In this document: one piece after another, positions 1-64,000 of the stretch
Layout of the letters: every line of letters starts with the position of its first letter
Numbering within the stretch: the first letter of the stretch is position 1
NCBI GenBank assembly: GCA_005116745.1
Contig: SWDS01000006.1
Location: 206,935-270,934 of the forward strand
Direction of reading: 5' to 3'
Source: Nitrospira sp.
GTDB taxonomy: Bacteria; Nitrospirota; Nitrospiria; Nitrospirales; Nitrospiraceae
DNA: 64,000 nucleotides
Translations under genes and position numbers: made by a program
Notes under the pieces: generated by a model
Seen by the model: only the letters and a program-made list of their open reading frames with translations
Told to the model about the DNA's origin: nothing
Database searches by the model: none

Positions 1-642
1 GGGACCTTTACGAACCTTGAAGGTCGTGTGCTTCGCGTTCGTCAGGCGATGGATCCACTTGGAGAAAGCCTGCCGGACTGGCACATCATGACCGCCCTCG
101 CCAACGCCATGGGGTGTCAATGGGAATACCAATCGGCCAACGATATTCAAGCCGAGATTATGAAGCTGCTGCCCGGATACTATAATCTTGGTCAACCACG
201 AACCGTCACACCTGTTCCTGACCAATATTTGTCTACCGGCTATGAGACGGAGGTCAAGGCTCGTTATCGCCCGTCACCTGTATCAGGGGAACTCACACGG
301 CCTTTTGCGCTGATGATGGGGCAGGTGCTGATGCATTCGGGAAAGATGTCGACGCAAGCATCGGGGCTTATCATGATCGCTCCGAACACCGGGAAGCTGC
401 GGATGAACATACAAGATATGGAACGTCTTGGACTGCACGATGGGGTGAAGGTGCGTCTGATCTCGGATCGGGGCTCTCTTCAGCTTGGTGTACAGCCTGA
501 CCAGTCCATTGCGCCTGGCACGTGCTTTTTCCCGGAGCATTTTAACGAACCGCCAGTCAAGGATCTGATGACGGTGTCGGTTGATGCCACGACTGGTGTC
601 CCGTCGTTCAAGCAGATCTGGGTGAGTATTGAACAGGTATAA
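1..642 (+). CDS. nuoG: NADH-quinone oxidoreductase subunit G, C-terminal part (gene starts before the window)
   Basis: The reading frame is open from base 1, and its first residues (GTFTNLEGRVLRVRQAM) are the usual NuoG motif in the molybdopterin-oxidoreductase-like domain, so the gene begins upstream. Only about 213 C-terminal residues are present. From about residue 105 (GQVLMHSGKMSTQASG onward) the sequence resembles the dinucleotide-binding beta-barrel domain that ends this family. NuoG is part of the peripheral arm of complex I, which carries electrons along iron-sulfur clusters from NADH or another donor towards quinone. The N-terminal cluster-binding region is not visible. The gene is followed after 42 bases by nuoI, so it is the upstream member of the operon seen here. 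Confidence 0.9.
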   Translation, partial: GTFTNLEGRVLRVRQAMDPLGESLPDWHIMTALANAMGCQWEYQSANDIQAEIMKLLPGYYNLGQPRTVTPVPDQYLSTGYETEVKARYRPSPVSGELTRPFALMMGQVLMHSGKMSTQASGLIMIAPNTGKLRMNIQDMERLGLHDGVKVRLISDRGSLQLGVQPDQSIAPGTCFFPEHFNEPPVKDLMTVSVDATTGVPSFKQIWVSIEQV

Positions 643-684
643 GCGGATGTCTATCGGTTGCCCGTTCGTGGCGAGGAGTTTACG

Positions 685-1272
685 ATGAGTGTCGTAGCCC
701 TGACCAAAAAAATCCTTCAAGCCGCGCTCTTCTATGAGATTTGGGATGCGATGAAAGTCACGTTTCGACACATGCTTCATCGACCGATGACGTTTCAGTA
801 TCCACGGGAACAGCGCACGATTCCGGATGCGCATCGCGGTGCGCTTGGCTTGCTTCGATACGACGATGGGCATGAGCGGTGTGTCGGCTGCGATCTGTGC
901 GAGGTTGCCTGTCCATCGCATTGTATCAAGGTGATTAGTGCGGAGGATACGACCCGTCCACTTCAGCGCTATGCCAGCGAATTCTATATCGATATCACGA
1001 AATGCGTTTTCTGCGGCTATTGTGTTGAGGCCTGTCCAGTCAATGCACTGGCAATGACCAAGATGTACGAATATTCAACCCACGACAAGCGCAGTCTGCT
1101 GTTCGACAAAAAGCGGTTGTACGATATTGGCGAACGCCACCTCGATGATGGAAAGAAATATTTGTATGCGCACAACCAAGAGAAAGATGTCGAGCAGAGC
1201 CGCGAGTACCGCTACTATTTCCCGCAGTCGGTACAGAAGTCGACCCAACCGCCGCCCAAACATCTGAGTTGA
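685..1272 (+). CDS. nuoI: NADH-quinone oxidoreductase subunit I, two 4Fe-4S clusters
   Basis: NuoI is the ferredoxin-like subunit that passes electrons to the last cluster near quinone. Two complete motifs are visible: CVGCDLCEVACPSHC and CVFCGYCVEACPVNA, each with three closely spaced cysteines plus a CP cysteine. A TTG at 658 would add nine residues, but the ATG at 685 has a GAGGAG ribosome site about 7 bases upstream and is preferred (195 residues). The C-terminal tail of about 60 residues is charged and rich in Tyr, Lys and Glu. It lies between nuoG and nuoJ in the normal nuo order. Confidence 0.95.
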   Translation: MSVVALTKKILQAALFYEIWDAMKVTFRHMLHRPMTFQYPREQRTIPDAHRGALGLLRYDDGHERCVGCDLCEVACPSHCIKVISAEDTTRPLQRYASEFYIDITKCVFCGYCVEACPVNALAMTKMYEYSTHDKRSLLFDKKRLYDIGERHLDDGKKYLYAHNQEKDVEQSREYRYYFPQSVQKSTQPPPKHLS

Positions 1273-1281
1273 GCTGAACCT

Positions 1282-1809
1282 ATGGTCGGAGTGTTTTTCA
1301 CATATTTCGCATTGGTCAGTATTGCCGCTGGTGTTTTAACGGTGACCTTGCGGCACCCGGTGCATTGCGCGCTCTCCTTGCTTGTGCTGCTGATGCACGT
1401 CTCCGGCCTGTTCATCCTGCTGAACGCGGAGTTTCTGTGGGCTGTGCAAGTCATCGTCTACGTCGGAGCCATTCTGGTGCTGTATCTCTTTGTGTTGATG
1501 TTGATGAATCTCAAAACGGATGAACGGTATTTCCACCAATCAGCGTTGTATGTTCTGGGGCCTGCTGTCTTGGGGGCCAGCTACGTTCTATACAACCTCC
1601 TGAGGTCTCCATTTGATGGAGCGAAGGGGGACACGCCGGCCGCTGTTGTGTTGCAAGACGGGGATACCTACGCCGTGGGTATTAAGATGTTCAGCGACCA
1701 TCTCTTGCAGTTTGAGATCGTCGGCATCTTTCTGCTTGGAGCTGTCATTGGAGCGATTGTTCTGGCCAAGACGCCGAAACAGCTCGATACGGAGAGAGAG
1801 CGATCATGA
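1282..1809 (+). CDS. nuoJ: NADH-quinone oxidoreductase subunit J
   Basis: A 175-residue, very hydrophobic protein with about five predicted membrane helices. It contains the NuoJ signature region AVQVIVYVGAILVLYLFVLM, the helix that undergoes the pi-bulge transition linking quinone chemistry to proton movement. It sits directly after nuoI, and its stop overlaps the nuoK start by four bases (ATGA), which implies translational coupling. The length is normal for the family. Confidence 0.95.
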   Translation: MVGVFFTYFALVSIAAGVLTVTLRHPVHCALSLLVLLMHVSGLFILLNAEFLWAVQVIVYVGAILVLYLFVLMLMNLKTDERYFHQSALYVLGPAVLGASYVLYNLLRSPFDGAKGDTPAAVVLQDGDTYAVGIKMFSDHLLQFEIVGIFLLGAVIGAIVLAKTPKQLDTERERS

Positions 1810-2108
1810 TCCCGCTGTCTGCATATACAGCCGTCAGTGCCGTCCTTTTTATCATAGGGCTCATGGGTGTGCTTGTCAGACGGAACTTCATCATTGTGTT
1901 GCTGTCAGTTGAAATCATGATGAATGCGGCCAATATCAATCTCGTCGCCTTTTCACATTACTTGGAATCGATGGCAGGGCAACTTGTGGCCCTGTTCATC
2001 ATTGCGATTGCGGCGGGCGAAGCGGCCGTCGGGTTGGCCATCATCATCGTTGTGTTCAGAGGCAAGATTTCCACGAATGTGGATGAAATGAACCTATTAA
2101 AGTGGTAG
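1806..2108 (+). CDS. nuoK: NADH-quinone oxidoreductase subunit K
   Basis: A 100-residue protein with three membrane helices, the standard NuoK length. Conserved acidic residues of the proton path are visible in helix 2 (LLSVEIMMNAANI) and helix 3 (AIAAGEAAVGLAI). It overlaps nuoJ by four bases. After its stop there is a 135-base gap before nuoL in which I see no gene. That gap contains a short GCGTACGC palindrome but no clear terminator. Confidence 0.96.
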   Translation: MIPLSAYTAVSAVLFIIGLMGVLVRRNFIIVLLSVEIMMNAANINLVAFSHYLESMAGQLVALFIIAIAAGEAAVGLAIIIVVFRGKISTNVDEMNLLKW

Positions 2109-2243
2109 CAGAATGTGGATAATCACCTCCAACAGCGCAGTCGGTAGCTCGTAGCCCTCAACGTACTTTCAAGCGTACGCTTTAGGATCCGACTCCGTGA
2201 GCAATGGTTGGCTAGGTGAACATCCTCGGAATGGCACGAGACT

Positions 2244-4220
2244 GTGTCCGATTTGACTGATCTCCTCATTAAATTGATTCCAGTGTTTCCGCTGCTCGCG
2301 GTTCTGGTGAATGGACTGCTGGGATCCCGCTACTCTCACGACCTGGCCCATCGATTGGCGTGGGGGTCGGTTGGTCTCTCCTTTCTCTGTACGGTCGGCG
2401 TCTTCACCGACGTCATGCGGACAGGGGTTTCCCATGAAGTCATTGTCTATCAGTGGATCTTCGGGGGTGATCTCGCGATCAATTTAGCCTACCTGGTGGA
2501 TCCCTTGACCTGCGCCTGGTTGCTGGTTGTCACTGGTGTGGGGTTCCTTATTCACGTCTATTCCGTCGGCTATATGCACGGCGAAGCTGGATTTACACGC
2601 TTCTTCACCTACATGAATCTCTTCATGGTCTCCATGCTGCTTCTTGTTATGGGGAACAACTATGTCGTGCTTTTTATCGGTTGGGAGGGTGTCGGGCTCT
2701 GTTCTTATCTTTTGATCGGTTACTACTATGACAAGGTTTCCGCCGCCAAAGCAGCCTCCAAGGCGTTCGTGGTCAACCGGATCGGCGACGCGGGATTTCT
2801 CGTCGCCATATTTCTTGTCTTTATCAACTTTAAGACTCTTGACTACACAAAGGTCTTCGCCCAGGTTGGGCAACTGTCTCCGGACATGGCCACTGCTATT
2901 GCCCTCTGTCTTCTCGTTGGTGCGATTGGGAAGTCCGCGCAGCTTCCCCTCCATACATGGCTGCCCGATGCAATGGAAGGCCCGACGCCGGTGAGCGCGT
3001 TGATCCATGCGGCGACGATGGTGACGGCCGGTGTCTACATGATCGTCCGTAATCACGCCATCTTCGATCTCTCGCCCTTCGCGATGTCGATGGTCGCGTT
3101 TGTCGGGGGAGGCACCGCGTTGTTTGCGGCCACCATCGGACTCGTCCAGACCGACATCAAGCGCGTCTTAGCCTATTCGACTGTCAGCCAGCTTGGATAC
3201 ATGTTCCTGGGTTGTGGAATCGGTGCCTATACGGCCTCGGTGTTTCATGTCATGACCCATGCGTTCTTCAAAGCGTTGTTGTTCTTGTCGGCAGGGTCGG
3301 TGATCCATGCCTTATCCGGGGAACAAGATATCCGGAAGATGGGTGGGCTGAGCAACCGAATTCCATGGACTCATCGCCTGTTTCTGATCGGCACCATTGC
3401 GATCGCCGGGCTTCCTCCCCTAGCGGGATTCTGGAGTAAAGACGAAATCATGGCGCATGCCTTCACCCATCACCACTATCTCCTGTATAGCATGGCGGCT
3501 GTCGGAGCCCTGATGACGTCTTTTTATATGTTCCGTCTGACTTATCTGACGTTCTATGGTGCGTCTCGGATGGATGCTCATACGGCCGAGCATGTGCACG
3601 AATCTCCGATGGTCATGGTCGCTCCCTTACTAGTCCTGGCCTTCCTCTCGATCGTGGGTGGATTGATCTTGGGGTTTCCACCAGAGCAAGGCTGGCTGCA
3701 TGGATTTTTAGGACCGGTCGTCGGGGGTGGGGCTGAACATGAGGCCGGTGTCGGCATGGTGATTCTGCTGATGTGCATCGCGATCGTCATTGCGTTGCTC
3801 GGCTGGGGTCTCGCACATTTCCTGTATGCCGTGAGTCCGATGACTGCGGAAGGATGGGCGGAGAGATTTTCAGGAGCCTATCGGGTCTTATTGAACAAAT
3901 ACTACGTGGATGAACTCTACGACTTTCTTTTTGTTGAGCCGCTCAAGCGTCTGGGTGCAATGCTTGACTGGTTCGATCGTACCATCATAGACGGTATCGT
4001 GCGCGGGGTGGGACGGCTGACGGATTGGGGTGCCTCTGGCTCCACATGGATCGAGAAGCACATCGTGTATGCCGGGCTCAACGTGATCGGTTATGGCAAT
4101 CACCTCGCGGCTCGCGAAGGGCGGAAGATGCAGAGTGGAATGGTCCATCATTATGCCGCCATCATTGTTGCAGGACTGTTCCTGTTAGTTCTTATTGTTC
4201 AACTATTTGCTCAGATGTAG
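2244..4220 (+). CDS. nuoL: NADH-quinone oxidoreductase subunit L with an extended lateral helix region
   Basis: An antiporter-like proton-pumping subunit of complex I, 658 residues with a GTG start. Key residues are visible: the glutamate in helix 5 (GWEGVGLCSYLL) and the helix 7 lysine in GAIGKSAQLPLHTWLPDA. In the C-terminal part, the stretch between the IDG motif and the MQSG motif is about 44 residues long. In ordinary NuoL proteins I recall about 18-20, so there is an insertion of roughly 25 residues in the amphipathic lateral helix region. This fits the longer NuoL I recall from complex I forms with two NuoM subunits. It is followed by nuoM, nuoM2 and nuoN. Confidence 0.95.
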   Translation: MSDLTDLLIKLIPVFPLLAVLVNGLLGSRYSHDLAHRLAWGSVGLSFLCTVGVFTDVMRTGVSHEVIVYQWIFGGDLAINLAYLVDPLTCAWLLVVTGVGFLIHVYSVGYMHGEAGFTRFFTYMNLFMVSMLLLVMGNNYVVLFIGWEGVGLCSYLLIGYYYDKVSAAKAASKAFVVNRIGDAGFLVAIFLVFINFKTLDYTKVFAQVGQLSPDMATAIALCLLVGAIGKSAQLPLHTWLPDAMEGPTPVSALIHAATMVTAGVYMIVRNHAIFDLSPFAMSMVAFVGGGTALFAATIGLVQTDIKRVLAYSTVSQLGYMFLGCGIGAYTASVFHVMTHAFFKALLFLSAGSVIHALSGEQDIRKMGGLSNRIPWTHRLFLIGTIAIAGLPPLAGFWSKDEIMAHAFTHHHYLLYSMAAVGALMTSFYMFRLTYLTFYGASRMDAHTAEHVHESPMVMVAPLLVLAFLSIVGGLILGFPPEQGWLHGFLGPVVGGGAEHEAGVGMVILLMCIAIVIALLGWGLAHFLYAVSPMTAEGWAERFSGAYRVLLNKYYVDELYDFLFVEPLKRLGAMLDWFDRTIIDGIVRGVGRLTDWGASGSTWIEKHIVYAGLNVIGYGNHLAAREGRKMQSGMVHHYAAIIVAGLFLLVLIVQLFAQM

Positions 4221-4250
4221 GCGTTAACCGAGTTAGTTAGACGGTCTTTC

Positions 4251-5810
4251 ATGCTCGAAGAACTCACAGCCGGATTCCCGATTCTGTCCTGTATTCTCTT
4301 CCTCCCAGTTGCCGGTGCGGTTGTGCTCTGGCTGTTCGACGAAGAGGACATGGTCAGGACCTCAGCCCTCACGATTGCGCTGGTTGAGCTTGCGCTCTCT
4401 GTATTTGTCCTGCTGCGTTTCGTTCCGGAATCGGCTGCCATGCAGTTTACGGAACGTGTTCCATGGATTCCGGCCTTAGGCATTAGCTATCACCTGGCAG
4501 TCGATGGAATCAGCGTATTGTTCGTGGGGCTCACGGCTTTTCTGACTGTTCTGGTGGTGGTGTACTCGTGGGATACGATCCGGCATCAAGTCAAGCTGTA
4601 CATGATGTGCCTGTTAGCGCTCGAGACAACGACGATGGGCGTGTTCGTGTCATTGGATTTGATTTTGTTCTTCGTGTTCTGGGAGCTGATGCTGATTCCC
4701 AGCTACTTTCTGATCAAACTGTGGGGGGGAGGGGCCGAGCGTCACTATGCCGCGCTGAAGTTCGTCCTGTATACGCTCTTGGGCAGTGTCTTCATGCTGG
4801 TCGGCATCGCGTTACTGGATATCAATTATCATCAGTGGGCATTGCTGCATTACACGGAGCAGACTTATTCGTTTGATCTGCTGGATCTCCTGAGGGTGCC
4901 GATTCCGGTCTCTCAGCAACTCGTCATCTTTTGGTTGATGTTCCTCGGCTTTGCGTTTAAAGCGCCAGTGTTTCCCTTTCACACTTGGCTGCCTGATGCG
5001 CTCTTGGAGGGGCCGATTGGAATGGCTGTCGTCTTGGCGGGTTTGAAACTGGGCACGTTCGGTTTCATTCGCTTCAGCATTCCGCTGCTCCCGGATGCAT
5101 CAAAAAGCGAGACGGTCGTCATGGTTGTGGTCGGACTTGGGCTCTGCGCGATTCTTTATGGCGCGTGGATGGCTTTGGTCCAAGCCGATTTTCGACGCTT
5201 GCTGGCCTACAGTAGCGTCAGTCATCTTGGCTTTGTTGTCGTTGGGTTGTTTGCCTTGAATTATCAAGGTCTGCAAGGCAGCTTGCTCACAATGATCAAT
5301 CTTGGATTCAGCACGGCGGGGCTCTTCTTTATCGCCGGATTCCTCTACTCTCGGCAACAGACGACAGAGTTATCGGCGTTCGGCGGGATGGCGAAGCAAG
5401 TGCCTCTGTTAGCGACCTTCTTTCTCATTATCGGGCTGGCGTCGATCGGACTTCCTGGCACCAACGGCTTTGTCGGCGAGTTCCTAATCTTGTTGGGGGC
5501 GTTCAAGGCCAAATGGTGGTTCGGTGCTGTCGCCGTTTTGGGGGTCATTTTTGGCGCCGCCTATTTTCTGTGGTACTACGAACGGTCGATGCTTGGACCG
5601 TTGGGTGCTGCGGTGAAGGGGACCATGAACGATCTGCAACCGCGCGAGAAGATCATTGCGGTGTCACTGTCCGTCATGATTCTTTGGATCGGTCTGTATC
5701 CGTCACCGTTCCTGCGAATCATGAATGGATCGATCCAAGCACTTGTTGATCGAGTCCAACAGGAGACGAAGGTGTCACTACAGGATAACCGAACTGGAAG
5801 AGGGTATTAG
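4251..5810 (+). CDS. nuoM: NADH-quinone oxidoreductase subunit M (first copy)
   Basis: A 519-residue antiporter-like membrane subunit. The proton-path glutamate (FWELMLIPSYFLIKLWGG) and the helix 7 lysine (GFAFKAPVFPFHTWLPDA) are both present, so this copy looks fully competent for proton pumping. It begins 31 bases after nuoL and ends 8 bases before a second, clearly different nuoM. The length and helix pattern are normal. Confidence 0.95.
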   Translation: MLEELTAGFPILSCILFLPVAGAVVLWLFDEEDMVRTSALTIALVELALSVFVLLRFVPESAAMQFTERVPWIPALGISYHLAVDGISVLFVGLTAFLTVLVVVYSWDTIRHQVKLYMMCLLALETTTMGVFVSLDLILFFVFWELMLIPSYFLIKLWGGGAERHYAALKFVLYTLLGSVFMLVGIALLDINYHQWALLHYTEQTYSFDLLDLLRVPIPVSQQLVIFWLMFLGFAFKAPVFPFHTWLPDALLEGPIGMAVVLAGLKLGTFGFIRFSIPLLPDASKSETVVMVVVGLGLCAILYGAWMALVQADFRRLLAYSSVSHLGFVVVGLFALNYQGLQGSLLTMINLGFSTAGLFFIAGFLYSRQQTTELSAFGGMAKQVPLLATFFLIIGLASIGLPGTNGFVGEFLILLGAFKAKWWFGAVAVLGVIFGAAYFLWYYERSMLGPLGAAVKGTMNDLQPREKIIAVSLSVMILWIGLYPSPFLRIMNGSIQALVDRVQQETKVSLQDNRTGRGY

Positions 5811-5818
5811 GTCACAAG

Positions 5819-7528
5819 ATGGGAGAATACGCACTGCTCTATATCCTCTTTGCGCCGTTCGCAGGCGCCCTGGCATTGATTTTTATTTCTAATCGCCAAC
5901 CTCTGCTGGTTCGAAGCGTCGCGGCGGGTGCGGCGTTTGTGTCGCTGCTTGCATCGCTCTATCTCTTTTATGCGTATGATCCGGTGAAAGGTGGGTTCCA
6001 GTTCGTCCAGAAATATGAGTGGTCGAAACAGCTTGGTATTTCACTCCACCTTGGGGTGGATGGGATTGGCACGCCTCTCGTGCTGGCCTCATCGATTTTG
6101 CTGTTTGCCGGCATCTTCGTGTCGTGGCATGTCAAGGACCGCGCGAAAGAGTTTTACATCTGGCTCCTTATCTTGGCCGCGGCCACGATCGGTGTGTTTA
6201 TGTCTCTCGACCTATTCTTCCTCTATTTCTTCTACGAGATGTCCGTCATTCCGATGTATTTGTTGTTGGGGATGTGGGGAAGCCACACGAAGAAGTATTT
6301 GGAGATGACCGATTCTGAAGGTCTGAAGCTGCGGGACTCAGTTGGGTTTATCCTCAACTTTGGCTCCAACAGTAAAGAATATGCGGCGATGAAACTGGTG
6401 CTCTTTCTATCGGCGTTCGCCGTTGCCGCGCTGATGGGGATCTTACTCATCTACAAATACTCTGGCCTGAACACCTTCGACATTCTGGTGCTCCGTGAAC
6501 AGGCTCATCTCATGAATATTCCGGTGCTCGGCACGACCTTGGACAAAATCATCTGGGTGTTGGTGTTTTTCGGTTTTGCCTCGATCGCTCCACTATGGCC
6601 GTTGCACTCGTGGTCTCCGGTCGGCCATGCGGCTGCGCCGGCTGCAACCAGCATGCTTCATGCGGGCGTGTTGATGAAGCTCGGGCATTTTTCCATTATT
6701 CGGGTGGCCTTCGAAATTCTCCCTGAAACGACCAGAGAACTGATGCCGATCGCCGCGGTCCTGTGCATGTTCAGCATTGTGTATGGCGGTTTGGTTGCGT
6801 TTTACGCCAAAGACACCAAATACGTGATCGGCTATTCCAGTTCCAGTCACATGGGCTATATATTCTTAGGCATGGCCGCGTTGAATTACATCAGTTTGAG
6901 TGGGGCCGTGATCTATATGTTTGCTCATGCGATGGCAACCGGCATGCTCTTCGCGATGGCTGGCTGGGTCTATGACCAAACACATACGAGGGATATCCAG
7001 TCGTTAGGTGGTCTGTCCAACAAGATGCCGTTCATCTCGGTGTGTTTTGTCGTAGGCTGTATGGCATCAATTGGGATGCCGGGCACGGTCAACTTTATTG
7101 CAGAAATCATGATCATTGTCGGAAGTTGGGAGAAATACCCGCTCCAAGTCATCGTGGCCATACTAGGGATTGTGTTGACCTTGGCCTACCTGTTCAAAAT
7201 GATGCGAGGGCTTTTCTACGGTCCCATGAACCAAAAGTACAGTCATGCGCACGATGCGATCTCTGCGGTCGATCGTCTCCCTTTGTTGATCATGATCTCG
7301 ATCAGTATTGGGTTCGGAATTTTCCCCATGCATTTGTATGATGTCGTTCGGTCCGGAGTCGATCCGTTAGTGGCGAGGATTACGCGCGTGGTTCCAGTTG
7401 CCCAAACCCATGAAGGGTCAGGGGTACGGAGTGAGGTGATAATCCCAGGAACAACTTCCACGGTTCCGGTCGTGGCCAGCAAGCTCCTACCGCTTCCGTC
7501 TCAGGTCTCGCGAGGAGAAGGCGAATGA
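5819..7528 (+). CDS. nuoM2: Second NuoM-type subunit, lacking the usual helix 7 lysine
   Basis: A 569-residue NuoM paralogue between nuoM and nuoN, as in the two-NuoM ('2M') complex I proposed for Nitrospira. The helix 5 glutamate is present (FFYEMSVIPMYLLLGMWG). In the position of the normally conserved helix 7 lysine the sequence reads GFASIAPLWPLHSW, aligning with GFAFKAPVFPFHTW of the first copy, so the lysine is replaced by isoleucine. A later lysine (AGVLMKLGHFS) is kept. There is an insertion around residues 160-185 and a hydrophilic C-terminal tail of about 45 residues. Its stop overlaps the nuoN start by four bases. Confidence 0.92.
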   Translation: MGEYALLYILFAPFAGALALIFISNRQPLLVRSVAAGAAFVSLLASLYLFYAYDPVKGGFQFVQKYEWSKQLGISLHLGVDGIGTPLVLASSILLFAGIFVSWHVKDRAKEFYIWLLILAAATIGVFMSLDLFFLYFFYEMSVIPMYLLLGMWGSHTKKYLEMTDSEGLKLRDSVGFILNFGSNSKEYAAMKLVLFLSAFAVAALMGILLIYKYSGLNTFDILVLREQAHLMNIPVLGTTLDKIIWVLVFFGFASIAPLWPLHSWSPVGHAAAPAATSMLHAGVLMKLGHFSIIRVAFEILPETTRELMPIAAVLCMFSIVYGGLVAFYAKDTKYVIGYSSSSHMGYIFLGMAALNYISLSGAVIYMFAHAMATGMLFAMAGWVYDQTHTRDIQSLGGLSNKMPFISVCFVVGCMASIGMPGTVNFIAEIMIIVGSWEKYPLQVIVAILGIVLTLAYLFKMMRGLFYGPMNQKYSHAHDAISAVDRLPLLIMISISIGFGIFPMHLYDVVRSGVDPLVARITRVVPVAQTHEGSGVRSEVIIPGTTSTVPVVASKLLPLPSQVSRGEGE

Positions 7529-9021
7529 CGTTCTCGCTGAATTTGGCCTTCTCTGATCTTCTACTGTTATTGCCGGAGATCTTGTTAACCTGCTGGCTCT
7601 GCGTGGTTCTCATCGTTGATTTTTCCTTTCCGCGTGTACCTAAAGAGCGACTGGCCTATCTCAGTATCGCAGGTCTTGTCGTGACGCTTGGCTGTTTGGC
7701 ATGGTTTGACATGAATCATGTTTCCGGCACGCTTTTCGGCAACATGTTTGTGCTGGATCGCATGGCGATCTTTTTCAAAATCGTTATCCTCGGAGCCACG
7801 ATACTCGTCATCCTGGCGTCGATTGAGTACGTCAATCGCTTCACGCTTTTCCGGGGGGAATATTATTGCCTCGTCGTCATGTCGGCACTGGGCATGATGT
7901 TCATGGTGTCCGCCAATGATCTGCTGTCCGTCTTCGTCAGCCTGGAGTTTGCAACGCTTGGGTTCTACGTTCTGGTCTCGTATCTACGTGATGATTTGGC
8001 TTCGAACGAAGGAGGGCTCAAGTTTTTTATCCTAGGCGTCCTTGCCGCTGGCTTACTCGCCTACGGGATCAGCCTTGTCTACGGTGAAACCGGCAAGCTC
8101 GTGTTTTCGGACATGGCATCTGCCCAGCCAACGCCAGGCTTGATCATTGGGTTTCTGCTGATCTTTACTGCCCTGGGATTTAAGGTCGGTGCCGTTCCAT
8201 TCCACTCGTGGATTCCCGATACCTACCATGGAGCTCCGACTCCCGTCACAACATTTTTGTCGATTGCTCCAAAGGCCGCAGCCTTTGCGATCTTGCTCCG
8301 CATTTTCCTGGTCGCCTTGGGAACATTTAAGCCGTTATGGGTGGTTCTCTTAGTGGCTGTGTCCATCCTCTCGATGACCTATGCCAATATTGTGGCAATT
8401 GCTCAACGTAATATTAAGCGACTGCTGGCGTATTCAGGTATCGCCCAAGTAGGGAATGTACTGATCGGTCTTGCAGCAGGCACCAAAATGGGAAACGATG
8501 CCATTTTGTTTTATCTTCTCGCGTACCTGTTTGCGAATATCGGGGCCTTTGCCGTCGTGATTGCGGTCAGCCAAGCGATTGGAACAGATGAGATTGAGGA
8601 TTACCGAGGCCTCGGTAGACGGTCGCCGTTTCTGGCGTTCGCGATGTTGCTATTTCTCCTGTCCCTCGCCGGGGTGCCACCTCTCGCCGGGTTTATCGGC
8701 AAGCTCTATATTTTCGTGGCGGCTATCAAAGAAGGCCTCTATACATTGATCGCGGTCGGTCTGATCAATATCGTGATCTCCATGTACTATTACCTCATCG
8801 TCGTGAAACAGATGTATATCAATGAGCCGATCGATCCTTCTCCGATCGCGATTTCTGGTCCGATGAAGACGGTGATCTATGTCGGGCTAGCCGGAACGTT
8901 GGTGATCGGCATTTACCCGCAACCCTTCACCGACTGGGTCGTCTCCGCGACTCTTATGTTTGCCAATTTTGTCGGTCCTTCTGTGACGATCATTCCTCCT
9001 GGCGCTTCGCTGGGCGGGTAG
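7525..9021 (+). CDS. nuoN: NADH-quinone oxidoreductase subunit N
   Basis: A 498-residue antiporter-like subunit, the last gene of the nuo operon. The helix 5 glutamate (FVSLEFATLGFYVLVSYL) and helix 7 lysine (GFKVGAVPFHSWIPDTYHG) are visible. The start codon overlaps the nuoM2 stop (ATGA). The length is normal. It is followed by a 110-base gap before an unrelated kinase gene. No convincing terminator hairpin was seen in the gap. Confidence 0.95.
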   Translation: MTFSLNLAFSDLLLLLPEILLTCWLCVVLIVDFSFPRVPKERLAYLSIAGLVVTLGCLAWFDMNHVSGTLFGNMFVLDRMAIFFKIVILGATILVILASIEYVNRFTLFRGEYYCLVVMSALGMMFMVSANDLLSVFVSLEFATLGFYVLVSYLRDDLASNEGGLKFFILGVLAAGLLAYGISLVYGETGKLVFSDMASAQPTPGLIIGFLLIFTALGFKVGAVPFHSWIPDTYHGAPTPVTTFLSIAPKAAAFAILLRIFLVALGTFKPLWVVLLVAVSILSMTYANIVAIAQRNIKRLLAYSGIAQVGNVLIGLAAGTKMGNDAILFYLLAYLFANIGAFAVVIAVSQAIGTDEIEDYRGLGRRSPFLAFAMLLFLLSLAGVPPLAGFIGKLYIFVAAIKEGLYTLIAVGLINIVISMYYYLIVVKQMYINEPIDPSPIAISGPMKTVIYVGLAGTLVIGIYPQPFTDWVVSATLMFANFVGPSVTIIPPGASLGG

Positions 9022-9131
9022 TTTCTGCTTCCGCCTTACAAGAGTTCTGCTACAATTACCAGTGAGAGACGCGTTCACTGTCTGGCTTCTGTCCCATCGC
9101 CGAAGTCTCGTGATACAAGTCATCCTGATCG

Positions 9132-10622
9132 ATGGAATCAGCTTCCAACCATCATTCACAGGCTCCTTCCTTAGCGACTGAGGCACCCGCGCCTTCATCC
9201 TCCGTTCCTGCCGGCTCATCCAGTCTGTACCGTGCTGCTATCGCGTGGTTTTACCGACTCACCATTGAGCAGCGGGTGTTAGCTGGCTTTAGCCTGGTGT
9301 TCGTGGGGATTCTTATCGTGAGCGCCGTATCCTATGGCAATATGAAGATCCTACTTGCGAACAGGGGATTGGATGGCCGCAGTCAGGAGCTCATCCAGGT
9401 CCTAAACAATATCGATGTGGCGATGAGTGAAGCAGAAGATACACACCGTCGTTATCTGGTGACGGGAGAGGCGTCGTATCTGGAAGCGTATAAGCAGGTT
9501 GTGAAGCAGAAGCCGACATTCACCACGTATCTTAATGACTTGATCCGTGAATCACCGGAGCAGCAACAACGGGCAGGACTTCTCGATCGGATGATGGACC
9601 GGCAACTGAACGCTGAATCAAAAGCTATCGCCCAGTTTCAGGAGGGTGGCTTCCGAGCCGTTAAGAAAATGGCCTTTGAAGGGGCCGGAAAACATGAGCT
9701 TAGCGTGATTCACAAAATTATTGGGGAAATGGATGTGTATGAGCGACAGGCAGTAAGTCGGCGTATCGTGGAATCATCCGCCGGGACCAAAGCTACCATC
9801 GTACTCCTGGGCATCGGTGCATTGCTGCAGCTGGTTCTGCTGGCATGGGTCCACTATCTCATTCGTCATGACCTCACGGAACGGCGACGTGTGGCCGGGG
9901 AACTCCAACGGCGAGGAGAGCTCTTGGAGGCTGCAAACAAGGAGTTGGAGGCGTTCAGCTATTCCGTTTCCCACGACCTCCGAGCTCCGCTGCGACACAT
10001 TGACGGCTATGCCGCACTCTTACGGAAAGCGGTTGAGCAGTCTCTCAACGACAAGGCTGCTCGCTATTTGCAGACGATCTCCGACTCTGCCAAACAGATG
10101 GGACAGCTGATCGACGACTTGTTGGTGTTCTCTCGTATGGGTCGGCAAGAAATGCTTGATACCGCTGTCAATCTGGATCAGTTGATCAAGAGCATCCTTT
10201 CCGATCTCCGCGTGGACTTGCAAGGACGGGAGATATCATGGACAATCGCTCTACTGCCTGAAGTACAGGGTGATCCGGCCATGCTCCGACAAGTCTTTAT
10301 GAACTTGATCGCAAACGCTGTGAAGTTCACGAGCACCAGGCCGATGGCGACGATTGAGATTGGTGCGGAGCGTCCCAGCTCTACCGAGATCGTTCTTTTC
10401 GTCCGTGACAATGGTGTGGGATTCGACATGCAGTACGCCTCCAAATTGTTTGGAGTATTTCAGAGACTGCACCGAGTCGATGAGTTTGAAGGAACCGGTA
10501 TTGGGCTCGCCAACGTTCGTCGGATTATTCATCGCCATGGGGGACGGACCTGGGCCGAAGGTGTGCCTGATAAGGGAGCGACGTTCTACGTTCTGCTTCC
10601 GACAAGGAGGCATGACTCATGA
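9132..10622 (+). CDS. Membrane histidine kinase with a CHASE3-like sensor domain
   Basis: A 496-residue sensor kinase. The N-terminal 35 residues are Ser/Pro/Ala-rich, followed by a first membrane helix (about 52-75), an extracytoplasmic helical domain that resembles CHASE3 (with the typical DTHRRYLVTGEASYL segment), and a second membrane helix around 220-240. The cytoplasmic part has a phosphoacceptor box (FSYSVSHDLRAPLRHIDGYA, His in SHDLR) and an ATPase domain with N, G1 (DNGVGFD) and G2 (GTGIGLA) boxes. It overlaps the following receiver gene by four bases, so the two are probably a kinase-regulator pair. The signal is unknown. Confidence 0.88.
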   Translation: MESASNHHSQAPSLATEAPAPSSSVPAGSSSLYRAAIAWFYRLTIEQRVLAGFSLVFVGILIVSAVSYGNMKILLANRGLDGRSQELIQVLNNIDVAMSEAEDTHRRYLVTGEASYLEAYKQVVKQKPTFTTYLNDLIRESPEQQQRAGLLDRMMDRQLNAESKAIAQFQEGGFRAVKKMAFEGAGKHELSVIHKIIGEMDVYERQAVSRRIVESSAGTKATIVLLGIGALLQLVLLAWVHYLIRHDLTERRRVAGELQRRGELLEAANKELEAFSYSVSHDLRAPLRHIDGYAALLRKAVEQSLNDKAARYLQTISDSAKQMGQLIDDLLVFSRMGRQEMLDTAVNLDQLIKSILSDLRVDLQGREISWTIALLPEVQGDPAMLRQVFMNLIANAVKFTSTRPMATIEIGAERPSSTEIVLFVRDNGVGFDMQYASKLFGVFQRLHRVDEFEGTGIGLANVRRIIHRHGGRTWAEGVPDKGATFYVLLPTRRHDS

Positions 10623-11074
10623 CTGCGGCCAAGCCGATTCTACTTGCCGAGGATAACCCGAGAGACGCCGAACTGGCCTTGGCTGCCATGGAGGCAGAGC
10701 ATATCTCCGAGAAAGTCGTGCTGTGCCATGACGGCGCTGAAGTGTTGGACTACTTATATTGTCGCGGACAATTCAAGTCACGACTGAAAGGGAATCCAGC
10801 TGTTGTATTCCTTGACCTCAAAATGCCAAAAGTGAACGGCCTGGAGGTCTTGCGTACCATCAAGGCGGACGTCAATCTTCGTCCGATTCCTGTTGTGATG
10901 CTCACATCGTCGCGAGAAGAACGTGACCTAGCCGAGAGCTATGCCTTGGGGGCCAACGCCTACGTCGTCAAACCTGTGGAGTTTCACAAGTTCTTGTCCG
11001 CGGTCAAAGAGCTAGGAACTTTCTGGGGTGTCATTAATGAACCCCCTCCTGAAAATTGCCGTTCCACCCACTGA
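10619..11074 (+). CDS. Single-domain response regulator (Rcp1/CheY-like)
   Basis: A 151-residue stand-alone receiver with no output domain. The acidic pair (LLAEDNPRD), the phosphoacceptor aspartate (VVFLDLKMPKVNG), the Thr/Ser switch (VMLTSSRE) and the lysine (YVVKPVEF) are all present. The sequence type (LDYLYCRGQF) is that of receivers paired with phytochrome-like kinases. Its start overlaps the stop of the preceding kinase, and its end overlaps or abuts the next kinase gene, which suggests a three-gene signalling unit. Confidence 0.9.
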   Translation: MTAAKPILLAEDNPRDAELALAAMEAEHISEKVVLCHDGAEVLDYLYCRGQFKSRLKGNPAVVFLDLKMPKVNGLEVLRTIKADVNLRPIPVVMLTSSREERDLAESYALGANAYVVKPVEFHKFLSAVKELGTFWGVINEPPPENCRSTH

Positions 11075-11081
11075 CCTTACC

Positions 11082-12713
11082 ATGACGACTGCGCTGAGAA
11101 TCCTGCATCTAGAGGCGAACCCACAGGATGGAGATCGCATCGAGGCCCTGTTGTGTGAGGGAGGGCTGTCGTGTGCGCTGCGACGGGTAGAAACTCACCG
11201 CGCCTTTACTTCCGCTCTGAACGATGGCCAGGTGGACCTCATCTTGGCTGCGTTCTCCATTCATGGGTTTGATGAGGGAGGTGCTCTAGCGGTGGCTCAG
11301 CAGGCAGCTCCTGACGTGCCGTTTATCTTCATCTCGGCAGCAGATGCTGAGACGCGGTGTATCGAGCACATGCATCGTGGTGCGACGGATTGCATTTCCA
11401 AAGAAGGATTAGGTCGACTGGTCCCATCGGTGCGCCGTGTCCTGCGTGAGCGAGAAGCACGAGCGGCACGAACGCAAGCAGAGGATGCACTGGGACAAAG
11501 CGAGATGCAACTTCGTCAGCTCCAGAAACTCGAGGCCGTCGGCCGTTTGACGGGAGGTCTGGCACATGATTTCAACAACTTACTGATGGTTATCATGGGA
11601 CAGAGTCAGGTGCTGCTCAGTGAAATGGGTTTGGATCACCCGCTGAGGCATAGGGTGGAAGAAATGCAGAAGGCGGGTGAGCGCGCGAGGGTGCTCATCC
11701 GGCAGTTGCTCAGCTTCAGCAGAAAGCAACTTTCCGGATCGAAAGTTCTGAGCTTGAACACCATGCTCAGTAACTGTGAGAGCATGCTTCGGAGGTTGAT
11801 AGGAGCGGATATTCAACTGATGTTGAGGTTGAGTGTAGACGATCTCCGAATCAAGGCTGATCCTATTTTTGTCGAGCAGATTCTGATGAATCTGGTCGTC
11901 AACGCACGAGATGCGATGCCGACCGGCGGGAAGCTGATGATTGAGACTACATCGGTCGATCTCGACTACGCGCCGAAGTATCACGCCAATCCGATCGGAC
12001 AAGGAGAGTATGTAAAGATATCGGTGTCTGACACAGGCTGCGGAATGTCTCCTGAGGTACAGACGCAGATCTTCAAGCCGTTTTTCACGACCAAGGAAGA
12101 AGGAAAAGGAACCGGACTTGGGCTATCGACCGTGTTCGGCATCGTGACCGAGAGTGGCGGAGGGTTGGATGTGATCAGCGAGATAGGAGAGGGGACGCGT
12201 TTTGAGGTCTACCTCCCGCGTGCGATTAGCGAGATTGAGGTGCCAGCAGAGGAGAACGTACCGGTGCAGTCGCTCGAGGGCCATGAAACCATTCTCCTTG
12301 TTGAGGATGAGGAGGAGGTTCGTGTACTGATCCGAGATGAGCTTCGGAAGTTCGGCTATCGCATCGTCGAAGCAAGAAACGGTATAGAGGCGTGTCTGGT
12401 GGCCACGCCGCATATTGGGAAGCTCAACCTATTGCTTACGGATATCGTGATGCCGAGGATGAGTGGGACTGAACTGGCGAGGCATCTTCGCGTGATTAAA
12501 CCGGAATTGAAGCTGCTCTTCATATCGGGGTATACGGATGATGTTGGTATCGGGGCCGGCGACCCGGCGAGTGCCTTTCTACAGAAGCCGTTTACACCGG
12601 AAGCATTGGCAAGTTCCGTACGTGAGTTGTTGGATATGAAGCTGACAACGCGGACAAGGGGCGATCAGCAGCCTGAGGCGAGTGAACAGTCCCAGAGCGT
12701 CACTCGCTCCTGA
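11082..12713 (+). CDS. Hybrid histidine kinase: degenerate receiver - HisKA - ATPase - receiver
   Basis: A soluble hybrid kinase of about 543 residues from the chosen start. An N-terminal receiver-like domain (LRILHLEANPQDGDRI) has lost the acidic pocket (LEAN instead of LEDN) and the phosphoacceptor (ILAAFSIHGFD instead of a D-Y/F-x-x-P pattern), so it is probably a pseudo-receiver. Then come a dimerisation box with the phosphoacceptor His (GGLAHDFNNLL), an ATPase domain (DTGCGMS, GTGLGLST) and a C-terminal receiver that looks active (LLVEDEEEVR, LLTDIVMPRMSG, FLQKPFTP). Starts at GTG 11028 or ATG 11037 are possible and would overlap the previous gene; 11082 is the first start next to the domain and has no clear ribosome site. 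Confidence 0.85.
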   Translation: MTTALRILHLEANPQDGDRIEALLCEGGLSCALRRVETHRAFTSALNDGQVDLILAAFSIHGFDEGGALAVAQQAAPDVPFIFISAADAETRCIEHMHRGATDCISKEGLGRLVPSVRRVLREREARAARTQAEDALGQSEMQLRQLQKLEAVGRLTGGLAHDFNNLLMVIMGQSQVLLSEMGLDHPLRHRVEEMQKAGERARVLIRQLLSFSRKQLSGSKVLSLNTMLSNCESMLRRLIGADIQLMLRLSVDDLRIKADPIFVEQILMNLVVNARDAMPTGGKLMIETTSVDLDYAPKYHANPIGQGEYVKISVSDTGCGMSPEVQTQIFKPFFTTKEEGKGTGLGLSTVFGIVTESGGGLDVISEIGEGTRFEVYLPRAISEIEVPAEENVPVQSLEGHETILLVEDEEEVRVLIRDELRKFGYRIVEARNGIEACLVATPHIGKLNLLLTDIVMPRMSGTELARHLRVIKPELKLLFISGYTDDVGIGAGDPASAFLQKPFTPEALASSVRELLDMKLTTRTRGDQQPEASEQSQSVTRS

Positions 12714-12770
12714 ACTATGAGCTGTTGTGACCTGCCTCCTTGCTCCAACTGGATGTCCGTAGGGGCCGTC

Positions 12771-13619
12771 ATGAACAGATCCTGGTGGTGTGAAGGAACC
12801 CAGCATGCCGTGCGCATCCTCTTCCTGAGCGTTGTTCTACTGCCAAACTTGTGTCCAGCTCAAGATATTTTGTGGGAGCGCCTATCTGACGGTCTCATGG
12901 TGTCGGTGTGGAAGCCAGGCGATGTGTGTCCTACTGTGCCGACCATGCTAGTTGTTGACATGGATCCGGAACGTACAAAGTTCTCCGTTCATCATTACGC
13001 CCAAGAAGCGCTTTCAGAGCCGCCCAGGATCGACGAATGGCAGAAACGAACGGGCCATCATGTGCTATTCAATGCCGGGTTGTTCCGGGAAAACTTTGCG
13101 TATCTCGGTCTTCTCTATAAGGACGGGCGCCCGTTAGGAAGCCGGCGCCACACCTCATGGCAGGGATTGTTTGTTGCAGAACCGATCGCCTTGGGGTTGA
13201 AGAAGGCGCGGATTCTTGATCTGACCGCAGAGCGTTTCGATGAAGAACAACCGGGCTACCGTGAAGCAGCACAGGCGTTAATGCTGTTGGATCTGACCGG
13301 CAAGATCCGTGTCCGCGAGGGTGGGAAACATGCCTATCAGACGATTGTCGCGGAGACGAAAGCCGGACACATTCTTCTCTTGAAGAGCCTTGGAGCCGTT
13401 CGCTTATACGATATCGCTCAGTGTTTCAAAGATGCGCTTCCCGCTGTGCGTCAAGCGATGGCAATGGATGGTGGGTCGTCCTCAGACGTCAGAATTTTAG
13501 GATCATTGTGGGAAAAAGACTTCCTGGTACCAGATCATGCTTCCTGGAAGAGTTTGTTCGGGGGAAGCACGGGCAGTCATATCCCGTTGCCGACCGTGAT
13601 TGGGGCCAGTCCCAGGTAA
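12771..13619 (+). CDS. Secreted phosphodiester glycosidase family protein (NAGPA/DUF2233 type)
   Basis: About 282 residues beginning with a signal peptide (basic residues, then ILFLSVVLLPNLCPAQ). An earlier in-frame ATG at 12717 exists, but ATG 12771 has an AGGGG site 7 bases upstream. The family resembles the lysosomal 'uncovering enzyme' and bacterial glycosidases. Typical elements seen are HVLFNAGLF near residue 85, the DLTGKIRV strand, and AMAMDGGSSSD near the C terminus, where the family has its MDGG-S motif. It probably acts in the periplasm on an unknown glycan. The next gene starts at its stop codon (TAATG). Confidence 0.75.
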   Translation: MNRSWWCEGTQHAVRILFLSVVLLPNLCPAQDILWERLSDGLMVSVWKPGDVCPTVPTMLVVDMDPERTKFSVHHYAQEALSEPPRIDEWQKRTGHHVLFNAGLFRENFAYLGLLYKDGRPLGSRRHTSWQGLFVAEPIALGLKKARILDLTAERFDEEQPGYREAAQALMLLDLTGKIRVREGGKHAYQTIVAETKAGHILLLKSLGAVRLYDIAQCFKDALPAVRQAMAMDGGSSSDVRILGSLWEKDFLVPDHASWKSLFGGSTGSHIPLPTVIGASPR

Positions 13620-13936
13620 TGACTACATCTTGGCTAACAACCATTCTGGTAGCAGCGTGCCTAGCCGTTGGAGGCTGTGCCGATGGCGCAAAGATTGTTC
13701 AGCAACACGACACAGGCGGAGTTGTCATCTATCCATTCAAAGAGGGACAGGGGCCGATGCTCTCGTCATTCCGCCAGGAGGCCCTCGACCTCATGAAAGG
13801 GAAATGCGGTGGTAGTTCTTACAGCATCGTTCGCGAGGGAGAAGCCAAAGGGCGCACTCGAGTCGTGAGTCCCCTTGATGGGGCGCAAGAACTCGTAGAG
13901 GAGCGGCGTTGGGGGATTCAGTTTGAGTGCAAATGA
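13619..13936 (+). CDS. Small predicted lipoprotein, function unknown
   Basis: A 105-residue protein whose ATG overlaps the stop of the preceding glycosidase gene, so the two are likely coupled. The N terminus is a lipoprotein signal: a hydrophobic stretch ending in the lipobox LAVGGC. The mature part holds three cysteines, two of them close together (KGKCGG) and near the end (FECK), possibly a disulfide. I do not recognise the family. A longer frame starting at 13421 lies inside the glycosidase gene and is not supported. Confidence 0.6.
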   Translation: MTTSWLTTILVAACLAVGGCADGAKIVQQHDTGGVVIYPFKEGQGPMLSSFRQEALDLMKGKCGGSSYSIVREGEAKGRTRVVSPLDGAQELVEERRWGIQFECK

Positions 13937-13971
13937 AAGTGAGAGGGAAGGCACAATCTACGCGGATGGCA

Positions 13972-14550
13972 CTAGCGATTCTTCATCGTGGTCATGAGAT
14001 CCTGAATGGTTAAGAGACTGATCAGCTGAATCGTTTCTATTTCTACCCGTGCTCTTCCCGCCTGCTCTTGGCGGTCCACAATCACTAATGCATGATCCAC
14101 CCTAAGCCCAGCTTCCCGAGCGACCGCCACTGCTTTCAACAAGGACCCACCGCTTGTGAGTACATCATCCACGATCAGTGCTCGATCGCCGGGGCGAATA
14201 CTACCTTCGATCAATTTCCCTAGCCCATGGTCTTTGGGTTGCTTGCGCACTACAAATGTCCGCCAGAGGCGTTGACGCGAAGCAGCGCAGGCGAAATCTG
14301 AAACAGTCATGGCGATTGGGATAGCTCCGAGTTCGAGGCCGCCCAGACAATCGAATTCAATGTCAGTGAGCGCTTCATAGGCCAGCTGGGCGACCAGACG
14401 ACGCGCTTCTGGGTGCGCCATAAGGGCTCGACAATCGACATAGAAAGGACTGACCTCGCCAGAGGCGAGCTTGAATCCCTTGTCACGATCCCATTTAAAC
14501 GACTGCGTATCGTGAAACGCTTGCGCCAGTTGCTCCCGAACAGTCCCCAT
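13972..14550 (-). CDS. pyrE: Orotate phosphoribosyltransferase
   Basis: Joins orotate to PRPP to make orotidine 5'-phosphate in pyrimidine synthesis. About 192 residues. The PRPP-binding loop ALIVDDVLTSGGS is intact, as are the N-terminal FKLASGEVSPFYVDCR region and the flexible-loop lysines (VVRKQPKDHGLGK). The ORF could start six codons earlier, but the ATG at 14550 has a GGGGAG site at proper spacing. It lies downstream of cbiX on the same strand, with a 73-base gap. Confidence 0.93.
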   Translation of the reverse strand: MGTVREQLAQAFHDTQSFKWDRDKGFKLASGEVSPFYVDCRALMAHPEARRLVAQLAYEALTDIEFDCLGGLELGAIPIAMTVSDFACAASRQRLWRTFVVRKQPKDHGLGKLIEGSIRPGDRALIVDDVLTSGGSLLKAVAVAREAGLRVDHALVIVDRQEQAGRARVEIETIQLISLLTIQDLMTTMKNR

Positions 14551-14623
14551 GAATTCTCCCCTGTGCATTAATCAAATGGTGGGGACATTTTACACTGAGT
14601 GACCTGAATGGGAACATACCTTT

Positions 14624-15157
14624 TCACGCCTTTCCGATTGAAACTGCTTCGGAAAACCTCCGGACCTGTTCAGCTAACGTGTTGGCGACTGAGTCGAGAT
14701 CAAATGGCCAGGCGTAACGCAGATCGACCTCGGGATATTGTGGCCGCAACTGATCGAGGATTTCGGGAATCTCGACTTCCGAATGTGACCCACCTGGCGT
14801 GAACATGGTCGTCGTCACGGTAATGTGAGTTGCCCCTTGCTTGATCAATAACTCGACTGATTCCTCCAATGTCGGTGCACAGAACTCATTGTAGGCCACG
14901 GCAAAGAGAGTGCCATTGAGTTGCGCTCGAAGTCGTGCTGCGACTTGTTCGAGACCTGCTTGGTAGGGGTCCGTTTCTGCTGTTCTGGGCCACTGCCTGA
15001 CCTTAGCGTCTAATTCAAGTTCTTCCGCTGAAGGCGGAAGCTTCGCCGCCCGGCGTTGGCCTTCTAATCGTTTCAGTTTTGTGATGAGTTCTGAAGGGCA
15101 TCCCTTGGGAATGCCACCGTGTCCCACCAAAATGACTCCATGCTGATAAGTCGCCAT
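14624..15157 (-). CDS. CbiX/sirohydrochlorin-chelatase family protein (intact copy)
   Basis: A 177-residue protein of the CbiX/SirB class II chelatase family, which inserts cobalt, nickel or iron into sirohydrochlorin. Candidate metal ligands are the His in VILVGHGGIPKGC and the His in FTPGGSHSEVEIPEIL. The start at 15157 has a strong AGGAGG site; longer frames upstream run through the amoC 3' end and are rejected. It lies just downstream of amoC on the same strand, separated by a hairpin. Two broken relatives of this gene lie elsewhere in the window (32357 and 39724), and an amoC remnant is also present (43341). Substrate and metal cannot be told from sequence. Confidence 0.8.
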   Translation of the reverse strand: MATYQHGVILVGHGGIPKGCPSELITKLKRLEGQRRAAKLPPSAEELELDAKVRQWPRTAETDPYQAGLEQVAARLRAQLNGTLFAVAYNEFCAPTLEESVELLIKQGATHITVTTTMFTPGGSHSEVEIPEILDQLRPQYPEVDLRYAWPFDLDSVANTLAEQVRRFSEAVSIGKA

Positions 15158-15178
15158 GAATCCTCCTATGCATAGTTC

Positions 15179-15210
15179 GGCCCGGAACTCCCTGATTGGA
15201 ATTCCGGGCC
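15179..15210 (-). terminator. Hairpin behind amoC
   Basis: A 13-bp inverted repeat (GGCCCGGAANTCC arms, 6-base loop) 28 bases after the amoC stop. On the minus-strand transcript the one mismatch becomes a G-U pair, so the stem is complete. There is no T-run behind it here, so it may act as an mRNA stabiliser or partial terminator between amoC and cbiX. The same hairpin, followed by a T-run, lies behind the amoC remnant at 43446-43477. Confidence 0.7.
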
Positions 15211-15237
15211 GCATCCTCACGCCGCTACTGCGATCGA

Positions 15238-16047
15238 CTAGTAGACCGACTTCGCCCCCGGGCCGACCTGGCTGGGGAACGGATCCAGAATGGCCTTGGG
15301 CGCGTTGTTCCAGATCACATCCGCCAGATTCGACATCCGGCTCACGATCTGCGCCGCAACTCCACCGGCCGCTCCGAACAGCCCGCACCACCCCAACGTC
15401 ACAAAGCCCCAATGCAACGGCGCCGCAAACAGCTCATCCACAAACCAGAACGCATGGCCCCACTCATTGAGGCCCACGTTCGGGAGAATCATCATCGGCC
15501 CCACCACCGCCGCCACCAACGGGAACGACGTGGCTTGGCTGTACAGTGGCAACCGGGTCTGCGCATACAGATAACTCGACACGCCGCACGTGATGTACAA
15601 CGGGAACGTCCCGTAGAACGCCACAATGTGGCTCGCCGTAAAGCTCGTGTCCCGGATGATCACTTGATGCCACGCGGCATCCTGCTCTAACGTGTAGCTG
15701 CCCGCGTAGTACACGCCCCAGATGTAGCAGGCCAACCAGCCCATCCAGTGAAAGTACCGCTTCAGCTCGAGCTTCGGGTCCAGGTTCGCCAGATTCCGAT
15801 CCCGCGTCACCCAGATCCACCCGATCGACGTGGCAAAGAACACGGCGTTGGCCAGAATGTTAAACCGCCACAGCCCCATCCACACTGATTCGAACTCTGG
15901 CGTCATGGAGTCGAGACCGTGCGAGTACCCAAACGTTCGCTGGTACACCACCCAAAACACGCCAATTGCCAACATCCCAAACCAGCCGAGCTTCGCCGAC
16001 TTTGTGTCGTACCACTGCGAGATATCATACCCTCTATCGCTGGCCAT
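15238..16047 (-). CDS. amoC: Ammonia monooxygenase subunit C
   Basis: A 269-residue membrane subunit of copper membrane monooxygenase, which oxidises ammonia to hydroxylamine. The variable-copper-site ligands are visible as Asp123, His127 and His140 in [10 protein letters not shown] and [13 protein letters not shown], with the family's D-x3-H-x12-H spacing. About six membrane helices are predicted, and the N terminus [11 protein letters not shown] is cytoplasmic-type. The ORF could start at 16065, but ATG 16047 has a GAGGGAGGG site 6 bases upstream. amoA and amoB are not nearby, so this is a stand-alone amoC like the extra copies of ammonia oxidisers. In a Nitrospira background it points to comammox. 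A hairpin and cbiX follow. Confidence 0.93.
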
Positions 16048-16529
16048 AATGTGTCCCTCCCTCAACTATATAAATCTCAGAGACTGCGCTCTCCTACTAT
16101 TTCACTACAGTGATTTCTAGAGAAAAACGCCTTCTCCTTCCTCTCACGCATATATAATTTATACTCATCAAGATACTCTTTTCAACTCAATTACCCCCAC
16201 CACTCTCATGCGAGACTAACTCTAGTATGCTCATCTTTCCATTTTTCATTATATCCTATTGATACTATTGGCATAATACAGATTATTCATCTGGCAATAT
16301 TAATGGTTAGCACGTAAGACCTACATCTAAAATTGCTACCGATTTAGCATTCTTGGTAAAGGATAGAGGTGAGAATTCATTACTGGTGATTAAAACCCCA
16401 TCTCCTGGTTGATCCATTTTCATGGATATCCTCAAGCTCGATGAGCTCAACATTGATACACCCTCATCCATAGAGTAGGATGAACGCGTTTTCTCATTTT
16501 TCAAATAGTTGACGATTTGGAGTGACGCA
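16048..16529. promoter_or_regulatory. AT-rich intergenic region with a candidate amoC promoter
   Basis: About 480 bases between the divergently arranged amoC and the DUF1566 gene, with no convincing gene. On the minus strand a candidate sigma70 promoter reads TTGAAA (16180-16185), 16 bases, TATAAA (16158-16163). It would give an amoC leader of about 100 bases. The stretch is clearly richer in A and T than its surroundings. No B12 riboswitch or tRNA-like structure was recognised. Confidence 0.35.
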
Positions 16530-17096
16530 GTGCTAGCTAATAATAAGTGGGTGCGCCAATTGCTGTTCCTGGTCCTCATTGGGGGAGCTTGCCTAGTGGG
16601 TTCCCAATTCATAATGCGCCCGGCTGTCCAAAAGGACGCGCTCATCGCCGATATCATCAAGAACTGGCAAGAGGCACATCCGGCGGCTGAACGTTTCGTG
16701 ATCTTGCCGGACTTCAACAACAATGCGGTTCTCGATAAGGATACAAACCTCATCTGGGAGCTCTCCCCAATGCCAACGTCCGTGACATGGAACGAAGCCC
16801 GCACTACATGTGTACCCCGAGTGACCGGTGGTCAAAAAGGCTGGCGCCTACCGGCACCCTCCGAAATGCGTAGCCTCGTGGGGCCGGCAGTGGACTCTCC
16901 GATACCTAATATCCCCCCAGGGCATCCATTCTTGAACATCCAGCCAACATCCTATTGGACAGTAGTCCCCGAAGAGAATCAGCCTTCCTATGCGCGATAT
17001 GTAGATGCATTCCTCGGTAACGTTCTGAGTTTCATCAAGATCTACACCTATCCAGTCTGGTGCGTGCGTGGACCGATCAAATCCGATGACCATTGA
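16530..17096 (+). CDS. Membrane-anchored DUF1566-domain protein
   Basis: About 188 residues from a GTG start that has a GGAG site 8 bases upstream; a TTG at 16509 is possible. One N-terminal membrane helix (LLFLVLIGGACLVGSQFIM) is followed by a periplasmic DUF1566 (Lcl C-terminal-like) domain. It has the pattern LPDFNNNAVLDKDTNLIWE, then TWNEARTTC, GWRLPAPSEMRSLV, and a C-terminal YPVWCVRG. The two cysteines probably form a disulfide. The molecular function of this domain is not known. It is the neighbour of amoC on the other strand. Confidence 0.6.
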   Translation: MLANNKWVRQLLFLVLIGGACLVGSQFIMRPAVQKDALIADIIKNWQEAHPAAERFVILPDFNNNAVLDKDTNLIWELSPMPTSVTWNEARTTCVPRVTGGQKGWRLPAPSEMRSLVGPAVDSPIPNIPPGHPFLNIQPTSYWTVVPEENQPSYARYVDAFLGNVLSFIKIYTYPVWCVRGPIKSDDH

Positions 17097-17254
17097 GCTG
17101 AGCAGTCACGTTGCGGTAGAACTCCAACAAGTCTTGCTCACAGCGTAGCTCATTCACCTCACCCACTTCCCCAGTGCCACACATTTTCCAAAACCCTCTC
17201 CCAGTGTGACTCCATTGAAAACAACGATCCGCATCGCAGGGATATGAATTGACG

Positions 17255-18178
17255 TTACTGATACACGCGCTGGCGCATCGAAAGAAGAATCATCAGGCGG
17301 CTGTGTAGTGCAGGGAGATCATCGAGCAGTTCAACTTTGGTCTCACGAAGAAGGTCTCCGAACGCGCGAGCACCCTGCCCACCGACGGCCAGAGGCCATC
17401 GCGTAGCCAGTTGTTCAAACCCCTTCAGTTGTTGGAGCATAGCCTCCTCAGACTTCGCTTCAGTGAGAGAGAGAAGCACGAGATCGGGACTGATCTTGTC
17501 GCAGAAAGTCATGAGGTCTGACATGGGCAAGTTAGGGCCTAAGTAATAGACTTGGCAACCTCTCGTCGCTGCGATATACGCCACGGCTTGGGCGCCGATT
17601 TCATGCGTTTCACCTTCTGGACAAGCGATCAATACACGCGGACCGAATTCATTCACCGGAAGCTGGCTCATCACAGAAAACAACTTCTGCTGGATGAGCT
17701 TCGTCACGTAATGTTCGATGGCTGTACCAAGACGGCCTTCGTGCCACTCTTCCCCAATTCGTCGTTGTAGTGGGAGTAAAATCCGCTGGACAGCTTCTTC
17801 GAACGGAATGACGGCCACTGCACCGTTGAGCTTCCGCTCGAACCCCGCCTTATCGATCGGGGCAAGCAATCCCATCAAATCATCCAATAGATGTTCATGT
17901 GGCTTCTGTTCCTCTGCGACGAACGGAGTTGCGAGACGCATACGTGCGATCACTGCAACACGTCCCTCTGTGGCGAGACCACCGATTGTTGCGCCTTGTT
18001 CCATCTGGGCCTTCACAAAGCGAAGAAGTGCCACATCCTCATCACTGTACTCGCGATAGCGATTCGAACTTCTCGAAGGTGTGACAAGCCCATACCGCCT
18101 CTCCCACACACGAATGACGTCCTTCGACAGTCCAGTTAATTTCGCAACTCTATGAATTCTATGTTTATTCATAAACAT
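17255..18178 (-). CDS. carH: MerR-type regulator with B12-binding photosensor domain (CarH/LitR class)
   Basis: A 307-residue regulator. Residues 1-75 form a MerR winged helix (VAKLTGLSKDVIRVWERRYG). The middle is a helical bundle with the CarH signature W-x9-EH (WHEGRLGTAIEH), where Trp caps the adenosyl group. The C-terminal Rossmann domain has the cobalamin-binding E-x-H-x-x-G motif (GETHEIGAQ), whose His is the lower ligand. CarH proteins bind DNA in the dark with adenosylcobalamin and let go in light. A divergent promoter pair with 11-bp repeats lies directly upstream, so it probably controls itself and the cytochrome operon at 18309. The predicted transcript start falls on the first ATG (leaderless); an ATG two codons later is the alternative. 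Confidence 0.88.
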   Translation of the reverse strand: MFMNKHRIHRVAKLTGLSKDVIRVWERRYGLVTPSRSSNRYREYSDEDVALLRFVKAQMEQGATIGGLATEGRVAVIARMRLATPFVAEEQKPHEHLLDDLMGLLAPIDKAGFERKLNGAVAVIPFEEAVQRILLPLQRRIGEEWHEGRLGTAIEHYVTKLIQQKLFSVMSQLPVNEFGPRVLIACPEGETHEIGAQAVAYIAATRGCQVYYLGPNLPMSDLMTFCDKISPDLVLLSLTEAKSEEAMLQQLKGFEQLATRWPLAVGGQGARAFGDLLRETKVELLDDLPALHSRLMILLSMRQRVYQ

Positions 18179-18184
18179 TCTTTA

Positions 18185-18213
18185 ATTATATTAAAATGTC
18201 CAATGTTTGTCAA
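18185..18213 (-). promoter_or_regulatory. carH promoter
   Basis: On the minus strand TTGACA (18213-18208), 17-base spacer, TATAAT (18190-18185): a perfect sigma70 consensus. The spacer contains ACATTGGACAT, the repeat unit also found at the divergent promoter. Seven bases after the -10 is the A of the carH ATG, so the message may be leaderless. Confidence 0.75.
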
Positions 18214-18291
18214 AATTACTTCACGAACACTATTGACACATTGGACATGTTCAATTATACATTAGACATACAAGATACAAACATTGAACAT
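18196..18291. promoter_or_regulatory. Candidate CarH operator with 11-bp repeat units
   Basis: Plus-strand units ACATTGGACAT (18238), ACATTAGACAT (18259) and ACATTGAACAT (18281) lie 21 and 22 bases apart, in near 11-bp phase. A further unit lies in inverse orientation at 18196-18206. Known CarH proteins bind as tetramers to 11-bp direct repeats overlapping the -35 box, which fits this position. Binding itself is inferred. Confidence 0.6.
18233..18261 (+). promoter_or_regulatory. Promoter of the cytochrome/SUMF1 operon
   Basis: TTGACA (18233-18238), 17-base spacer with an operator unit, TATACA (18256-18261). The -35 boxes of this promoter and of the carH promoter are separated by 19 bases. 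The same 19-base spacing is found at 21444-21462. The predicted leader to the ATG at 18309 is about 40 bases. Confidence 0.7.
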
Positions 18292-18308
18292 TCGTCAGGA
18301 GGATCATC

Positions 18309-18926
18309 ATGAAAGGGAGGTTCAGGCAATACTTGAGTGTGTCGGGTGGGGCCCTGCTTCTTGGTGTCGTTCTTATGGTCGGAGCAATCGCCGTGGTCTT
18401 CGGCGGCGAGCATGCCCTCTCGAGGACTGAGTTCTGCGTGAGCTGCCATTCCCAGACATATCCCTATGAGGAGCTGAAAAAGTCCTCACACTATGGCGCG
18501 CTAGGGGCCGATCCAGGCTGTAAGGATTGCCACGTCCCCCAGGGCTTAGGGAACTTCCATCTGGCTTTATGGACACACACCTATGACGGGATCCGGGCGG
18601 TGCTCGCAGAGATCAAATATGACTACTCAACGATCGAGAAATTTAACGAGCGCCGGCCAATCATGGCCCACTACGCTCGCATGTCTCTAAAAAACTGGGA
18701 CAGCGTCACTTGCCGGGAGTGCCACAAGAATACTAAGCCACCTGGCGCATCAGCGAAGGCCGCACACAAGAAGATGGAAACCGAGGGCGCCACCTGCATT
18801 GACTGCCATCAGAATCTGGTCCACAAGAAAGTCCCGGAGAGCGATCTCAATGCAAGTTTGGCGCAGGGCATCATGGTCTTGAAGGAAGTAAAAAAAGAAA
18901 CAGAAGACAAGGATGAGAAGGACTAG
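18309..18926 (+). CDS. Membrane-anchored tetrahaem cytochrome c (NapC/NrfH family)
   Basis: A 205-residue quinol-oxidising type cytochrome: one N-terminal membrane anchor (about residues 12-35), then four haem c motifs: CVSCH, CKDCH, CRECH and CIDCH. The arrangement matches the NapC/NirT/NrfH family, which takes electrons from the quinol pool to periplasmic partners; the ammonia-oxidiser cytochrome cM552 belongs here too. Start ATG with GAGGA upstream. It is the first gene after the CarH-type promoter and is followed by a cytochrome c-SUMF1 fusion, so it may supply or drain electrons for that periplasmic module. The C-terminal tail is rich in Lys and Glu. Confidence 0.88.
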   Translation: MKGRFRQYLSVSGGALLLGVVLMVGAIAVVFGGEHALSRTEFCVSCHSQTYPYEELKKSSHYGALGADPGCKDCHVPQGLGNFHLALWTHTYDGIRAVLAEIKYDYSTIEKFNERRPIMAHYARMSLKNWDSVTCRECHKNTKPPGASAKAAHKKMETEGATCIDCHQNLVHKKVPESDLNASLAQGIMVLKEVKKETEDKDEKD

Positions 18927-19037
18927 TCTATCCCTCGTGACCCGTCCTAATCCAAAGTCAACATGGCGTTGTCATCCAATTGATAGTAAAACACTACCAG
19001 ATGTCCAATAAGTTGAGGTAGCAATAGGAGGTCGCGC

Positions 19038-20240
19038 ATGAGTGGGAGGATGATAGCGCAATGCATCATGGTCTTGGTATCGAGCCTGACTCTCTCAGGA
19101 GGGATCGCCGGTTCGGCAGAACTCATGCCGTTGGATCCAGTGCCAGCCGCTTATGCCAACAACAAAATGCCAGCCGGTTGGTGGACGGATCCAAAAATCA
19201 TTGAGGAGGGAAAAAAGATCTATGTCGGTGAAGCCGACCCGCTTGTCTCCTGTACTGGTTGCCATGGCGAGGACGGTGAACCAGTAAGAAGTGGGGAGGG
19301 GGTTCGTAGCCTGAAACATACTAAACGCTTCTCAGACAGCTATTGGTTCTGGCGGGTGGCGGAAGGGATTCCAAAGACGCCAATGATGCCATACAAATCG
19401 CTCCTCTCAGAAGACCAGATCTGGCAAGTTGTCGCATTCATGCATACCTTCTCGCATGGAGGAAAACCTGTCGAACACAAAGATTATACGGGGTACAAGC
19501 GACCGGAGAAGATCAAGCCCAAGAATGTGGGGCCGATGGTCCTCGTGCCCGCCGGGGAATTTACGATGGGGAACAATGAAGGTGGTGACGATGAAAAGCC
19601 CGAGCACAAGGTCTTTCTCAATGCTTATTATATCGATGTCTATGAAGTAACGGTCGGGCAATATGCGAAGTTTCTTGACTTTACCAGTATATTCCCACCG
19701 CCGAAGTGGACGACTATGAACGAGCCGCCTCATCAGAACCGACCGGTTGTCAATGTCGATTGGGCGGATGCGAACAACTATTGCAAGTGGGCCGGCAAGC
19801 GCCTGCCGACCGAAGCCGAATGGGAGAAGGCGGCACGGGGAACAGATGGGCGCATCTATCCCTGGGGTAACGATCCACCCGATCCACTCCGCGCCAATTA
19901 TGGGAAAGAGAAGGAGAAGTGGAACAAACATGATGCGCTGGCGCCGGTGGGGCAATTGAAAGCCGGCAAGAGCCCCTATGGGATCTATGATCTGGCGGGA
20001 AATGTCTGGGAATGGGTGAACGACTGGTATGACCAAGACTATTATGCGACCAGCCCATCGCAAAACCCGCCAGGACCAAAAAGCGGCAAATACAAGGTGA
20101 TGCGGGGCGGCTCGTGGGACTTTGCTCCCGAGAGCCTGCGATCAGCTCGCCGGGACTTTAACATACCGTCGACCACCGACTACGACTCGCCGGCGTATCG
20201 GAACTTCAACAGTGGGTTCCGCTGTGCGAAGAGTCCGTAG
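19038..20240 (+). CDS. Secreted fusion of a cytochrome c domain and a SUMF1-type domain
   Basis: A 400-residue protein with a signal peptide (to about residue 28). Residues 50-145 form a mono-haem cytochrome c domain (CTGCHGEDGEP, with a likely Met ligand in TPMMPYKSLL). Residues about 165-400 form a SUMF1/FGE-type lectin-like fold (VLVPAGEFTMG, KRLPTEAEWEKAARG, YPWGN, LAGNVWEWVNDWY, VMRGGSWD, SGFRCAKSP). The two cysteines used by true formylglycine-generating enzymes are absent from the RGGSW region, so sulfatase activation is unlikely. A strong AGGAGG site precedes the ATG. A single ATGTCCAAT operator-like half site lies at 19001. The haem suggests a redox role. Confidence 0.85.
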   Translation: MSGRMIAQCIMVLVSSLTLSGGIAGSAELMPLDPVPAAYANNKMPAGWWTDPKIIEEGKKIYVGEADPLVSCTGCHGEDGEPVRSGEGVRSLKHTKRFSDSYWFWRVAEGIPKTPMMPYKSLLSEDQIWQVVAFMHTFSHGGKPVEHKDYTGYKRPEKIKPKNVGPMVLVPAGEFTMGNNEGGDDEKPEHKVFLNAYYIDVYEVTVGQYAKFLDFTSIFPPPKWTTMNEPPHQNRPVVNVDWADANNYCKWAGKRLPTEAEWEKAARGTDGRIYPWGNDPPDPLRANYGKEKEKWNKHDALAPVGQLKAGKSPYGIYDLAGNVWEWVNDWYDQDYYATSPSQNPPGPKSGKYKVMRGGSWDFAPESLRSARRDFNIPSTTDYDSPAYRNFNSGFRCAKSP

Positions 20241-20260
20241 GGGAACAAGGAGGCCTACCA

Positions 20261-20641
20261 ATGACACGATCTAACACCCAAATCGCTCTAACGCTGACCG
20301 GAGTTCTCGCCACGCTCCTCACCACTGGCATGCCACTCCAGTCGGCATTCGGTGAAGGTGGTGCGCGACGTGATGTCGTACGGCAAGAACAGCAAAACGT
20401 CAAAGATGCCATCAACCACGCGGCGGAAGCAGTGGAACACGGCCAACAAGGTCATGCCGAGAAGCTTGTGACCCATGCCGAAGCCTCGCTGCAGCATGTA
20501 GTTAGAGGAGGGGAAAACCCGCATTTGGCAGAAGCGATGACCAATCTGAAAGCAGCGATTGAGCATGGTAAAGCTGGTCATGCTGACGTGGCTACGAAAC
20601 ATGCCGAAACTGCCGTCACCCACCTCTCTCAAGTCAAGTAA
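20261..20641 (+). CDS. SmbP-like small metal-binding protein
   Basis: A 126-residue secreted protein. After the signal peptide, the mature part is a helical repeat with regularly spaced histidines (for example NHAAEAVEHGQQGHAEK, HAEASLQH, AAIEHGKAGHADVATKHAE). This is the pattern of SmbP, the periplasmic metal-binding four-helix protein first known from Nitrosomonas, which binds copper and other divalent metals. It follows the cytochrome-SUMF1 gene by 20 bases with a good AGGAGG site, so it belongs to the same operon. A second, less His-rich relative is at 26423. Confidence 0.8.
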   Translation: MTRSNTQIALTLTGVLATLLTTGMPLQSAFGEGGARRDVVRQEQQNVKDAINHAAEAVEHGQQGHAEKLVTHAEASLQHVVRGGENPHLAEAMTNLKAAIEHGKAGHADVATKHAETAVTHLSQVK

Positions 20642-20675
20642 CGGATGAACACCTCTCACGAAAGATGGCTTGTAC

Positions 20676-20707
20676 GAGTGGGCAGGGGAAGATGACTCTG
20701 CCCGCTC
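20676..20707. terminator. Hairpin between convergent genes
   Basis: A 10-bp stem (GAGTGGGCAG with CTGCCCGCTC, one G-T pair) and 12-base loop, 35 bases after the SmbP stop and overlapping the end of the convergent DCC gene. No T-run, so bidirectional termination is only probable. Confidence 0.4.
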
Positions 20708-21116
20708 ACTCACTGTGCGGACGTGAAAGAGCAGATTTGCATGCACTTTCCGCACAGGTATGCGAGCGACCGGTGAGCCTCAAGCGGTTCCGTGCAAACC
20801 AGGCATAGGCCCTCACGACAAGTGGCTCGACTAAAGAAAGACGACTGAGTCTCGCCAAGAATCCCAGGCCAACTGCCTCCCACATAGCTCGAAATACCTC
20901 GACGCCGGTGATCACAGTCCCGTTGACCCAACGAGCATGAATGATTCTCCCAAGTTCAGCGGGAGAGATATTTATAGATGTTGGGTCATAGTCCGGCCGT
21001 GAGAAGTCGCAAAATACCAGTAGCCGTCGCTTATCCAACCGTCTCATGAGGGCGATTTCTCGATCGCAAATCGGACAGGCTCCATCAAAGAATACGGTGA
21101 GCGGGTAGGATGCCAT
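20706..21116 (-). CDS. DCC family thiol-disulfide oxidoreductase-like protein (DUF393)
   Basis: About 136 residues. The family motif FFDGACPICDREIALM with its CxxC is at the N terminus, followed by LVFCDFSRPD. Proteins of this family have a thioredoxin-like fold and often lie in stress or light-response gene groups. The frame opens at 21206, but the ATG at 21116 has an AGGAGAGG site and begins directly at the domain. It is likely driven by the minus-strand promoter at 21415-21443, which would leave a leader of about 290 bases in which I see no gene. Confidence 0.8.
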   Translation of the reverse strand: MASYPLTVFFDGACPICDREIALMRRLDKRRLLVFCDFSRPDYDPTSINISPAELGRIIHARWVNGTVITGVEVFRAMWEAVGLGFLARLSRLSLVEPLVVRAYAWFARNRLRLTGRSHTCAESACKSALSRPHSE

Positions 21117-21414
21117 ATGATCGACCTCTCCTCGTAATCCGCGAGATATGGTTTGCCTCATGAATCGATCCAACCTGTGATCCAACTCAGCAAAGTTCTC
21201 CAGCACCCGAGCACATATTCTTCATACGGTAGTTGATCAATAACTCACGCCTGGCGAGCACGCCATCTTTCTCTCCGCAGTTTCGGTATCCATTCACTCC
21301 CCTAGTCAGTTTCATAAGACCAACTCGACGTCCACAGGCTTGAATGACATATCTGGATAGGCCCACGAGCTTCGTAACTATATATTTTATTTAAATATTT
21401 CATTTTATAAATCT

Positions 21415-21443
21415 ATTCTATTTTTATGTCCATTGTTTGTCAA
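21415..21443 (-). promoter_or_regulatory. Minus-strand promoter of the second CarH-type site
   Basis: TTGACA (21443-21438), 17-base spacer, TAGAAT (21420-21415). The spacer contains ACAATGGACAT, one mismatch from the unit in the carH promoter. It points to the DCC gene. About 290 bases of AT-rich leader follow without a recognisable gene. Confidence 0.6.
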
Positions 21444-21462
21444 CTCTTTTTAATGATAACAC

Positions 21463-21510
21463 TTGACACCTTGGACATTATGCTTTATACATTAGACATA
21501 CTTTTGACAT
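21463..21510 (+). promoter_or_regulatory. Plus-strand promoter and operator units of the second CarH-type site
   Basis: TTGACA (21463-21468), 17 bases, TATACA (21486-21491), the same boxes and spacing as at 18233. Units ACCTTGGACAT (21468), ACATTAGACAT (21489) and ACTTTTGACAT (21500) keep an 11-bp phase. The -35 boxes of the two divergent promoters are again 19 bases apart. It probably drives the zinc-ribbon gene at 21540 and what follows. Confidence 0.65.
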
Positions 21511-21539
21511 ACACTGAGCCTCATTCAATGGAGGTCGCC

Positions 21540-21830
21540 ATGGCAAGCGCGAAACAAAGAACGAGAGTCGGTGAACTTGGAAGTAAATCAGACTTCTCTC
21601 CAACACTGCGTCCATCAAGCTGCTGCAGATGTGGCGGTCTTATGGTGAAGGAAATCTCTATGGACCTGTGGAATAGCATGAGCGAATTAGAATGCGTCAC
21701 AAGACGATGCGTGCAGTGCGGTGACATCATCGATGCCGTCATTTTACGTAATCGTTGCGTTCATCAAGAGCCAACGACCATCCAACATCCAAGACAATCT
21801 TTAGGGCGCGCGGGCTCAATCGAGAGATGA
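21540..21830 (+). CDS. Small zinc-ribbon-like protein, function unknown
   Basis: A 96-residue protein with two CxxCG-type knuckles (CCRCGGLMVKE and CVQCGDIIDAVI) about 33 residues apart, a likely zinc ribbon. The start at 21540 has a GGAGG site 8 bases upstream. The longer frame from 21426 would run through the promoter and is rejected. The N terminus is basic, and the C-terminal 30 residues have no clear structure. It lies 40-50 bases behind the CarH-type promoter, so it is probably part of that regulon. It could be a DNA-binding or regulatory protein, but no family was recognised. Confidence 0.6.
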   Translation: MASAKQRTRVGELGSKSDFSPTLRPSSCCRCGGLMVKEISMDLWNSMSELECVTRRCVQCGDIIDAVILRNRCVHQEPTTIQHPRQSLGRAGSIER

Positions 21831-21997
21831 TCACTATGGAACGGTCTCTGTTAGGACACTATGCGACGATACATTTTGAATTGACTCATTCCCCTACTCC
21901 GACAAATCAGAATCGTCCTGTTGTTCCAAGCAGACTTTCGGCTGGGCACCCACGCATGGAGTATTAATTTTACCGTTTAAACCACAGGGAGGGCGTG

Positions 21998-22477
21998 ATG
22001 AAGAACAACATGTATGTACGAAATAGGTTACTGGTTGCTCTAGTTATGGGGGCCATCGTGATAGCGGTGATGAGCTTCGATGGGCGATCCGTTGTCCAGG
22101 CTATGGATAAGGGTGAGATGCACATCGATATTACAATCACGGACCTGGGGTACAGCGTAAAAGGCCACACAATGCCCGATCAATTGACATCAATCACGTT
22201 CCGCAACAATGGCACCATCCCCCATGGGATCACTTCCCCGGCGTTCACGAAGGGAGTCATCAAGAAGGAGGGCGATGGTGTGGAGGTGAGAGACTCACAG
22301 GGCAAAGGATACAAGGCCTATCATCTTGAACCTGGGAAGGTCATGACTATGCACTTCTCTAAAGTATCTACTCCGGAAGGGGAAACGACGCAGGTACCCT
22401 TCTGGTGTGATGTTCACACCCACATGAAGGGGGAATTTTTGGTTGTGGAGACGAGGGGTGAGCTCGGCGGTGGCTGA
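21998..22477 (+). CDS. Secreted cupredoxin-like protein
   Basis: About 159 residues with a signal peptide or N-terminal anchor (LLVALVMGAIVIAVMSF). The mature part is a cupredoxin-like beta domain. Likely copper ligands are His in GTIPHGITSP, Cys and His in PFWCDVHTHMKGEFLV, and the following Met. A type 1 copper site is thus likely and would make it a periplasmic electron carrier or copper carrier. GTG 21995 precedes the chosen ATG; an AGGGAGGG site is upstream. It is in the same direction as the SUMF1 genes. The 204 bases after it hold no gene that I can support. Confidence 0.72.
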   Translation: MKNNMYVRNRLLVALVMGAIVIAVMSFDGRSVVQAMDKGEMHIDITITDLGYSVKGHTMPDQLTSITFRNNGTIPHGITSPAFTKGVIKKEGDGVEVRDSQGKGYKAYHLEPGKVMTMHFSKVSTPEGETTQVPFWCDVHTHMKGEFLVVETRGELGGG

Positions 22478-22681
22478 GGACCGTTCAGCTGCCACGGCCA
22501 AAGTCTTCTCGACAGTTCGTGCAACGGTTGATCACCCGGACCATAGGAGAAGAAGCCGAGGCGTACTTCATACTGAAATTGGCCGGAGAAATAGTCCAAC
22601 ATTTGAATTAGTTGGGAAAATCAGAATTGCATTTTTGCTGTACCAGGGCGGTCCTGGTGTTCCAAACCAAGGAGGTCTCTT

Positions 22682-23626
22682 ATGCGGAGTGTAATGGCGT
22701 TTTCGGTGGGATTGGGGGTGACGGTGATGGTAGGAGCCGTCTCAGTCGCCACAGCGGGGGACATGGTGCTCATCCCAAAGGGAGAATTTACCATGGGTAG
22801 TAGCGAGCATTCGGATGAGGCCCAGCACCAGGTTGTGCTTGATGCCTATCTGATCGACAAGTTCGAAGCCTCGAATGCACGCTACAAGGAGTTTATGAAG
22901 GCAACCAGTCACCCGGCACCGGCCTATTGGGACGACCCAAGGCTCAGTAAGCCTACCCATCCAGTTGTCGGTGTGAGCTGGACTGATGCCAATGCGTTCT
23001 GCAAGTGGGATGGCAAACGGCTTCCGACGGAAGCGGAGTGGGAGCGAGCGGCTAAGGGTCCACAGGGCGACAACCACTACCCATGGGGACACATGCTGGA
23101 TCCCAAGAAGGCCAACTATGGGCAGAACGTGGGCCGCACCGCGCCAGTCGATTCCTACCCAGATGGAGTAAGCGGGTTTGGCGTCTACAACATGGCCGGC
23201 AACGTCTTCGAATGGGTCGAGGATTGGTATGACCTCAACTACTACAAGACCAGTCCAGCAATGAATCCCCGCGGCGCCGAAAAGGGGTACAACTTCGCCA
23301 ATCAAGGACCGGTGAAAGTGCTCCGTGGTGGGTCCTGGCTTGCGCCGGAAACCTCTCTCCATACGAGTCACCGATTCTGGAATCAGCCTGATAATAATTC
23401 ATACGGAGTCGGTCTTGGATTTCGTTGCGCAAAGTCTGTACAGACGGTTTCGGACGAAGCCGTACAAACAGGACGTGACGCCTTTATTCAGGCGCTAGTC
23501 GCCATGGGTGCCGAAAAGAATGCGGATGCCATGGCTGCCATTGAGAAAGCATTGGCCTCGGATCCGGGAAACCAGGAGTACCTAGCAACCCGTGAACTGA
23601 TCCAGAAGGGTATGAAGAAGAAGTAG
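22682..23626 (+). CDS. Secreted SUMF1-domain protein with helical C-terminal extension
   Basis: A 314-residue protein. Signal peptide ending at about residue 26, then a complete SUMF1/FGE-type domain (VLIPKGEFTMGSSE, KRLPTEAEWERAAKG, YPWGH, MAGNVFEWVEDWY, VLRGGSWLAPE, LGFRCAKS) to about residue 255, then a helical tail of about 55 residues resembling a single TPR unit. It lacks the catalytic cysteines of formylglycine-generating enzymes. It is a close paralogue of the gene at 25312, including the tail; both share SHPAPAYWDDPRL. AAGGAGG precedes the ATG. Role unknown; other SUMF1 relatives such as NirV, PvdO and EgtB show how varied the fold's uses are. Confidence 0.82.
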   Translation: MRSVMAFSVGLGVTVMVGAVSVATAGDMVLIPKGEFTMGSSEHSDEAQHQVVLDAYLIDKFEASNARYKEFMKATSHPAPAYWDDPRLSKPTHPVVGVSWTDANAFCKWDGKRLPTEAEWERAAKGPQGDNHYPWGHMLDPKKANYGQNVGRTAPVDSYPDGVSGFGVYNMAGNVFEWVEDWYDLNYYKTSPAMNPRGAEKGYNFANQGPVKVLRGGSWLAPETSLHTSHRFWNQPDNNSYGVGLGFRCAKSVQTVSDEAVQTGRDAFIQALVAMGAEKNADAMAAIEKALASDPGNQEYLATRELIQKGMKKK

Positions 23627-23635
23627 TCGAAGCCT

Positions 23636-23660
23636 GGGAGGGGGGTTATCGCCCCCTCCC
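23636..23660 (+). terminator. GC-rich hairpin after the first stand-alone SUMF1 gene
   Basis: Perfect 9-bp stem (GGGAGGGGG with CCCCCTCCC) and 7-base loop, 10 bases after the stop. No T-run follows, so it may be a partial terminator or a stability element before the SDR gene. Confidence 0.5.
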
Positions 23661-23689
23661 CTGGTCCAAGTCGTGATGAGAGGTCTGAA

Positions 23690-25246
23690 GTGAATAAGTC
23701 TGACACCACTGGTCCAAGTACATCGACGGCGAACCCAGCAGCAACCCCAGGCACCTCCCTCATGCTTCTCACTGGCGCGAGCGGGTACATTGGCGGCCGT
23801 CTTCTGCCGTCGTTAGAAAATCAGGGCTACCGCCTGCGCTGCCTGGCCAGGCGCCCAGAGATTCTTAAGCCGAAGGTCAGTCCATCAACGGAAGTTGTGG
23901 CGGGTGACGTCCTTGATCGAGCAAGTCTCGACAACGCGTTCTGCGGGGTCGACGTGGCCTACTACATGGTCCATTCCATGAGTTCGACTGGCTCGTTTGA
24001 GGAGACGGACCGGCAGGCGGCGCGGAACTTTAGTGAAGCGGCCAAGGCAGCTGGTGTGAAGGGACTCATCTATGTGGGAGGCTTGGGCAGCGACGAAGAA
24101 GAACTCTCGGCACACTTGCGCAGTCGGCACGAGGTCGGTGACATCTTGAGGCAGTCGGGCCTACCGGTCTGTGAGTTTCGGGCATCCGCCGTGATTGGCT
24201 CCGGCAGTGCCTCGTTTGAGCTGGTTCGAGCGCTGGTCGAACGATTGCCGATCATGCTCACACCGAGATGGGTCAAAGGGAAGGCGCAGCCGATCGGAAT
24301 CGACGACTTGTTGGACTATCTGATTGAAGCGCTTCAGATTCCTCTCTCCCAATACCGTATCTATGAAGTCGGCGGGGCAGACAAAGTCTCCTACGCGGAT
24401 ATGATGCGGGCATACGGGCGGCAACGCGGGCTTAAGCCGCTCATCATCCCAGTGCCGGTCCTCACCCCCTGGCTGTCTGCTCTGTGGTTGGGGTTGATCA
24501 CACCGCTCTACGCTCGCATCGGTCGAGCGATTATTGAGAGCATCGTCCATGTCACGGTGGTACGGGACAATGCTGCGCTGACAACCTTCTCTGTACGTCC
24601 GATGGGAATCGATGAAGCGATGCACCGAGCCCTTGTCCGTGAGGAGCGACATTTCTCCGAAACGCGCTGGTCCGATGCGCTCTCTTCATCCGGCAGGCTG
24701 CCGTCGTGGGGAGGCGTCCGGTTCGGCACGCGCATCGTCGATTCACGAACGTTGACCGTCGAAGCGCCACCAGAAGCCGTCTTCAGGTCCATTGAGAGAA
24801 TCGGAGGTAACCATGGTTGGTACGCCTGCAACTGGCTGTGGCGGGTGCGCGGCTTCATCGACCTCATTCAAGGGGGTGTCGGCATGGGACGGGGACGGCC
24901 CTCTTCCACGACCCTCCGCGTCGGCGACACGGTCGACTCATTTCGCGTCGAAGCGATCGAGCCGAATCAGCGCCTGCGGCTTAAGTCCGAGATGAATTTG
25001 CCTGGGCGGGCATGGCTGGAGTTTGAGGTGACGGAGGCCGGCTCTTCAACACAGATACGGCAGACGGCGATCTTTGATCCGGTGGGACTGAAAGGCCAGC
25101 TATACTGGTATTCCCTCTACGTGCCGCATGAGTTTGTGTTCAATGGGATGTTACGGGGAATCGCGCAAGCCGCGTTGCGAGAAATGAGGGACCTCGATAC
25201 GTCGAAAATGCCAAATGGGCAGACGGCAACGCAGCACCACCGCTGA
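23690..25246 (+). CDS. SDR-type NAD(P)-binding protein fused to DUF2867
   Basis: A 518-residue cytoplasmic protein from a GTG start with GAGAGG upstream. The first 300 residues are an NmrA/SDR-like Rossmann domain (LLTGASGYIGGRLLP, with YVGGLGSDEE and the RSRHEVGDILRQSG stretch). The last 160 residues match DUF2867, a START/polyketide-cyclase-like fold (GNHGWYACNWLWRVRGFIDL, LKGQLYWYSLYVPHEF). This SDR-DUF2867 fusion is typical of light- and LitR/CarH-linked gene groups. It sits between the paralogous SUMF1 genes at 22682 and 25312. The substrate is unknown. Confidence 0.82.
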   Translation: MNKSDTTGPSTSTANPAATPGTSLMLLTGASGYIGGRLLPSLENQGYRLRCLARRPEILKPKVSPSTEVVAGDVLDRASLDNAFCGVDVAYYMVHSMSSTGSFEETDRQAARNFSEAAKAAGVKGLIYVGGLGSDEEELSAHLRSRHEVGDILRQSGLPVCEFRASAVIGSGSASFELVRALVERLPIMLTPRWVKGKAQPIGIDDLLDYLIEALQIPLSQYRIYEVGGADKVSYADMMRAYGRQRGLKPLIIPVPVLTPWLSALWLGLITPLYARIGRAIIESIVHVTVVRDNAALTTFSVRPMGIDEAMHRALVREERHFSETRWSDALSSSGRLPSWGGVRFGTRIVDSRTLTVEAPPEAVFRSIERIGGNHGWYACNWLWRVRGFIDLIQGGVGMGRGRPSSTTLRVGDTVDSFRVEAIEPNQRLRLKSEMNLPGRAWLEFEVTEAGSSTQIRQTAIFDPVGLKGQLYWYSLYVPHEFVFNGMLRGIAQAALREMRDLDTSKMPNGQTATQHHR

Positions 25247-25311
25247 ACCGGGCACACCGAAAGAGGCGGGACTGCTTGTATGGACAAACCAATTTGTGAT
25301 GGAGGTCTGCG

Positions 25312-26370
25312 ATGCATACAGCAAGAATCATTGTGATCGCGGCGCTGGCAACCGCATTCATAACAGTGAACCCGGCAGCCCGTGCGGAAGATCCCTTGCT
25401 ACCAAAGGACATGGTGTATATCGGGCAGGGAGGATCGGTGATGGGGCTCGACCGGGAGGAGCCCGTAAACACGAGCAAGAAGCCCACGCTTTACGAACAG
25501 CGGATGAAGACACCTTGGTCTGCAGAAGCACTGAACGACGAAAGTCCGGCTCATATGGTGTTCTTGGATCCATACTTCATTGATAAGTACGAAGTATCGA
25601 ACAAAGACTATGGTGAATTCATCAAGGCAAAAAGTCACCCAGCTCCGGCCTACTGGGACGATCCCCGTTTAAATAAGTCTCAACTGCCCGTCGTCGGGGT
25701 GAATTGGGAGGACGCCAGAGCCTTCTGCGACTATCGAGGCAAACGGCTGCCGACTGAAGCAGAGTGGGAAAAGGCCGCTCGAGGTCCAGATGGTAATCTC
25801 TATCCCTGGGGCAACGCTTTTGATCCAACGAAAGTCAATTATGGGAAAAAGCACGATGCCACCATGCCCGTTGACTCATACCCAGAAGGAGCCAGCTATT
25901 ACGGCCTACACCACATGTCCGGCAATGTCTTCGAGTGGGTCTCAGACTGGTATGACCCGCGCTACTATGGACGGCTTGAAACGAGCCTGAATCCAAGCGG
26001 CCCGGCTCGACCCTTATGGATGGGAGGAACCGGGACGTACGTGGATCGTCTGACCGTCGGCGAGAAGCGCGTTATTCGCGGTGGGTCTTGGATCGCACCG
26101 GAGGGCACAGCGAGGGCGACCCACCGGTTCTGGAATCATCCACTCAATAACAGCTACGGCGTGGGTCTGGGATTCCGCTGCGCGAAGGCTGCCCCACCAG
26201 AAATCGACCAGCGAATCAAAGACGCCGCCATCTTGACCTACGTCGAAATGGGACGAGAGCGCTTTGCGGAAGCTCAGCAGACCCTTGCTCCAGCACTGGC
26301 CCTTGACCCAAAGAATAGGGAGCTCCTGGATCTTCGACAATTGATCGAACAATCGATGAAGCGACCGTGA
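25312..26370 (+). CDS. Secreted SUMF1-domain protein (paralogue of 22682)
   Basis: A 352-residue protein with a signal peptide (cut likely after PAARA), an insert of about 30 residues near the N terminus (EEPVNTSKKPTLYEQRMK) and a SUMF1-type domain (AHMVFLDPYFIDKYEVS, KRLPTEAEWEKAARG, YPWGN, MSGNVFEWVSDWYD, VIRGGSWIAPE, LGFRCAKA). A C-terminal helical tail of about 55 residues matches that of 22682. It has no cysteine pair in the RGGSW region, hence is probably not a formylglycine-generating enzyme. GGAGG precedes the ATG. It is followed by an SmbP-like gene and another SUMF1 gene, apparently in one operon. Confidence 0.82.
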   Translation: MHTARIIVIAALATAFITVNPAARAEDPLLPKDMVYIGQGGSVMGLDREEPVNTSKKPTLYEQRMKTPWSAEALNDESPAHMVFLDPYFIDKYEVSNKDYGEFIKAKSHPAPAYWDDPRLNKSQLPVVGVNWEDARAFCDYRGKRLPTEAEWEKAARGPDGNLYPWGNAFDPTKVNYGKKHDATMPVDSYPEGASYYGLHHMSGNVFEWVSDWYDPRYYGRLETSLNPSGPARPLWMGGTGTYVDRLTVGEKRVIRGGSWIAPEGTARATHRFWNHPLNNSYGVGLGFRCAKAAPPEIDQRIKDAAILTYVEMGRERFAEAQQTLAPALALDPKNRELLDLRQLIEQSMKRP

Positions 26371-26422
26371 AGGAAGATTTCACGCGACTTGTACATGATT
26401 TGATCGTGACGGAGGCGAACCA

Positions 26423-26791
26423 ATGATACTCAAGAAGATTCTTTATCGAGGGATTGTCCTCATCGCCCTACTCGGAGCCTCATCCCTCCACGCTGGGCCC
26501 ATCGATTCACCCGGACACGCGCATCAGGATAAGGCCCAGCTGGTCCATAAGGCTAATCATGAAGTGGACCAGGCATGGGAGGTCTACCATCGGGCAGCAT
26601 TGGGGGGAACAGTCGCCTCGCCTGCCCTTCAGGCGGAAATCGAGCAGCACCTGCACGAAGCCAGAACCCTCGTGACCCAGGCACAAGAAGCAGCTGACCG
26701 AGGAGACAAGCGTCAGGTTGAAGCGCTCATCAAGCAAGTAAGACTCCATACCACCCAAGCCATCAAGGGTAGCAAGGAGCAGAAGAAATGA
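26423..26791 (+). CDS. Small secreted SmbP-like helical protein
   Basis: A 122-residue secreted protein: signal peptide (IALLGASSLHAGP), then helical repeats with scattered histidines (SPGHAHQDKAQLVHKANHEV, EIEQHLHEARTLVTQAQEA, VRLHTTQAIKG). The layout is like the SmbP-type protein at 20261 but with fewer histidines, so metal binding is likely though less certain. Its stop overlaps the start of the next SUMF1 gene by four bases, a sign of coupled synthesis. Confidence 0.65.
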   Translation: MILKKILYRGIVLIALLGASSLHAGPIDSPGHAHQDKAQLVHKANHEVDQAWEVYHRAALGGTVASPALQAEIEQHLHEARTLVTQAQEAADRGDKRQVEALIKQVRLHTTQAIKGSKEQKK

Positions 26792-27633
26792 TCACTGGTC
26801 TGTGGCAGAGATCAACTCAGCTCAAGAGAATGATGATGGCGGTTGTCACAGCTCTGGCGCTGATGCAATTGCTCAGCCTGGAAGCATTCGCTGGAGCGAA
26901 AGAGCTTGACCCGGTGCCGATGGTCACGATTCCGGCCGGGGACTTTCTGATGGGCAATCCAGAAGGAAAAGGCCGTGATGATGAGCGACCTCAGCGATCC
27001 GTCTACCTCGACGAGTTTGCGATCGATCAAGTCGAAGTGACGAATGAACGGTATATGGCCTTTGTGAAATCCGTTGGCCATCGCACACCACCCAATCCCT
27101 ATGGCACCGGGCCTCTCCAATCCATTAAAGGCATTGAGCAACTACCGGTGGTCCAGACAACTTGGTACGACGCGAAGGCCTATTGTAGTTGGGCGAAGAA
27201 ACGGCTGCCGACGGAAGCAGAATGGGAAAAGGCTGCTCGCGGGACTGACGGCCGCCTCTACCCCTGGGGGAATGAACCACCCACGGCGAAGCGAGCAAAC
27301 ATTGATCGAGAGTGGGAGGATGAGCGTACCCTGCATGCGGTCGGATCGCTTCCCGATGGAGATTCACCCTACGGAGTGAAGGATATGGCCGGAAACGTCA
27401 GGGAGTGGGTCTCCGACTGGTACGACGCGGACTACTATCAACATGCGCCCAATCGGAATCCGCAAGGTCCGGACAAAAAGGGAGTGGTTCGGTCGATTCG
27501 TGGTGGGTCCTGGCATAGTCCAGCGTCCGATATCACCACATCGGCGCGCGGTCGTGGCGGGTTCGCCTTGCAGACCCATGGTACAGGCTTTCGATGTGTC
27601 CGTGGTGTCGAGGAAGCGATCCAGAAGAAGTAA
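26788..27633 (+). CDS. Secreted SUMF1-domain protein without tail
   Basis: A 281-residue protein with an N-terminal signal (MMMAVVTALALMQLLSLEAFA). It consists of a single SUMF1-type domain: VTIPAGDFLMGNPEG, QVEVTNERYMAFVKS, KRLPTEAEWEKAARG, YPWGNEPP, MAGNVREWVSDWYD, SIRGGSWHSPASD, GTGFRCVRG. The formylglycine catalytic cysteines are missing. It is translationally coupled to the SmbP-like gene and is the fourth SUMF1-domain gene within 9 kb. A hairpin at 27748 probably ends this transcription unit. Confidence 0.82.
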   Translation: MITGLWQRSTQLKRMMMAVVTALALMQLLSLEAFAGAKELDPVPMVTIPAGDFLMGNPEGKGRDDERPQRSVYLDEFAIDQVEVTNERYMAFVKSVGHRTPPNPYGTGPLQSIKGIEQLPVVQTTWYDAKAYCSWAKKRLPTEAEWEKAARGTDGRLYPWGNEPPTAKRANIDREWEDERTLHAVGSLPDGDSPYGVKDMAGNVREWVSDWYDADYYQHAPNRNPQGPDKKGVVRSIRGGSWHSPASDITTSARGRGGFALQTHGTGFRCVRGVEEAIQKK

Positions 27634-27747
27634 CCGGTTGTAGTGAACGTGCGAGATAAGACGATGGCAACGACAAGAGTTCGGAGGCTGGCTTATTGGT
27701 TTTGTAGAGGTGACGCCGAAACTCCGCACGGCGTCGCCCGCTAAGGC

Positions 27748-27779
27748 AGACAGGTCTCCTCTTCATGAGGAGCCTGTCT
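27748..27779 (+). terminator. Hairpin after the SUMF1 operon
   Basis: Inverted repeat AGACAGG(T)CTCCTC / GAGGAGCCTGTCT with one bulged base and a 5-base loop, 115 bases after the stop at 27633. No T-run is present. It separates the SUMF1 group from the photolyase/lipid group. Confidence 0.5.
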
Positions 27780-27846
27780 CCTTGGCGAACAGTATAATCA
27801 ACATACGGGCAGGTAGTTCCAGACTCGGATGAGAAGGAGGAACGAT

Positions 27847-27972
27847 ATGGATATGAGCTTCGTATTTTTAGCTGCGATGGGATTCCTGACTTCTGTGGGG
27901 GTGGCCGGACTCTTCCAGACTGTTACCGCTGTTGTTAGGCGGCGGACCAACGGAAAACCGACCCGAAGGTAA
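27847..27972 (+). CDS. 41-residue predicted membrane microprotein
   Basis: A short frame with a very good AAGGAGG site about 6 bases before the ATG. The product has one hydrophobic helix (FVFLAAMGFLTSVGVAGLF) and a strongly basic tail (VVRRRTNGKPTRR), a typical small inner-membrane protein with the tail inside. A TATAAT box lies at 27791-27796, about 50 bases upstream, without a clear -35. It precedes the TIGR01777 gene by 64 bases. Function unknown; the ribosome site and topology are the support. Confidence 0.5.
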   Translation: MDMSFVFLAAMGFLTSVGVAGLFQTVTAVVRRRTNGKPTRR

Positions 27973-28035
27973 GACACTATCGGCTTGCCAGGCGTATCAG
28001 TCGGCCTGTCGATAGCTCTTTCAGGAGTTATGTCT

Positions 28036-28974
28036 ATGAACATCGTCGTAGCTGGAGGAACAGGGTTCATTGGTCAAGCGCTGTGCGCAACGCTCTTATA
28101 CGGTGGCCACAGAGTCAGTCTCCTGACAAGACATGCAGGACAGGTTCTGCACCGACCTGACGCACGTGTGAACGTGGCGGAATGGAATGCGCGTGACATG
28201 GGCCCCTGGGAGGAGCTCCTTGAAGGAGCCGATGCCGTCGTTAATCTAGCCGGGGCACCGATAGCCGACGGACGCTGGACCGATGAGCGCAAGCGACTCC
28301 TTACCGAAAGCCGAGTCCTCACTACCCGCTTACTAGTCAGAGCGCTGTCCCGCCGGTCATCGAAACCCCCGGTGTTTATCAGTGCCTCTGGCATCGGCTA
28401 TTACGGCGCCAGCGATGACCGCCAATTGGATGAAGGCGCGGCTCGTGGCACCGGATTTCTCGCTGACCTTTGTCTTGCCTGGGAGGCGGAAGCGATGAGC
28501 GCCGCAGAATTTGGGACCCGCGTGGTCCTCTTGCGAACCGGCATGGTCCTCGAGGCAGACGGTGGTGCGTTGGGCAAAATGTTATTGCCGTTCAGGCTGT
28601 TTGCAGGCGGCCCGATTATGCCGGGAACCCAGTGGGTCTCATGGATTCATCGGAGTGACCACATCGGTCTGATCCAATGGGCCCTCACCACGACCGCAGT
28701 TTGCGGTCCGATCAATGCCGTAGCCCCAGAGCCTGTGAGGATGAACACGTTCTGTGACGTTCTCGGTCAAGCGATGCACCGACCGTCGTGGCTTCCCGTT
28801 CCAGGCATTGCATTGAATATGCTGCTGGGAGAGTTGGGGACATTGATGACAACCGGCCAACGAGTGATTCCGAAGAAAGCGATGGCAAGAGGCTATGTGT
28901 TTCGTTACCCGACGCTCGAATCCGCTTTGCGAGCCGTGCTCAAGAAACCGATCGCCGCAGAGCCTATGACATGA
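28036..28974 (+). CDS. TIGR01777 family NAD(P)-binding epimerase-like protein
   Basis: A 312-residue extended SDR. The Rossmann motif is VVAGGTGFIGQAL, the family hallmark FISASGIGYYG occurs near residue 115, and the C terminus holds the DUF1731-like part (VIPKKAMARGYVFRYPTLES). Starts at 27985 and 28030 are possible, but ATG 28036 has AGGAG at the best distance. Biochemical function is not established for the family. It often lies in gene groups with photolyases and SDR-DUF2867 proteins, as here. Confidence 0.85.
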   Translation: MNIVVAGGTGFIGQALCATLLYGGHRVSLLTRHAGQVLHRPDARVNVAEWNARDMGPWEELLEGADAVVNLAGAPIADGRWTDERKRLLTESRVLTTRLLVRALSRRSSKPPVFISASGIGYYGASDDRQLDEGAARGTGFLADLCLAWEAEAMSAAEFGTRVVLLRTGMVLEADGGALGKMLLPFRLFAGGPIMPGTQWVSWIHRSDHIGLIQWALTTTAVCGPINAVAPEPVRMNTFCDVLGQAMHRPSWLPVPGIALNMLLGELGTLMTTGQRVIPKKAMARGYVFRYPTLESALRAVLKKPIAAEPMT

Positions 28975-29068
28975 TCGACATCCGAGAATCATCGCGCAGT
29001 CGCGGCACTGTTTTTACATGGATGTGTACGTGTTCGGTGATCAATGGGCATTTAACAGGAGGTGCGCT

Positions 29069-29518
29069 ATGAGAATCTCCGGCTTCCATATGATGGCAGG
29101 GTTGTTGATGGGCCTTCTCGTTGTGGGATCGGCTGTAGCCGACCAACCCGCAAACCAAGCTCCGTATGGGCATGGAGACGATACCAAGCTGCCCAAGGGT
29201 GTGATTGGTCTCTCTCTACAGATCGGGGCCGAGCGGATTGGTGATCCGTCCATCCTGTATGTCGGCATGGTCCATCCGGAGGGACCAGCCCACAAGGCGG
29301 GACTCGGACATGGCGATGAGGTCGTGAGTGTTGATGGAACACCCGTGAACGGAAAACGTTATGAGGAAGTGGTCGGTATGATTCGAGGAGAAGCAGGAAC
29401 CGCCGTGAAGGTTGGAGTCAAGGGTGAAAACGGCCTCCGTGAGCTGTCTATCACACGAGTGGCAGGTGACAAGCTTTCAAGAGGACCATCGGGATCACAT
29501 GGAAACCCAGCGCCTTAG
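29069..29518 (+). CDS. Secreted PDZ-domain protein
   Basis: A 149-residue protein with a signal peptide (MMAGLLMGLLVVGSAVA) and one PDZ domain (GVIGLSLQIG, VHPEGPAHKAGLGHGDEVVS, VDGTPVNGKRYEEVVGMIRG). No protease domain is attached, so it is probably a peptide-binding adaptor in the periplasm. AGGAGG lies 6 bases before ATG 29069; the frame from 29018 is longer but has no support. It lies between the TIGR01777 gene and photolyase. Confidence 0.75.
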   Translation: MRISGFHMMAGLLMGLLVVGSAVADQPANQAPYGHGDDTKLPKGVIGLSLQIGAERIGDPSILYVGMVHPEGPAHKAGLGHGDEVVSVDGTPVNGKRYEEVVGMIRGEAGTAVKVGVKGENGLRELSITRVAGDKLSRGPSGSHGNPAP

Positions 29519-29541
29519 AAATTCATAAAAGGGAGCAACCT

Positions 29542-30987
29542 GTGCGAGGAATGGTTTGGTTCAGGCGCGATCTTCGAATGCACGACCAGCCGGCTCTGAC
29601 CGCGGCCTGTGCGGAATGCGACGAGATCATTCCGCTGTTTATATTTGATGAGCCGTTGCTGCAATCGCATGAGTTTGGATCAGCCTGTGTGAACTTCATG
29701 CTGGGATGCCTCGAAGATCTGAACGCTGCGTTGAGTGGATTGGGAACGCCGCTCCAATGGAGGCGGGGTGACCCAGTCGAACAGGTCGTACAAGCAGCAC
29801 GTGAATGGAAAACTGACGTGGTCTATTGGAATCGCGACTACGAGCCGGGAGCCATCGAGCGGGACCGGCTGGTGCAACAGCGTTTGGCAAAGCTCGGGGT
29901 GGCGGTGCGGACGTTCAAAGACCATGTGGTGTTTGAAGCATCCGAGGTGCGGGGCGCGACGGGTGAGCCATTGCAACGGTACAGCGCCTATCGCTCACGC
30001 TGGTGGGCTAAATGGCATGCCACAACCCCAGTAGTTCAACCAATCCCAACCACCCTTGCAAAAATAAAAGCCGCACCGCTGCCACTCTCTCGTCCTCTTC
30101 CCACCGCCGGTGAGCTGGGGTACGAGCCTATCGTCTTGGCGTTTGAGCCTGGCGAGCAGAACGCCCTGAAGCGATTGCGCTGGTTCATGAAAGGACCGCT
30201 TCATTCCTATGCGCAAGGTAGAAACCTGCCGGCAATCGATGGCAGTTCAACACTTTCCCCGCACTTCCGGTTCGGAACACTGTCGCCGCGCATGGCCATT
30301 CACGCTGCGTTGAATGCACTGACTAAAGGTAGGCCAGTGTCCCGGGTTGATGTCCTGACCTGGGTTGATGAGTTGATCTGGCGTGAGTTCTTCCAGCAAG
30401 TTCTCACATCCTTTCCACATGTCGCGAAGGGCCCGTTCAGAACAGTCATCGTCCCACCAGCTCGACCAGCTGGGAATAAACGAGATCGGCTGTTTCAAAC
30501 GTGGTGTGAGGGAAAGACCGGCTATCCCATTGTGGATGCAGGCATGAGGCAACTCAACCAGACAGGATGGATGCATAACCGTGTTCGAATGATCGTCGCG
30601 TCATTCCTAATCAAAGATCTGCGGATCGACTGGCAGAGCGGCGAACGGTATTTCATGCAACATCTGATTGATGCTGACGTGGCGGCAAACAACGGCAATT
30701 GGCAGTGGTGTGCCTCAACTGGCACCGATAGTATGCCCGGCTATCGAATCTTTAACCCTGCGCTCCAGAGCAAGAAGTTCGACCCCGACGGAACCTACAT
30801 TCGCCGGTATGTTCCTGAACTGGCCCGTGTACCGGCGAAGAGGATTCATGAGCTGCATCTCATGACCGCAGATGAGCAAGAACGCGCTGGATGCCGAATC
30901 GGGACCACTTATCCTTCCCCGATTGTGGACCATCACCTCGCCCGTCAGGAATATCTCAACCTCGGGAAGCAGGAGGCAACGAGATGA
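29542..30987 (+). CDS. phrB: Deoxyribodipyrimidine photolyase (cryptochrome/photolyase family)
   Basis: A 481-residue light-driven DNA repair enzyme that splits cyclobutane pyrimidine dimers. The N-terminal antenna domain starts with MVWFRRDLRMHDQPAL. The FAD domain shows the conserved AGMRQLNQTGWMHNRVRMI, DADVAANNGNWQWCASTG and FNPALQSKKFDPDG motifs, including the Asn and Trp residues near FAD. The likely GTG start has GGGAG upstream; an ATG three codons in is possible. Its stop overlaps the next gene by four bases. This is the gene whose presence best links the cluster to light. Confidence 0.92.
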   Translation: MRGMVWFRRDLRMHDQPALTAACAECDEIIPLFIFDEPLLQSHEFGSACVNFMLGCLEDLNAALSGLGTPLQWRRGDPVEQVVQAAREWKTDVVYWNRDYEPGAIERDRLVQQRLAKLGVAVRTFKDHVVFEASEVRGATGEPLQRYSAYRSRWWAKWHATTPVVQPIPTTLAKIKAAPLPLSRPLPTAGELGYEPIVLAFEPGEQNALKRLRWFMKGPLHSYAQGRNLPAIDGSSTLSPHFRFGTLSPRMAIHAALNALTKGRPVSRVDVLTWVDELIWREFFQQVLTSFPHVAKGPFRTVIVPPARPAGNKRDRLFQTWCEGKTGYPIVDAGMRQLNQTGWMHNRVRMIVASFLIKDLRIDWQSGERYFMQHLIDADVAANNGNWQWCASTGTDSMPGYRIFNPALQSKKFDPDGTYIRRYVPELARVPAKRIHELHLMTADEQERAGCRIGTTYPSPIVDHHLARQEYLNLGKQEATR

Positions 30988-31937
30988 CGACCTCCCCGCT
31001 TCGTCTTGGAATCAGTCGGTGTCTTCTCGGAGATGAGGTTCGCTTCGACGGAGGACATAAGCAGGACCATTTCCTAACCGATGTCTTGGGCCGCTACGTC
31101 GAATGGGTACCGGTCTGCCCTGAGGTGGAAGCGGGATTGGGCACCCCGCGTGAAGCCATGCGTCTGATGGGCAATCCGCATCATCCCCGGCTCATGACAA
31201 TTAAGAGCAAGCACGATCACACCCAGGCAATGGAGACGATGATCGCCACGCGTCTTGATTCGTTCCAAAAACAGGACCTCTCAGGGTTTGTCTTCAAGAG
31301 AGGTTCACCCAGTTGCGGAGTCGAACGGGTGCGTGTGTACACCGTACAGGGCATGCCGAGCCATAACGGGGTCGGGATCTTTGCGAAAGCCTTCACAGAG
31401 GAGTTTCCGTTGATTCCCGTCGAGGAGGAAGGGCGGCTCTGTGATCCTGCGCTCAGAGAGAACTTCATCGAACGAGTGTTCTGCTACCGACGCTTTCAGG
31501 ATCTGGTCCAGAACGGAGTCACAAAACAGGCTTTGATACGCTTCCACACGATTCACAAATACCTGCTCTTAGCCCATAGCCAGCAACACTACGAAACGAT
31601 GGGGCGGCTGGTCGGCCAAACGAAACGGTATCAACTCAAAGAATTGACGTTGAAGTACGGTGAGCACTTCATGAGAGCCCTGACCATGAAGGCGACGGTG
31701 CGCAAGCATGTCAATGTGCTGCAGCATATTGTGGGCTACTTCAAGAGTCGATTGAGCACTCATGAAAAGGCCGAGCTGTTGGGCGTGATCGCAGACTACC
31801 ATAAGGGGCTTACGCCGTTGATCGTCCCTCTCACGCTGGTCAAACATTACGTCCAGATCTTCGACGTCGGGTACATTCGCGATCAGGTCTATCTTAACCC
31901 GCATCCGAAAGAGCTCATGTTGCGGAATCATGCGTAG
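30984..31937 (+). CDS. DUF523-DUF1722 fusion protein (YbgA-like)
   Basis: About 317 residues. The N-terminal DUF523 domain has SRCLLGDEVRFDGGHK and FKRGSPSCGVERV with conserved cysteines. The C-terminal DUF1722 domain has RFHTIHKYLLLAHSQQHYE. Recent knowledge of the family suggests a thiouracil-desulfurising role for DUF523 members, but the function of the fusion is not settled. It is commonly adjacent to photolyase genes, and here its ATG overlaps the phrB stop. A longer frame from 30891 lies within phrB and is rejected. Confidence 0.85.
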   Translation: MTTSPLRLGISRCLLGDEVRFDGGHKQDHFLTDVLGRYVEWVPVCPEVEAGLGTPREAMRLMGNPHHPRLMTIKSKHDHTQAMETMIATRLDSFQKQDLSGFVFKRGSPSCGVERVRVYTVQGMPSHNGVGIFAKAFTEEFPLIPVEEEGRLCDPALRENFIERVFCYRRFQDLVQNGVTKQALIRFHTIHKYLLLAHSQQHYETMGRLVGQTKRYQLKELTLKYGEHFMRALTMKATVRKHVNVLQHIVGYFKSRLSTHEKAELLGVIADYHKGLTPLIVPLTLVKHYVQIFDVGYIRDQVYLNPHPKELMLRNHA

Positions 31938-31949
31938 AAGGGAATCGCA

Positions 31950-32360
31950 ATGCCACATGTTGTTGTAGAAGAAGCCGGAGCTTTGGAGGGCCTCTATCAT
32001 GCATTCACGCCGATAGTTCACCGATCCGGTAACGAAATACTCAAAATTCAGGAATTCTATTTGTCCCGGAGCGGAAAAGACGCCCTGCTGGAGTCCGTGG
32101 CGATCGAGAAGGGTACTGCGTGCACGTTCTTTGTCCAACTCAAGTCACATGAGAAAGCCATCACCGTCCGTCTGTTGCCGGCCACAGACCCTGAGAAAAC
32201 TCCCTCGGTCAAGAAGCTCATGGCTCTCGTCGCGGGATTCATTCGGAAAGTGTATCCAGGGAGTCGCTATGGAAAGACCAACTTACAAGAATACCTCGAA
32301 GCGACGGTGAGTTCTGAGTCAGCGGATACAGACGCGAGTCTTAATAAGAGGAGTAAATGA
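31950..32360 (+). CDS. Hypothetical protein in the photolyase operon
   Basis: A 136-residue soluble protein, no signal peptide, with AGAAGGG upstream of the ATG. It starts 12 bases after the DUF523-DUF1722 gene and its stop overlaps the next (broken cbiX) start codon. The composition is mixed alpha/beta, with a stretch of strands in the first 80 residues (TACTFFVQLKSHEKAITVRL) and a helix near the end (VKKLMALVAGFIRKVYP). I do not recognise the family. The operon position suggests a job in the same stress response. Confidence 0.6.
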   Translation: MPHVVVEEAGALEGLYHAFTPIVHRSGNEILKIQEFYLSRSGKDALLESVAIEKGTACTFFVQLKSHEKAITVRLLPATDPEKTPSVKKLMALVAGFIRKVYPGSRYGKTNLQEYLEATVSSESADTDASLNKRSK

Positions 32361-32551
32361 CGGCAGGCACACGAGGAGTGATTCTGGTCGGTCACGGCGG
32401 CACTCCCAAGGGGTGTCCGCAGGAATTAGTCTCGAAACTGAAACGGCTGGAAGCGCAGCGGCGTGCCGCGAAGCTTCGCCCTTCGGCGGAAGAGCTTGAG
32501 CTCGACTCAGTCGCCAACACTTTGGCCGAGCAGGTGAAGCGTTTTTCATGA
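32357..32551 (+). pseudogene. cbiX-like gene with large internal deletion
   Basis: The 64-residue frame equals the first 50 residues of the intact CbiX-like protein at 14624 (GVILVGHGGTPKGC and AAKLRPSAEELELD, about 85 percent identical by eye), joined in frame to a C-terminal segment (SVANTLAEQVKRFS). About 115 middle residues are gone, including the NEFCA and GSHSE regions. The join lies at an ELELD / FDLD similarity, so deletion between short repeats is likely. The frame and ATG are still open and overlap the previous gene's stop, so a short peptide may be made, but it cannot be a working chelatase. Confidence 0.8.
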
Positions 32552-32602
32552 CGATGCTTGAGACGGCGTCAGATCAGACGCCTCTACCTGGAGACAGGGC
32601 TA

Positions 32603-33667
32603 ATGCAGAATCTCACTCATCTTGCATTGAATTTGGCGGAACAGGGGCTGGTTCCAGACTTGGCCGTTCGATATGGCATTCGACAGTTGCTCAAGCAGCG
32701 CCTCCGGGAGATCCGTTCAGTCGACGCTCCAACGGCAGCCCGGCAGGAAGTGCGATTTATCGACCAGATGCGCTGTGCGCCCATCGCAGTGGTACCGGAG
32801 AAAGCCAATGATCAGCACTATGAAGTCCCGGTTGAGTTCTTCCGGCAGGTCCTCGGTCCCCACCTCAAATACAGCAGCGCCTTCTGGCCCGCCAACGCGA
32901 CGACCCCAGGCCAAGCAGAAGCCGCCGGTTTGCGTGAGTCCTGTCTGCATGCGGGCCTGATAGACGGACAGACGATTTTGGAGCTCGGATGCGGCTGGGG
33001 TTCCCTCACGTTGTGGATGGCTGAGCACTACCCCGATAGCCGTATCACGGCGGTCTCCAATTCCCACTCACAGCGGGCGTACATCGAGGCCCAAGCCAGA
33101 GCACGCGGCCTACAGAACCAGATTCGGGTGATGACCTTCGACATGAATACGTTCGAGGTCGACCCAGGGCAATTCGATCGGGTGGTGTCGGTGGAAATGT
33201 TCGAACACATGCGTAACTGGCCTGATCTCTTTGCGCGCGTCCGCCGATGGCTGAAACCAGGCGGCCAGTTCTTCATGCACGTGTTCGTGCATCGTGCTAC
33301 TTCGTACCTGTTCGAAGACCGGGGGCCCGCCGACTGGATGAGTCGTGAATTTTTCACAGGCGGGATGATGCCCAGCGATAGCCTCCCGCTGGCCTGTCAG
33401 GACCATCTTGCCTGCGTGGACCGCTGGCGATGGGACGGCACGCACTATGAGAAGACGGCCAACGCCTGGTTGGCCAATATGGATGCTGCCCGCGAGACCC
33501 TGTGGCCTGTGATCGAGCGTGTCTACGGTAAGACACAAGCGCGAGCCTGGTGGGGGCGGTGGCGTCTCTTCTTCATGGCCTGTGCCGAGCTCTTCGGTTA
33601 TGAGGAGGGCCGTCAGTGGGGGGTGAGTCATTATCTTTTTGAAAAACAAGTGCCGCGTGCTTCATGA
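32603..33667 (+). CDS. SAM-dependent methyltransferase, cyclopropane-fatty-acid-synthase class (first copy)
   Basis: A 354-residue enzyme. The SAM motif is ILELGCGWGSLTLWMAEHYP, followed by VVSVEMFEHMRNW. The family methylates or cyclopropanates unsaturated fatty acyl chains of phospholipids. The N-terminal 95 residues (RCAPIAVVPEKANDQHYEVP) differ from classical Cfa and resemble the shorter methyltransferases found with flavin oxidases and DUF1365. The start is uncertain: ATG 32603 has GGAG upstream, other frames begin at 32558. It overlaps the DUF2878 gene by four bases. Confidence 0.85.
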   Translation: MQNLTHLALNLAEQGLVPDLAVRYGIRQLLKQRLREIRSVDAPTAARQEVRFIDQMRCAPIAVVPEKANDQHYEVPVEFFRQVLGPHLKYSSAFWPANATTPGQAEAAGLRESCLHAGLIDGQTILELGCGWGSLTLWMAEHYPDSRITAVSNSHSQRAYIEAQARARGLQNQIRVMTFDMNTFEVDPGQFDRVVSVEMFEHMRNWPDLFARVRRWLKPGGQFFMHVFVHRATSYLFEDRGPADWMSREFFTGGMMPSDSLPLACQDHLACVDRWRWDGTHYEKTANAWLANMDAARETLWPVIERVYGKTQARAWWGRWRLFFMACAELFGYEEGRQWGVSHYLFEKQVPRAS

Positions 33668-34215
33668 AGATGAGCACCACCATGATCGTCAGCAACTTTG
33701 TCCTTTTTCAGATTGGCTGGTTTGCGTGCGTGTTAAGCGCCACAGCGCATCAACCCTGGTTCGGCATCCTTGTGACGACAGCGGTGGTAGTCACCCACGT
33801 GCTTCGCGCTCCCATCCCAACGGCGGAGCTCAAACTGGTGCTCCTCTCACTCGGCTTAGGACTCGTCCTTGATAGCCTATTGGTTTGGCAGGGCTGGCTT
33901 CAGTATTCCTCGGGAATCCTGCTCCCGAACGTAGCCCCATACTGGATCGTGGCATTGTGGGGGCTCTTTGCAACCCTCTTGAATATCTCATTGCGTTGGA
34001 TGAGGGGCCGCTGGGTCCTCGCAATTGTCTTTGGAGCCGTCGGGGGCCCTGCCGCCTACTACGGCGGTCTCCGCCTCGGGGCGCTGGAATTCAGCAATAT
34101 GCCCGCAGGGCTGTTGGCTCTGGCCATCGGCTGGGCGCTGCTGACACCGCTGCTGCTGGCGTTGTCTTCGCGCTTTGACGGCTATGCCGGCCTGGTGAAA
34201 AAGAAGGCGTCATGA
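33664..34215 (+). CDS. DUF2878 membrane protein
   Basis: A 183-residue protein with about five or six membrane helices (for example FVLFQIGWFACVLSA, LKLVLLSLGLGLVLDSLLVW). It contains the DUF2878 signs QIGWFACV near the N terminus and GPAAYYGGLRLGA late in the chain. Function is unknown. It overlaps both neighbours by four bases, the methyltransferase before and DUF1295 after, so it works in the same lipid-modifying operon. Confidence 0.8.
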   Translation: MKMSTTMIVSNFVLFQIGWFACVLSATAHQPWFGILVTTAVVVTHVLRAPIPTAELKLVLLSLGLGLVLDSLLVWQGWLQYSSGILLPNVAPYWIVALWGLFATLLNISLRWMRGRWVLAIVFGAVGGPAAYYGGLRLGALEFSNMPAGLLALAIGWALLTPLLLALSSRFDGYAGLVKKKAS

Positions 34216-35000
34216 ACGTATCGCTCTATCTCTTGGGACTGCTTTCGACGCTGGGTCTGGCGACGCTGACTTGGGTGGTCAGCCTCCTCAAGCGCGACGT
34301 AAGCATTGTAGACGGCGCGTGGGCCTTCATGCTCCTCGCCGCCGCGACCGTGTACGCCACCGGTGCAGAGCCCTACACCGGGCGGACCATGCTCATTCTG
34401 ACGCTGGTCCTGCTGTGGGCCCTGCGCCTGTCGGCTCATATCATCCATCGCAACTGGGGTGAGCCTGAGGACCGGCGTTATCAAGACATCCGCCTGAAAT
34501 ACGAACCAAATTTCCCATTCAAGAGTCTTGGCATCATCTTCTGGTTTCAGGCGGGACTAGCATGGATCATCTCCATGCCCCTGTGGCCGGCTCTCTCCGT
34601 TCCGGTCGATTGGGGGGTATTCGATGTACTCGCGGTATCCGTCTGGACCGTCGGCATGATTTTCGAAGGCATCGCGGATTGGCAGTTGTCACGGTTCAAG
34701 GCCGACCCGGAGAACCACGGCAAGGTGATGGACCGCGGACTCTGGCACTATACACGGCATCCCAATTACTTCGGTGAGTGCCTGATCTGGTGGGGCTTCT
34801 ACATTTTTGCGGTGCCGACGGGAGCCTGGTGGACCCTTGCGGGCCCCCTGCTCCTCACCTACCTGCTCCTGAAATTCTCAGGCGTAACGCTGATGGAGCA
34901 GACAATCATCGAACGGCGACCTGCGTATCGAGAGTATATCGCTCACACCAATGCCTTCCTTCCCGGCCTTCCGAAACAGGGCATGGAGGGTTCCATTTGA
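34212..35000 (+). CDS. DUF1295 membrane protein (steroid 5-alpha-reductase/ICMT-like)
   Basis: A 262-residue membrane protein with about seven helices. The C-terminal signature DRGLWHYTRHPNYFGEC and the final MEQTIIERRPAYREY are typical of DUF1295, related to steroid 5-alpha-reductases and isoprenylcysteine methyltransferases, which act on lipid substrates at the membrane with NADPH or SAM. It overlaps the DUF2878 gene by four bases. The exact substrate is unknown. Confidence 0.85.
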   Translation: MNVSLYLLGLLSTLGLATLTWVVSLLKRDVSIVDGAWAFMLLAAATVYATGAEPYTGRTMLILTLVLLWALRLSAHIIHRNWGEPEDRRYQDIRLKYEPNFPFKSLGIIFWFQAGLAWIISMPLWPALSVPVDWGVFDVLAVSVWTVGMIFEGIADWQLSRFKADPENHGKVMDRGLWHYTRHPNYFGECLIWWGFYIFAVPTGAWWTLAGPLLLTYLLLKFSGVTLMEQTIIERRPAYREYIAHTNAFLPGLPKQGMEGSI

Positions 35001-35013
35001 GGAAACAGCAGTC

Positions 35014-35685
35014 ATGATGAGCGCGTATTCGATGACCAGCGGGTTGCGTATCGCGGTGACCCTCCTTGGGCTCCTGACATGCCTTGGAAGCGCTTCGCAA
35101 CAGGCGTGGAGTGCCGCTTCGCAGACCTACGACTTCAAGGTCTTCCTCGGCAAGGATGAAATCGGACACCAGCGCTTCGACGTCTCTACGGAAGGCGAGC
35201 AGACCGAGGTCCGAGTAGACGCGCAGTTCACGGTCAAGTTCCTGTACATCACCGTCTACACCTATCGTCATACCAACGTCGAAACATGGGAGAGAACGTG
35301 CCTGCGCGAGATTCGCGCGAAGACCAATGATAACGGCGAGTCCTTCTTCGTGAACGGCATCTTTCAGAACGGGCAGTTGCAGGTGCAGACGCAAGCCGGG
35401 ACCTGGATTGGCGAGGGATGTATCAGGACCTTTGCCTACTGGAACCCTGAGTGGATTACGGGCGAGCGATTGCTGAATTCGCAGACCGGCGAACATCAGC
35501 CCGCGTCCATTCTTACGGTGGGCGAAGAGACGATCCCCGTGCAGGGAGTCCCGACACGAACCACACATCGCCGCATTGTGACGGACAAGTTCACAATCGA
35601 TCTCTGGTACACCTTAAACGGCCGCTGGGTCGCGCTCCACTCAACCACGAAGAAGGGCGATATCCTTCGGTATGTGCTCCAGTGA
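35014..35685 (+). CDS. Secreted DUF6134-like protein
   Basis: About 223 residues from ATG 35014 (another ATG follows directly). A signal peptide (VTLLGLLTCLGSASQQAWSA) precedes a beta-rich mature part (FKVFLGKDEIGHQRFDVS, TYRHTNVETWERTCL, WYTLNGRWVALHSTTKKGD). It resembles the DUF6134/DUF3108-like group of periplasmic lipid-path proteins. GAGGAAA is upstream. It is 13 bases after the DUF1295 gene and 7 bases before the lipocalin gene, so the three probably act together at the envelope. Confidence 0.7.
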   Translation: MMSAYSMTSGLRIAVTLLGLLTCLGSASQQAWSAASQTYDFKVFLGKDEIGHQRFDVSTEGEQTEVRVDAQFTVKFLYITVYTYRHTNVETWERTCLREIRAKTNDNGESFFVNGIFQNGQLQVQTQAGTWIGEGCIRTFAYWNPEWITGERLLNSQTGEHQPASILTVGEETIPVQGVPTRTTHRRIVTDKFTIDLWYTLNGRWVALHSTTKKGDILRYVLQ

Positions 35686-35692
35686 GGACACC

Positions 35693-36223
35693 ATGTCATC
35701 TGTGATGCCATCATTCTTCATGCCCGCTCTCCTGCTTGCGCTCGCTGCCTGCAGCAGCCCACCACCTATTCGCACCGCGACGGCCGTGGACTTGGAGCGC
35801 TTCATGGGAGATTGGTATGTCATCGCCAATATTCCAACCTTTATCGAAACGAACGCCTACAACGCCATGGAGTCCTATCGCTTGGCCGAGGACGGGACCG
35901 TGGCCACGACCTTTAGCTTCCGCAAGGGCGGCTTTGAGGGGGAGCGCAAGACCTATCATCCCACCGGCTATATCATCGACGCGCAATCAAATGCCGTCTG
36001 GGGCATGCAGTTCATCTGGCCGATCAAGGCCGACTATCGGATCATCTATGTAGACCATGCATACAATCACACCATCATCGGACGGATACAGCGCGATTAC
36101 GTCTGGCTGATGGCGCGCGCACCGCAAGTCTCTGAGGTTGAGTACCAGGGGTTCCTGCAGCTCATCGCCGAGGAAGGCTACGATGTCTCCAAAGTCAGGA
36201 AGGTGCCTCAACGGTGGAATTAG
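35693..36223 (+). CDS. blc: Bacterial lipocalin, outer-membrane lipoprotein
   Basis: A 176-residue protein. The signal ends in a lipobox (LALAACS), and the mature part is a lipocalin: first strand DLERFMGDWYVIANIPTFIE with the G-x-W motif, later DYRIIYVDHAYNHTIIGR, and RDYVWLMARAP near the end. Blc-type lipocalins bind fatty acids or lysophospholipids in the envelope. The ATG at 35693 has GAGG upstream. Context supports carriage or repair of modified lipids. The 179 bases after it hold no clear gene. Confidence 0.85.
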   Translation: MSSVMPSFFMPALLLALAACSSPPPIRTATAVDLERFMGDWYVIANIPTFIETNAYNAMESYRLAEDGTVATTFSFRKGGFEGERKTYHPTGYIIDAQSNAVWGMQFIWPIKADYRIIYVDHAYNHTIIGRIQRDYVWLMARAPQVSEVEYQGFLQLIAEEGYDVSKVRKVPQRWN

Positions 36224-36402
36224 TGCGCCCCAGCAAGTCATGGGACACGTCGATTGTACTGTGGTGACAGATATGCCGACTGTCGGGACCGGGTTGGCGC
36301 TCAACACGAGCGTAAGGGAATCATACCGGCTGTCGATATTCTTGAGGCCTCTTACACAGTCTCGCTTGGTCCGGATCGGATCAACGAGGCACTGAAGCAC
36401 AT

Positions 36403-37665
36403 ATGAAGATTGCGATTGTCGGCACAGGCATTTCGGGAATGGTCGCGGCGTATCTCCTACAGCGAGATCATGAGATCACCGTCTTCGAGGCTGGTGATCA
36501 TATCGGTGGACATACCAATACAGTCGACGTCCCAATGGAAGGGCGACGTTACGCCATAAACACCGGATTCATTGTGTTTAACGATTGGACCTACCCAAAC
36601 TTCATGGCCTTGCTCCAGAAGTTGGGTGTGGAATCACAACCGAGCGACATGAGCTTCGGTGTAAAGTGCGAGCGAACCGGCCTCGAATACAATGGGACGT
36701 CGCTGAATACCCTGTTCGCCCAGCGGCGTAACCTGCTTCGCCCTTCGTTCTACCGGATGATACGGGACATCCTGCGCTTCAATCGTGACTCGCTTGAACT
36801 ACTGACTTTGCCGGAGCCAGGTCCTTCACTCGGTTCCTATCTGGAGACTCATCGATACTCAAGGGAGTTCATCGAGCACTACATCGTCCCGATGGGAGCT
36901 TCGATTTGGTCAGCTAGCCACGAGAACATGTGGAAGTTTCCGGCCCGGTACTTAGTCCAGTTCTTCAAGAACCATGGCATGCTTTCGGTGGATGAGCGGC
37001 CGACGTGGCGAGTCATAACGGGTGGCTCGCGGCGGTATGCTGAGAAACTCATCGCACCGTTTCACCACCGGATTCATCTCAACTCCCCGGTCGAATCGAT
37101 GGCACGCTTCCCAGGTTACGTGGAGATCCGCGCGAAGATGCAAGGGTGTGACTACCGCGCCTTGCGGTTCGACCACGCGATCATCGCCACGCACAGCGAT
37201 CAAGCCCTCTCAATTCTGGCCGACCCCTCACCGACGGAAAAGGAGGTGTTGGGTGCGATCCACTATCAAGAGAATGAAGCGGTGTTGCACACCGACACGT
37301 CGTTGCTCCCCAAACGCAAACTGGCCTGGGCCGCATGGAATTACCATCTGCTCGGCGCCCAGCCGGATCGCGCGGTCCTGACTTACCACATGAACAAGCT
37401 GCAGAGCCTGACCGCACCCTGCGAGTTTTGCGTGACGCTCAACCACACGCACGCCATCAATCCCGCCACGATCCTGCGTCGCATCACTTACCATCATCCT
37501 GTGTACTCACCGGAAGCTGTTGCCGCACAGGAGCGCCACGGCGAGATCAACGGCGTCAATCGGACGTCCTATTGCGGTGCCTACTGGGGTTTTGGGTTTC
37601 ACGAGGATGGAGTGAACAGTGCGCTGGCCGTCTGTAAGCCATTCGGGAAGGACCTCTCGTCATGA
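36403..37665 (+). CDS. FAD-dependent oxidoreductase (amine-oxidase/desaturase-like)
   Basis: A 420-residue flavoprotein. Dinucleotide motif IVGTGISGMVAAYLL, then GDHIGGHTNTVDV. The family (NAD(P)-binding, 'cyclopropane fatty acid' flavin oxidases) is regularly coupled with DUF1365 and a Cfa-type methyltransferase, exactly the order here. In furan fatty acid synthesis, a flavin desaturase of this general type works after a methyltransferase; a similar role here is inference. It overlaps the DUF1365 gene by four bases. Confidence 0.82.
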   Translation: MKIAIVGTGISGMVAAYLLQRDHEITVFEAGDHIGGHTNTVDVPMEGRRYAINTGFIVFNDWTYPNFMALLQKLGVESQPSDMSFGVKCERTGLEYNGTSLNTLFAQRRNLLRPSFYRMIRDILRFNRDSLELLTLPEPGPSLGSYLETHRYSREFIEHYIVPMGASIWSASHENMWKFPARYLVQFFKNHGMLSVDERPTWRVITGGSRRYAEKLIAPFHHRIHLNSPVESMARFPGYVEIRAKMQGCDYRALRFDHAIIATHSDQALSILADPSPTEKEVLGAIHYQENEAVLHTDTSLLPKRKLAWAAWNYHLLGAQPDRAVLTYHMNKLQSLTAPCEFCVTLNHTHAINPATILRRITYHHPVYSPEAVAAQERHGEINGVNRTSYCGAYWGFGFHEDGVNSALAVCKPFGKDLSS

Positions 37666-38453
37666 AGAGCGCAATCTATGCTGGACACGTTCGGCACCGG
37701 CGGTTCAGCCCGGTTCCGCACGAGTTCACCTACCGGTTGTTCATGATGTATGTGGACCTGGAGGAACTCCCGACCGTTTTCAAGAATCGCTGGTTCTGGT
37801 CTGTTGATCGAACCAACCTCGCTTCGTTCAATCGCGTTGACCATGTTGGCGATCCAAGCCTCCCATTGGATGAATCCATCCGACAACTCGTGGAGGCAAG
37901 AACAGGCAGTCGACCGGTTGGACCGATCCGCCTCCTGACACACTTCCGCTATTTTGGGTATGTCTTCAACCCCGTCAGCTTCTATTTTTGCTACGACCGA
38001 TCCGGTGATTCTGTGGACACCATCGTCGCGGAAATCACGAATACCCCATGGGGGGAGCATCACTGTTACGTCTTGGGAACTGCACAGAATCGCGCCAGCG
38101 GCAGAAGGAAGCGCTACCGCTTCGACAAAGTGTTCCACATCTCGCCTTTTATCGACATGGACGTGGCCTACGATTGGCGGTTCACCGAGCCGACATCGCA
38201 ATTGGCCATCCATATGGAAGATCTTCGCGACGGACGGCCGTTCTTCGACGCCACAATGAGGCTGGAACGGCGAGAGCTATCCAGATCGTCTCTAGCACAC
38301 GTCCTTGCACAGTATCCCTTGATGACGGCCAAGGTCATCGGTGCCATCCACTGGCAGGCATTGAAACTCTGGATCAAGGGTGTTCCCTTCCTTGCTCACC
38401 CTAAGAAGAGAAAGGAGCCGTCGCCTGTGGCGACGCGTCAGACACCATCATGA
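37662..38453 (+). CDS. DUF1365 protein
   Basis: A 263-residue protein with the family start GHVRHRRFSPVPHEFTYRL and the central LTHFRYFGYVFNPVSFYFCY, plus EITNTPWGEHHCYVL. DUF1365 proteins almost always lie between a flavin oxidase and a Cfa-like methyltransferase, as here, and are thought to take part in fatty acid modification, but no reaction is proven. Both ends overlap neighbours by four bases. Confidence 0.88.
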   Translation: MKSAIYAGHVRHRRFSPVPHEFTYRLFMMYVDLEELPTVFKNRWFWSVDRTNLASFNRVDHVGDPSLPLDESIRQLVEARTGSRPVGPIRLLTHFRYFGYVFNPVSFYFCYDRSGDSVDTIVAEITNTPWGEHHCYVLGTAQNRASGRRKRYRFDKVFHISPFIDMDVAYDWRFTEPTSQLAIHMEDLRDGRPFFDATMRLERRELSRSSLAHVLAQYPLMTAKVIGAIHWQALKLWIKGVPFLAHPKKRKEPSPVATRQTPS

Positions 38454-39757
38454 ATAACCAGACGATTGTTTCCGGTCTTGCGCTTGACGATCGGCCCACC
38501 AAGAACCAGGCTTCTTCGAAGATCGCACCTTGGTGCTACCGTCTGGCACGTCGCGCGGTGTTCTCTCACCTGTCGAAGCTCGAGTTCGGCACAGTGACGA
38601 TCGTCGAAGGAGATGAGCACTTCCAGTTTGGCCAACCCACCACTAGCTGTCGTTTGGAAGCCACCGTAACGATCCATGACCCCTGCGTCTATGTGGATAT
38701 CGCGCTGGGTGGCACGGTGGGAGCAGGGGACGCCTACCGACGTGGTTTGTGGCGCTGTGACGATCTGACGACGTTGGTCAGGATCTCCGTCCTCAATCGC
38801 GCGCTCTTAGAGGGTATGGATGGAGGCTTCGCGCTGCTGTCCCAACCCCTGCGAAAGGCGGTTCATTGGCTAAACCGTAACACGAAGGCTGGCAGCCAAA
38901 AGAACATTGCAGCCCACTATGATCTGGGCAACGAGTTCTTTCGTCTCATGCTTGATGAGACGATGATGTATTCTTGCGCCTACTTTGAGCGAACAGATGC
39001 GACGTTGGCGGAAGCCTCACGTGCGAAGAACGATCGTATCTGCCAAAAGCTACAGTTGGTTGCCAGCGACCATCTCCTTGAGATCGGCTCCGGTTGGGGT
39101 GGCTTTGCCATCCATGCCGCGTCTCATTATGGTTGCCGTGTGACGACCACGACGATCTCGCAACGGCAGTATGACCTGGCGCTGCAACGAGTTCGCGATG
39201 CTGGCTTGAGCGACCAGGTCACGGTGTTGCTCACGGATTATCGGGATTTGCCGAAACTTGGTCTGCAATTCGACAAGCTCGTCTCGATCGAAATGATCGA
39301 GGCCGTCGGACATCAGTATTACCATGCATTTTTCGAGATCTGCAGTCGCATGTTGACGTCTCACGGGCTGGCCTTAATCCAGGGCATTACGATTGACGAA
39401 CAGTTCTACGAACGGGCAAAGCGGTCCGTGGACTTTATCCAGCGCTTCATGTTCCCTGGCAGCTGCATCCCGTCCGTGAGTGCGTTAACGCAAGCATCGG
39501 CGAAAGTTGGAGATCTGGGCCTGATTCACCTTGAAGATATCGGAGTACATTATGCTCCCACGCTGCGGGCCTGGGGGAGGAACCTTGTCACGAACCTTCC
39601 GGAGATCAAGAGGCTGGGGTATCAACCTGAATTCCTTCGCCAGTGGGAGTTCTATCTATCCTACTGTGAAGGCGGCTTCCTTGAGCGCACAATCAGCACC
39701 GTGCACATGCTCTTTTGCAAACCGAATTGGCGGCCTCCTATTCGGTATGGCGTGTAA
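38450..39757 (+). CDS. Cyclopropane-fatty-acid-phospholipid synthase family protein (second copy)
   Basis: A 435-residue SAM enzyme. Motifs: GSQKNIAAHYDLGNEFFRLM, LEIGSGWGGFAIHAASHYG, KLVSIEMIEAVGHQYY, RSVDFIQRFMFPGSCIPS. It is the classical long Cfa type with the N-terminal lipid domain. Its last ten or so residues (KPNWRPPIRYGV) are read from DNA that in another frame encodes the cbiX-like remnant starting at about 39724, so the natural C terminus may have been altered by a recombination event. Four-base overlap with DUF1365. Confidence 0.88.
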   Translation: MNNQTIVSGLALDDRPTKNQASSKIAPWCYRLARRAVFSHLSKLEFGTVTIVEGDEHFQFGQPTTSCRLEATVTIHDPCVYVDIALGGTVGAGDAYRRGLWRCDDLTTLVRISVLNRALLEGMDGGFALLSQPLRKAVHWLNRNTKAGSQKNIAAHYDLGNEFFRLMLDETMMYSCAYFERTDATLAEASRAKNDRICQKLQLVASDHLLEIGSGWGGFAIHAASHYGCRVTTTTISQRQYDLALQRVRDAGLSDQVTVLLTDYRDLPKLGLQFDKLVSIEMIEAVGHQYYHAFFEICSRMLTSHGLALIQGITIDEQFYERAKRSVDFIQRFMFPGSCIPSVSALTQASAKVGDLGLIHLEDIGVHYAPTLRAWGRNLVTNLPEIKRLGYQPEFLRQWEFYLSYCEGGFLERTISTVHMLFCKPNWRPPIRYGV

Positions 39758-39958
39758 CGAGTTCTGTGCACAAGGCGCCATTCACATGGCGTTTGCACGA
39801 TGATGTTTGCTCTTGGAGGCTGTCATTCAGAGAGCGCGATTACTGAATCCTTGATCAACTTCTGCCACGGTATCCCGGTGGCGAATTGCACTACGTTTAG
39901 CCCTGACTTGCGACTTATCGCACAGGCATTGACAGAACAGTTAGAGAGATACTCGTGA
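39724..39958 (+). pseudogene. 3' piece of a diverged cbiX-like gene
   Basis: One frame reads GGLLFGMACNEFCAQGAIHM, matching the intact CbiX region GTLFAVAYNEFCAP and QGATHI with twelve residues missing between. After a frameshift near 39800 another frame reads MMFALGGCHSESAITESL and ends DLRLIAQALTEQLERYS, matching MFTPGGSHSEVEIPEIL and DLDSVANTLAEQVRRFS. The order and spacing are collinear, so this is a decayed C-terminal half; the N-terminal half is replaced by the 3' end of the Cfa gene. Bases 39959-40087 after it hold nothing I recognise. Confidence 0.72.
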
Positions 39959-40087
39959 TACACTCTGACCTCTCCGAATAGGGGACTTGTGACTGGGTGG
40001 GAGACTTGGTCTATGCAGCGGATCAAGAGACCAAATCCCATCAAGAATCGATTGTGAAAGAGGTTCTAGTCTCAACGTGAACGCTCT

Positions 40088-41347
40088 ATGAAGCACTCCA
40101 CTCAACACGTGCTCATTATCGGCGCCGGTCTTGCCGGATTGGCCTGTGCACGTCGTCTGACACAATCGGGCCTTACCTGCACAGTCCTTGAAGCTTCCGA
40201 CGGCATCGGTGGGCGCATCCGGACAGATCGGGTAGAGGGTTTTCAGCTCGATCGCGGATTCCAGATCCTTCTCACTGGCTACCCGGAAGCGCGCAAGACG
40301 CTGAATTATTCCGCGTTGAATCTCATGCCTTTTCATCCCGGAGCGCTCATTCGCTATGCCGGCCGCTTTCACGTGATGAGCGATCTCTTTCGTCGGCCGC
40401 AAGATCTGATTCAGACTTTGGTCAGCCCTATTGGCTCGCTTGCCGACAAGGTGCGAATGTTGCGGGTGCGACGGGACGCATTGCACCAACGCCTCTGCTC
40501 TGAGATGAGCGACCCCGCTCGTCCGACTCATGAAGTCTTGCAGGCGTATCACTTTTCGGACGTCATGGTGACGCGTTTCTTCCAGCCCTTTCTCAGCGGC
40601 GTATTCTTGGAGACAGAGTTAACGACGCCCTGCTGGATTTTCGAGCTAGTCTGGGGCGCCTTCTGCCGAGGAGCAACCGCCCTGCCTCGAGATGGCATGG
40701 GCGCTATCGCACAACAACTTGCGGCTCCATTGCCTCCCGGTACGATCCGCCTCAACCAAGCAGTACAGCACATTCAGGGATCGAGTGTGAGGCTGGAGTC
40801 CGGGGAACAGCTCACGGGTGATGTGCTAGTGGTCGCGACAGATCATGCGACCGCTGCCCGCTTGCGTGGGGAGCAAGGGGCACGCCCCTCAGCGCGTAGT
40901 TCGATGACGCTCTATTTTGATGCGCCAGCTGCTCCGCAACGAGGGCCCTGGTTGATATTGAACGGAGACGGCAATGGGTTAGTCCGGACCGTCTGTGTGC
41001 TGAGTGAAGCAGCGCCTTCATACGCACCGACAGGACGTGCTTTGATCTCGGTGACTACAACAGAACAGATTGGGGCACACGATGATTTTGTGCAAGCGGT
41101 GCGGCTGTGTCTCCAATCCTGGTTCGGCTCACACGTCGACGGGTGGCGTCATCTGCGGACCGATCACATTCCCTGCACGCTGCCCCCAATAGACCTGCTG
41201 TCGCCCGGGAACCGCACAGCCTCACCGCGCGTGGCTGCGGGTCTTTACCTGTGTGGCGACTACCGGGAGAGCGGTACGCTGGATGGTGCGCTGTTGTCCG
41301 GACGGAAAGCAGCTGAAGCAGTACTATCTGATTACGACTTGTCGTGA
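40088..41347 (+). CDS. FAD-dependent oxidoreductase (phytoene-desaturase-like)
   Basis: A 419-residue flavoprotein with the N-terminal FAD motif VLIIGAGLAGLACARRL and GIGGRIRTDRVEGFQLDRGF. The C terminus has the matching FAD motif (GLYLCGDYRESGTLDGALLSG). It resembles the protoporphyrinogen-oxidase/phytoene-desaturase family, often named NAD(P)/FAD-dependent oxidoreductase. It begins 130 bases after the cbiX-like remnant and is the last plus-strand gene of the light-linked block. Substrate unknown; a carotenoid or lipid is plausible. Confidence 0.82.
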   Translation: MKHSTQHVLIIGAGLAGLACARRLTQSGLTCTVLEASDGIGGRIRTDRVEGFQLDRGFQILLTGYPEARKTLNYSALNLMPFHPGALIRYAGRFHVMSDLFRRPQDLIQTLVSPIGSLADKVRMLRVRRDALHQRLCSEMSDPARPTHEVLQAYHFSDVMVTRFFQPFLSGVFLETELTTPCWIFELVWGAFCRGATALPRDGMGAIAQQLAAPLPPGTIRLNQAVQHIQGSSVRLESGEQLTGDVLVVATDHATAARLRGEQGARPSARSSMTLYFDAPAAPQRGPWLILNGDGNGLVRTVCVLSEAAPSYAPTGRALISVTTTEQIGAHDDFVQAVRLCLQSWFGSHVDGWRHLRTDHIPCTLPPIDLLSPGNRTASPRVAAGLYLCGDYRESGTLDGALLSGRKAAEAVLSDYDLS

Positions 41348-41488
41348 CTTCGACTGCCGGTGTTAGCCAAACTCGCTATATCCGTCGCCAAGCAATCCGC
41401 CTCGTACAGATAGGATTTCGTCTCGCGAACGCACGGATCACATGGTCATCGTGAAAGGTTGATAGCTGCAAGCCCTGTGACGAGACTT

Positions 41489-41914
41489 TCAAAGCCCACA
41501 AGCAACCTTCATGAGTGCTGCAGTGGATGTCCCCGAGATGGAGGTTGTCAGTTTGCCTATCGCTCCAGTAGTGCGCCCTACTGCTCCAGAACCCATATGC
41601 TTGGCATACCACGTTGTTTTCACTGGCTGGCTCTTTTGATTCTGACAGTCGTATTCTCGCACGGTAATTTTTGAGAGCGCCGAGATGTCACCCTCCGTCT
41701 GTGCCGTCTTATAATCGAACAGATCAGACATGGTGACCGTTTCGTCGGCTTTCCGAATACTCCCACGGTCGGCGTAGTAGACGTATATCTCCATCTCACC
41801 AACTTTTGACCAATCAGCTGCAGAGATCGTCGTCGGACCTGATGACGGCTCCCCTCCTGTACAGGCCGTCATCCACACACAACTCAGCACCAGCAACATA
41901 CATCGTCGCAACAT
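41489..41914 (-). CDS. Surface-adhesin E-like lipoprotein, copy 1
   Basis: A 141-residue protein with an N-terminal export signal ending near a cysteine (VWMTACTGG), probably a lipoprotein. The mature part has the pattern of the surface-adhesin protein E-like family: DWSKVGEMEIYVYYADRGSI, a strand region and VREYDCQNQKSQ. It is a relative of the neighbouring gene at 41937; both carry W..VG, YDC..., and a final KVAC. The role of such proteins in free-living bacteria is unknown. Confidence 0.6.
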   Translation of the reverse strand: MLRRCMLLVLSCVWMTACTGGEPSSGPTTISAADWSKVGEMEIYVYYADRGSIRKADETVTMSDLFDYKTAQTEGDISALSKITVREYDCQNQKSQPVKTTWYAKHMGSGAVGRTTGAIGKLTTSISGTSTAALMKVACGL

Positions 41915-41936
41915 ATCACCCCCTGCTATCCATGAC

Positions 41937-42362
41937 TCAACCTCGATGAGCCTGCCGACAGGCCACCTTCATTTCAACATCATCATCGCTACCGGGAACC
42001 ACGCGGGACCACTCGCGCGTCGCTGGCGCAGCATACAACACGAGGCCTTGTGCCATGCCGTCTGGATAGTACGGAGCGCGGAGCGGCCGGCTTTTCCTCT
42101 GACTGCAGTCGTACTGACGCTTGATCGTCAGTGACCGATAGGGACCACGCGGAATGGCTCGCTCTATACGAAAGTCCCGGAGTGTCCAGAGCGTGACTCG
42201 CTGCCCCGACACCCCAATAGTGGTCATATCCACATAGCGGTCGTATTTATGGGTCCCTCCAACTCTAGCCCACTCAGCCGCTGGCAAGTTGGCACGCAGC
42301 GTGTCATGCAGAAAGAGCCCCACACAAATAACAATCATGATACTGAACCGATGCATCCACAT
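41937..42362 (-). CDS. Surface-adhesin E-like secreted protein, copy 2
   Basis: A 141-residue protein with a signal peptide (IMIVICVGLFLHDTLRA). It shares the pattern EWARVGGTHKYDRYVDM, KRQYDCSQRKSRPL and EMKVACR with the gene at 41489, so the two are tandem duplicates of the same family. Two conserved cysteines probably form a disulfide. It is 26 bases downstream of the glutathione peroxidase stop on the same strand, so the three may be co-transcribed. Confidence 0.6.
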   Translation of the reverse strand: MWMHRFSIMIVICVGLFLHDTLRANLPAAEWARVGGTHKYDRYVDMTTIGVSGQRVTLWTLRDFRIERAIPRGPYRSLTIKRQYDCSQRKSRPLRAPYYPDGMAQGLVLYAAPATREWSRVVPGSDDDVEMKVACRQAHRG

Positions 42363-42388
42363 TCCTCGTTCCTTATCGATATGCGGTT

Positions 42389-43009
42389 TCAGCTTTTTGA
42401 CAAGGCTTTTTCCACATCGGACAGAATGGTGGGCGATAAAGGGTTCATGCCGGGATCATACTTCCCGATCACGTTGCCGGAGCGATCCACCAGGTATTTC
42501 TGGAAATTCCACGTCACGCGGCCAGGGAAGGGACTCTGTTCAGTGAGATACCGATAGAGGGGATGCTTCTCTTTTCCAACCACGCTGATTTTTGAGAACA
42601 GAGGGAAACCGATACTGTATTTTGTGAAGCAGAATCCTTTAATTTCTTGATTCGTACCCGGCTCCTGCTGCCCAAAATCATTAGCTGGAAACGCCAGGAC
42701 CTCGAATCCCCGCTCCTGATACCGCTCATACATCTCCTGAAGGCCAGCATACTGAGGCGTATTACCGCACATGCTCGCAGTATTCACAATGAGCAGCACT
42801 TTACCCTTGAACGTCTTGAGATCGACGGGATGACCATCAATGTCAGGGAGACGAAACCCATAGAGAGGCGCCATCGAGCTCTCAGCATGCGGCGGCACAT
42901 TGAATTGTTTCTCCCTTGCATTGATGTCTGACGCGGTGATCGCAAAGAGTCCCAGTCCGAAAAAGACGAGACCTGATAAAACGAAGGTAGTTTTTGAATA
43001 GATCGTCAT
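42389..43009 (-). CDS. Secreted glutathione peroxidase family protein
   Basis: A 206-residue thiol peroxidase. The frame opens at 43198, but ATG 43009 has a GAGGAGG site and gives a proper signal peptide (FVLSGLVFFGLGLFAITA). The peroxidatic cysteine is in NTASMCGNTPQY, the catalytic Gln in NDFGQQEPG, and the Trp/Asn in VTWNFQKYLVD. A second cysteine (IKGFCFTKY) could be the resolving residue, using thioredoxin instead of glutathione. It removes peroxides or lipid peroxides in the periplasm. The third CarH-type site is upstream, which fits photo-oxidative stress. Confidence 0.85.
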   Translation of the reverse strand: MTIYSKTTFVLSGLVFFGLGLFAITASDINAREKQFNVPPHAESSMAPLYGFRLPDIDGHPVDLKTFKGKVLLIVNTASMCGNTPQYAGLQEMYERYQERGFEVLAFPANDFGQQEPGTNQEIKGFCFTKYSIGFPLFSKISVVGKEKHPLYRYLTEQSPFPGRVTWNFQKYLVDRSGNVIGKYDPGMNPLSPTILSDVEKALSKS

Positions 43010-43029
43010 GTCGCGTGCCTCCTCACTTG

Positions 43030-43119
43030 GTCTAACCATCAAACTTATTGTGGACAATAGCATTTCGTCATATGTTTGTCCATTATATACTTGACTAACA
43101 TTGGACGCTATGGTAAAGT
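43030..43119. promoter_or_regulatory. Third CarH-type control site
   Basis: Between the divergent peroxidase gene and the small gene at 43161. The plus strand carries TTGACT (43091-43096), 17 bases containing ACATTGGACG, then TAAAGT (43114-43119). Upstream is the inverse element TGTTTGTCCATT (43075-43086), almost the same as at 21434 and 18203. The units are less regular than at the other two sites, and no good -35 is seen for the minus strand. Confidence 0.5.
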
Positions 43120-43160
43120 TGTCACGATTTTGATATCCGTCTCGTGAAAAAGAGAGCCCC

Positions 43161-43325
43161 ATGTCGCCAAGTAATCTCCAGGCCGCGCGTCGTACCATCG
43201 GAGCTACTTGCGTTGCTCATGATCCTCTTGCATGGGGTCGGCCTGCGCATGGCAAGGTAGCAATAGGGGCAGTGGTGGGTCTTTGGCTTTTCATGAAGAG
43301 TTCGTCAATGCGGAGGTTCGTCTAA
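43161..43325 (+). CDS. Small predicted membrane protein (54 residues)
   Basis: A frame of 54 codons about 35 bases behind the third CarH-type promoter. AGAGAG lies close before the ATG. The product has a basic start (NLQAARRTIGA), one hydrophobic helix (VAIGAVVGLWLFM) and a short basic end (SMRRFV). No family recognised. The promoter and position are the main support; it could be non-coding leader of the amoC remnant. Confidence 0.4.
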   Translation: MSPSNLQAARRTIGATCVAHDPLAWGRPAHGKVAIGAVVGLWLFMKSSSMRRFV

Positions 43326-43340
43326 CAAGGAGGTCACATT

Positions 43341-43439
43341 ATGGCCAGTGAGAGAGCGTATGATATCTCGCAGTGGTACGACACGAAGGCGGCGAAGCTC
43401 GGCTGGTTGGGGATGTTGGCAATCGCAGTAGCGGCGTGA
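43341..43439 (+). pseudogene. amoC remnant: first 28 codons joined to the 3' flank
   Basis: The frame has a strong AAGGAGG site and codes [20 protein letters not shown], nearly the amoC N terminus, up to GMLAI, then stops after four unrelated residues. From 43422 on, the DNA is identical for 56 bases to the 3' flank of the intact amoC (minus strand of 15179-15234), including the hairpin. So everything from codon 29 to just past the stop is deleted; the join has a 2-base AT microhomology. The N-terminal part differs at several bases from the intact gene, so it derives from another amoC paralogue. Confidence 0.88.
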
Positions 43440-43445
43440 GGATGC

Positions 43446-43477
43446 GGCCCGGAATTCCAATCAGGGAGTTCCGGGCC
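43446..43477 (+). terminator. amoC-type hairpin terminator
   Basis: The same 13-bp stem and 6-base loop as at 15179-15210, here followed by ATGTTTTTT, giving a canonical rho-independent terminator. It probably still ends transcription from the promoter at 43091. Confidence 0.75.
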
Positions 43478-43739
43478 ATGTTTTTTCTGCCTTACGGTGG
43501 TACTTCCGTATAACCTACTAATCTGTAGGGTCCCCTTGCAGCGGAATTTCTTCCCGCCTAAAATATTAACGTACGATTCAACGTGTCCGTTGTTTGATAG
43601 TGATTTGTAAAAACATGGCATTCCAAATAGTTGTTCATGTGAGTCTCCGGTCGGTGGAGGCTGCGCTGGGATAGAGTTTGGCTCTTGTTCTGTTGTTAGG
43701 CGCGCTACTGGGAGTGCTTACTTAGAAAGGAGGAATTCT
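43478..43739. other. Intergenic region after the amoC remnant
   Basis: No gene seen. A degenerate operator-like string GTGTCCGTTGTTTG occurs at 43583-43596, resembling TGTCCATTGTTTG of the second CarH-type site, but without matching promoter boxes. Confidence 0.3.
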
Positions 43740-44123
43740 ATGTCTGTTGAACGGACCTGTCCAACTTGCATGACAGATAAGGCGCAACGCATACGGGATA
43801 TTCTGGAACAATCGCCGTCTGCAAAAGCGTTGACTGGTCTTCCAAAGTCGTATCTCCCGCCAAAGGTCCCCTGGGCCTATCTTCAGGGATTTCTGCTTGG
43901 GGTCCCCGTGTATGTTGGCCTCCTACTGACCATCGGGTCCCCTCAAGCGTCAGAAGCAGAGATGTCGGTCGCAGAGATCGCCTCGTCAGCAGGATTATTG
44001 GGGGTATGGGTTGGATATGGAAGGTTGAAAACTAAGACCTATGCTGAGAAGCTGGCTGAATGGAAGGATACCATTGCGTCGAAGTTTCTATGCCGGAAAT
44101 GCAGTCATGCGTTTGAAGGATAG
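43740..44123 (+). CDS. Small membrane protein with terminal CxxC pairs
   Basis: A 127-residue protein with a CxxC at each end (RTCPTCMTDK and LCRKCSHAFEG), which may together form one zinc site. Two hydrophobic helices lie between (LQGFLLGVPVYVGLLLTIG and AEIASSAGLLGVWVGYG). AAAGGAGGAATTC precedes the ATG. No family recognised. A second unknown gene overlaps its end by 17 bases. Confidence 0.55.
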   Translation: MSVERTCPTCMTDKAQRIRDILEQSPSAKALTGLPKSYLPPKVPWAYLQGFLLGVPVYVGLLLTIGSPQASEAEMSVAEIASSAGLLGVWVGYGRLKTKTYAEKLAEWKDTIASKFLCRKCSHAFEG

Positions 44124-44538
44124 GCTGCTCACAGGAGGAGTAGTTGGTATCTGGTTTACTTGTGATGGAGTCAGTCTCGTATCTGCTGGTGAGACGAGAT
44201 GGGTACCAATTGAGGATGCGTATCAAATACCCAGTCTATATACGGTGTATGTTGATCCTGACTTCATACGTCTGGGTGGATGCGTTATTGTGTTAAGGCA
44301 ATTGACGGACTATCTGTGGATGCAAGGGAATGCGTGGTTTGGAGGATTCGGACCGGGATCGCATCGGTTGTTCTCGACCGTGACCGGCAAGGAACTCGAT
44401 TGTGCTAACAAACGTGCGCGACTGCTTGCCTTCACTGAGTTTTCACACCACATGGGAACTGGTGGACTGGCAGAAGGCTCTGTGGAAGATCGCCTGCAGT
44501 CAGCGCTAGACGAGCCCCAGATCCTACGTTCCAGTTAG
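44107..44538 (+). CDS. Hypothetical protein
   Basis: A frame of about 143 residues from ATG 44107, overlapping the previous gene. No signal peptide is clear; the first part is hydrophobic (LLTGGVVGIWFTCDGVSLVS). It contains several aromatic residues in the middle (DYLWMQGNAWFGGFGPG). No family recognised. Start choice is weak because no good ribosome site is visible. Confidence 0.45.
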   Translation: MRLKDRLLTGGVVGIWFTCDGVSLVSAGETRWVPIEDAYQIPSLYTVYVDPDFIRLGGCVIVLRQLTDYLWMQGNAWFGGFGPGSHRLFSTVTGKELDCANKRARLLAFTEFSHHMGTGGLAEGSVEDRLQSALDEPQILRSS

Positions 44539-44601
44539 ATACGTTCAGCAGGCCCGTGAGGAACAAGCAAGACGGTAACTGGTGATTATTCGGATGGTGT
44601 T

Positions 44602-44680
44602 GGTGTTCCCAATCGGAATGTGAACCTTTCAATGTCGTCTCTGGGGCACATCGTGATCCCATTTTCTGGAGAATTTCCGG
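44602..44680. repeat. Direct repeat copy 1 flanking the RRM gene
   Basis: An imperfect repeat of about 80 bases. Its core at 44611-44637 is identical (27 of 27) to 45433-45459. Outside the core the two copies are similar at lower level, for example TCGTGATC in both. The RRM gene lies between the copies. Nature unknown. Confidence 0.65.
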
Positions 44681-44756
44681 CCCGCGCCGCGTAATGCCCT
44701 TGTAGACCAGCGGTCTGGGCCGGAGATCCTTTGGCGTCTGGATCAGTGCGAGCCGT

Positions 44757-45077
44757 TTACCAGCGATCGCGCTTTCCACCACGGTCACCGCCACCACCAC
44801 CGAATCCACCACCGCCGCCAGAACGCGGCTCCTGTGGTTTCGCTTCATTGACCGTTAAGGTGCGGCCACCCATCTCTGTGCCATTCAGCGCTGTGATCGC
44901 GGCTTTCGCCTCAGCATCCGAGGACATCTCCACGAAGCCAAAGCCACGCGACTGTCCCGTGAATTTATCCGAGATGATCTTTGCCGAGGCCACCGTGCCA
45001 TGGGCCCCGAACGTTTCGGTCAATTGCTGCTCGGTCGCCGAATACGGCAACCCACCGACGTAAAGCTTTGAACCCAT
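44757..45077 (-). CDS. RRM-domain RNA-binding protein with Gly-rich tail
   Basis: A 106-residue protein with one RNA recognition motif: RNP2 KLYVGGLPYS and RNP1 RGFGFVEM, then a Gly-rich tail (SGGGGGFGGGGGDRGG). This is the small glycine-rich RNA-binding type known from cyanobacteria and several other bacteria, often linked with cold or stress. ATG 45077 has AGGAGG at 8-10 bases. The gene is framed by a pair of direct repeats. A longer frame from 45104 is possible. Confidence 0.88.
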   Translation of the reverse strand: MGSKLYVGGLPYSATEQQLTETFGAHGTVASAKIISDKFTGQSRGFGFVEMSSDAEAKAAITALNGTEMGGRTLTVNEAKPQEPRSGGGGGFGGGGGDRGGKRDRW

Positions 45078-45561
45078 CTTGGGGTCCTCCTGTGATGATG
45101 ACATTGTCCATGACGCGAGAGGGTTTCGTAAAAAGGAAGACGCGACCCAAGGATGGTACGGCGTAATGGGGCTGAGGCTAAACTTCCAATCACGGTCTCG
45201 GTAGGAACAACATCGGTAATAGGCCGTCTTACGCGCGTTTCATGCGAGGCCTGACGCGATGAAACAGTCTGAGTCTATCAAGATACAACAACAATAGAAA
45301 GTGTTCCTTACGCCTCAGGCTTTCAGTCATTTATTTCTGCACACTAGATCCTGTAGCTGGATCATGGATAGGGGTATGTCTGATCCTGAGGAGCTTTCCA
45401 GATGTCTGGCCTACAAAGAATGTGGTGTCTCGAATCGGAATGTGAACCTTTCAATGTCGCCGCTGGCCCGCTTCGTGATCTGGTTTGCGGGGGAAATCAA
45501 TATGGCAGCCTGAGAAATGTATCTTCCGAGCCTAATAGATGAACTTATTATAAACTCATTC
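45078..45561. other. Non-coding stretch with second repeat copy
   Basis: No convincing gene. It holds the 5' region of the RRM gene and the second direct repeat at about 45424-45500. A 70-codon frame (45301-45513) reads through the repeat and looks accidental. Confidence 0.4.
45424..45500. repeat. Direct repeat copy 2 flanking the RRM gene
   Basis: Partner of 44602-44680 with the identical 27-base core at 45433-45459. The distance between the cores is 822 bases, enclosing the RRM gene. The repeat could be an end of a lost mobile element or a duplication from a rearrangement. Confidence 0.65.
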
Positions 45562-46629
45562 TTATCGTTTCAGACAGAGCCAATTATCCGCCCATATGGT
45601 AGCACCAGGAGCTCCCGGTTCAATAATACCCACACATTCTCCCGCGGGACGTTGCGGAGGTGGACCCGCATAATGATAGTCGATACCCGAGATGCCTCTC
45701 TGTGCCGCCGCAGTCACAGCGCCATCTAACCTTCCAATTTGCTCTTTCGCGTATGCACTGTCTTTAGCCCTCTCTGCACTTACTTGGTTAAGTTGATCTG
45801 AAAGAGCCTTAATATCGTCCACTGCCTTTTTAAGCTTGGCTTCAATTTTCTCCGCTCGTTTTCCCGGCATACTTGGTGTACAGGCTTCCGGGATCGTGAG
45901 TGATTCATTAGGCCCCTCAGTGGCTATTGCTATTAGAGTTTCAGGATAGCAGCGATGCTCTTCACCGTCTCGCACTTGTTTACTTTGGGTTTTATGTTGG
46001 CATATTACGGAGAACGATCCTCCATTTGGAATGGAGGTACTCATATCCTTGGAAGTCTTAACAGCTTTTAAACCGCCGGGTTCATCTTGGACACTGCAAT
46101 TAAATGCGCTTAACGTGGTTGGGCCGACATATTTTACCTTGACTGAACCGGGAGTATTATTATTCCAGCTAAGTCCCAAGATAAATTCACTACCATCGCG
46201 TTTAATTCTCGCTGATTCAGACAGCCCCCTTTTATGCAAGTCAAGGCAGGTATTGATCACAGCCAGAGAAGCAGACGATGCGGTTCGAGCCTGCTTACTT
46301 TGAATCTTCTTCATCCAGTACTCGCCATACTTACCTTCACATTGCTTGGTCTGTTCCTCATGTATTTGTTGTTCGGTACCCGCAATGCCGCCAGAAAATA
46401 CCTTATATGATGCTTCAATTGCTAAAGATTTACCGCTCCCGTCTTTCTTGTATTGTTCTGAGCAAAAATCTGCCTTAGTGATCTGTCTTTGTTCTTCTTC
46501 GCTGTATGATTGGGTATCGTTGTAAACGATTGCTCGGGCCAACTCGATACAATCTTGTGCAGCAGAAGCCGTAAATGTTGGCAAGAGCATTACGGTAAAA
46601 ATGGCCGTTTGCATTTTGAATCTCGACAT
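45562..46629 (-). CDS. Secreted protein with coiled-coil, function unknown
   Basis: A 355-residue protein with a signal peptide (FTVMLLPTFTASA). The mature part has many cysteines spaced along the chain (about ten), and a coiled-coil of roughly 55 residues near position 260-315 (EAKLKKAVDDIKALSDQL). AT content and codon use look different from the neighbouring housekeeping genes. AGGAGGG precedes the ATG. It lies on the same strand as the next small secreted gene, 35 bases downstream of it. No family recognised. Confidence 0.6.
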   Translation of the reverse strand: MSRFKMQTAIFTVMLLPTFTASAAQDCIELARAIVYNDTQSYSEEEQRQITKADFCSEQYKKDGSGKSLAIEASYKVFSGGIAGTEQQIHEEQTKQCEGKYGEYWMKKIQSKQARTASSASLAVINTCLDLHKRGLSESARIKRDGSEFILGLSWNNNTPGSVKVKYVGPTTLSAFNCSVQDEPGGLKAVKTSKDMSTSIPNGGSFSVICQHKTQSKQVRDGEEHRCYPETLIAIATEGPNESLTIPEACTPSMPGKRAEKIEAKLKKAVDDIKALSDQLNQVSAERAKDSAYAKEQIGRLDGAVTAAAQRGISGIDYHYAGPPPQRPAGECVGIIEPGAPGATIWADNWLCLKR

Positions 46630-46664
46630 GCACTCCCTCCTATTAGATTATTCGAACTTGTGGT

Positions 46665-47102
46665 CTAATCTTCTTCACACCCTCTTGCTTCATATAGTTT
46701 CTCAAAAAACTCAGTATTCTCCGTTCCTCCTGCGAGCAATTCTTGAATCTTGGCGCAGTGAACTTGTTTCTTGAGTCCAACAAGTTTCTTATTAGCTGCT
46801 CTCCAACCCTTGATCGTAGCCATATTCCACTTTTGAACGATTCCTATTGGTCCAGGCACCACTCCAATCAACTTGTTCAACCAATCCAGTAATTCCCCTT
46901 GTTTGGTGAGTGATTTGACCATCTCATCGGTCGTGCTGAGCCACTTAACAAACTTTACTTCTTCCGCTGATAGAGTAATTTCTGCTCCGTTTGTTTTTGT
47001 CTCTGCATCTCCACGGCTAGGCATCAGTGTGAGCACTAAGGAGCAAACCAAAGTTAAAGTGAAAACAGGTAGTTGTAAGTACCCCATAGAATTCCTTACC
47101 AT
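46665..47102 (-). CDS. Small secreted protein, function unknown
   Basis: A 145-residue protein: export signal (FTLTLVCSLVLTLMPSRG), then a mostly helical mature part (EVKFVKWLSTTDEMVKSL, KWNMATIKGWRAANKK) with two cysteines (VHCAKIQELL and ARGCEED). It precedes the coiled-coil secreted gene on the same strand, so the two probably form a pair. The lower GC content hints at transfer. No family recognised. Confidence 0.55.
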   Translation of the reverse strand: MVRNSMGYLQLPVFTLTLVCSLVLTLMPSRGDAETKTNGAEITLSAEEVKFVKWLSTTDEMVKSLTKQGELLDWLNKLIGVVPGPIGIVQKWNMATIKGWRAANKKLVGLKKQVHCAKIQELLAGGTENTEFFEKLYEARGCEED

Positions 47103-47210
47103 GAAGAGCCGAAAGCCCTAATGAAAAGTTCGGAACAATAACATAAATTGATCAGAACTGGTAGGTGGTATGGCACTTGAGTAATAGTCTGTATCCGTAG
47201 AAGGCTCCCC

Positions 47211-47918
47211 ATGGACGAACTCAAATCGAATAAAGCGGACTATGCCGTCTTGATTGCCAAAGGAGCAGTTGGTGCAATTCCCTATCTTGGCGGTATGGCC
47301 GCAGAAATCATCGGGACGCTAATACCTAACCAACGGATAGATCGCATCGTACGATTTCTTGAAAAGCTAGATGTGCGGCTTGGCGATCTTGAATCCGAGC
47401 GAGTTAGGGATAAATTGCGTCAGCCTGACGTGATAGACCTCATCGAGGATTCTTTCCATCAGGCTTCGCGTGCCATGAGCGATGAACGCTTGGTTTACTT
47501 AGCAGCTCTGCTCGCAGGAGGTATCACGGACGACGCGGTTTCCTACGAGGAAACCCAGCGGTTACTTGGAATTCTAGGGGAGATCAATGATGTGGAAGTA
47601 ATCATCCTTGCCTCACATCACACGAGCCGACATCCTCAAAGAGACCCGGCTTTCTGGCAGCGACATGAGGCAGCCCTTGCACCTCGTGCTCCTCATTCGG
47701 GGTCTTCAGAAAAAGAGATGGACGAGGCGGCTATCCATAACAGCTATAAACAGCACCTTGTTCAACTTCAATTGTTAACGCCTTCATTCCCTTCTGTTCG
47801 CCGTGGGGAGGTTCCTGAGTTTGATCGAGCAACTGGGATGATGAAAGCATCCAGCTATGGCTTAACTTGGTTAGGAAGACTGTTACTCAGAAGAATTGCG
47901 ATGGCTCCCGCTGATTAA
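47211..47918 (+). CDS. Accessory protein of unknown function
   Basis: A 235-residue protein. The first 60 residues include a hydrophobic Gly/Ala-rich segment (VLIAKGAVGAIPYLGGMAAEIIGTLIP), then a helical, charged middle (RFLEKLDVRLGDLESERVRD). The layout of a Gly-rich hydrophobic hairpin followed by helices resembles some toxin or phage-resistance proteins, but no family is recognised. It is divergent from the two secreted genes and lies next to a recombinase remnant and tRNA-Glu, so it is probably island cargo. Confidence 0.55.
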   Translation: MDELKSNKADYAVLIAKGAVGAIPYLGGMAAEIIGTLIPNQRIDRIVRFLEKLDVRLGDLESERVRDKLRQPDVIDLIEDSFHQASRAMSDERLVYLAALLAGGITDDAVSYEETQRLLGILGEINDVEVIILASHHTSRHPQRDPAFWQRHEAALAPRAPHSGSSEKEMDEAAIHNSYKQHLVQLQLLTPSFPSVRRGEVPEFDRATGMMKASSYGLTWLGRLLLRRIAMAPAD

Positions 47919-48140
47919 GATTTCCCGGCGAAGACCTACCACAAGCCACTCGGCAAGAGGCCTCATATGTACATCCCGGCTGGCCCCAGCCTACGATGGT
48001 CCCTACGTCGCGCATTTGACGTGGAGACCCGAGCGCGGGGCCGATCCCCTCGCGTGATGCCGCTGGTTCCTCTCCGGCGGCGGGTCTTTCTTATTTCTCC
48101 AAGATCACCTGCGGGGGCAGGCGGATGGAGAAGCGAATAG

Positions 48141-48335
48141 GAGCCCTCGGTCGGGCAGGTCCACCCAGCCCAGACACGGCAAATCCTGCGAAAACTGTTG
48201 CCGAACCGGGTTGGGGTCTGGCGCGAGATCAGAGACGGGGAGAAGGTCTATCGATTCGAAGGGGAAGCAAAAGTGAATAGATTTTTCAACGGCTTAGCGT
48301 GCCTTGAAAGGTTTGGTGTCCCCAACGGGATTTGA
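48141..48335 (+). pseudogene. C-terminal remnant of a serine recombinase ending in tRNA-Glu
   Basis: The open frame reads VHPAQTRQILRKLLPNRVGV, then EKVYRFEGEAKVNRFFNGL. This matches the C-terminal end of large serine recombinases of the 'recombinase family', where AQARQILRKLL and YEF-GEA-L--LL-GL are usual. The catalytic N-terminal part is missing; a stop lies just upstream (48138). The frame ends inside the tRNA-Glu gene, a layout known from elements that integrate at tRNA 3' ends. Region 47919-48140 before it shows no gene. Confidence 0.65.
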
Positions 48336-48391
48336 ACCCGTGTTACTGCCTTGAAAGGGCAATGTCCTAGGCCAGGCTAGACGATGGGGAC
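48314..48391 (-). tRNA. tRNA-Glu (anticodon TTC), CCA encoded
   Basis: Minus strand. The acceptor arms GTCCCCA and TGGGGAC pair, the anticodon loop is CTTTCAA with TTC, and the T-loop is GGTTCAAATCC. The body is 48317-48391, and the encoded CCA is 48314-48316. Confidence 0.93.
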
Positions 48392-48539
48392 GTGCCACTA
48401 TAGATACGCGAACAGAGGCACTCATACCACACTCCTAACAGCCCTGTCACTAGGACTGCTCTGTAGATCCCGTGGAGGGAAGAGTCGCAAACGCTCATGA
48501 CGATGTGTGAAGATCGAATGTGTGGTGAGTGGATATCTG

Positions 48540-49100
48540 CTAGCGAATAGGCGTATAGACCGGTAACTCTGGATCCATTTCTTTGATGGTGCGGTAGGCT
48601 TGGTCTTTCGGTGAGAGGATTGGGTCACTGATCGGCCAGCGAATTCCCAACGCCGGATCGTTCCACAAAATACCTCGCTCATCCCTCGGCGAATAATAAG
48701 CAGTGCACTTATAGAGAAACGTGGCCATCTCGCTCGTGACACAAAAGCCATGAGCGCATCCCGGGGGAATGTACAGCTGATGAAGGTTCTTACCAGACAG
48801 CTCGATGCCATACCATTTTCCGAACGTCGGCGATCCCGTTCGAATATCGACGACGACGTCGTAGATAGTCCCCTCAAGGGCCATGACGAGTTTCCCTTGA
48901 CTATGCGGTTCCTGAAAATGCAGACCGCGTACCGTGTTTTGAATCGATCGTGAGCAGTTATCTTGCACGAAGTGCTCCGTAATACCTGCCTCAGCGTAGC
49001 GCTGCTGATGATAGGTTTCCATGAAGTAGCCTCGATGATCGGAAATGATGGACGGTTCGAGCAAGAGTACGCCAGGAATGTCAATTGGTGTCACACGCAC
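48540..49100 (-). CDS. rfbC: dTDP-4-dehydrorhamnose 3,5-epimerase
   Basis: A 186-residue cupin enzyme of dTDP-L-rhamnose synthesis. Visible motifs: SDHRGYFMETY, the catalytic His in VRGLHFQEP, DVVVDIRTGSPTFGKW, YIPPGCAHGFCV, and the Tyr in LYKCTAYYSP. The length is normal. It stands alone here; the other rhamnose genes are not in the window. The product supplies rhamnose for surface polysaccharide. Confidence 0.93.
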   Translation of the reverse strand: MRVTPIDIPGVLLLEPSIISDHRGYFMETYHQQRYAEAGITEHFVQDNCSRSIQNTVRGLHFQEPHSQGKLVMALEGTIYDVVVDIRTGSPTFGKWYGIELSGKNLHQLYIPPGCAHGFCVTSEMATFLYKCTAYYSPRDERGILWNDPALGIRWPISDPILSPKDQAYRTIKEMDPELPVYTPIR

Positions 49101-49113
49101 GGCATCCCCTAGT

Positions 49114-49545
49114 TCATGGTGTCGGATTGGATCTGTGAGGTGGATGACTAGGAGGATCGACGACTGTAGGATGGTCGGGATACAATTGTCCCAATCGATC
49201 GATCAATGGAGTGGCTTCAGGTGTGCTGGTCATGCGAGTCTCGCTCACCGGATGGTCCCACACCAAGGTCGTAATATTTGCCTCGTGGAAGAGGGATCGG
49301 ATCGTCGCAGTGCAGGCGTCGAGCGTAAGTTCTGTTCCTCCTCGGAGGTCCAGCACGCGTTCATGAGAGGTGGTCGGTGGTGGTTCGGTGTGAATAAGGG
49401 CCCAGCAGCGATCAAAGATCGTTTGCCGAAGTTCTTCCGAGACATTGATCGTCGCCAGATCTGCCGTGCAGAGTGCCGACACGAACAAGACGAACTGGAG
49501 ATCGGGCATGCCAGGATTTTGAACATCGAGAGAATGCATACTCAT
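49114..49545 (-). CDS. Hypothetical protein upstream of rfbC
   Basis: A 143-residue soluble protein with no signal peptide. The fold is not obvious; it has short hydrophobic strands (QFVLFVSALCTADLATINV) and a Pro/His-rich end (PSHPPHRSNPTP). It ends 14 bases before the rfbC start on the same strand and may be coupled to it. No family recognised. Confidence 0.5.
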   Translation of the reverse strand: MSMHSLDVQNPGMPDLQFVLFVSALCTADLATINVSEELRQTIFDRCWALIHTEPPPTTSHERVLDLRGGTELTLDACTATIRSLFHEANITTLVWDHPVSETRMTSTPEATPLIDRLGQLYPDHPTVVDPPSHPPHRSNPTP

Positions 49546-49629
49546 CTATTATCAGGAGAGATGGTGGGCGAGTCAACTCTCGTCTAGTGGAGAGAGTAAG
49601 AGCATGTGTATGGATGAGGAAAAACAGAT

Positions 49630-49905
49630 ATGGTGACGATCGTACTGACTGGACAATTACAAACTGTGGATGGGGAGTGTGATCTGGCATGCGACATCGA
49701 TCGATCGATATCCGTTCGCCAACTGATCCAACGACAAGGAGTGCAACTTCGTCCTCTGCTGCAGCTCCTACGGGAAAAGAAAGTCCTCGTGACTATCAAT
49801 AAGAAGATCGCCAGTGAGGATTCGCTTGTTCAGGATGGGGATGCGATTCGTCTAATCGGACACGATGGGATGGGAGGCAGTGGACTCGGTCCGTCACACC
49901 ACTAG
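49630..49905 (+). CDS. MoaD/ThiS-like beta-grasp protein
   Basis: A 91-residue protein with the ubiquitin-like pattern of sulfur carriers: DISVRQLIQ-type helix after the first strands (RSISVRQLIQRQGV), VLVTINKKIASEDSLVQDGD and a final strand DAIRLIGHDGMGG. In true MoaD/ThiS the chain ends at the GG; here nine residues (SGLGPSHH...) follow, so a protease step or a different use is needed. GAGG precedes the ATG. Confidence 0.65.
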   Translation: MVTIVLTGQLQTVDGECDLACDIDRSISVRQLIQRQGVQLRPLLQLLREKKVLVTINKKIASEDSLVQDGDAIRLIGHDGMGGSGLGPSHH

Positions 49906-50125
49906 CAGAATGCTGAATAAGTCCTCTAGCGGTGTTCTCGCATTACTCAGAGGCTCACCGTACCGAAGCATACGCCTCGTCTCTTCGCTCGCTGCGGTCT
50001 TGCTGGACGGCATTTTTGAGCACTCTGAGATGGAGCATGCCACAGTATTTTCTGTCACCGTGCAACGGTGCGCGAAGCAGAATCCGATTTGTTCAGTAGA
50101 CTGCTCGGCTGTCGGCAAGAAAAGC
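49906..50125. repeat. Probable interspersed intergenic repeat
   Basis: About 200 bases without a gene, starting TGCTGAATAAGTCCTC and containing CTTGCTGGACGGCATTTTTG. This wording resembles an intergenic repeat I recall from Nitrospira genomes, but the window has only this copy plus a short look-alike (CTGTTGAATAAGT) at 61094. Several short inverted repeats are present. Confidence 0.35.
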
Positions 50126-50158
50126 CGAGGGTCGAGACCGGTTCGGTCTCGACCCTCG
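50126..50158 (-). terminator. Rho-independent terminator of the HU gene
   Basis: A perfect 14-bp stem (CGAGGGTCGAGACC with its complement) and 5-base loop. On the minus strand it is followed by GCTTTTCTT, about 80 bases after the HU stop. Confidence 0.85.
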
Positions 50159-50236
50159 TGTGTTCCTGGGAGGCAGGGGATGGACCCCAACTCAGTAGAT
50201 CTGAGTGCTGTAGCAAAGCCGGGACAGGAATTCTCT

Positions 50237-50524
50237 TTATTTCTTGCCGAGAATTGCGTCCTTGGCGGCCTTGGCCACACGGAACTTGACTACGCGCTTT
50301 GCCGGAATCTTAATTTCCGCACCGGTCTGAGGATTGCGACCGATGCGCGCCTTGCGGTTCGCCAGCTTGAGCTTGCCGATACCGGGTACCGTGAAGACAT
50401 TCTTGGCTTCGCGATAGGCCAGTGCTGCAAAATCATCAAGAATCTGCACAGCCCCTTTTTTTGTGATGCCAGCTTTCCCGGCGATGTAATCTGCAATCTG
50501 CGATTTCGTCATTGATTTTGCCAT
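50237..50524 (-). CDS. hup: HU family DNA-binding protein
   Basis: A 95-residue histone-like protein. Motifs: MTKSQIADYIAGKAGITKK, VPGIGKLKLANRKARIGRNP in the DNA-binding arm (with the conserved RxGRNPxTG), and IPAKRVVKFRVAKAAKDAI at the end. It bends DNA and organises the chromosome. A GGAGG site lies before the ATG, and a strong terminator follows. The 292 bases upstream to the next gene hold only its promoter region. Confidence 0.94.
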   Translation of the reverse strand: MAKSMTKSQIADYIAGKAGITKKGAVQILDDFAALAYREAKNVFTVPGIGKLKLANRKARIGRNPQTGAEIKIPAKRVVKFRVAKAAKDAILGKK

Positions 50525-50816
50525 TCGTGAACCTCCTTGAGGGTAAGGGATAAATTATGTTGATGTCTCGCCTGACGCGCCTTCTGAAAACACATCCTGG
50601 CTCGTTTTGAGTCGCCGATGTGCGTGCTCGTGATCACATCATCAAAACCCGCGAGAGTGTAGCCAAGAGTCGGAAGAGTGTCAACGAGAAAAACGCACGT
50701 CTGGCGTGGAGAAATGCATACACCACCCCTTGCGGTTGAGGCAAATGGAAGGGTAGAGTAGAGCTGGATGGACTTCGTGGCCCAGCATAAACGGCTCTTG
50801 ACCATGGTGACGGTGC

Positions 50817-51377
50817 GTGGGTAAAGACCTGCCTATATTACCCTTAGGTGCAGACAGTCAAGAATCCGAACAGCCGGAAAGCATTCTTTATACACGGGTT
50901 TTCTGTCAGAAGGAAAATTCCCCTCCGCTGCGACTCTTGATCGACTTTCTGAAGTCGCGCGGACAAGCTCCCATCGTTCCGGCTGATCTCCAGGAAGGAG
51001 CTCTTGAAGATTGGGCCTGGGTGCAAGTGACTTTGGGCTACCATCGTGAGCGGAAACCGATTCACCTCTTTTGCGTCCGTGATCGTGGCAGCTATCGAGA
51101 TGTCTTCGACCAGGAAAAAAAAGTCTTCCTGGATCTCCTCACCGCGCATTCTGATATCGAAGCGCAACTTGCGATTGAATATGTGACTCGTTGTCGGTTT
51201 ATCTTAACGACGCGCATAGCAGAGAACGATGTGACCGACGAGGGCTATGATTTCAATGGATGGATCCTTGAGTTCTATCAGGAGCAGTGTAATGGGATCG
51301 TTCAAATCGACAAGCAAGGGTTCTATTCGCCCCAAGGCGATCTCATTGTGGACATGTCGACGGCCGTTGAAGGCTAA
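50817..51377 (+). CDS. Hypothetical cytoplasmic protein
   Basis: A 186-residue protein from a GTG start. It is mixed alpha/beta with no signal or membrane segment; noticeable segments are PIHLFCVRDRGSYRDVFDQE and RCRFILTTRIAEND. It resembles no family I can name. It is followed after 17 bases by the YkgJ-type gene, and the two could be co-transcribed. The ribosome site is weak. Confidence 0.6.
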   Translation: MGKDLPILPLGADSQESEQPESILYTRVFCQKENSPPLRLLIDFLKSRGQAPIVPADLQEGALEDWAWVQVTLGYHRERKPIHLFCVRDRGSYRDVFDQEKKVFLDLLTAHSDIEAQLAIEYVTRCRFILTTRIAENDVTDEGYDFNGWILEFYQEQCNGIVQIDKQGFYSPQGDLIVDMSTAVEG

Positions 51378-51394
51378 GCGAAGAGGGCAATCAC

Positions 51395-52000
51395 TTGTGT
51401 CCGGCTCCGCTGTTTGAAAAGACTGCTCGGTGGTTTCATCGCGCGAACGCCTCCCTTCTCGGCAATCTCCCCTGTACCCAAGGCTGCGCGCACTGTTGTA
51501 TCGGCCTGTTTTCCGTGACGATTCTCGACAGACAAGAGCTTCAGCGAGGTCTCCGAACGCTTCCAGATGAGCAGCGGAAGAGGATCGAACGAATTGCAGC
51601 GGAGCAAATCACAGTGCTTACCGCTGCGGCGCCATCACTGAACACGAATCGATTCATCGACCAGTGGCCTGAGGATATGAATGAACAATTCATTGAACGG
51701 TTCGATGCGTGGCCTTGTCCGGCCTTGGAGCAGGACGGACGATGTGGCCTCTATGAGTTTCGCCCGCTGGTCTGTCGTTCTATGGGTGTGCCTCCAGATG
51801 ATGGGGACTCTGTTAGTGGTGCCTGTGCCGTTCAAACGGCCGTTCCATTGATTCGGCTCTCAAAAGCCATTCGAGAGGAAGAGAATCATCTCGCTGGGAT
51901 AGAAGCGGAGGCAATCGAGGCGCTGCGCCTCCATGCAGGTGCCGAGGGAGAAGAGCTGTTCCTGCCCTATGCATTCGTATCCGATACCGAGGCTCGGTGA
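51395..52000 (+). CDS. YkgJ family cysteine-cluster protein
   Basis: A 201-residue protein from a TTG start with AGAGGG upstream. It has the family's cysteines: LPCTQGCAHCCIGLFSV near the N terminus, then PALEQDGRCGLYEFRPLVCR (C-x-x-Y-x-x-RP-x-x-C). These probably bind a metal or iron-sulfur cluster. Function is unknown. A second member of the same family is at 60302. Two tRNA genes follow. Confidence 0.8.
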   Translation: MCPAPLFEKTARWFHRANASLLGNLPCTQGCAHCCIGLFSVTILDRQELQRGLRTLPDEQRKRIERIAAEQITVLTAAAPSLNTNRFIDQWPEDMNEQFIERFDAWPCPALEQDGRCGLYEFRPLVCRSMGVPPDDGDSVSGACAVQTAVPLIRLSKAIREEENHLAGIEAEAIEALRLHAGAEGEELFLPYAFVSDTEAR

Positions 52001-52065
52001 AGCACAAACACGAGCTAGACAGCATATTTCTCGCTGTGCTAAGGTGACTGTCCTTGGTTGCGGGA

Positions 52066-52142
52066 GCGCCTGTAGCTCAGCTGGATAGAGCATCAGCCTC
52101 CGGAGCTGAGGGCCACAGGTTCAAATCCTGTCAGGCGCACCA
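52066..52142 (+). tRNA. tRNA-Arg (anticodon CCG), CCA encoded
   Basis: The acceptor stem GCGCCTG pairs with CAGGCGC, the D-arm is AGCTCAGCTGGATAGAG, the anticodon loop is CTCCGGA with CCG, and the T-loop is GGTTCAAATCC. CCA is at 52140-52142. Confidence 0.95.
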
Positions 52143-52184
52143 AACCGCCTTTGGCAGTCGGCAGCGATAATTCAATACCCGGTG

Positions 52185-52260
<76 letters not shown>

Positions 52261-52430
52261 AACCAAGCTCTCTCATGCCGTGCGCTATTCTGCGATAAAT
52301 GCGCACGGATAGAACCACCCAGTAATCTTTCTCCTGTTACCACACCTCGCGTGCTTGTACGATCATCTCTGTGTCACTCTCTTCATCACTGTAACGGGAG
52401 CCTGTCTCAAGGCTGAAGGTGGAGTTGGTT

Positions 52431-53813
52431 CTAGGCGACCGATACGACCGGCACCTGCCGTGGTTGAAGCATCATCTTAATGCCAGCTTTAGGCCGCAGG
52501 GTTACCATGAGTTGCGGCTCGACGCGCTCTTGAGCTAGGTGCAGATTATAGCGGCGACCGATCAGGGCTAATAGAAGTGGCCCTTCTACTGATGCGAAAT
52601 GGATTCCCACGCAGGCGCGCGGTCCCGCGCCGAATGGGAGATAGGCATATCGTGCAGTCGGCCGCTCGCCGTCTAGCCATCGCTCTGGCATGAACTGTTC
52701 GGGGTTTGGCCAAAACGCCGGGTGTCTGTGCAGATTGTAGGTGCCGATGAGGACCAAGGCACCAGCTGGCAGCGGCAATCCGCCCACAGTTGTACTGGTC
52801 GTCGCCTTGCGCTGTACAGCTGGTGCAGGCGGATACAGACGAAGCGATTCATCGAATATGGCCCGAGTATAGGGGAGGTGCTGCAGGTCGTCGGCGCTGG
52901 GTATTCTTCCCTGGAGTACCCGGTCCACTTCCTCATGAAACCGTGCCTTCGCCTCCGGGTGAGTGGCGAGGAGATACCAAGTCCAGGCAAGCGCGTTCGC
53001 GGTGGTCTCGTGGCCCGCCGCAAAGATCGTCAGGGCCTCGTCGCGCAGTTCCTGATCGCTGAGTCCCTCACCGGTCTCTTCATCTCGTGCTTGCAGGAGG
53101 AGATCAAGCAGGTCCCCGTGCTGCGCTCTGCTTTGGCGCCGCTCGGCGAGCAATCCATACATCAACCCATCCAGGAACTGCATGACCGCACGAAATTCTC
53201 GATTGCGCGGGGTCGGGACCCACAGGGGCAACTGCAGCGGATTGTGAAACGAGTCGAAGGCGTATTTGATGCTTATGCGCAATGCATGACTGATCCGATC
53301 GATGTGGTGCGCCATGCTGGTGGTGAACATCGTTTGTGAGATGACCTCGAGGGCCAGCTGCATCATTTCAGCGGCGATGTCGATCGTACGTCCCGCGCGG
53401 TTGTCCCACGTGGCAATCCGCTGCTCGCCCACTTGGGCCATCCGATCGGCCATCGCGGCCATGCGAGATCGGTGAAAGATGGGCTGGATGATGCGACGAT
53501 GGCGTTTCCAGACCTCACCTGAACTGGTGACGAGTCCATTACCCAGGACCAGCGCGAGGCCGGTCGGCCGCTGAGGGTCGTAGACTTTTACGAATCGGTC
53601 GGCTTGCTGGACTAGAATGTCTTCAGCGAGATGAGGATGACTGAAGAGATGGATCGTCTTTGGGCCGAGTCGAAAGCGCAGCGCATCGCCGTGCCGGCGC
53701 CACCAGGCCGAGAGCATCTCCAGCGGTTGCTTCTTAAACGCACCCAGGTGGCCGAGCAGAGGCACCGCGCCGGGCACATCGACAAGGGTGAAGGGGGGAA
53801 CCGAGTCCGGCAT
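52431..53813 (-). CDS. Cytochrome P450
   Basis: A 460-residue soluble P450. The I-helix has the oxygen-binding AAGHETTANAL, the K-helix the ExxR (ESLRLYPPAP), the PERW motif is MPERWLDG, and the haem-binding loop is YLPFGAGPRACVG with the axial cysteine. It looks like the CYP102/CYP110-like bacterial fatty-acid-type group but lacks a fused reductase. Redox partners are not nearby. The substrate is unknown. It stands alone, convergent with the tRNA pair. Confidence 0.92.
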   Translation of the reverse strand: MPDSVPPFTLVDVPGAVPLLGHLGAFKKQPLEMLSAWWRRHGDALRFRLGPKTIHLFSHPHLAEDILVQQADRFVKVYDPQRPTGLALVLGNGLVTSSGEVWKRHRRIIQPIFHRSRMAAMADRMAQVGEQRIATWDNRAGRTIDIAAEMMQLALEVISQTMFTTSMAHHIDRISHALRISIKYAFDSFHNPLQLPLWVPTPRNREFRAVMQFLDGLMYGLLAERRQSRAQHGDLLDLLLQARDEETGEGLSDQELRDEALTIFAAGHETTANALAWTWYLLATHPEAKARFHEEVDRVLQGRIPSADDLQHLPYTRAIFDESLRLYPPAPAVQRKATTSTTVGGLPLPAGALVLIGTYNLHRHPAFWPNPEQFMPERWLDGERPTARYAYLPFGAGPRACVGIHFASVEGPLLLALIGRRYNLHLAQERVEPQLMVTLRPKAGIKMMLQPRQVPVVSVA

Positions 53814-54188
53814 GAGAGCACGGACCGTATCACACTAGAGCAGGGGCATCAAATGAACAGGGGACGCTTTTGGCCATGTATTGTACGAGCTCGATTGGGT
53901 GGAACCATGCAGTTGCTCAAAATCAAATCTCGGTTTGGGCATGAATCGTACGACCCGCAGCTTGTCAGCACTTTAACGAGTAAGGACCAATAGTAGCAGC
54001 GTGCAGATTCGCAGCCGCATAAGTGTGAAAGATAGCGAACTAAGAAACCGCGGGTCAATGCTTGGGTCTTGGTCCCCCGATGGCTGAATGATCTCTTCCT
54101 CGAACTCTTCCACTACACCTCTGCCTTTCTGATCCCCCGGCTTTTGTAGGATAGCGGTGTCAGCGGTGCAGACCTTACGCTGCACCGT
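53814..54188. other. Intergenic region without a clear gene
   Basis: About 375 bases upstream of the P450 gene and the small membrane gene at 54189. A 46-codon frame (53853-53993) exists but has no ribosome site and no recognisable product. No repeats or RNA genes seen. Confidence 0.4.
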
Positions 54189-54617
54189 ATGACACTTCAG
54201 CCACAACCCCTTCCATGGAGAAGCATTGTACGCGGGGTAGTAATTGTCTATATCGTTGCCTTTGTGGCGGGGCTGGTGCTCGCCGCGCTTGGGATCTCGT
54301 CTCAAAGTGAACCTGGGTCGTACCCGCTGATTGCCTTGCTTATGGGGGCCATCGCTGTGGCGGTGGCACTCCGAATGACAGACTCCACGCGACCTGCCAG
54401 TCTAGTCGCACTGGGTGCAGGCATCTGGCTCCTGAGCGTGACAAGCGTACTCGTGGGTGCCCAGTCCCTCACGGACTGGCTTCAGAGTAGTATGTCTATC
54501 GCAACCACGATGCTCTTGGGCCGCTTGTTGCTGGGTGTCACCGTGGACGACTCGCCTGCTCAATCGCCTTATGCGACCATCGTCCGGAGCATGACGCAGA
54601 CACGCCGAAACGTGTAA
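54189..54617 (+). CDS. Hypothetical inner-membrane protein
   Basis: A 142-residue protein with four likely membrane helices (IVRGVVIVYIVAFVAGLVLA, YPLIALLMGAIAVAVAL, LVALGAGIWLLSVTSVLVG, MSIATTMLLGRLLLG). The last 25 residues are polar. No family recognised. It stands between P450 and YihY, apparently as a single gene. Confidence 0.6.
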   Translation: MTLQPQPLPWRSIVRGVVIVYIVAFVAGLVLAALGISSQSEPGSYPLIALLMGAIAVAVALRMTDSTRPASLVALGAGIWLLSVTSVLVGAQSLTDWLQSSMSIATTMLLGRLLLGVTVDDSPAQSPYATIVRSMTQTRRNV

Positions 54618-54681
54618 CACGATCCTCACGGGATAGACCCGTCAATTAATCCATAGGGTTAGCGAATGATATACTTACCGT

Positions 54682-54840
54682 ATGCCGCAGAAGCATTCGA
54701 AGCACCCCAAGCCCCGGCTCGTTGACAGAGCAAAACTTAAGGGCGCGAGGGGGTCCGACAAAAAGACTACTAAACAACTGCCAGATACCAGCCGTATCCC
54801 GTGGTTTCCAGTCATTCCCAAGACTGGCACGGACGCATGA
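54682..54840 (+). CDS. Possible small basic protein (52 residues)
   Basis: The frame codes a Lys/Arg/Pro-rich peptide (MPQKHSKHPKPRLVDRAKLK) ending in IPWFPVIPKTGTDA. No ribosome site is clear, so the call rests on composition and an open frame only. The bases on either side (54618-54681 and 54841-55031) show no other gene. Confidence 0.3.
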   Translation: MPQKHSKHPKPRLVDRAKLKGARGSDKKTTKQLPDTSRIPWFPVIPKTGTDA

Positions 54841-55031
54841 CCTGTCTTAGTCTCTTCATTAGGTATCTAAACCCTCTGCTAATGCCTGGATCGTCAGCGG
54901 CTCATTAGCTTCTGTTAACAACTGCCTCAATTTACCGTACGGTGTACCTGCCTCTTGGGAAATGCATCCTGTGATGGTATTCTGACGCCTTCAGTATCTG
55001 TTCGCCACCGCACCTGTTGTACTGAAAAGAT

Positions 55032-56402
55032 GTGAACCGCCTGCTAGGAGCAGCAGGATCTATGGCAGGCTCCACACGCATGTCTCAATTTTCGAAGCAG
55101 GACCTCTGGACCAAGGATCTTGCTACTATGTCATGGCTCCAACGGTTGGGCACTCAAGCGCTCCGGCTGGCCACCGCGGTCGGCATGGAATTCCGCCATC
55201 GTCTGCTCGATGCTCGGGCAGCTGGTCTGGTTTACACGACATTGCTGTCGTTAGTGCCGTTTCTCGCTGTGATGTTCTCGGTGTTGAAGGCCTTCGATGT
55301 CCACCATGTGATCGAACCCTTCTTGGCCCAAACGCTGGAGCCGCTCGGCCCCAAGAGCCAGGAGATCACGTCCACCATCATTGGGTTTGTCGACAATATG
55401 AAAATGGGGGTGCTGGGAGCGTTCGGGATTGCCGGCCTCTTCTATACGACCTATTCGCTGATCGACAAGATCGAGCAAGCGCTCAACGCGATCTGGCAGG
55501 TTAAACAGGGACGCACTTGGGAACGAAAGTTTACCGACTATTTGAGCGCGGTCCTTGTGGGACCGGTGCTTGTGGTGAGCACGTTCGGCCTGCTCGCGTC
55601 ACTACAAAGTCATACGGTGGTTCAGCGTCTCGTGGAAATGGAACCGTTTGGGACGCTGCTGGTGTGGAGCGGCGATGCGGTGCCCTTCGTGATGCTCTGT
55701 GCCGTGCTTACCTTTTTTTACAAGACGATCCCTAACACCCATGTCCATGTGCGCTCAGCAGCTGTGGGTGGCGTCTCGGCGGCTGTTCTGTGGATCATCG
55801 CCGAGGAAATCTTTGCGAACTTCGTGGCAGCCTCCGCCAGTTACAGCGCGATCTATTCGAGTTTTGCCGTCCTCATGCTGTTCTTATTATGGCTCTACGC
55901 CGGATGGATGATCGTGCTGATCGGGGCGCAGTTCTCATTTTTTTGCCAATACCCCACAGCCTATTTGTCCCGCCTGCTGTGGGATCAAGGCACGTACGTC
56001 TTTCGTGAACAGCTAGCCCTGAAGGTCTTGCGCGTTCTGGGGCATCACTACCTCAAAGGCGATCGTCCGTTGCGACTGCCGGAGCTATCGAGCGAGCTGA
56101 ACATGCCCTTGTCTCTGGTGGAGGAAGAGGTTGAGCGGCTCGTCGATAACGGGTTTGTAGGTCGCCTTCAAGAACCGGAAGGGGTGAGTCTCATCAAGGC
56201 GCCGGACCTGATCTTCGTGAAAGAGGTTCTGGATTCGGTTCGCAATGGAACCCCGCCGTGGGTGGTGCCCCACCTCGATCCCAGTGATCCGGTGTCTGCC
56301 CTGTTGCGCCGTCGTGATAAGGCGGTGGAACGAGCGTTGGTTGGCGAGACCATGCAATCGCTCTTGCAAGACCAACCGCTGTCTTGCTCCACGGAGCCGT
56401 GA
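55032..56402 (+). CDS. YihY/BrkB family membrane protein with winged-helix-like tail
   Basis: A 456-residue protein. The membrane part (about residues 50-310) carries the YihY signature: DARAAGLVYTTLLSLVPFLA near the start and YSSFAVLMLFLLWLYAGWMI near the end, with five to six helices. The C-terminal 120 residues are soluble, with a winged-helix-like region (LPELSSELNMPLSLVEEEVE). The family was once called ribonuclease BN but that is wrong; its function is unknown. An ATG at 55080 is another possible start. Confidence 0.88.
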   Translation: MNRLLGAAGSMAGSTRMSQFSKQDLWTKDLATMSWLQRLGTQALRLATAVGMEFRHRLLDARAAGLVYTTLLSLVPFLAVMFSVLKAFDVHHVIEPFLAQTLEPLGPKSQEITSTIIGFVDNMKMGVLGAFGIAGLFYTTYSLIDKIEQALNAIWQVKQGRTWERKFTDYLSAVLVGPVLVVSTFGLLASLQSHTVVQRLVEMEPFGTLLVWSGDAVPFVMLCAVLTFFYKTIPNTHVHVRSAAVGGVSAAVLWIIAEEIFANFVAASASYSAIYSSFAVLMLFLLWLYAGWMIVLIGAQFSFFCQYPTAYLSRLLWDQGTYVFREQLALKVLRVLGHHYLKGDRPLRLPELSSELNMPLSLVEEEVERLVDNGFVGRLQEPEGVSLIKAPDLIFVKEVLDSVRNGTPPWVVPHLDPSDPVSALLRRRDKAVERALVGETMQSLLQDQPLSCSTEP

Positions 56403-56428
56403 TTGTGTAACAGGCAGTCGTCTATCTG

Positions 56429-56908
56429 TTACGGCTGTCCATTGGTTTGTGGCGTGTCTCGATTCTTTTCGAACGATCGCACGTAGAGCAAGACGTGCCA
56501 GGCTTCTTCTTCCGTCAGAATGAGTGGAATAAAGGGCGCCATCGCCGTGCCTTTGCTGCCGTTCTTCAAGATCCAGAGGAGTTCGCCATCTGTTCTGGCT
56601 GCTTGCCACTCTTGGTCGGTGAAATTGCGCGGCAAGGGACCTTTGAGTGTGCCGGGCTCAATATCGCTTCCCAATCCCTTGCCGTCTCTTCCGTGGCAGG
56701 TCACACAGAATGCTTTCCCCTCAAAAAGCTGCTTCCCTTTCTCAATGGTCTCTTGAGTCGGTGCCAGGGGATTCTTCCAGGTCTTAGCCTGGTTAATTTG
56801 GTCGACTGGAACTCGCGGCTTGAGTATGGCGTCATCGGCGCCCAAGGCTGAGCTGCCGGTTGCCCAGGCTGCTGCGAGCAATACGGTGATCAAGAGAACG
56901 TGACCCAT
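56429..56908 (-). CDS. Periplasmic mono-haem cytochrome c
   Basis: A 159-residue protein with a signal peptide (VLLITVLLAAAWATGSSALGA). It has one haem motif (FCVTCHGRDGKG) and a likely Met ligand in KGTAMAPFIPLILTEEE. It is a class I cytochrome c that carries electrons in the periplasm. ATG 56908 has GGGAG upstream; an earlier in-frame start at 56953 gives no signal peptide. It lies convergent to YihY. Confidence 0.87.
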   Translation of the reverse strand: MGHVLLITVLLAAAWATGSSALGADDAILKPRVPVDQINQAKTWKNPLAPTQETIEKGKQLFEGKAFCVTCHGRDGKGLGSDIEPGTLKGPLPRNFTDQEWQAARTDGELLWILKNGSKGTAMAPFIPLILTEEEAWHVLLYVRSFEKNRDTPQTNGQP

Positions 56909-57008
56909 TGGGATGTTTTTCTCCCTGTGTAGTACTGGATGATTGTTGGCCAAGCCATGGGGGCCGGCCCGTCCATTTTGGAGCTAGGCCGACCCTCCTT
57001 CGGTAGAG

Positions 57009-57527
57009 CTACTTTTCTGAATAGCCTGGAAACTTATGTCCGAGGGATTGCGGGAAACTCACCGTCCCATCGGGAAATTCTTGTCCGTGCTGCCACAGCT
57101 GGTAAACAATGCCGTCTGTCCCTGCTGCTATTTCTACGACTTTGGCCGCTTGGTCAGCAGGCATATCCAGGACTTGAACTCGCCCGGTTGCGACCTCGAC
57201 CTTATGATCGTGGAAATGCCGGTGCCACTGAATGGCTGGGAGCTTGCGCGTGAGGTCCTTGGCGATGAAATATTCGATGGCAACCAATGGAGCTTTTGGA
57301 TCAGTGGATTCGAAGAGTAGACATTGAAGGATCTTATCGGAAATCCCCTTACAGTAATGATGGAATGGGCCACCCGGGGTTCCATCCGCCATCATATGTG
57401 GCGCTTGAACATGGATGTCGTATCCCATGGCCGGACCGGTTGGTTCTCCGCCGACAGCTTTTTGGGTGGCCACTCCACTGCATCCTACGGCAGCCATCGC
57501 AAGTATGGCTAACAGTCCTTTTTTCAT
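57009..57527 (-). CDS. DUF1264 lipoprotein (OBAP-like)
   Basis: A 172-residue protein with a lipobox signal (ILAMAAVGCSG). The mature part is a DUF1264/oil-body-associated protein-like domain: YDIHVQAPHMMADGTPGGPF, HHYCKGISDKILQCLLFES, IEYFIAKDL and WHRHFHDHKVEVATGRV. Its many His residues could bind a metal. Function in bacteria is unknown. AGGAGG lies about 9 bases before the ATG. Confidence 0.8.
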   Translation of the reverse strand: MKKGLLAILAMAAVGCSGVATQKAVGGEPTGPAMGYDIHVQAPHMMADGTPGGPFHHYCKGISDKILQCLLFESTDPKAPLVAIEYFIAKDLTRKLPAIQWHRHFHDHKVEVATGRVQVLDMPADQAAKVVEIAAGTDGIVYQLWQHGQEFPDGTVSFPQSLGHKFPGYSEK

Positions 57528-57688
57528 CACACACGCCTCCTAGGTTTGAGAAGTCTTTGCCTAGCCTATCCAGGCAGAGAATGAATTCCCCATTTTAGAT
57601 AGTTATGAGAGGCAGTCGACTGAAAAAGGATTCGGATATTAGTTAGGACACTGTCACACCAAGGCACGTGCATGCGCGTGCGTATGAA

Positions 57689-58468
57689 CTATGAAGGGAG
57701 CGTTGGTGAGGAAGGACTGTCGGGCCTGGTCGGGGTAATAAGCTGGTGAGCCTGAGGGGCGATCTTGCCCTCGGCGTCCATCATTTCAAACATCAAACAG
57801 CATTTAAGCCTTCCACACACCCCCAGCAACCGAGGGTCGTCAATCGCCAGGTTGAGCTTTTTCGCCTGCTTGGCCGAGATCGGCTTCATATCGGTCAGAA
57901 AGCTGGCACAACAAAGGACCAAGCCACAGGTATCGATGCCACCGAGCCGTCTGGCCTCCTCGCGTACCCCGACTTGGCGCATTTCGATACGCCCGCCGAA
58001 ACGACGGGCCAGGTCTCGGACCAGTTCTCGGAAATCGATTCGGTCCTCTGCTGTGTAGACAAAGGTCAGCTGCCGACGGTGCATGGCTCCGTAGACTTCG
58101 ACGAGTTTGAGAGAGATATTGAGTTCGGCGGCTTTTGTTCGGCAATAGGAGGCGGCCTCCTGCGAGAGCTGCTCAAGCCGACGGATCAACGCCGTTTCTT
58201 CAGCATCTGGCTTTCGCAAAATGGATTTCATCGCACGCATAGGAGGAAGAAAGGGAGTTGAGTACGGTTCAGTGTAGACAATCCCGTACGTGGCTTCTCC
58301 ATCCACTTCGAGTAAAACAGGATCTCCGTTGCGCAATGGTACGCTGACGGCGCCTAGCTTCTTGACCTCTCCACGGTTCCTGATCTTCACTCCGACCAGG
58401 CGGATTGAGGTTGGATAGGTGTGGAGGAGCTCCTCATCACATGCAGGTTCCATGAGGGGATCATACAC
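57689..58468 (-). CDS. PSP1 domain protein (YaaT-like)
   Basis: A 259-residue cytoplasmic protein. The family region (LVGVKIRNRGEVKKLGAV, LVEVYGAMHRRQLTFVYTAE, RIDFRELVRDLARRFGGRIE, QVGVREEARRLGG) and its cysteine clusters (CGLVLCCASF and CGRLKCCLMFE) are complete. YaaT in Bacillus is part of a complex that aids RNA processing and phosphorelay; the role here is assumed similar. The start could be five codons later. Confidence 0.85.
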   Translation of the reverse strand: MYDPLMEPACDEELLHTYPTSIRLVGVKIRNRGEVKKLGAVSVPLRNGDPVLLEVDGEATYGIVYTEPYSTPFLPPMRAMKSILRKPDAEETALIRRLEQLSQEAASYCRTKAAELNISLKLVEVYGAMHRRQLTFVYTAEDRIDFRELVRDLARRFGGRIEMRQVGVREEARRLGGIDTCGLVLCCASFLTDMKPISAKQAKKLNLAIDDPRLLGVCGRLKCCLMFEMMDAEGKIAPQAHQLITPTRPDSPSSPTLPS

Positions 58469-58641
58469 AAATTTGGTGGAGGAGGGAAACGGTTATGATG
58501 ACGAAATGGTAAAAGTTGTTTCAGCGTTGATAGCTCGAAGAGAATCGTAAGTTATTGATAAAACGTGAAGATAAAATGGAAGCACTCAGCCTGGTCTATT
58601 ATGGTAGGCTATTTCACGCTAGAAGGAAGGGTGAGTGTACA

Positions 58642-58920
58642 ATGGGTACGATGCTTCGAGAGCGAAAGAAGATGTTGCGAATACCGAATCAGGTTGTCCT
58701 TCCGTTCGGCTACCGGATTACCGTTCGGCAGTTATCGGACGCCGAAATGGACAAGCGCGATGCAAACGCAGACGGAATTTGGGATGATGACTCGAAGACG
58801 ATCTATGTGAGGAAACGACTTCCCGTGACCCGCCGCCGATACATTCTTGCCCACGAGCTGGGCCACGCCTGGTTGGATTGGCAGCATCGATATATAGACG
58901 ATGGCAAGGCCAGCACGTAG
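58642..58920 (+). CDS. Small ImmA/IrrE-like metallopeptidase-type protein
   Basis: About 92 residues from ATG 58642 (a longer frame from 58555 exists). The zinc motif HELGHAWLDWQH (HExxH) is complete, preceded by KTIYVRKRLPVTRRRYILA. This is the core of the ImmA/IrrE-type gluzincin fold, but shorter than usual and with no HTH partner gene next to it. A protease or scaffold role is possible. AAGGAAGGG lies somewhat far upstream. Confidence 0.65.
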   Translation: MGTMLRERKKMLRIPNQVVLPFGYRITVRQLSDAEMDKRDANADGIWDDDSKTIYVRKRLPVTRRRYILAHELGHAWLDWQHRYIDDGKAST

Positions 58921-58933
58921 GGGCTGGAGCACA

Positions 58934-59404
58934 TCAGTCTTCCGCCAACTTCATGATATGCCTCCATTCTAGGGGAGTGACCGGCTGAACTGAGAGGCGA
59001 GATCCCTTCTTCAACAACACCATACCGTTCAGCTTGTTCTCTTTTCGTAATTCGTCCAAGGTCAACGCGCGGGAAAATTTCCGAACGTACTTGATATCGA
59101 CCATGTCCCATCTGGGCTCGGACGGTTTGCTCGCAGGGTCGTAGTGCTTGTCCTTCTTGTCGAATTGCGTTGAATCAGGATACGCGGTTTTGACGACCTC
59201 TGCGATGCCGACGACCGCCGGTGGATCAGTGTTGCTGTGGTAGAACAACACGTGATCGCCGACTGCCATGCTGCGCATAAAATTACGAGCTTGATAGTTG
59301 CGTACGCCATCCCAATAGGTTGCGTGGTTGGGAGCGCGTATCAAGTCATCGATCGAGAATGTGGTGGGCTCTGACTTCATCAACCAATACCCTTGTGGTC
59401 CCAT
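58934..59404 (-). CDS. EVE domain protein
   Basis: A 156-residue protein made of one EVE domain (PUA-like fold): YWLMKSEPTTFSIDDLI, GVRNYQARNFMRSMAVGDHV, FYHSNTDPPAVVGIAEVV, YDPASKPSEPRWDMVDI. EVE proteins bind modified nucleotides in DNA or RNA. Complete length. AGGAGAGG precedes the ATG. It is convergent to the small metallopeptidase gene. Confidence 0.9.
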   Translation of the reverse strand: MGPQGYWLMKSEPTTFSIDDLIRAPNHATYWDGVRNYQARNFMRSMAVGDHVLFYHSNTDPPAVVGIAEVVKTAYPDSTQFDKKDKHYDPASKPSEPRWDMVDIKYVRKFSRALTLDELRKENKLNGMVLLKKGSRLSVQPVTPLEWRHIMKLAED

Positions 59405-59432
59405 TCATTCCTCTCCTTTTATGAAGCATTCA

Positions 59433-59819
59433 TCAGCTCCTTTCTCGCGAACGGGAGTCGATAAACTTGATCAGGGCCTGATAGGTCAGCTCCCTTATTT
59501 GAGCTGTGGTCATGCTTCGGCCATCGAGGTTACCTTCTAGCCAGATGCGAGTAGAGATCGATTCAATGGCTTCGTTACAAACAGTCCACAGGTCATGGAG
59601 AAAGCATTCGGGTAAGCCTACTTGGATGCCTTCCGATTCAATTCGATCGTCCAGCAGGGCGAGGAGGTCGGAAATGGCCTGATCGGGACGATACGGAAGG
59701 GGAGTAAAGCCAAACTGTTCTTGGGATTGTTGCTCTTGCATTGCCTGATCGACAAGGTCCCGCATGTACTCTTTGAGTAGACCAATGACATGTCCAGAAA
59801 ACGCGATAGGCTGTCCCAT
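59433..59819 (-). CDS. Hypothetical protein
   Basis: A 128-residue soluble, mostly helical protein (GHVIGLLKEYMRDLVDQAMQ, ISDLLALLDDRIESEGI, AQIRELTYQALIKFIDSR). No family recognised. It ends 28 bases before the EVE gene on the same strand, so they may be co-transcribed. Confidence 0.55.
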   Translation of the reverse strand: MGQPIAFSGHVIGLLKEYMRDLVDQAMQEQQSQEQFGFTPLPYRPDQAISDLLALLDDRIESEGIQVGLPECFLHDLWTVCNEAIESISTRIWLEGNLDGRSMTTAQIRELTYQALIKFIDSRSRERS

Positions 59820-60301
59820 GCGCTATTATCGAGCTTCCTGAAGGAAGGAGCAAGATCGACCAAGCTTATTGATAGGATAATGCCAGGTGGTTATTGATGT
59901 GGATCATTGGGTGTGGGGCCAAAAGTGACCGGCAGTGATTGAGCGGGGGTACACCTCGCTGACCCGCTATGAGCGACGACATCTCGTTGGCTATCTCACG
60001 TTCGGCAGGGTCGGTGTACCCGCGCACGATAAACTCTACGCCTTTTCTTACAACACGCAAGGCCCGAAGATGGCCTTACGTGGGAGTCCATTTGGGCTAG
60101 GGTAAAGGAGCCAGTAGGACCTGCCTGAGCTTGGAGTGGAAAGATGAACAGCGTGATGGGTGCGCCGTCGAGAGGTCAAAGACGACATGAGGATCTGTGC
60201 CCTCTTGTTAGAAAGACGGCTCTTGATTCATCGTGCGCCGGCATATTAGTTTCTCTCTGCTCTCAAAAAAACATCCAATTAGCCATTCTGGGCCCGTCGA
60301 G
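59820..60301. other. Intergenic region with one doubtful short frame
   Basis: About 480 bases between divergent genes. A minus-strand frame of 64 codons with a TTG start (59866-60060) has no ribosome site and no recognised product. No RNA gene or repeat seen. Confidence 0.35.
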
Positions 60302-61105
60302 ATGATGACCCCTCCCACAACCGAGCGCTTCGAGATCGCGCTCAACACCTCTGCCGGTCAGATTTCCACGGCTGTGGAGGTGCCGACTGGATTTGTGCCG
60401 GTTACTGCCATTGTTCCGTTGATACGGCGTTTGGGGGAAGAAGCCCAAGCACTCGAAGTGGCGCGTTCCGTTGAGGCGGGTCGACCGCCTTCGTGCCACA
60501 AGGGATGTGCGGCTTGCTGTCGAATGTTGGTCCCCCTGTCGGCTCCGGAAGCATTTGCGTTAGATGAGTGGGTCCGCTCGTGTTCGACTGAGCAACAGGG
60601 GCGTATTGCAGCACGGTTCGTGGAAGCGAAATCTCGGCTGCTGTCACAGGGTCTCTGGCAACGACTCTCAGAACTCTGTAGTGCTCAGGAACAGCCGAAC
60701 GACGAGGCACTGGAAGTGATGAATCGCGAGTACTATGCTCTGCGACTGCCTTGCCCCTTCCTTGAAGAAGAGGCATGTACGATCTATGAGGCACGTCCCG
60801 CGGCATGCCGGGAGCTGCTGGTGAGCTCGCCTCCCGAGCGCTGTGATGACCTGATCAATAATCGCGTGGACCCAATTTCAGCGCCTATACTGGTCAGCAC
60901 GGTATTGGGGCTGCTCTGGCAAGAGCTGAGGAAGGCTCCGACAAGGTTGATCCCACTCCCGGTAGCTCTCGATTGGGCGAAGGGTTATGAGCAAGAGAAT
61001 CACCACACGTGGAAGGGCGTCGAGTTACTCGATCGCGCACTGGACAAGACGTGGCGTTTCTTAAGCCAATCGACGCCTAGAAGCGGCCAAGATTCTGTTG
61101 AATAA
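60302..61105 (+). CDS. YkgJ family cysteine-cluster protein (second copy)
   Basis: About 267 residues from ATG 60302 (another frame start at 60233). Cysteines: SCHKGCAACCRMLVPLSAPE (C-x3-C-x2-CC) and CPFLEEEACTIYEARPAACR, as in the member at 51395 but with a longer C-terminal half. A metal or Fe-S centre is likely. Function unknown. It is followed 46 bases later by thrH. Confidence 0.8.
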   Translation: MMTPPTTERFEIALNTSAGQISTAVEVPTGFVPVTAIVPLIRRLGEEAQALEVARSVEAGRPPSCHKGCAACCRMLVPLSAPEAFALDEWVRSCSTEQQGRIAARFVEAKSRLLSQGLWQRLSELCSAQEQPNDEALEVMNREYYALRLPCPFLEEEACTIYEARPAACRELLVSSPPERCDDLINNRVDPISAPILVSTVLGLLWQELRKAPTRLIPLPVALDWAKGYEQENHHTWKGVELLDRALDKTWRFLSQSTPRSGQDSVE

Positions 61106-61151
61106 GTGCCAAGATCAGCGTTATGCAGCGTGAATGAAGAGGAGAGGTTAT

Positions 61152-61769
61152 ATGCAGAAGTCTGTCGTGGTGTGTCTAGACTTGGAAGGCGTGCTCGTGC
61201 CGGAGATCTGGATTAATGTCGCACGGAAGACCGGCATTGACGATTTAAAGATTACGACTCGCGAGATGCCCGATTACGACAAGCTCATGAGACAGCGGTT
61301 GCACATTCTCGATCGGCACGCGTTGAAGATCAGTGACATTCAAGATGTGATTGAAAAGATGGGGCCGTTAGACGGGGCGACTGAGTTCCTCGCATGGCTA
61401 CGGGAGCGTTGCCAAGTCATTATTCTGTCGGACACCTTCTATCAGTTCGCCCAGCCACTCATGCGACAGCTCGGCTTCCCAACTCTCTTTTGCCATCAGC
61501 TGGAGATCGATGGGAGTGGCCGCATTATGAATTACCACATGAGAATGCAGGATCCAAAGAAGCATGCTGTGGATGCGTTGAAATCGCTGAACTTTTATAC
61601 GATGGCCGCAGGTGACTCGTACAACGACACCACCATGCTCAGGGAAGCCGACGCCGGATTTTTCTTTTGTCCTCCCGAGCATCTACCAAAGGAGTTCCCT
61701 CAGTTTCCCGTGACGCAGACCTACGGCGAGCTGCAAGAGTGGTTTGCGAAAGCGGGCCATTTGCAATAG
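61152..61769 (+). CDS. thrH: Phosphoserine phosphatase/homoserine phosphotransferase, HAD family
   Basis: A 205-residue HAD enzyme very like ThrH: CLDLEGVLVPEIWINVARKT with the two catalytic aspartate-type positions (D-x-E variant), IILSDTFYQFAQPLMRQLGF, and AAGDSYNDTTMLREA. It removes phosphate from phosphoserine and can transfer it to homoserine. ATG 61152 has GAGGAGAGG upstream; the frame from 61134 is less likely. The length is normal. Confidence 0.9.
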   Translation: MQKSVVVCLDLEGVLVPEIWINVARKTGIDDLKITTREMPDYDKLMRQRLHILDRHALKISDIQDVIEKMGPLDGATEFLAWLRERCQVIILSDTFYQFAQPLMRQLGFPTLFCHQLEIDGSGRIMNYHMRMQDPKKHAVDALKSLNFYTMAAGDSYNDTTMLREADAGFFFCPPEHLPKEFPQFPVTQTYGELQEWFAKAGHLQ

Positions 61770-61842
61770 CGGGTGATAGACGGGGATTTAGAGGGTTCGA
61801 TGGAGATTCTTGGTGGAGTCGGTCACTGCGGCTAGCGGCCGC

Positions 61843-63555
61843 CTAGAAGTTGATCCAGAGCTGTGCATAGGCCCAATCTTGCCCAACGGCCCGGCCCCCC
61901 AAATTCCGCGAAATATAGGGACCAGGGAACAGATGGCCATAGCCGCCTTGAAAGGCCACCATGCCGGCCATGAAGAAGTGTGTCCAGACGACATCGACTT
62001 CGTCACCGATATGAGTTTCCGTGTTGTCGGGTTGTGAGAACACGTACACTCCTTGGCTTGCCCGGTACCAATTATCACGAGCGTTCGCAAGGTGGATGTT
62101 CGAGTACCAGAGTTCGATATGGTCGTTCGTGGTTGGGCGTGCTTGGAAGTTCCCTGAGAAACTCATCATATTCTTCCACGCGATGACATCCATGTATCCC
62201 ATGTGAATGTGATTCGTCGGGAAGAAGTTCTCAAACGTGTTGGCGGTCTTACAATCCCCATAGGCCGCGTTGAGGGTACAATTCGCTCGGCCGTCTCCTG
62301 AGGCATAGTCGAAATTAAAGGCGATTCGAGGTTTGCCTGGTAGGTTGAAGGCGGTATATCCGATCCAGTTTCTCGTGGCCCATGCATTGATGTGGAGACA
62401 CTTTCCCTCTCCTCCAGGGTCACCACAGAGGGCGCTAGCGCTCGCAGCGGTGTCCCCCATCTGACCGAACTGATAGACCACTTCGCTGGACGCATCGAAA
62501 TAGCCCTTTTTCATGGCCACACGTGTTCCGACGGTATGGCGAGTTTGATTGCCGTGCTTCGGGGTGCCCAGCCCCTGGGAAGAAATGTCTCCTCCGCCGA
62601 GGTTGCTCTTGTAATAGGCGTAGAATGGTTCTATCAAAAACCCAGGGACTGTCTTGATCTGGTTGTACAAGATAAAGAGGTCCGCATCTCCGGCCGCATT
62701 TCTTGCTTGACCTGTCCCCCCGATGTTTGGGTTTCCGCTCCCGAGGGCTGCTCCTTGTACCAGGTCCGTTTCTGCTGTCCGAAACCAGCCAGCATGGGTA
62801 TCCATGATGCTGTGGCTATACTGCACCATGACCCCGTCAAACGAGAAGCCTGTGTTGGCCCAATCGAAGTGGCCGAACAAGCTTTGGTCCCCGAAGACGA
62901 GATACTGCCGGCCTGCCTTCACTCCCAAATTTTGGATGCCGGCAAAATTACGGATCAGCATATAACCGGCTCGTACGCCGAGTGAGCAGACGGGTCTTCC
63001 TCCCGGGCTTGGCGTAGACCCGCATGTATGGATAATGGGGTCTCCATTGACCCCCGCGCCTCCGGCGCCGACCGGTGTGCCGTTTCCACCCCAGGTACGA
63101 GAATCAATCAGTTCAAGGTAGAAATTGACATCAGGGGACAGGTCGTAGCCGATACCCAGTCGGGTCATCTGTTGGACGAATTGATCATTGGCTTTACCGA
63201 GGAGGTTGTTTGGTGCAATGCCGGGCGCATTACATTGTCCAGCCGCTCCGATTCCGCCACCAAAACAGACGTTGTTGCGGTATTCAGGTCGGACCCGAAG
63301 ATCGGCGCGCATCCAGAGGTTGCGAAGGTCAAAGTTCCTTCCAGTTTTTGGATCAAATGGTTCGTAGGCTTCTTTTTGTGGGATCCCGCGGCCGATCACG
63401 ATTGGATTGGTGATCTTTTCGCCTGGTGGTAATTCAAAGGCGCTTTGGGCTGGACTACAAAGAGCAATAAGCCCAACCCCTGCTATCGTCGCCGTGAGGA
63501 GAACTGTCTGCCATTGTCCCTGTCGTGGTTCACGAGTCGTTTTGGGGGTATTCAT
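61843..63555 (-). CDS. Outer-membrane beta-barrel porin (alginate-export family type)
   Basis: A 570-residue protein with a signal peptide (VLLTATIAGVGLIALCSPAQSA). The mature part shows alternating short beta strands (WMRADLRVRPEYRNN, VKAGRQYLVFGDQSLFGHFD, HIELWYSNIHLANARDNWY) and ends with an aromatic residue (AYAQLWINF), typical for a barrel. The R-x-E-Y-R and G-R-Q-x-L-x-F-G-D patterns are those of the alginate-export-like family, abundant in Nitrospira. Substrate unknown. It is followed on the plus strand by thrH (convergent). Confidence 0.85.
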   Translation of the reverse strand: MNTPKTTREPRQGQWQTVLLTATIAGVGLIALCSPAQSAFELPPGEKITNPIVIGRGIPQKEAYEPFDPKTGRNFDLRNLWMRADLRVRPEYRNNVCFGGGIGAAGQCNAPGIAPNNLLGKANDQFVQQMTRLGIGYDLSPDVNFYLELIDSRTWGGNGTPVGAGGAGVNGDPIIHTCGSTPSPGGRPVCSLGVRAGYMLIRNFAGIQNLGVKAGRQYLVFGDQSLFGHFDWANTGFSFDGVMVQYSHSIMDTHAGWFRTAETDLVQGAALGSGNPNIGGTGQARNAAGDADLFILYNQIKTVPGFLIEPFYAYYKSNLGGGDISSQGLGTPKHGNQTRHTVGTRVAMKKGYFDASSEVVYQFGQMGDTAASASALCGDPGGEGKCLHINAWATRNWIGYTAFNLPGKPRIAFNFDYASGDGRANCTLNAAYGDCKTANTFENFFPTNHIHMGYMDVIAWKNMMSFSGNFQARPTTNDHIELWYSNIHLANARDNWYRASQGVYVFSQPDNTETHIGDEVDVVWTHFFMAGMVAFQGGYGHLFPGPYISRNLGGRAVGQDWAYAQLWINF

Positions 63556-63680
63556 ACTATACTCTGGAAAAGAATTGAGTTGATTTGCGCAGGTCCTTCA
63601 GCAGGAGGGGGGAAATAGAGGAGAAGCTCTCTAGTCCGTGTCCTCTTCGTGAAATCACGCATTGATGATGTGTGGTTATT

Positions 63681-63980
63681 TTATATCTGACCCAACTTGC
63701 TCATGGGTGTGGGGGCCTCCTCCGGAGGTGTCCCTGCAGCTGTAATCTCTTCTTCGGCTTCTTTTATGGAAGATTGAAGGTCTTGTTCGACCATTTTGAC
63801 TTCTTGCTGAATCATGTTCAGCTCTGGTTCTACGGACTTACGAAGGTCCTCAGCTGTATCTTTAAAGCCCTTAATGGCTTTGCCGACTTGGCGACCGACT
63901 TCAGGAAGTTGTTTGGGACCAAATAGGAGAAAGGCGATCACCAGAATAATTAAGATCTCGCTGGCTCCTAATCCAAACAT
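63681..63980 (-). CDS. tatA: Twin-arginine translocase subunit TatA/TatE type
   Basis: A 99-residue protein: one N-terminal membrane helix (GASEILIILVIAFLLFG), the conserved PKQLPEVGRQVGKAIKGFKD hinge and amphipathic helix, then an acidic tail. TatA forms the pore that exports folded proteins with twin-arginine signals. tatC is not in the window. The 125 bases downstream up to the porin start contain no gene. Confidence 0.9.
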   Translation of the reverse strand: MFGLGASEILIILVIAFLLFGPKQLPEVGRQVGKAIKGFKDTAEDLRKSVEPELNMIQQEVKMVEQDLQSSIKEAEEEITAAGTPPEEAPTPMSKLGQI

Positions 63981-64000
63981 GAATCACGGTACGAGAAAAG

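Follow-up and report, generated by a model that had tools for sequence, protein, structure and literature searches.

Two divergent promoter pairs with CarH-type operator repeats in a comammox-type Nitrospira point to a probable B12-gated light-response regulon

The 64,000-nucleotide stretch of Nitrospira DNA analysed here (the window) exhibits two divergent promoter pairs of the same layout, at positions 18185-18261 and 21415-21491, associated with 11-bp repeats of the CarH type. We consider it highly probable that both are CarH operators, repressed in the dark by the adenosylcobalamin (AdoCbl)-bound protein and released by light, the second pair having been built for a regulator now lost (CarH-B) and being read by the surviving CarH-A. 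Judging from these sequences, nitrifiers probably run a B12-gated light-response programme. The source is a comammox-type Nitrospira (genome size 3.86 Mb), an assignment based on an intact amoC in the window and on the closest named relatives, which are Nitrospira MAGs. By its gene content the window is part of a putative light-response island with a photolyase, RudS, cyclopropane synthases and a glutathione peroxidase. Inhibition of nitrification by light is well documented. In the comammox N. inopinata, light below 550 nm is inhibitory, a blue-green effect for which no genetic mechanism is given (PMC9797979); this is a range sensed by CarH proteins (PMC9304148).

At the first site, the carH-A promoter (TTGACA-N17-TATAAT; 18185..18213, minus strand, boxes in the order 18213-18185) is paired with a plus-strand promoter (TTGACA-N17-TATACA; 18233..18261) preceding a NapC/NirT-type cytochrome operon. 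At the second, a minus-strand promoter on the carH-B side, the intact gene of which is now gone (TTGACA-N17-TAGAAT; 21415..21443, read 21443-21415), is paired with a plus-strand promoter (TTGACA-N17-TATACA; 21463..21491) for a zinc-ribbon/FGE/photolyase cluster. All these promoters were identified from sequence. The TTGACA boxes face apart, and their separation is exactly 19 bp at both sites. This layout, including the 17-base spacers and the -10 boxes, is present just as a first-pass annotation had described it, and the first pair does adjoin a carH gene, carH-A (17255..18178, minus strand). In the whole 3.86-Mb genome, a mismatch-free TGTCAA-N19-TTGACA is confined to these two sites; with one mismatch allowed, its count equals that of the reversed-pattern control. 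Tandem 11-bp TnnACA repeats, searched for over the window, turned up only at the two divergent sites. In relatives the separation varies, being mostly 17-20 bp and exactly 19 bp in 33 of 63 cases; six larger separations of 28-29 among the 63 are probably misassignments. Activator-type MerR promoters have spacers of 19-20 bp. The 17-bp spacers rule out such a promoter here and fit repression.

The experimentally derived CarH repeat is nnnnTnnACAn; in published CarH operators the -35 box lies inside one repeat, a few repeats are combined with pseudorepeats, and operators vary (PMC9304148). The unit ACATTGGACAT matches this repeat. On the minus strand of the first site, two CarH-type repeats of 11 bp stand in tandem (18196..18217): the one holding the -35 box, and ACATTGGACAT. 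On the plus strand, ACATTGGACAT lies in the spacer (18238..18248) with the next repeat 21 bp on, and three tandem 11-bp units, namely ACATTAGACAT, the pseudorepeat ACAAGATACAA and ACATTGAACAT, extend over the -10 box and the start region (18259..18291) and are kept in relatives. The second site exhibits two tandem 11-bp repeats on the minus strand, the -35 repeat and ACAATGGACAT (21426..21447), and the operator repeats ACCTTGGACAT, ACATTAGACAT and ACTTTTGACAT, the last two in tandem, on the plus strand (21468..21510). As is characteristic of a CarH operator, the predicted nnnnTnnACAn repeats overlap the -35 and -10 boxes. An 11-bp phase running through the spacers, also proposed in the first-pass annotation, stands only in part. 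On the minus (carH) sides the -35 box repeat and the neighbouring unit are exactly 11 bp apart, and the plus sides are in register from the -10 box onward, with a repeat-pseudorepeat-repeat array at the first site and two repeats at the second. The phase is broken on the plus sides by a step of 9 bp from the -35 box to the first unit and one of 21 bp from the first to the second unit. The operators therefore do not keep the 11-bp register over their whole length, which is not strictly required of CarH operators. The local density of TnnACA is moderately above that of local shuffles (p = 0.04 and 0.01 at the two sites), and the strong evidence is cross-genome conservation rather than this density alone. 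We also tried a single unit as a diagnostic: ACATTRGACAT with one mismatch gave 64 genome matches against 25 for the reversed-pattern control. As the lone unit is not diagnostic, full operators and half-sites were used instead.

The carH-A gene encodes a protein with Pfam domains MerR_1 (N-terminal, DNA-binding), B12-binding_2 and B12-binding. It carries both cobalamin ligand/upper-face motifs, Wx9EH (as WHEGRLGTAIEH) and ExHxxG (as ETHEIG). A phmmer alignment with Thermus CarH (E = 2e-34) covers nearly the full length and places equivalents of the Thermus ligand and upper-face residues W131/H132/E141/H142/H177 in the window protein. The Wx9EH motif is present in all 64 of 64 homologs and ExHxxG in 46/64, the 18 exceptions all being CarH-B. 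The score against the NCBIfam equivalog TransRegCarH (152 bits) is below its 400-bit cut-off, CarH being by far the best match, so we describe the protein as a CarH-family homolog and not as an NCBI-defined CarH equivalog. The genome encodes an AdoCbl-making cobalamin adenosyltransferase. The proposal that CarH is the controlling protein is thus well supported by the full-length MerR and B12 architecture, by repeats that fit the CarH consensus, and by the co-occurrence of operator and carH across the genus.

Homologs of carH were found in 54 of 79 genomes of the genus Nitrospira, and the operator is present upstream of carH in 63 of the 68 regions extracted. An operator profile built from 46 sites and scanned against all 79 genomes matches in 54. 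Both carH and operator are present in 52 genomes and neither in 23, with carH only in two and operator only in two (Fisher p ~2e-15, Fisher values here treating related genomes as independent). In the two carH-only genomes one site is masked by N and the other is divergent; of the operator-only genomes, one has its carH truncated at a contig end and one carries a carH-B relic. Over the Nitrospiraceae, the profile matches 109 of 175 genomes, in 11 of 22 genera; the operator and half-site models were trained on sites of the same kind, and their E-values describe distribution and are not independent functional proof. The invariant columns are the repeat units and the -35 box, whereas the intervening DNA diverges, even between paralogs that are about 50% identical. 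A regulon signature in a Nitrospira setting is therefore borne out by conservation and co-occurrence with carH. A genome search did not place the repeats at many unrelated promoters: apart from carH and the positions of carH-B, only two other conserved targets gave matches.

To judge from the comparison with relatives, and beyond what the first-pass annotation had noticed, the second pair is the promoter of a second regulator, carH-B, which is a deleted relic here, its operator having outlived it. In a phylogenetic tree the CarH homologs split into CarH-A (the window type) and CarH-B, separate and deeply divergent clades with 100/100 support. The CarH-B clade comprises 18 proteins, the gene being intact in 18 relatives. 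Several genomes with both genes intact exhibit the order carH-A, NapC cytochrome, cytochrome c-FGE, SMBP, DCC1, carH-B, zinc ribbon/FGE/photolyase cluster. In the window, part of the DNA-binding domain of carH-B is still recognisable by homology at 21250..21378 (minus strand; CarH-B residues 9-51, 51% identity, E = 4e-11), and MLENFAELDHRL, located where the DCC1 ORF begins (21171..21206, minus strand), is probably a C-terminal remnant, with a matching remnant in the relative L074. Relics adjoining a retained operator are likewise found in G078, G017, G015 and G005, and in some genomes the second operator persists although little or nothing of the relic can be recognised. CarH-B homologs (e.g. 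L088:5403-6284 and L118:3460-4329) depart from ExHxxG; in L118 the motif reads EEHDIA, with the histidine kept and the glycine replaced. The light response of CarH-B may accordingly differ. One genome, G024, has three carH genes in a span of 8 kb (L069:906-8934): two belong to type A and one to type B, and the middle gene has a partly decayed operator. The carH-B relic offers a natural test of cross-regulation between paralogs.

Downstream of the first site, domain searches identify a NapC/NirT-type membrane cytochrome c (18309..18926), a cytochrome c fused to an FGE-sulfatase (sulfatase-modifying factor-like) domain (19038..20240) and a small metal-binding protein (SMBP; 20261..20641), all on the plus strand. 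The second operon, also on the plus strand and of predicted extent, begins with a small CxxC zinc-ribbon-like protein (21540..21830) recognised by sequence and synteny, with no match in Pfam or NCBIfam. It is followed by three FGE-sulfatase proteins, an NmrA/DUF2867 SDR protein and a small protein (22682..27633; domains, and synteny with carH), an Epimerase/DUF1731 SDR protein (28033..28974; domains, synteny), a DNA photolyase (29542..30987; domains) and RudS (2-thiouracil desulfurase plus DUF1722; 30891..31937; domains, PMC11417400). Further plus-strand genes, assigned by domains, encode two cyclopropane-type synthases, DUF2878, DUF1295, DUF6134, a lipocalin, an FAD oxidoreductase and DUF1365 (32558..39757), and an FAD amine-oxidase-family protein (40088..41347) linked by synteny to carH or glutathione peroxidase (GPx) in relatives. 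An Adhesin_E-like and a GPx-like protein lie on the minus strand (41955..43024; domains, homology). Genes linked to carH across the genus encode FGE proteins, SDR proteins, photolyase and RudS, a set to which the window contributes cyclopropane-type synthases, DUF1295, DUF2878, DUF1365 and FAD oxidoreductases. Photolyase and photo-oxidative stress genes are thus linked to carH, as in LitR/CarH light regulons. The window holds four FGE-sulfatase proteins (19038-27633), one of them the cytochrome c fusion, and their linkage to carH is tight across the genus.

Two further candidate targets, likewise beyond the first-pass annotation, carry CarH-type half-sites. The sequence TTGACAAACAATGGACAT recurs elsewhere in this genome, about 90 bp upstream of the coding match to a sigma-70 paralog (G000 C6:987725; L066:9725-11102). 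The paralog is present in 13 genomes including this one, all 13 having a CarH-type half-site 88-129 bp upstream, which in nine departs from the consensus at no more than one position. Its presence is not significantly associated with that of carH (Fisher p 0.21), and the case for it rests on the conserved promoter and not on co-occurrence with carH. A fragment resembling a glutathione-peroxidase protein lies near the paralog on the opposite strand (L066:9342-9611). The other target is a glutathione peroxidase operon, beside which CarH-type half-sites are found in 20 genomes, the best preserved being inverted, their -35 boxes 8 bp apart. E-values of the half-site model, trained on these sigma and GPx half-sites, describe distribution only. 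On contigs that are long enough, a singleton amoC or what is left of one adjoins in most cases, and a 220-aa protein lacking any Pfam match often precedes it. G005, G076, G075 and G015 have this amoC at full or nearly full length; in others it is truncated by contig ends, and it is decayed in the window, where a weakened half-site/promoter (TTGACT-N17-TAAAGT with ACATTGGACGC; 43091..43119, plus strand, identified from sequence) lies between the GPx gene and an amoC remnant recognised by homology (43332..43430, plus strand), intact in several relatives. Intact counterparts of this third site of the window are found in L209, L210 and L229. Among genomes with amoC-family matches, the GPx/amoC site is present in 17 of 37 with carH against 2 of 20 without (p 0.008), one of these two having carH cut by a contig end.

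Another singleton amoC, intact by domain and family match (15238..16065, minus strand), adjoins the carH locus of the window, and an intact singleton amoC also lies beside carH in L070, L071, L102 and L109. Control of the window gene by CarH was considered and set aside, as no tandem TnnACA/CarH repeat was found upstream of it in the window. Tentatively, CarH might in comammox Nitrospira directly control a singleton amoC, the glutathione peroxidase and the spare sigma-70 factor, in a B12-gated light programme that would help replace or protect photodamaged AMO; we hold this possible but less likely than not. The amoC link is attractive because the inhibitory light for N. inopinata is in a range sensed by CarH and because singleton amoC in ammonia-oxidizing bacteria is tied to stress (PMC6311188).

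By analogy with the CarH family we infer that these promoters are most likely repressed in the dark by AdoCbl-CarH and released by light, which the 17-bp spacers and the repeats covering the -35 and -10 boxes support. In the dark, AdoCbl-loaded CarH oligomers would bind the TnnACA repeats, -35 boxes included and -10 boxes overlapped, blocking sigma-70 RNA polymerase and so repressing carH itself and the divergent operons. Light would break the Co-C bond and take CarH off the DNA. The programme induced would comprise the NapC-type cytochrome, cytochrome c-FGE and SMBP from the first site; photolyase, RudS, FGE proteins and lipid- and FAD-modifying enzymes from the second; and the spare sigma-70 factor elsewhere in the genome. 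As both sites share one consensus, the surviving CarH-A would be expected to read the former operator of carH-B. An operator conserved family-wide would give the light inhibition of nitrification a definite sensor, predictions on wavelength and cofactor, and a set of genes; if true, the light response of B12-dependent nitrifiers would be tied to cobalamin supply.

CarH could also bind these operators independently of B12 and light, or as a B12-status regulator, the programme following redox state or cobalamin supply. CarA of Myxococcus is B12-independent. The B12 auxotrophy documented in Nitrospira marina (PMC8115632) and the 18 CarH-B departures from ExHxxG are in keeping with such a role, which we nonetheless regard as unlikely, since CarH-A retains the ligand and tryptophan motifs and the island carries a light-specific photolyase and RudS. 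Slightly less likely still, the two sites may be alike only through duplication of a carH promoter, the second being a non-functional leftover of the dead regulator on whose relic it lies. The CarH tree, with its separate clades, rules out recent duplication as the whole explanation, and so does the fact that the sites stay alike while the DNA separating their conserved units has diverged; moreover, the second operator outlasts any recognisable relic in some genomes and precedes an intact operon. That the repeats are targets of some other regulator, with carH nearby by chance, seems very improbable. Half-sites at the sigma and GPx/amoC loci do lie apart from carH, and occur in G006 and G042, both incomplete assemblies, where no carH was found; full operators, however, are present essentially only with carH or its relic, and the repeat sequence fits the CarH consensus.

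The reading of both pairs as CarH operators agrees with the CarH systems of Thermus thermophilus, Bacillus megaterium and Myxobacteria (PMC9304148) in the MerR plus cobalamin-binding architecture and its ligand motifs, in the TnnACA repeats overlapping -35 and -10 boxes, in the position of carH at the operator and, for some species, in divergent promoters. As in Thermus and Myxococcus, one repeat takes in the -35 box. In contrast to those operators, the Nitrospira repeats are divided between two blocks of inverted orientation within a single divergent promoter pair, one unit next to the -35 box is out of the 11-bp register, and the targets, instead of carotenoid genes, make up a cytochrome/FGE/photolyase island in a nitrifier. 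The class II LitR regulons of Pseudomonas (PMC9758184) similarly have photolyase, SDR, FAD oxidoreductase, a fatty-acid-modifying enzyme and RudS (PMC11417400) near the regulator. Class II LitR, however, is without a full B12 domain and uses a LOV protein, whereas the Nitrospira protein has the full B12 module. Light regulators acting through a further transcription factor are known from the LitR-LitS (Streptomyces) and LdrP (Thermus) cascades. The Nitrospira candidate differs from these (LdrP is cited in PMC11417400) in being a sigma-70 (RpoD/RpoS-type) paralog, not an ECF sigma factor or a CRP/FNR protein. Nitrosomonas singleton amoC3, a stress gene (cited in PMC6311188), likewise represents a spare amoC under stress-type control; in Nitrospira the candidate regulator is CarH and light, and the site-adjacent amoC is intact only in relatives, not in the window. 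No link of CarH to nitrifiers was found in the literature searched. The photoreceptor and the operator type are known, whereas the nitrifier regulon, the split operator, the promoter of a relic regulator and the links to amoC and sigma-70 appear to be new in that literature.
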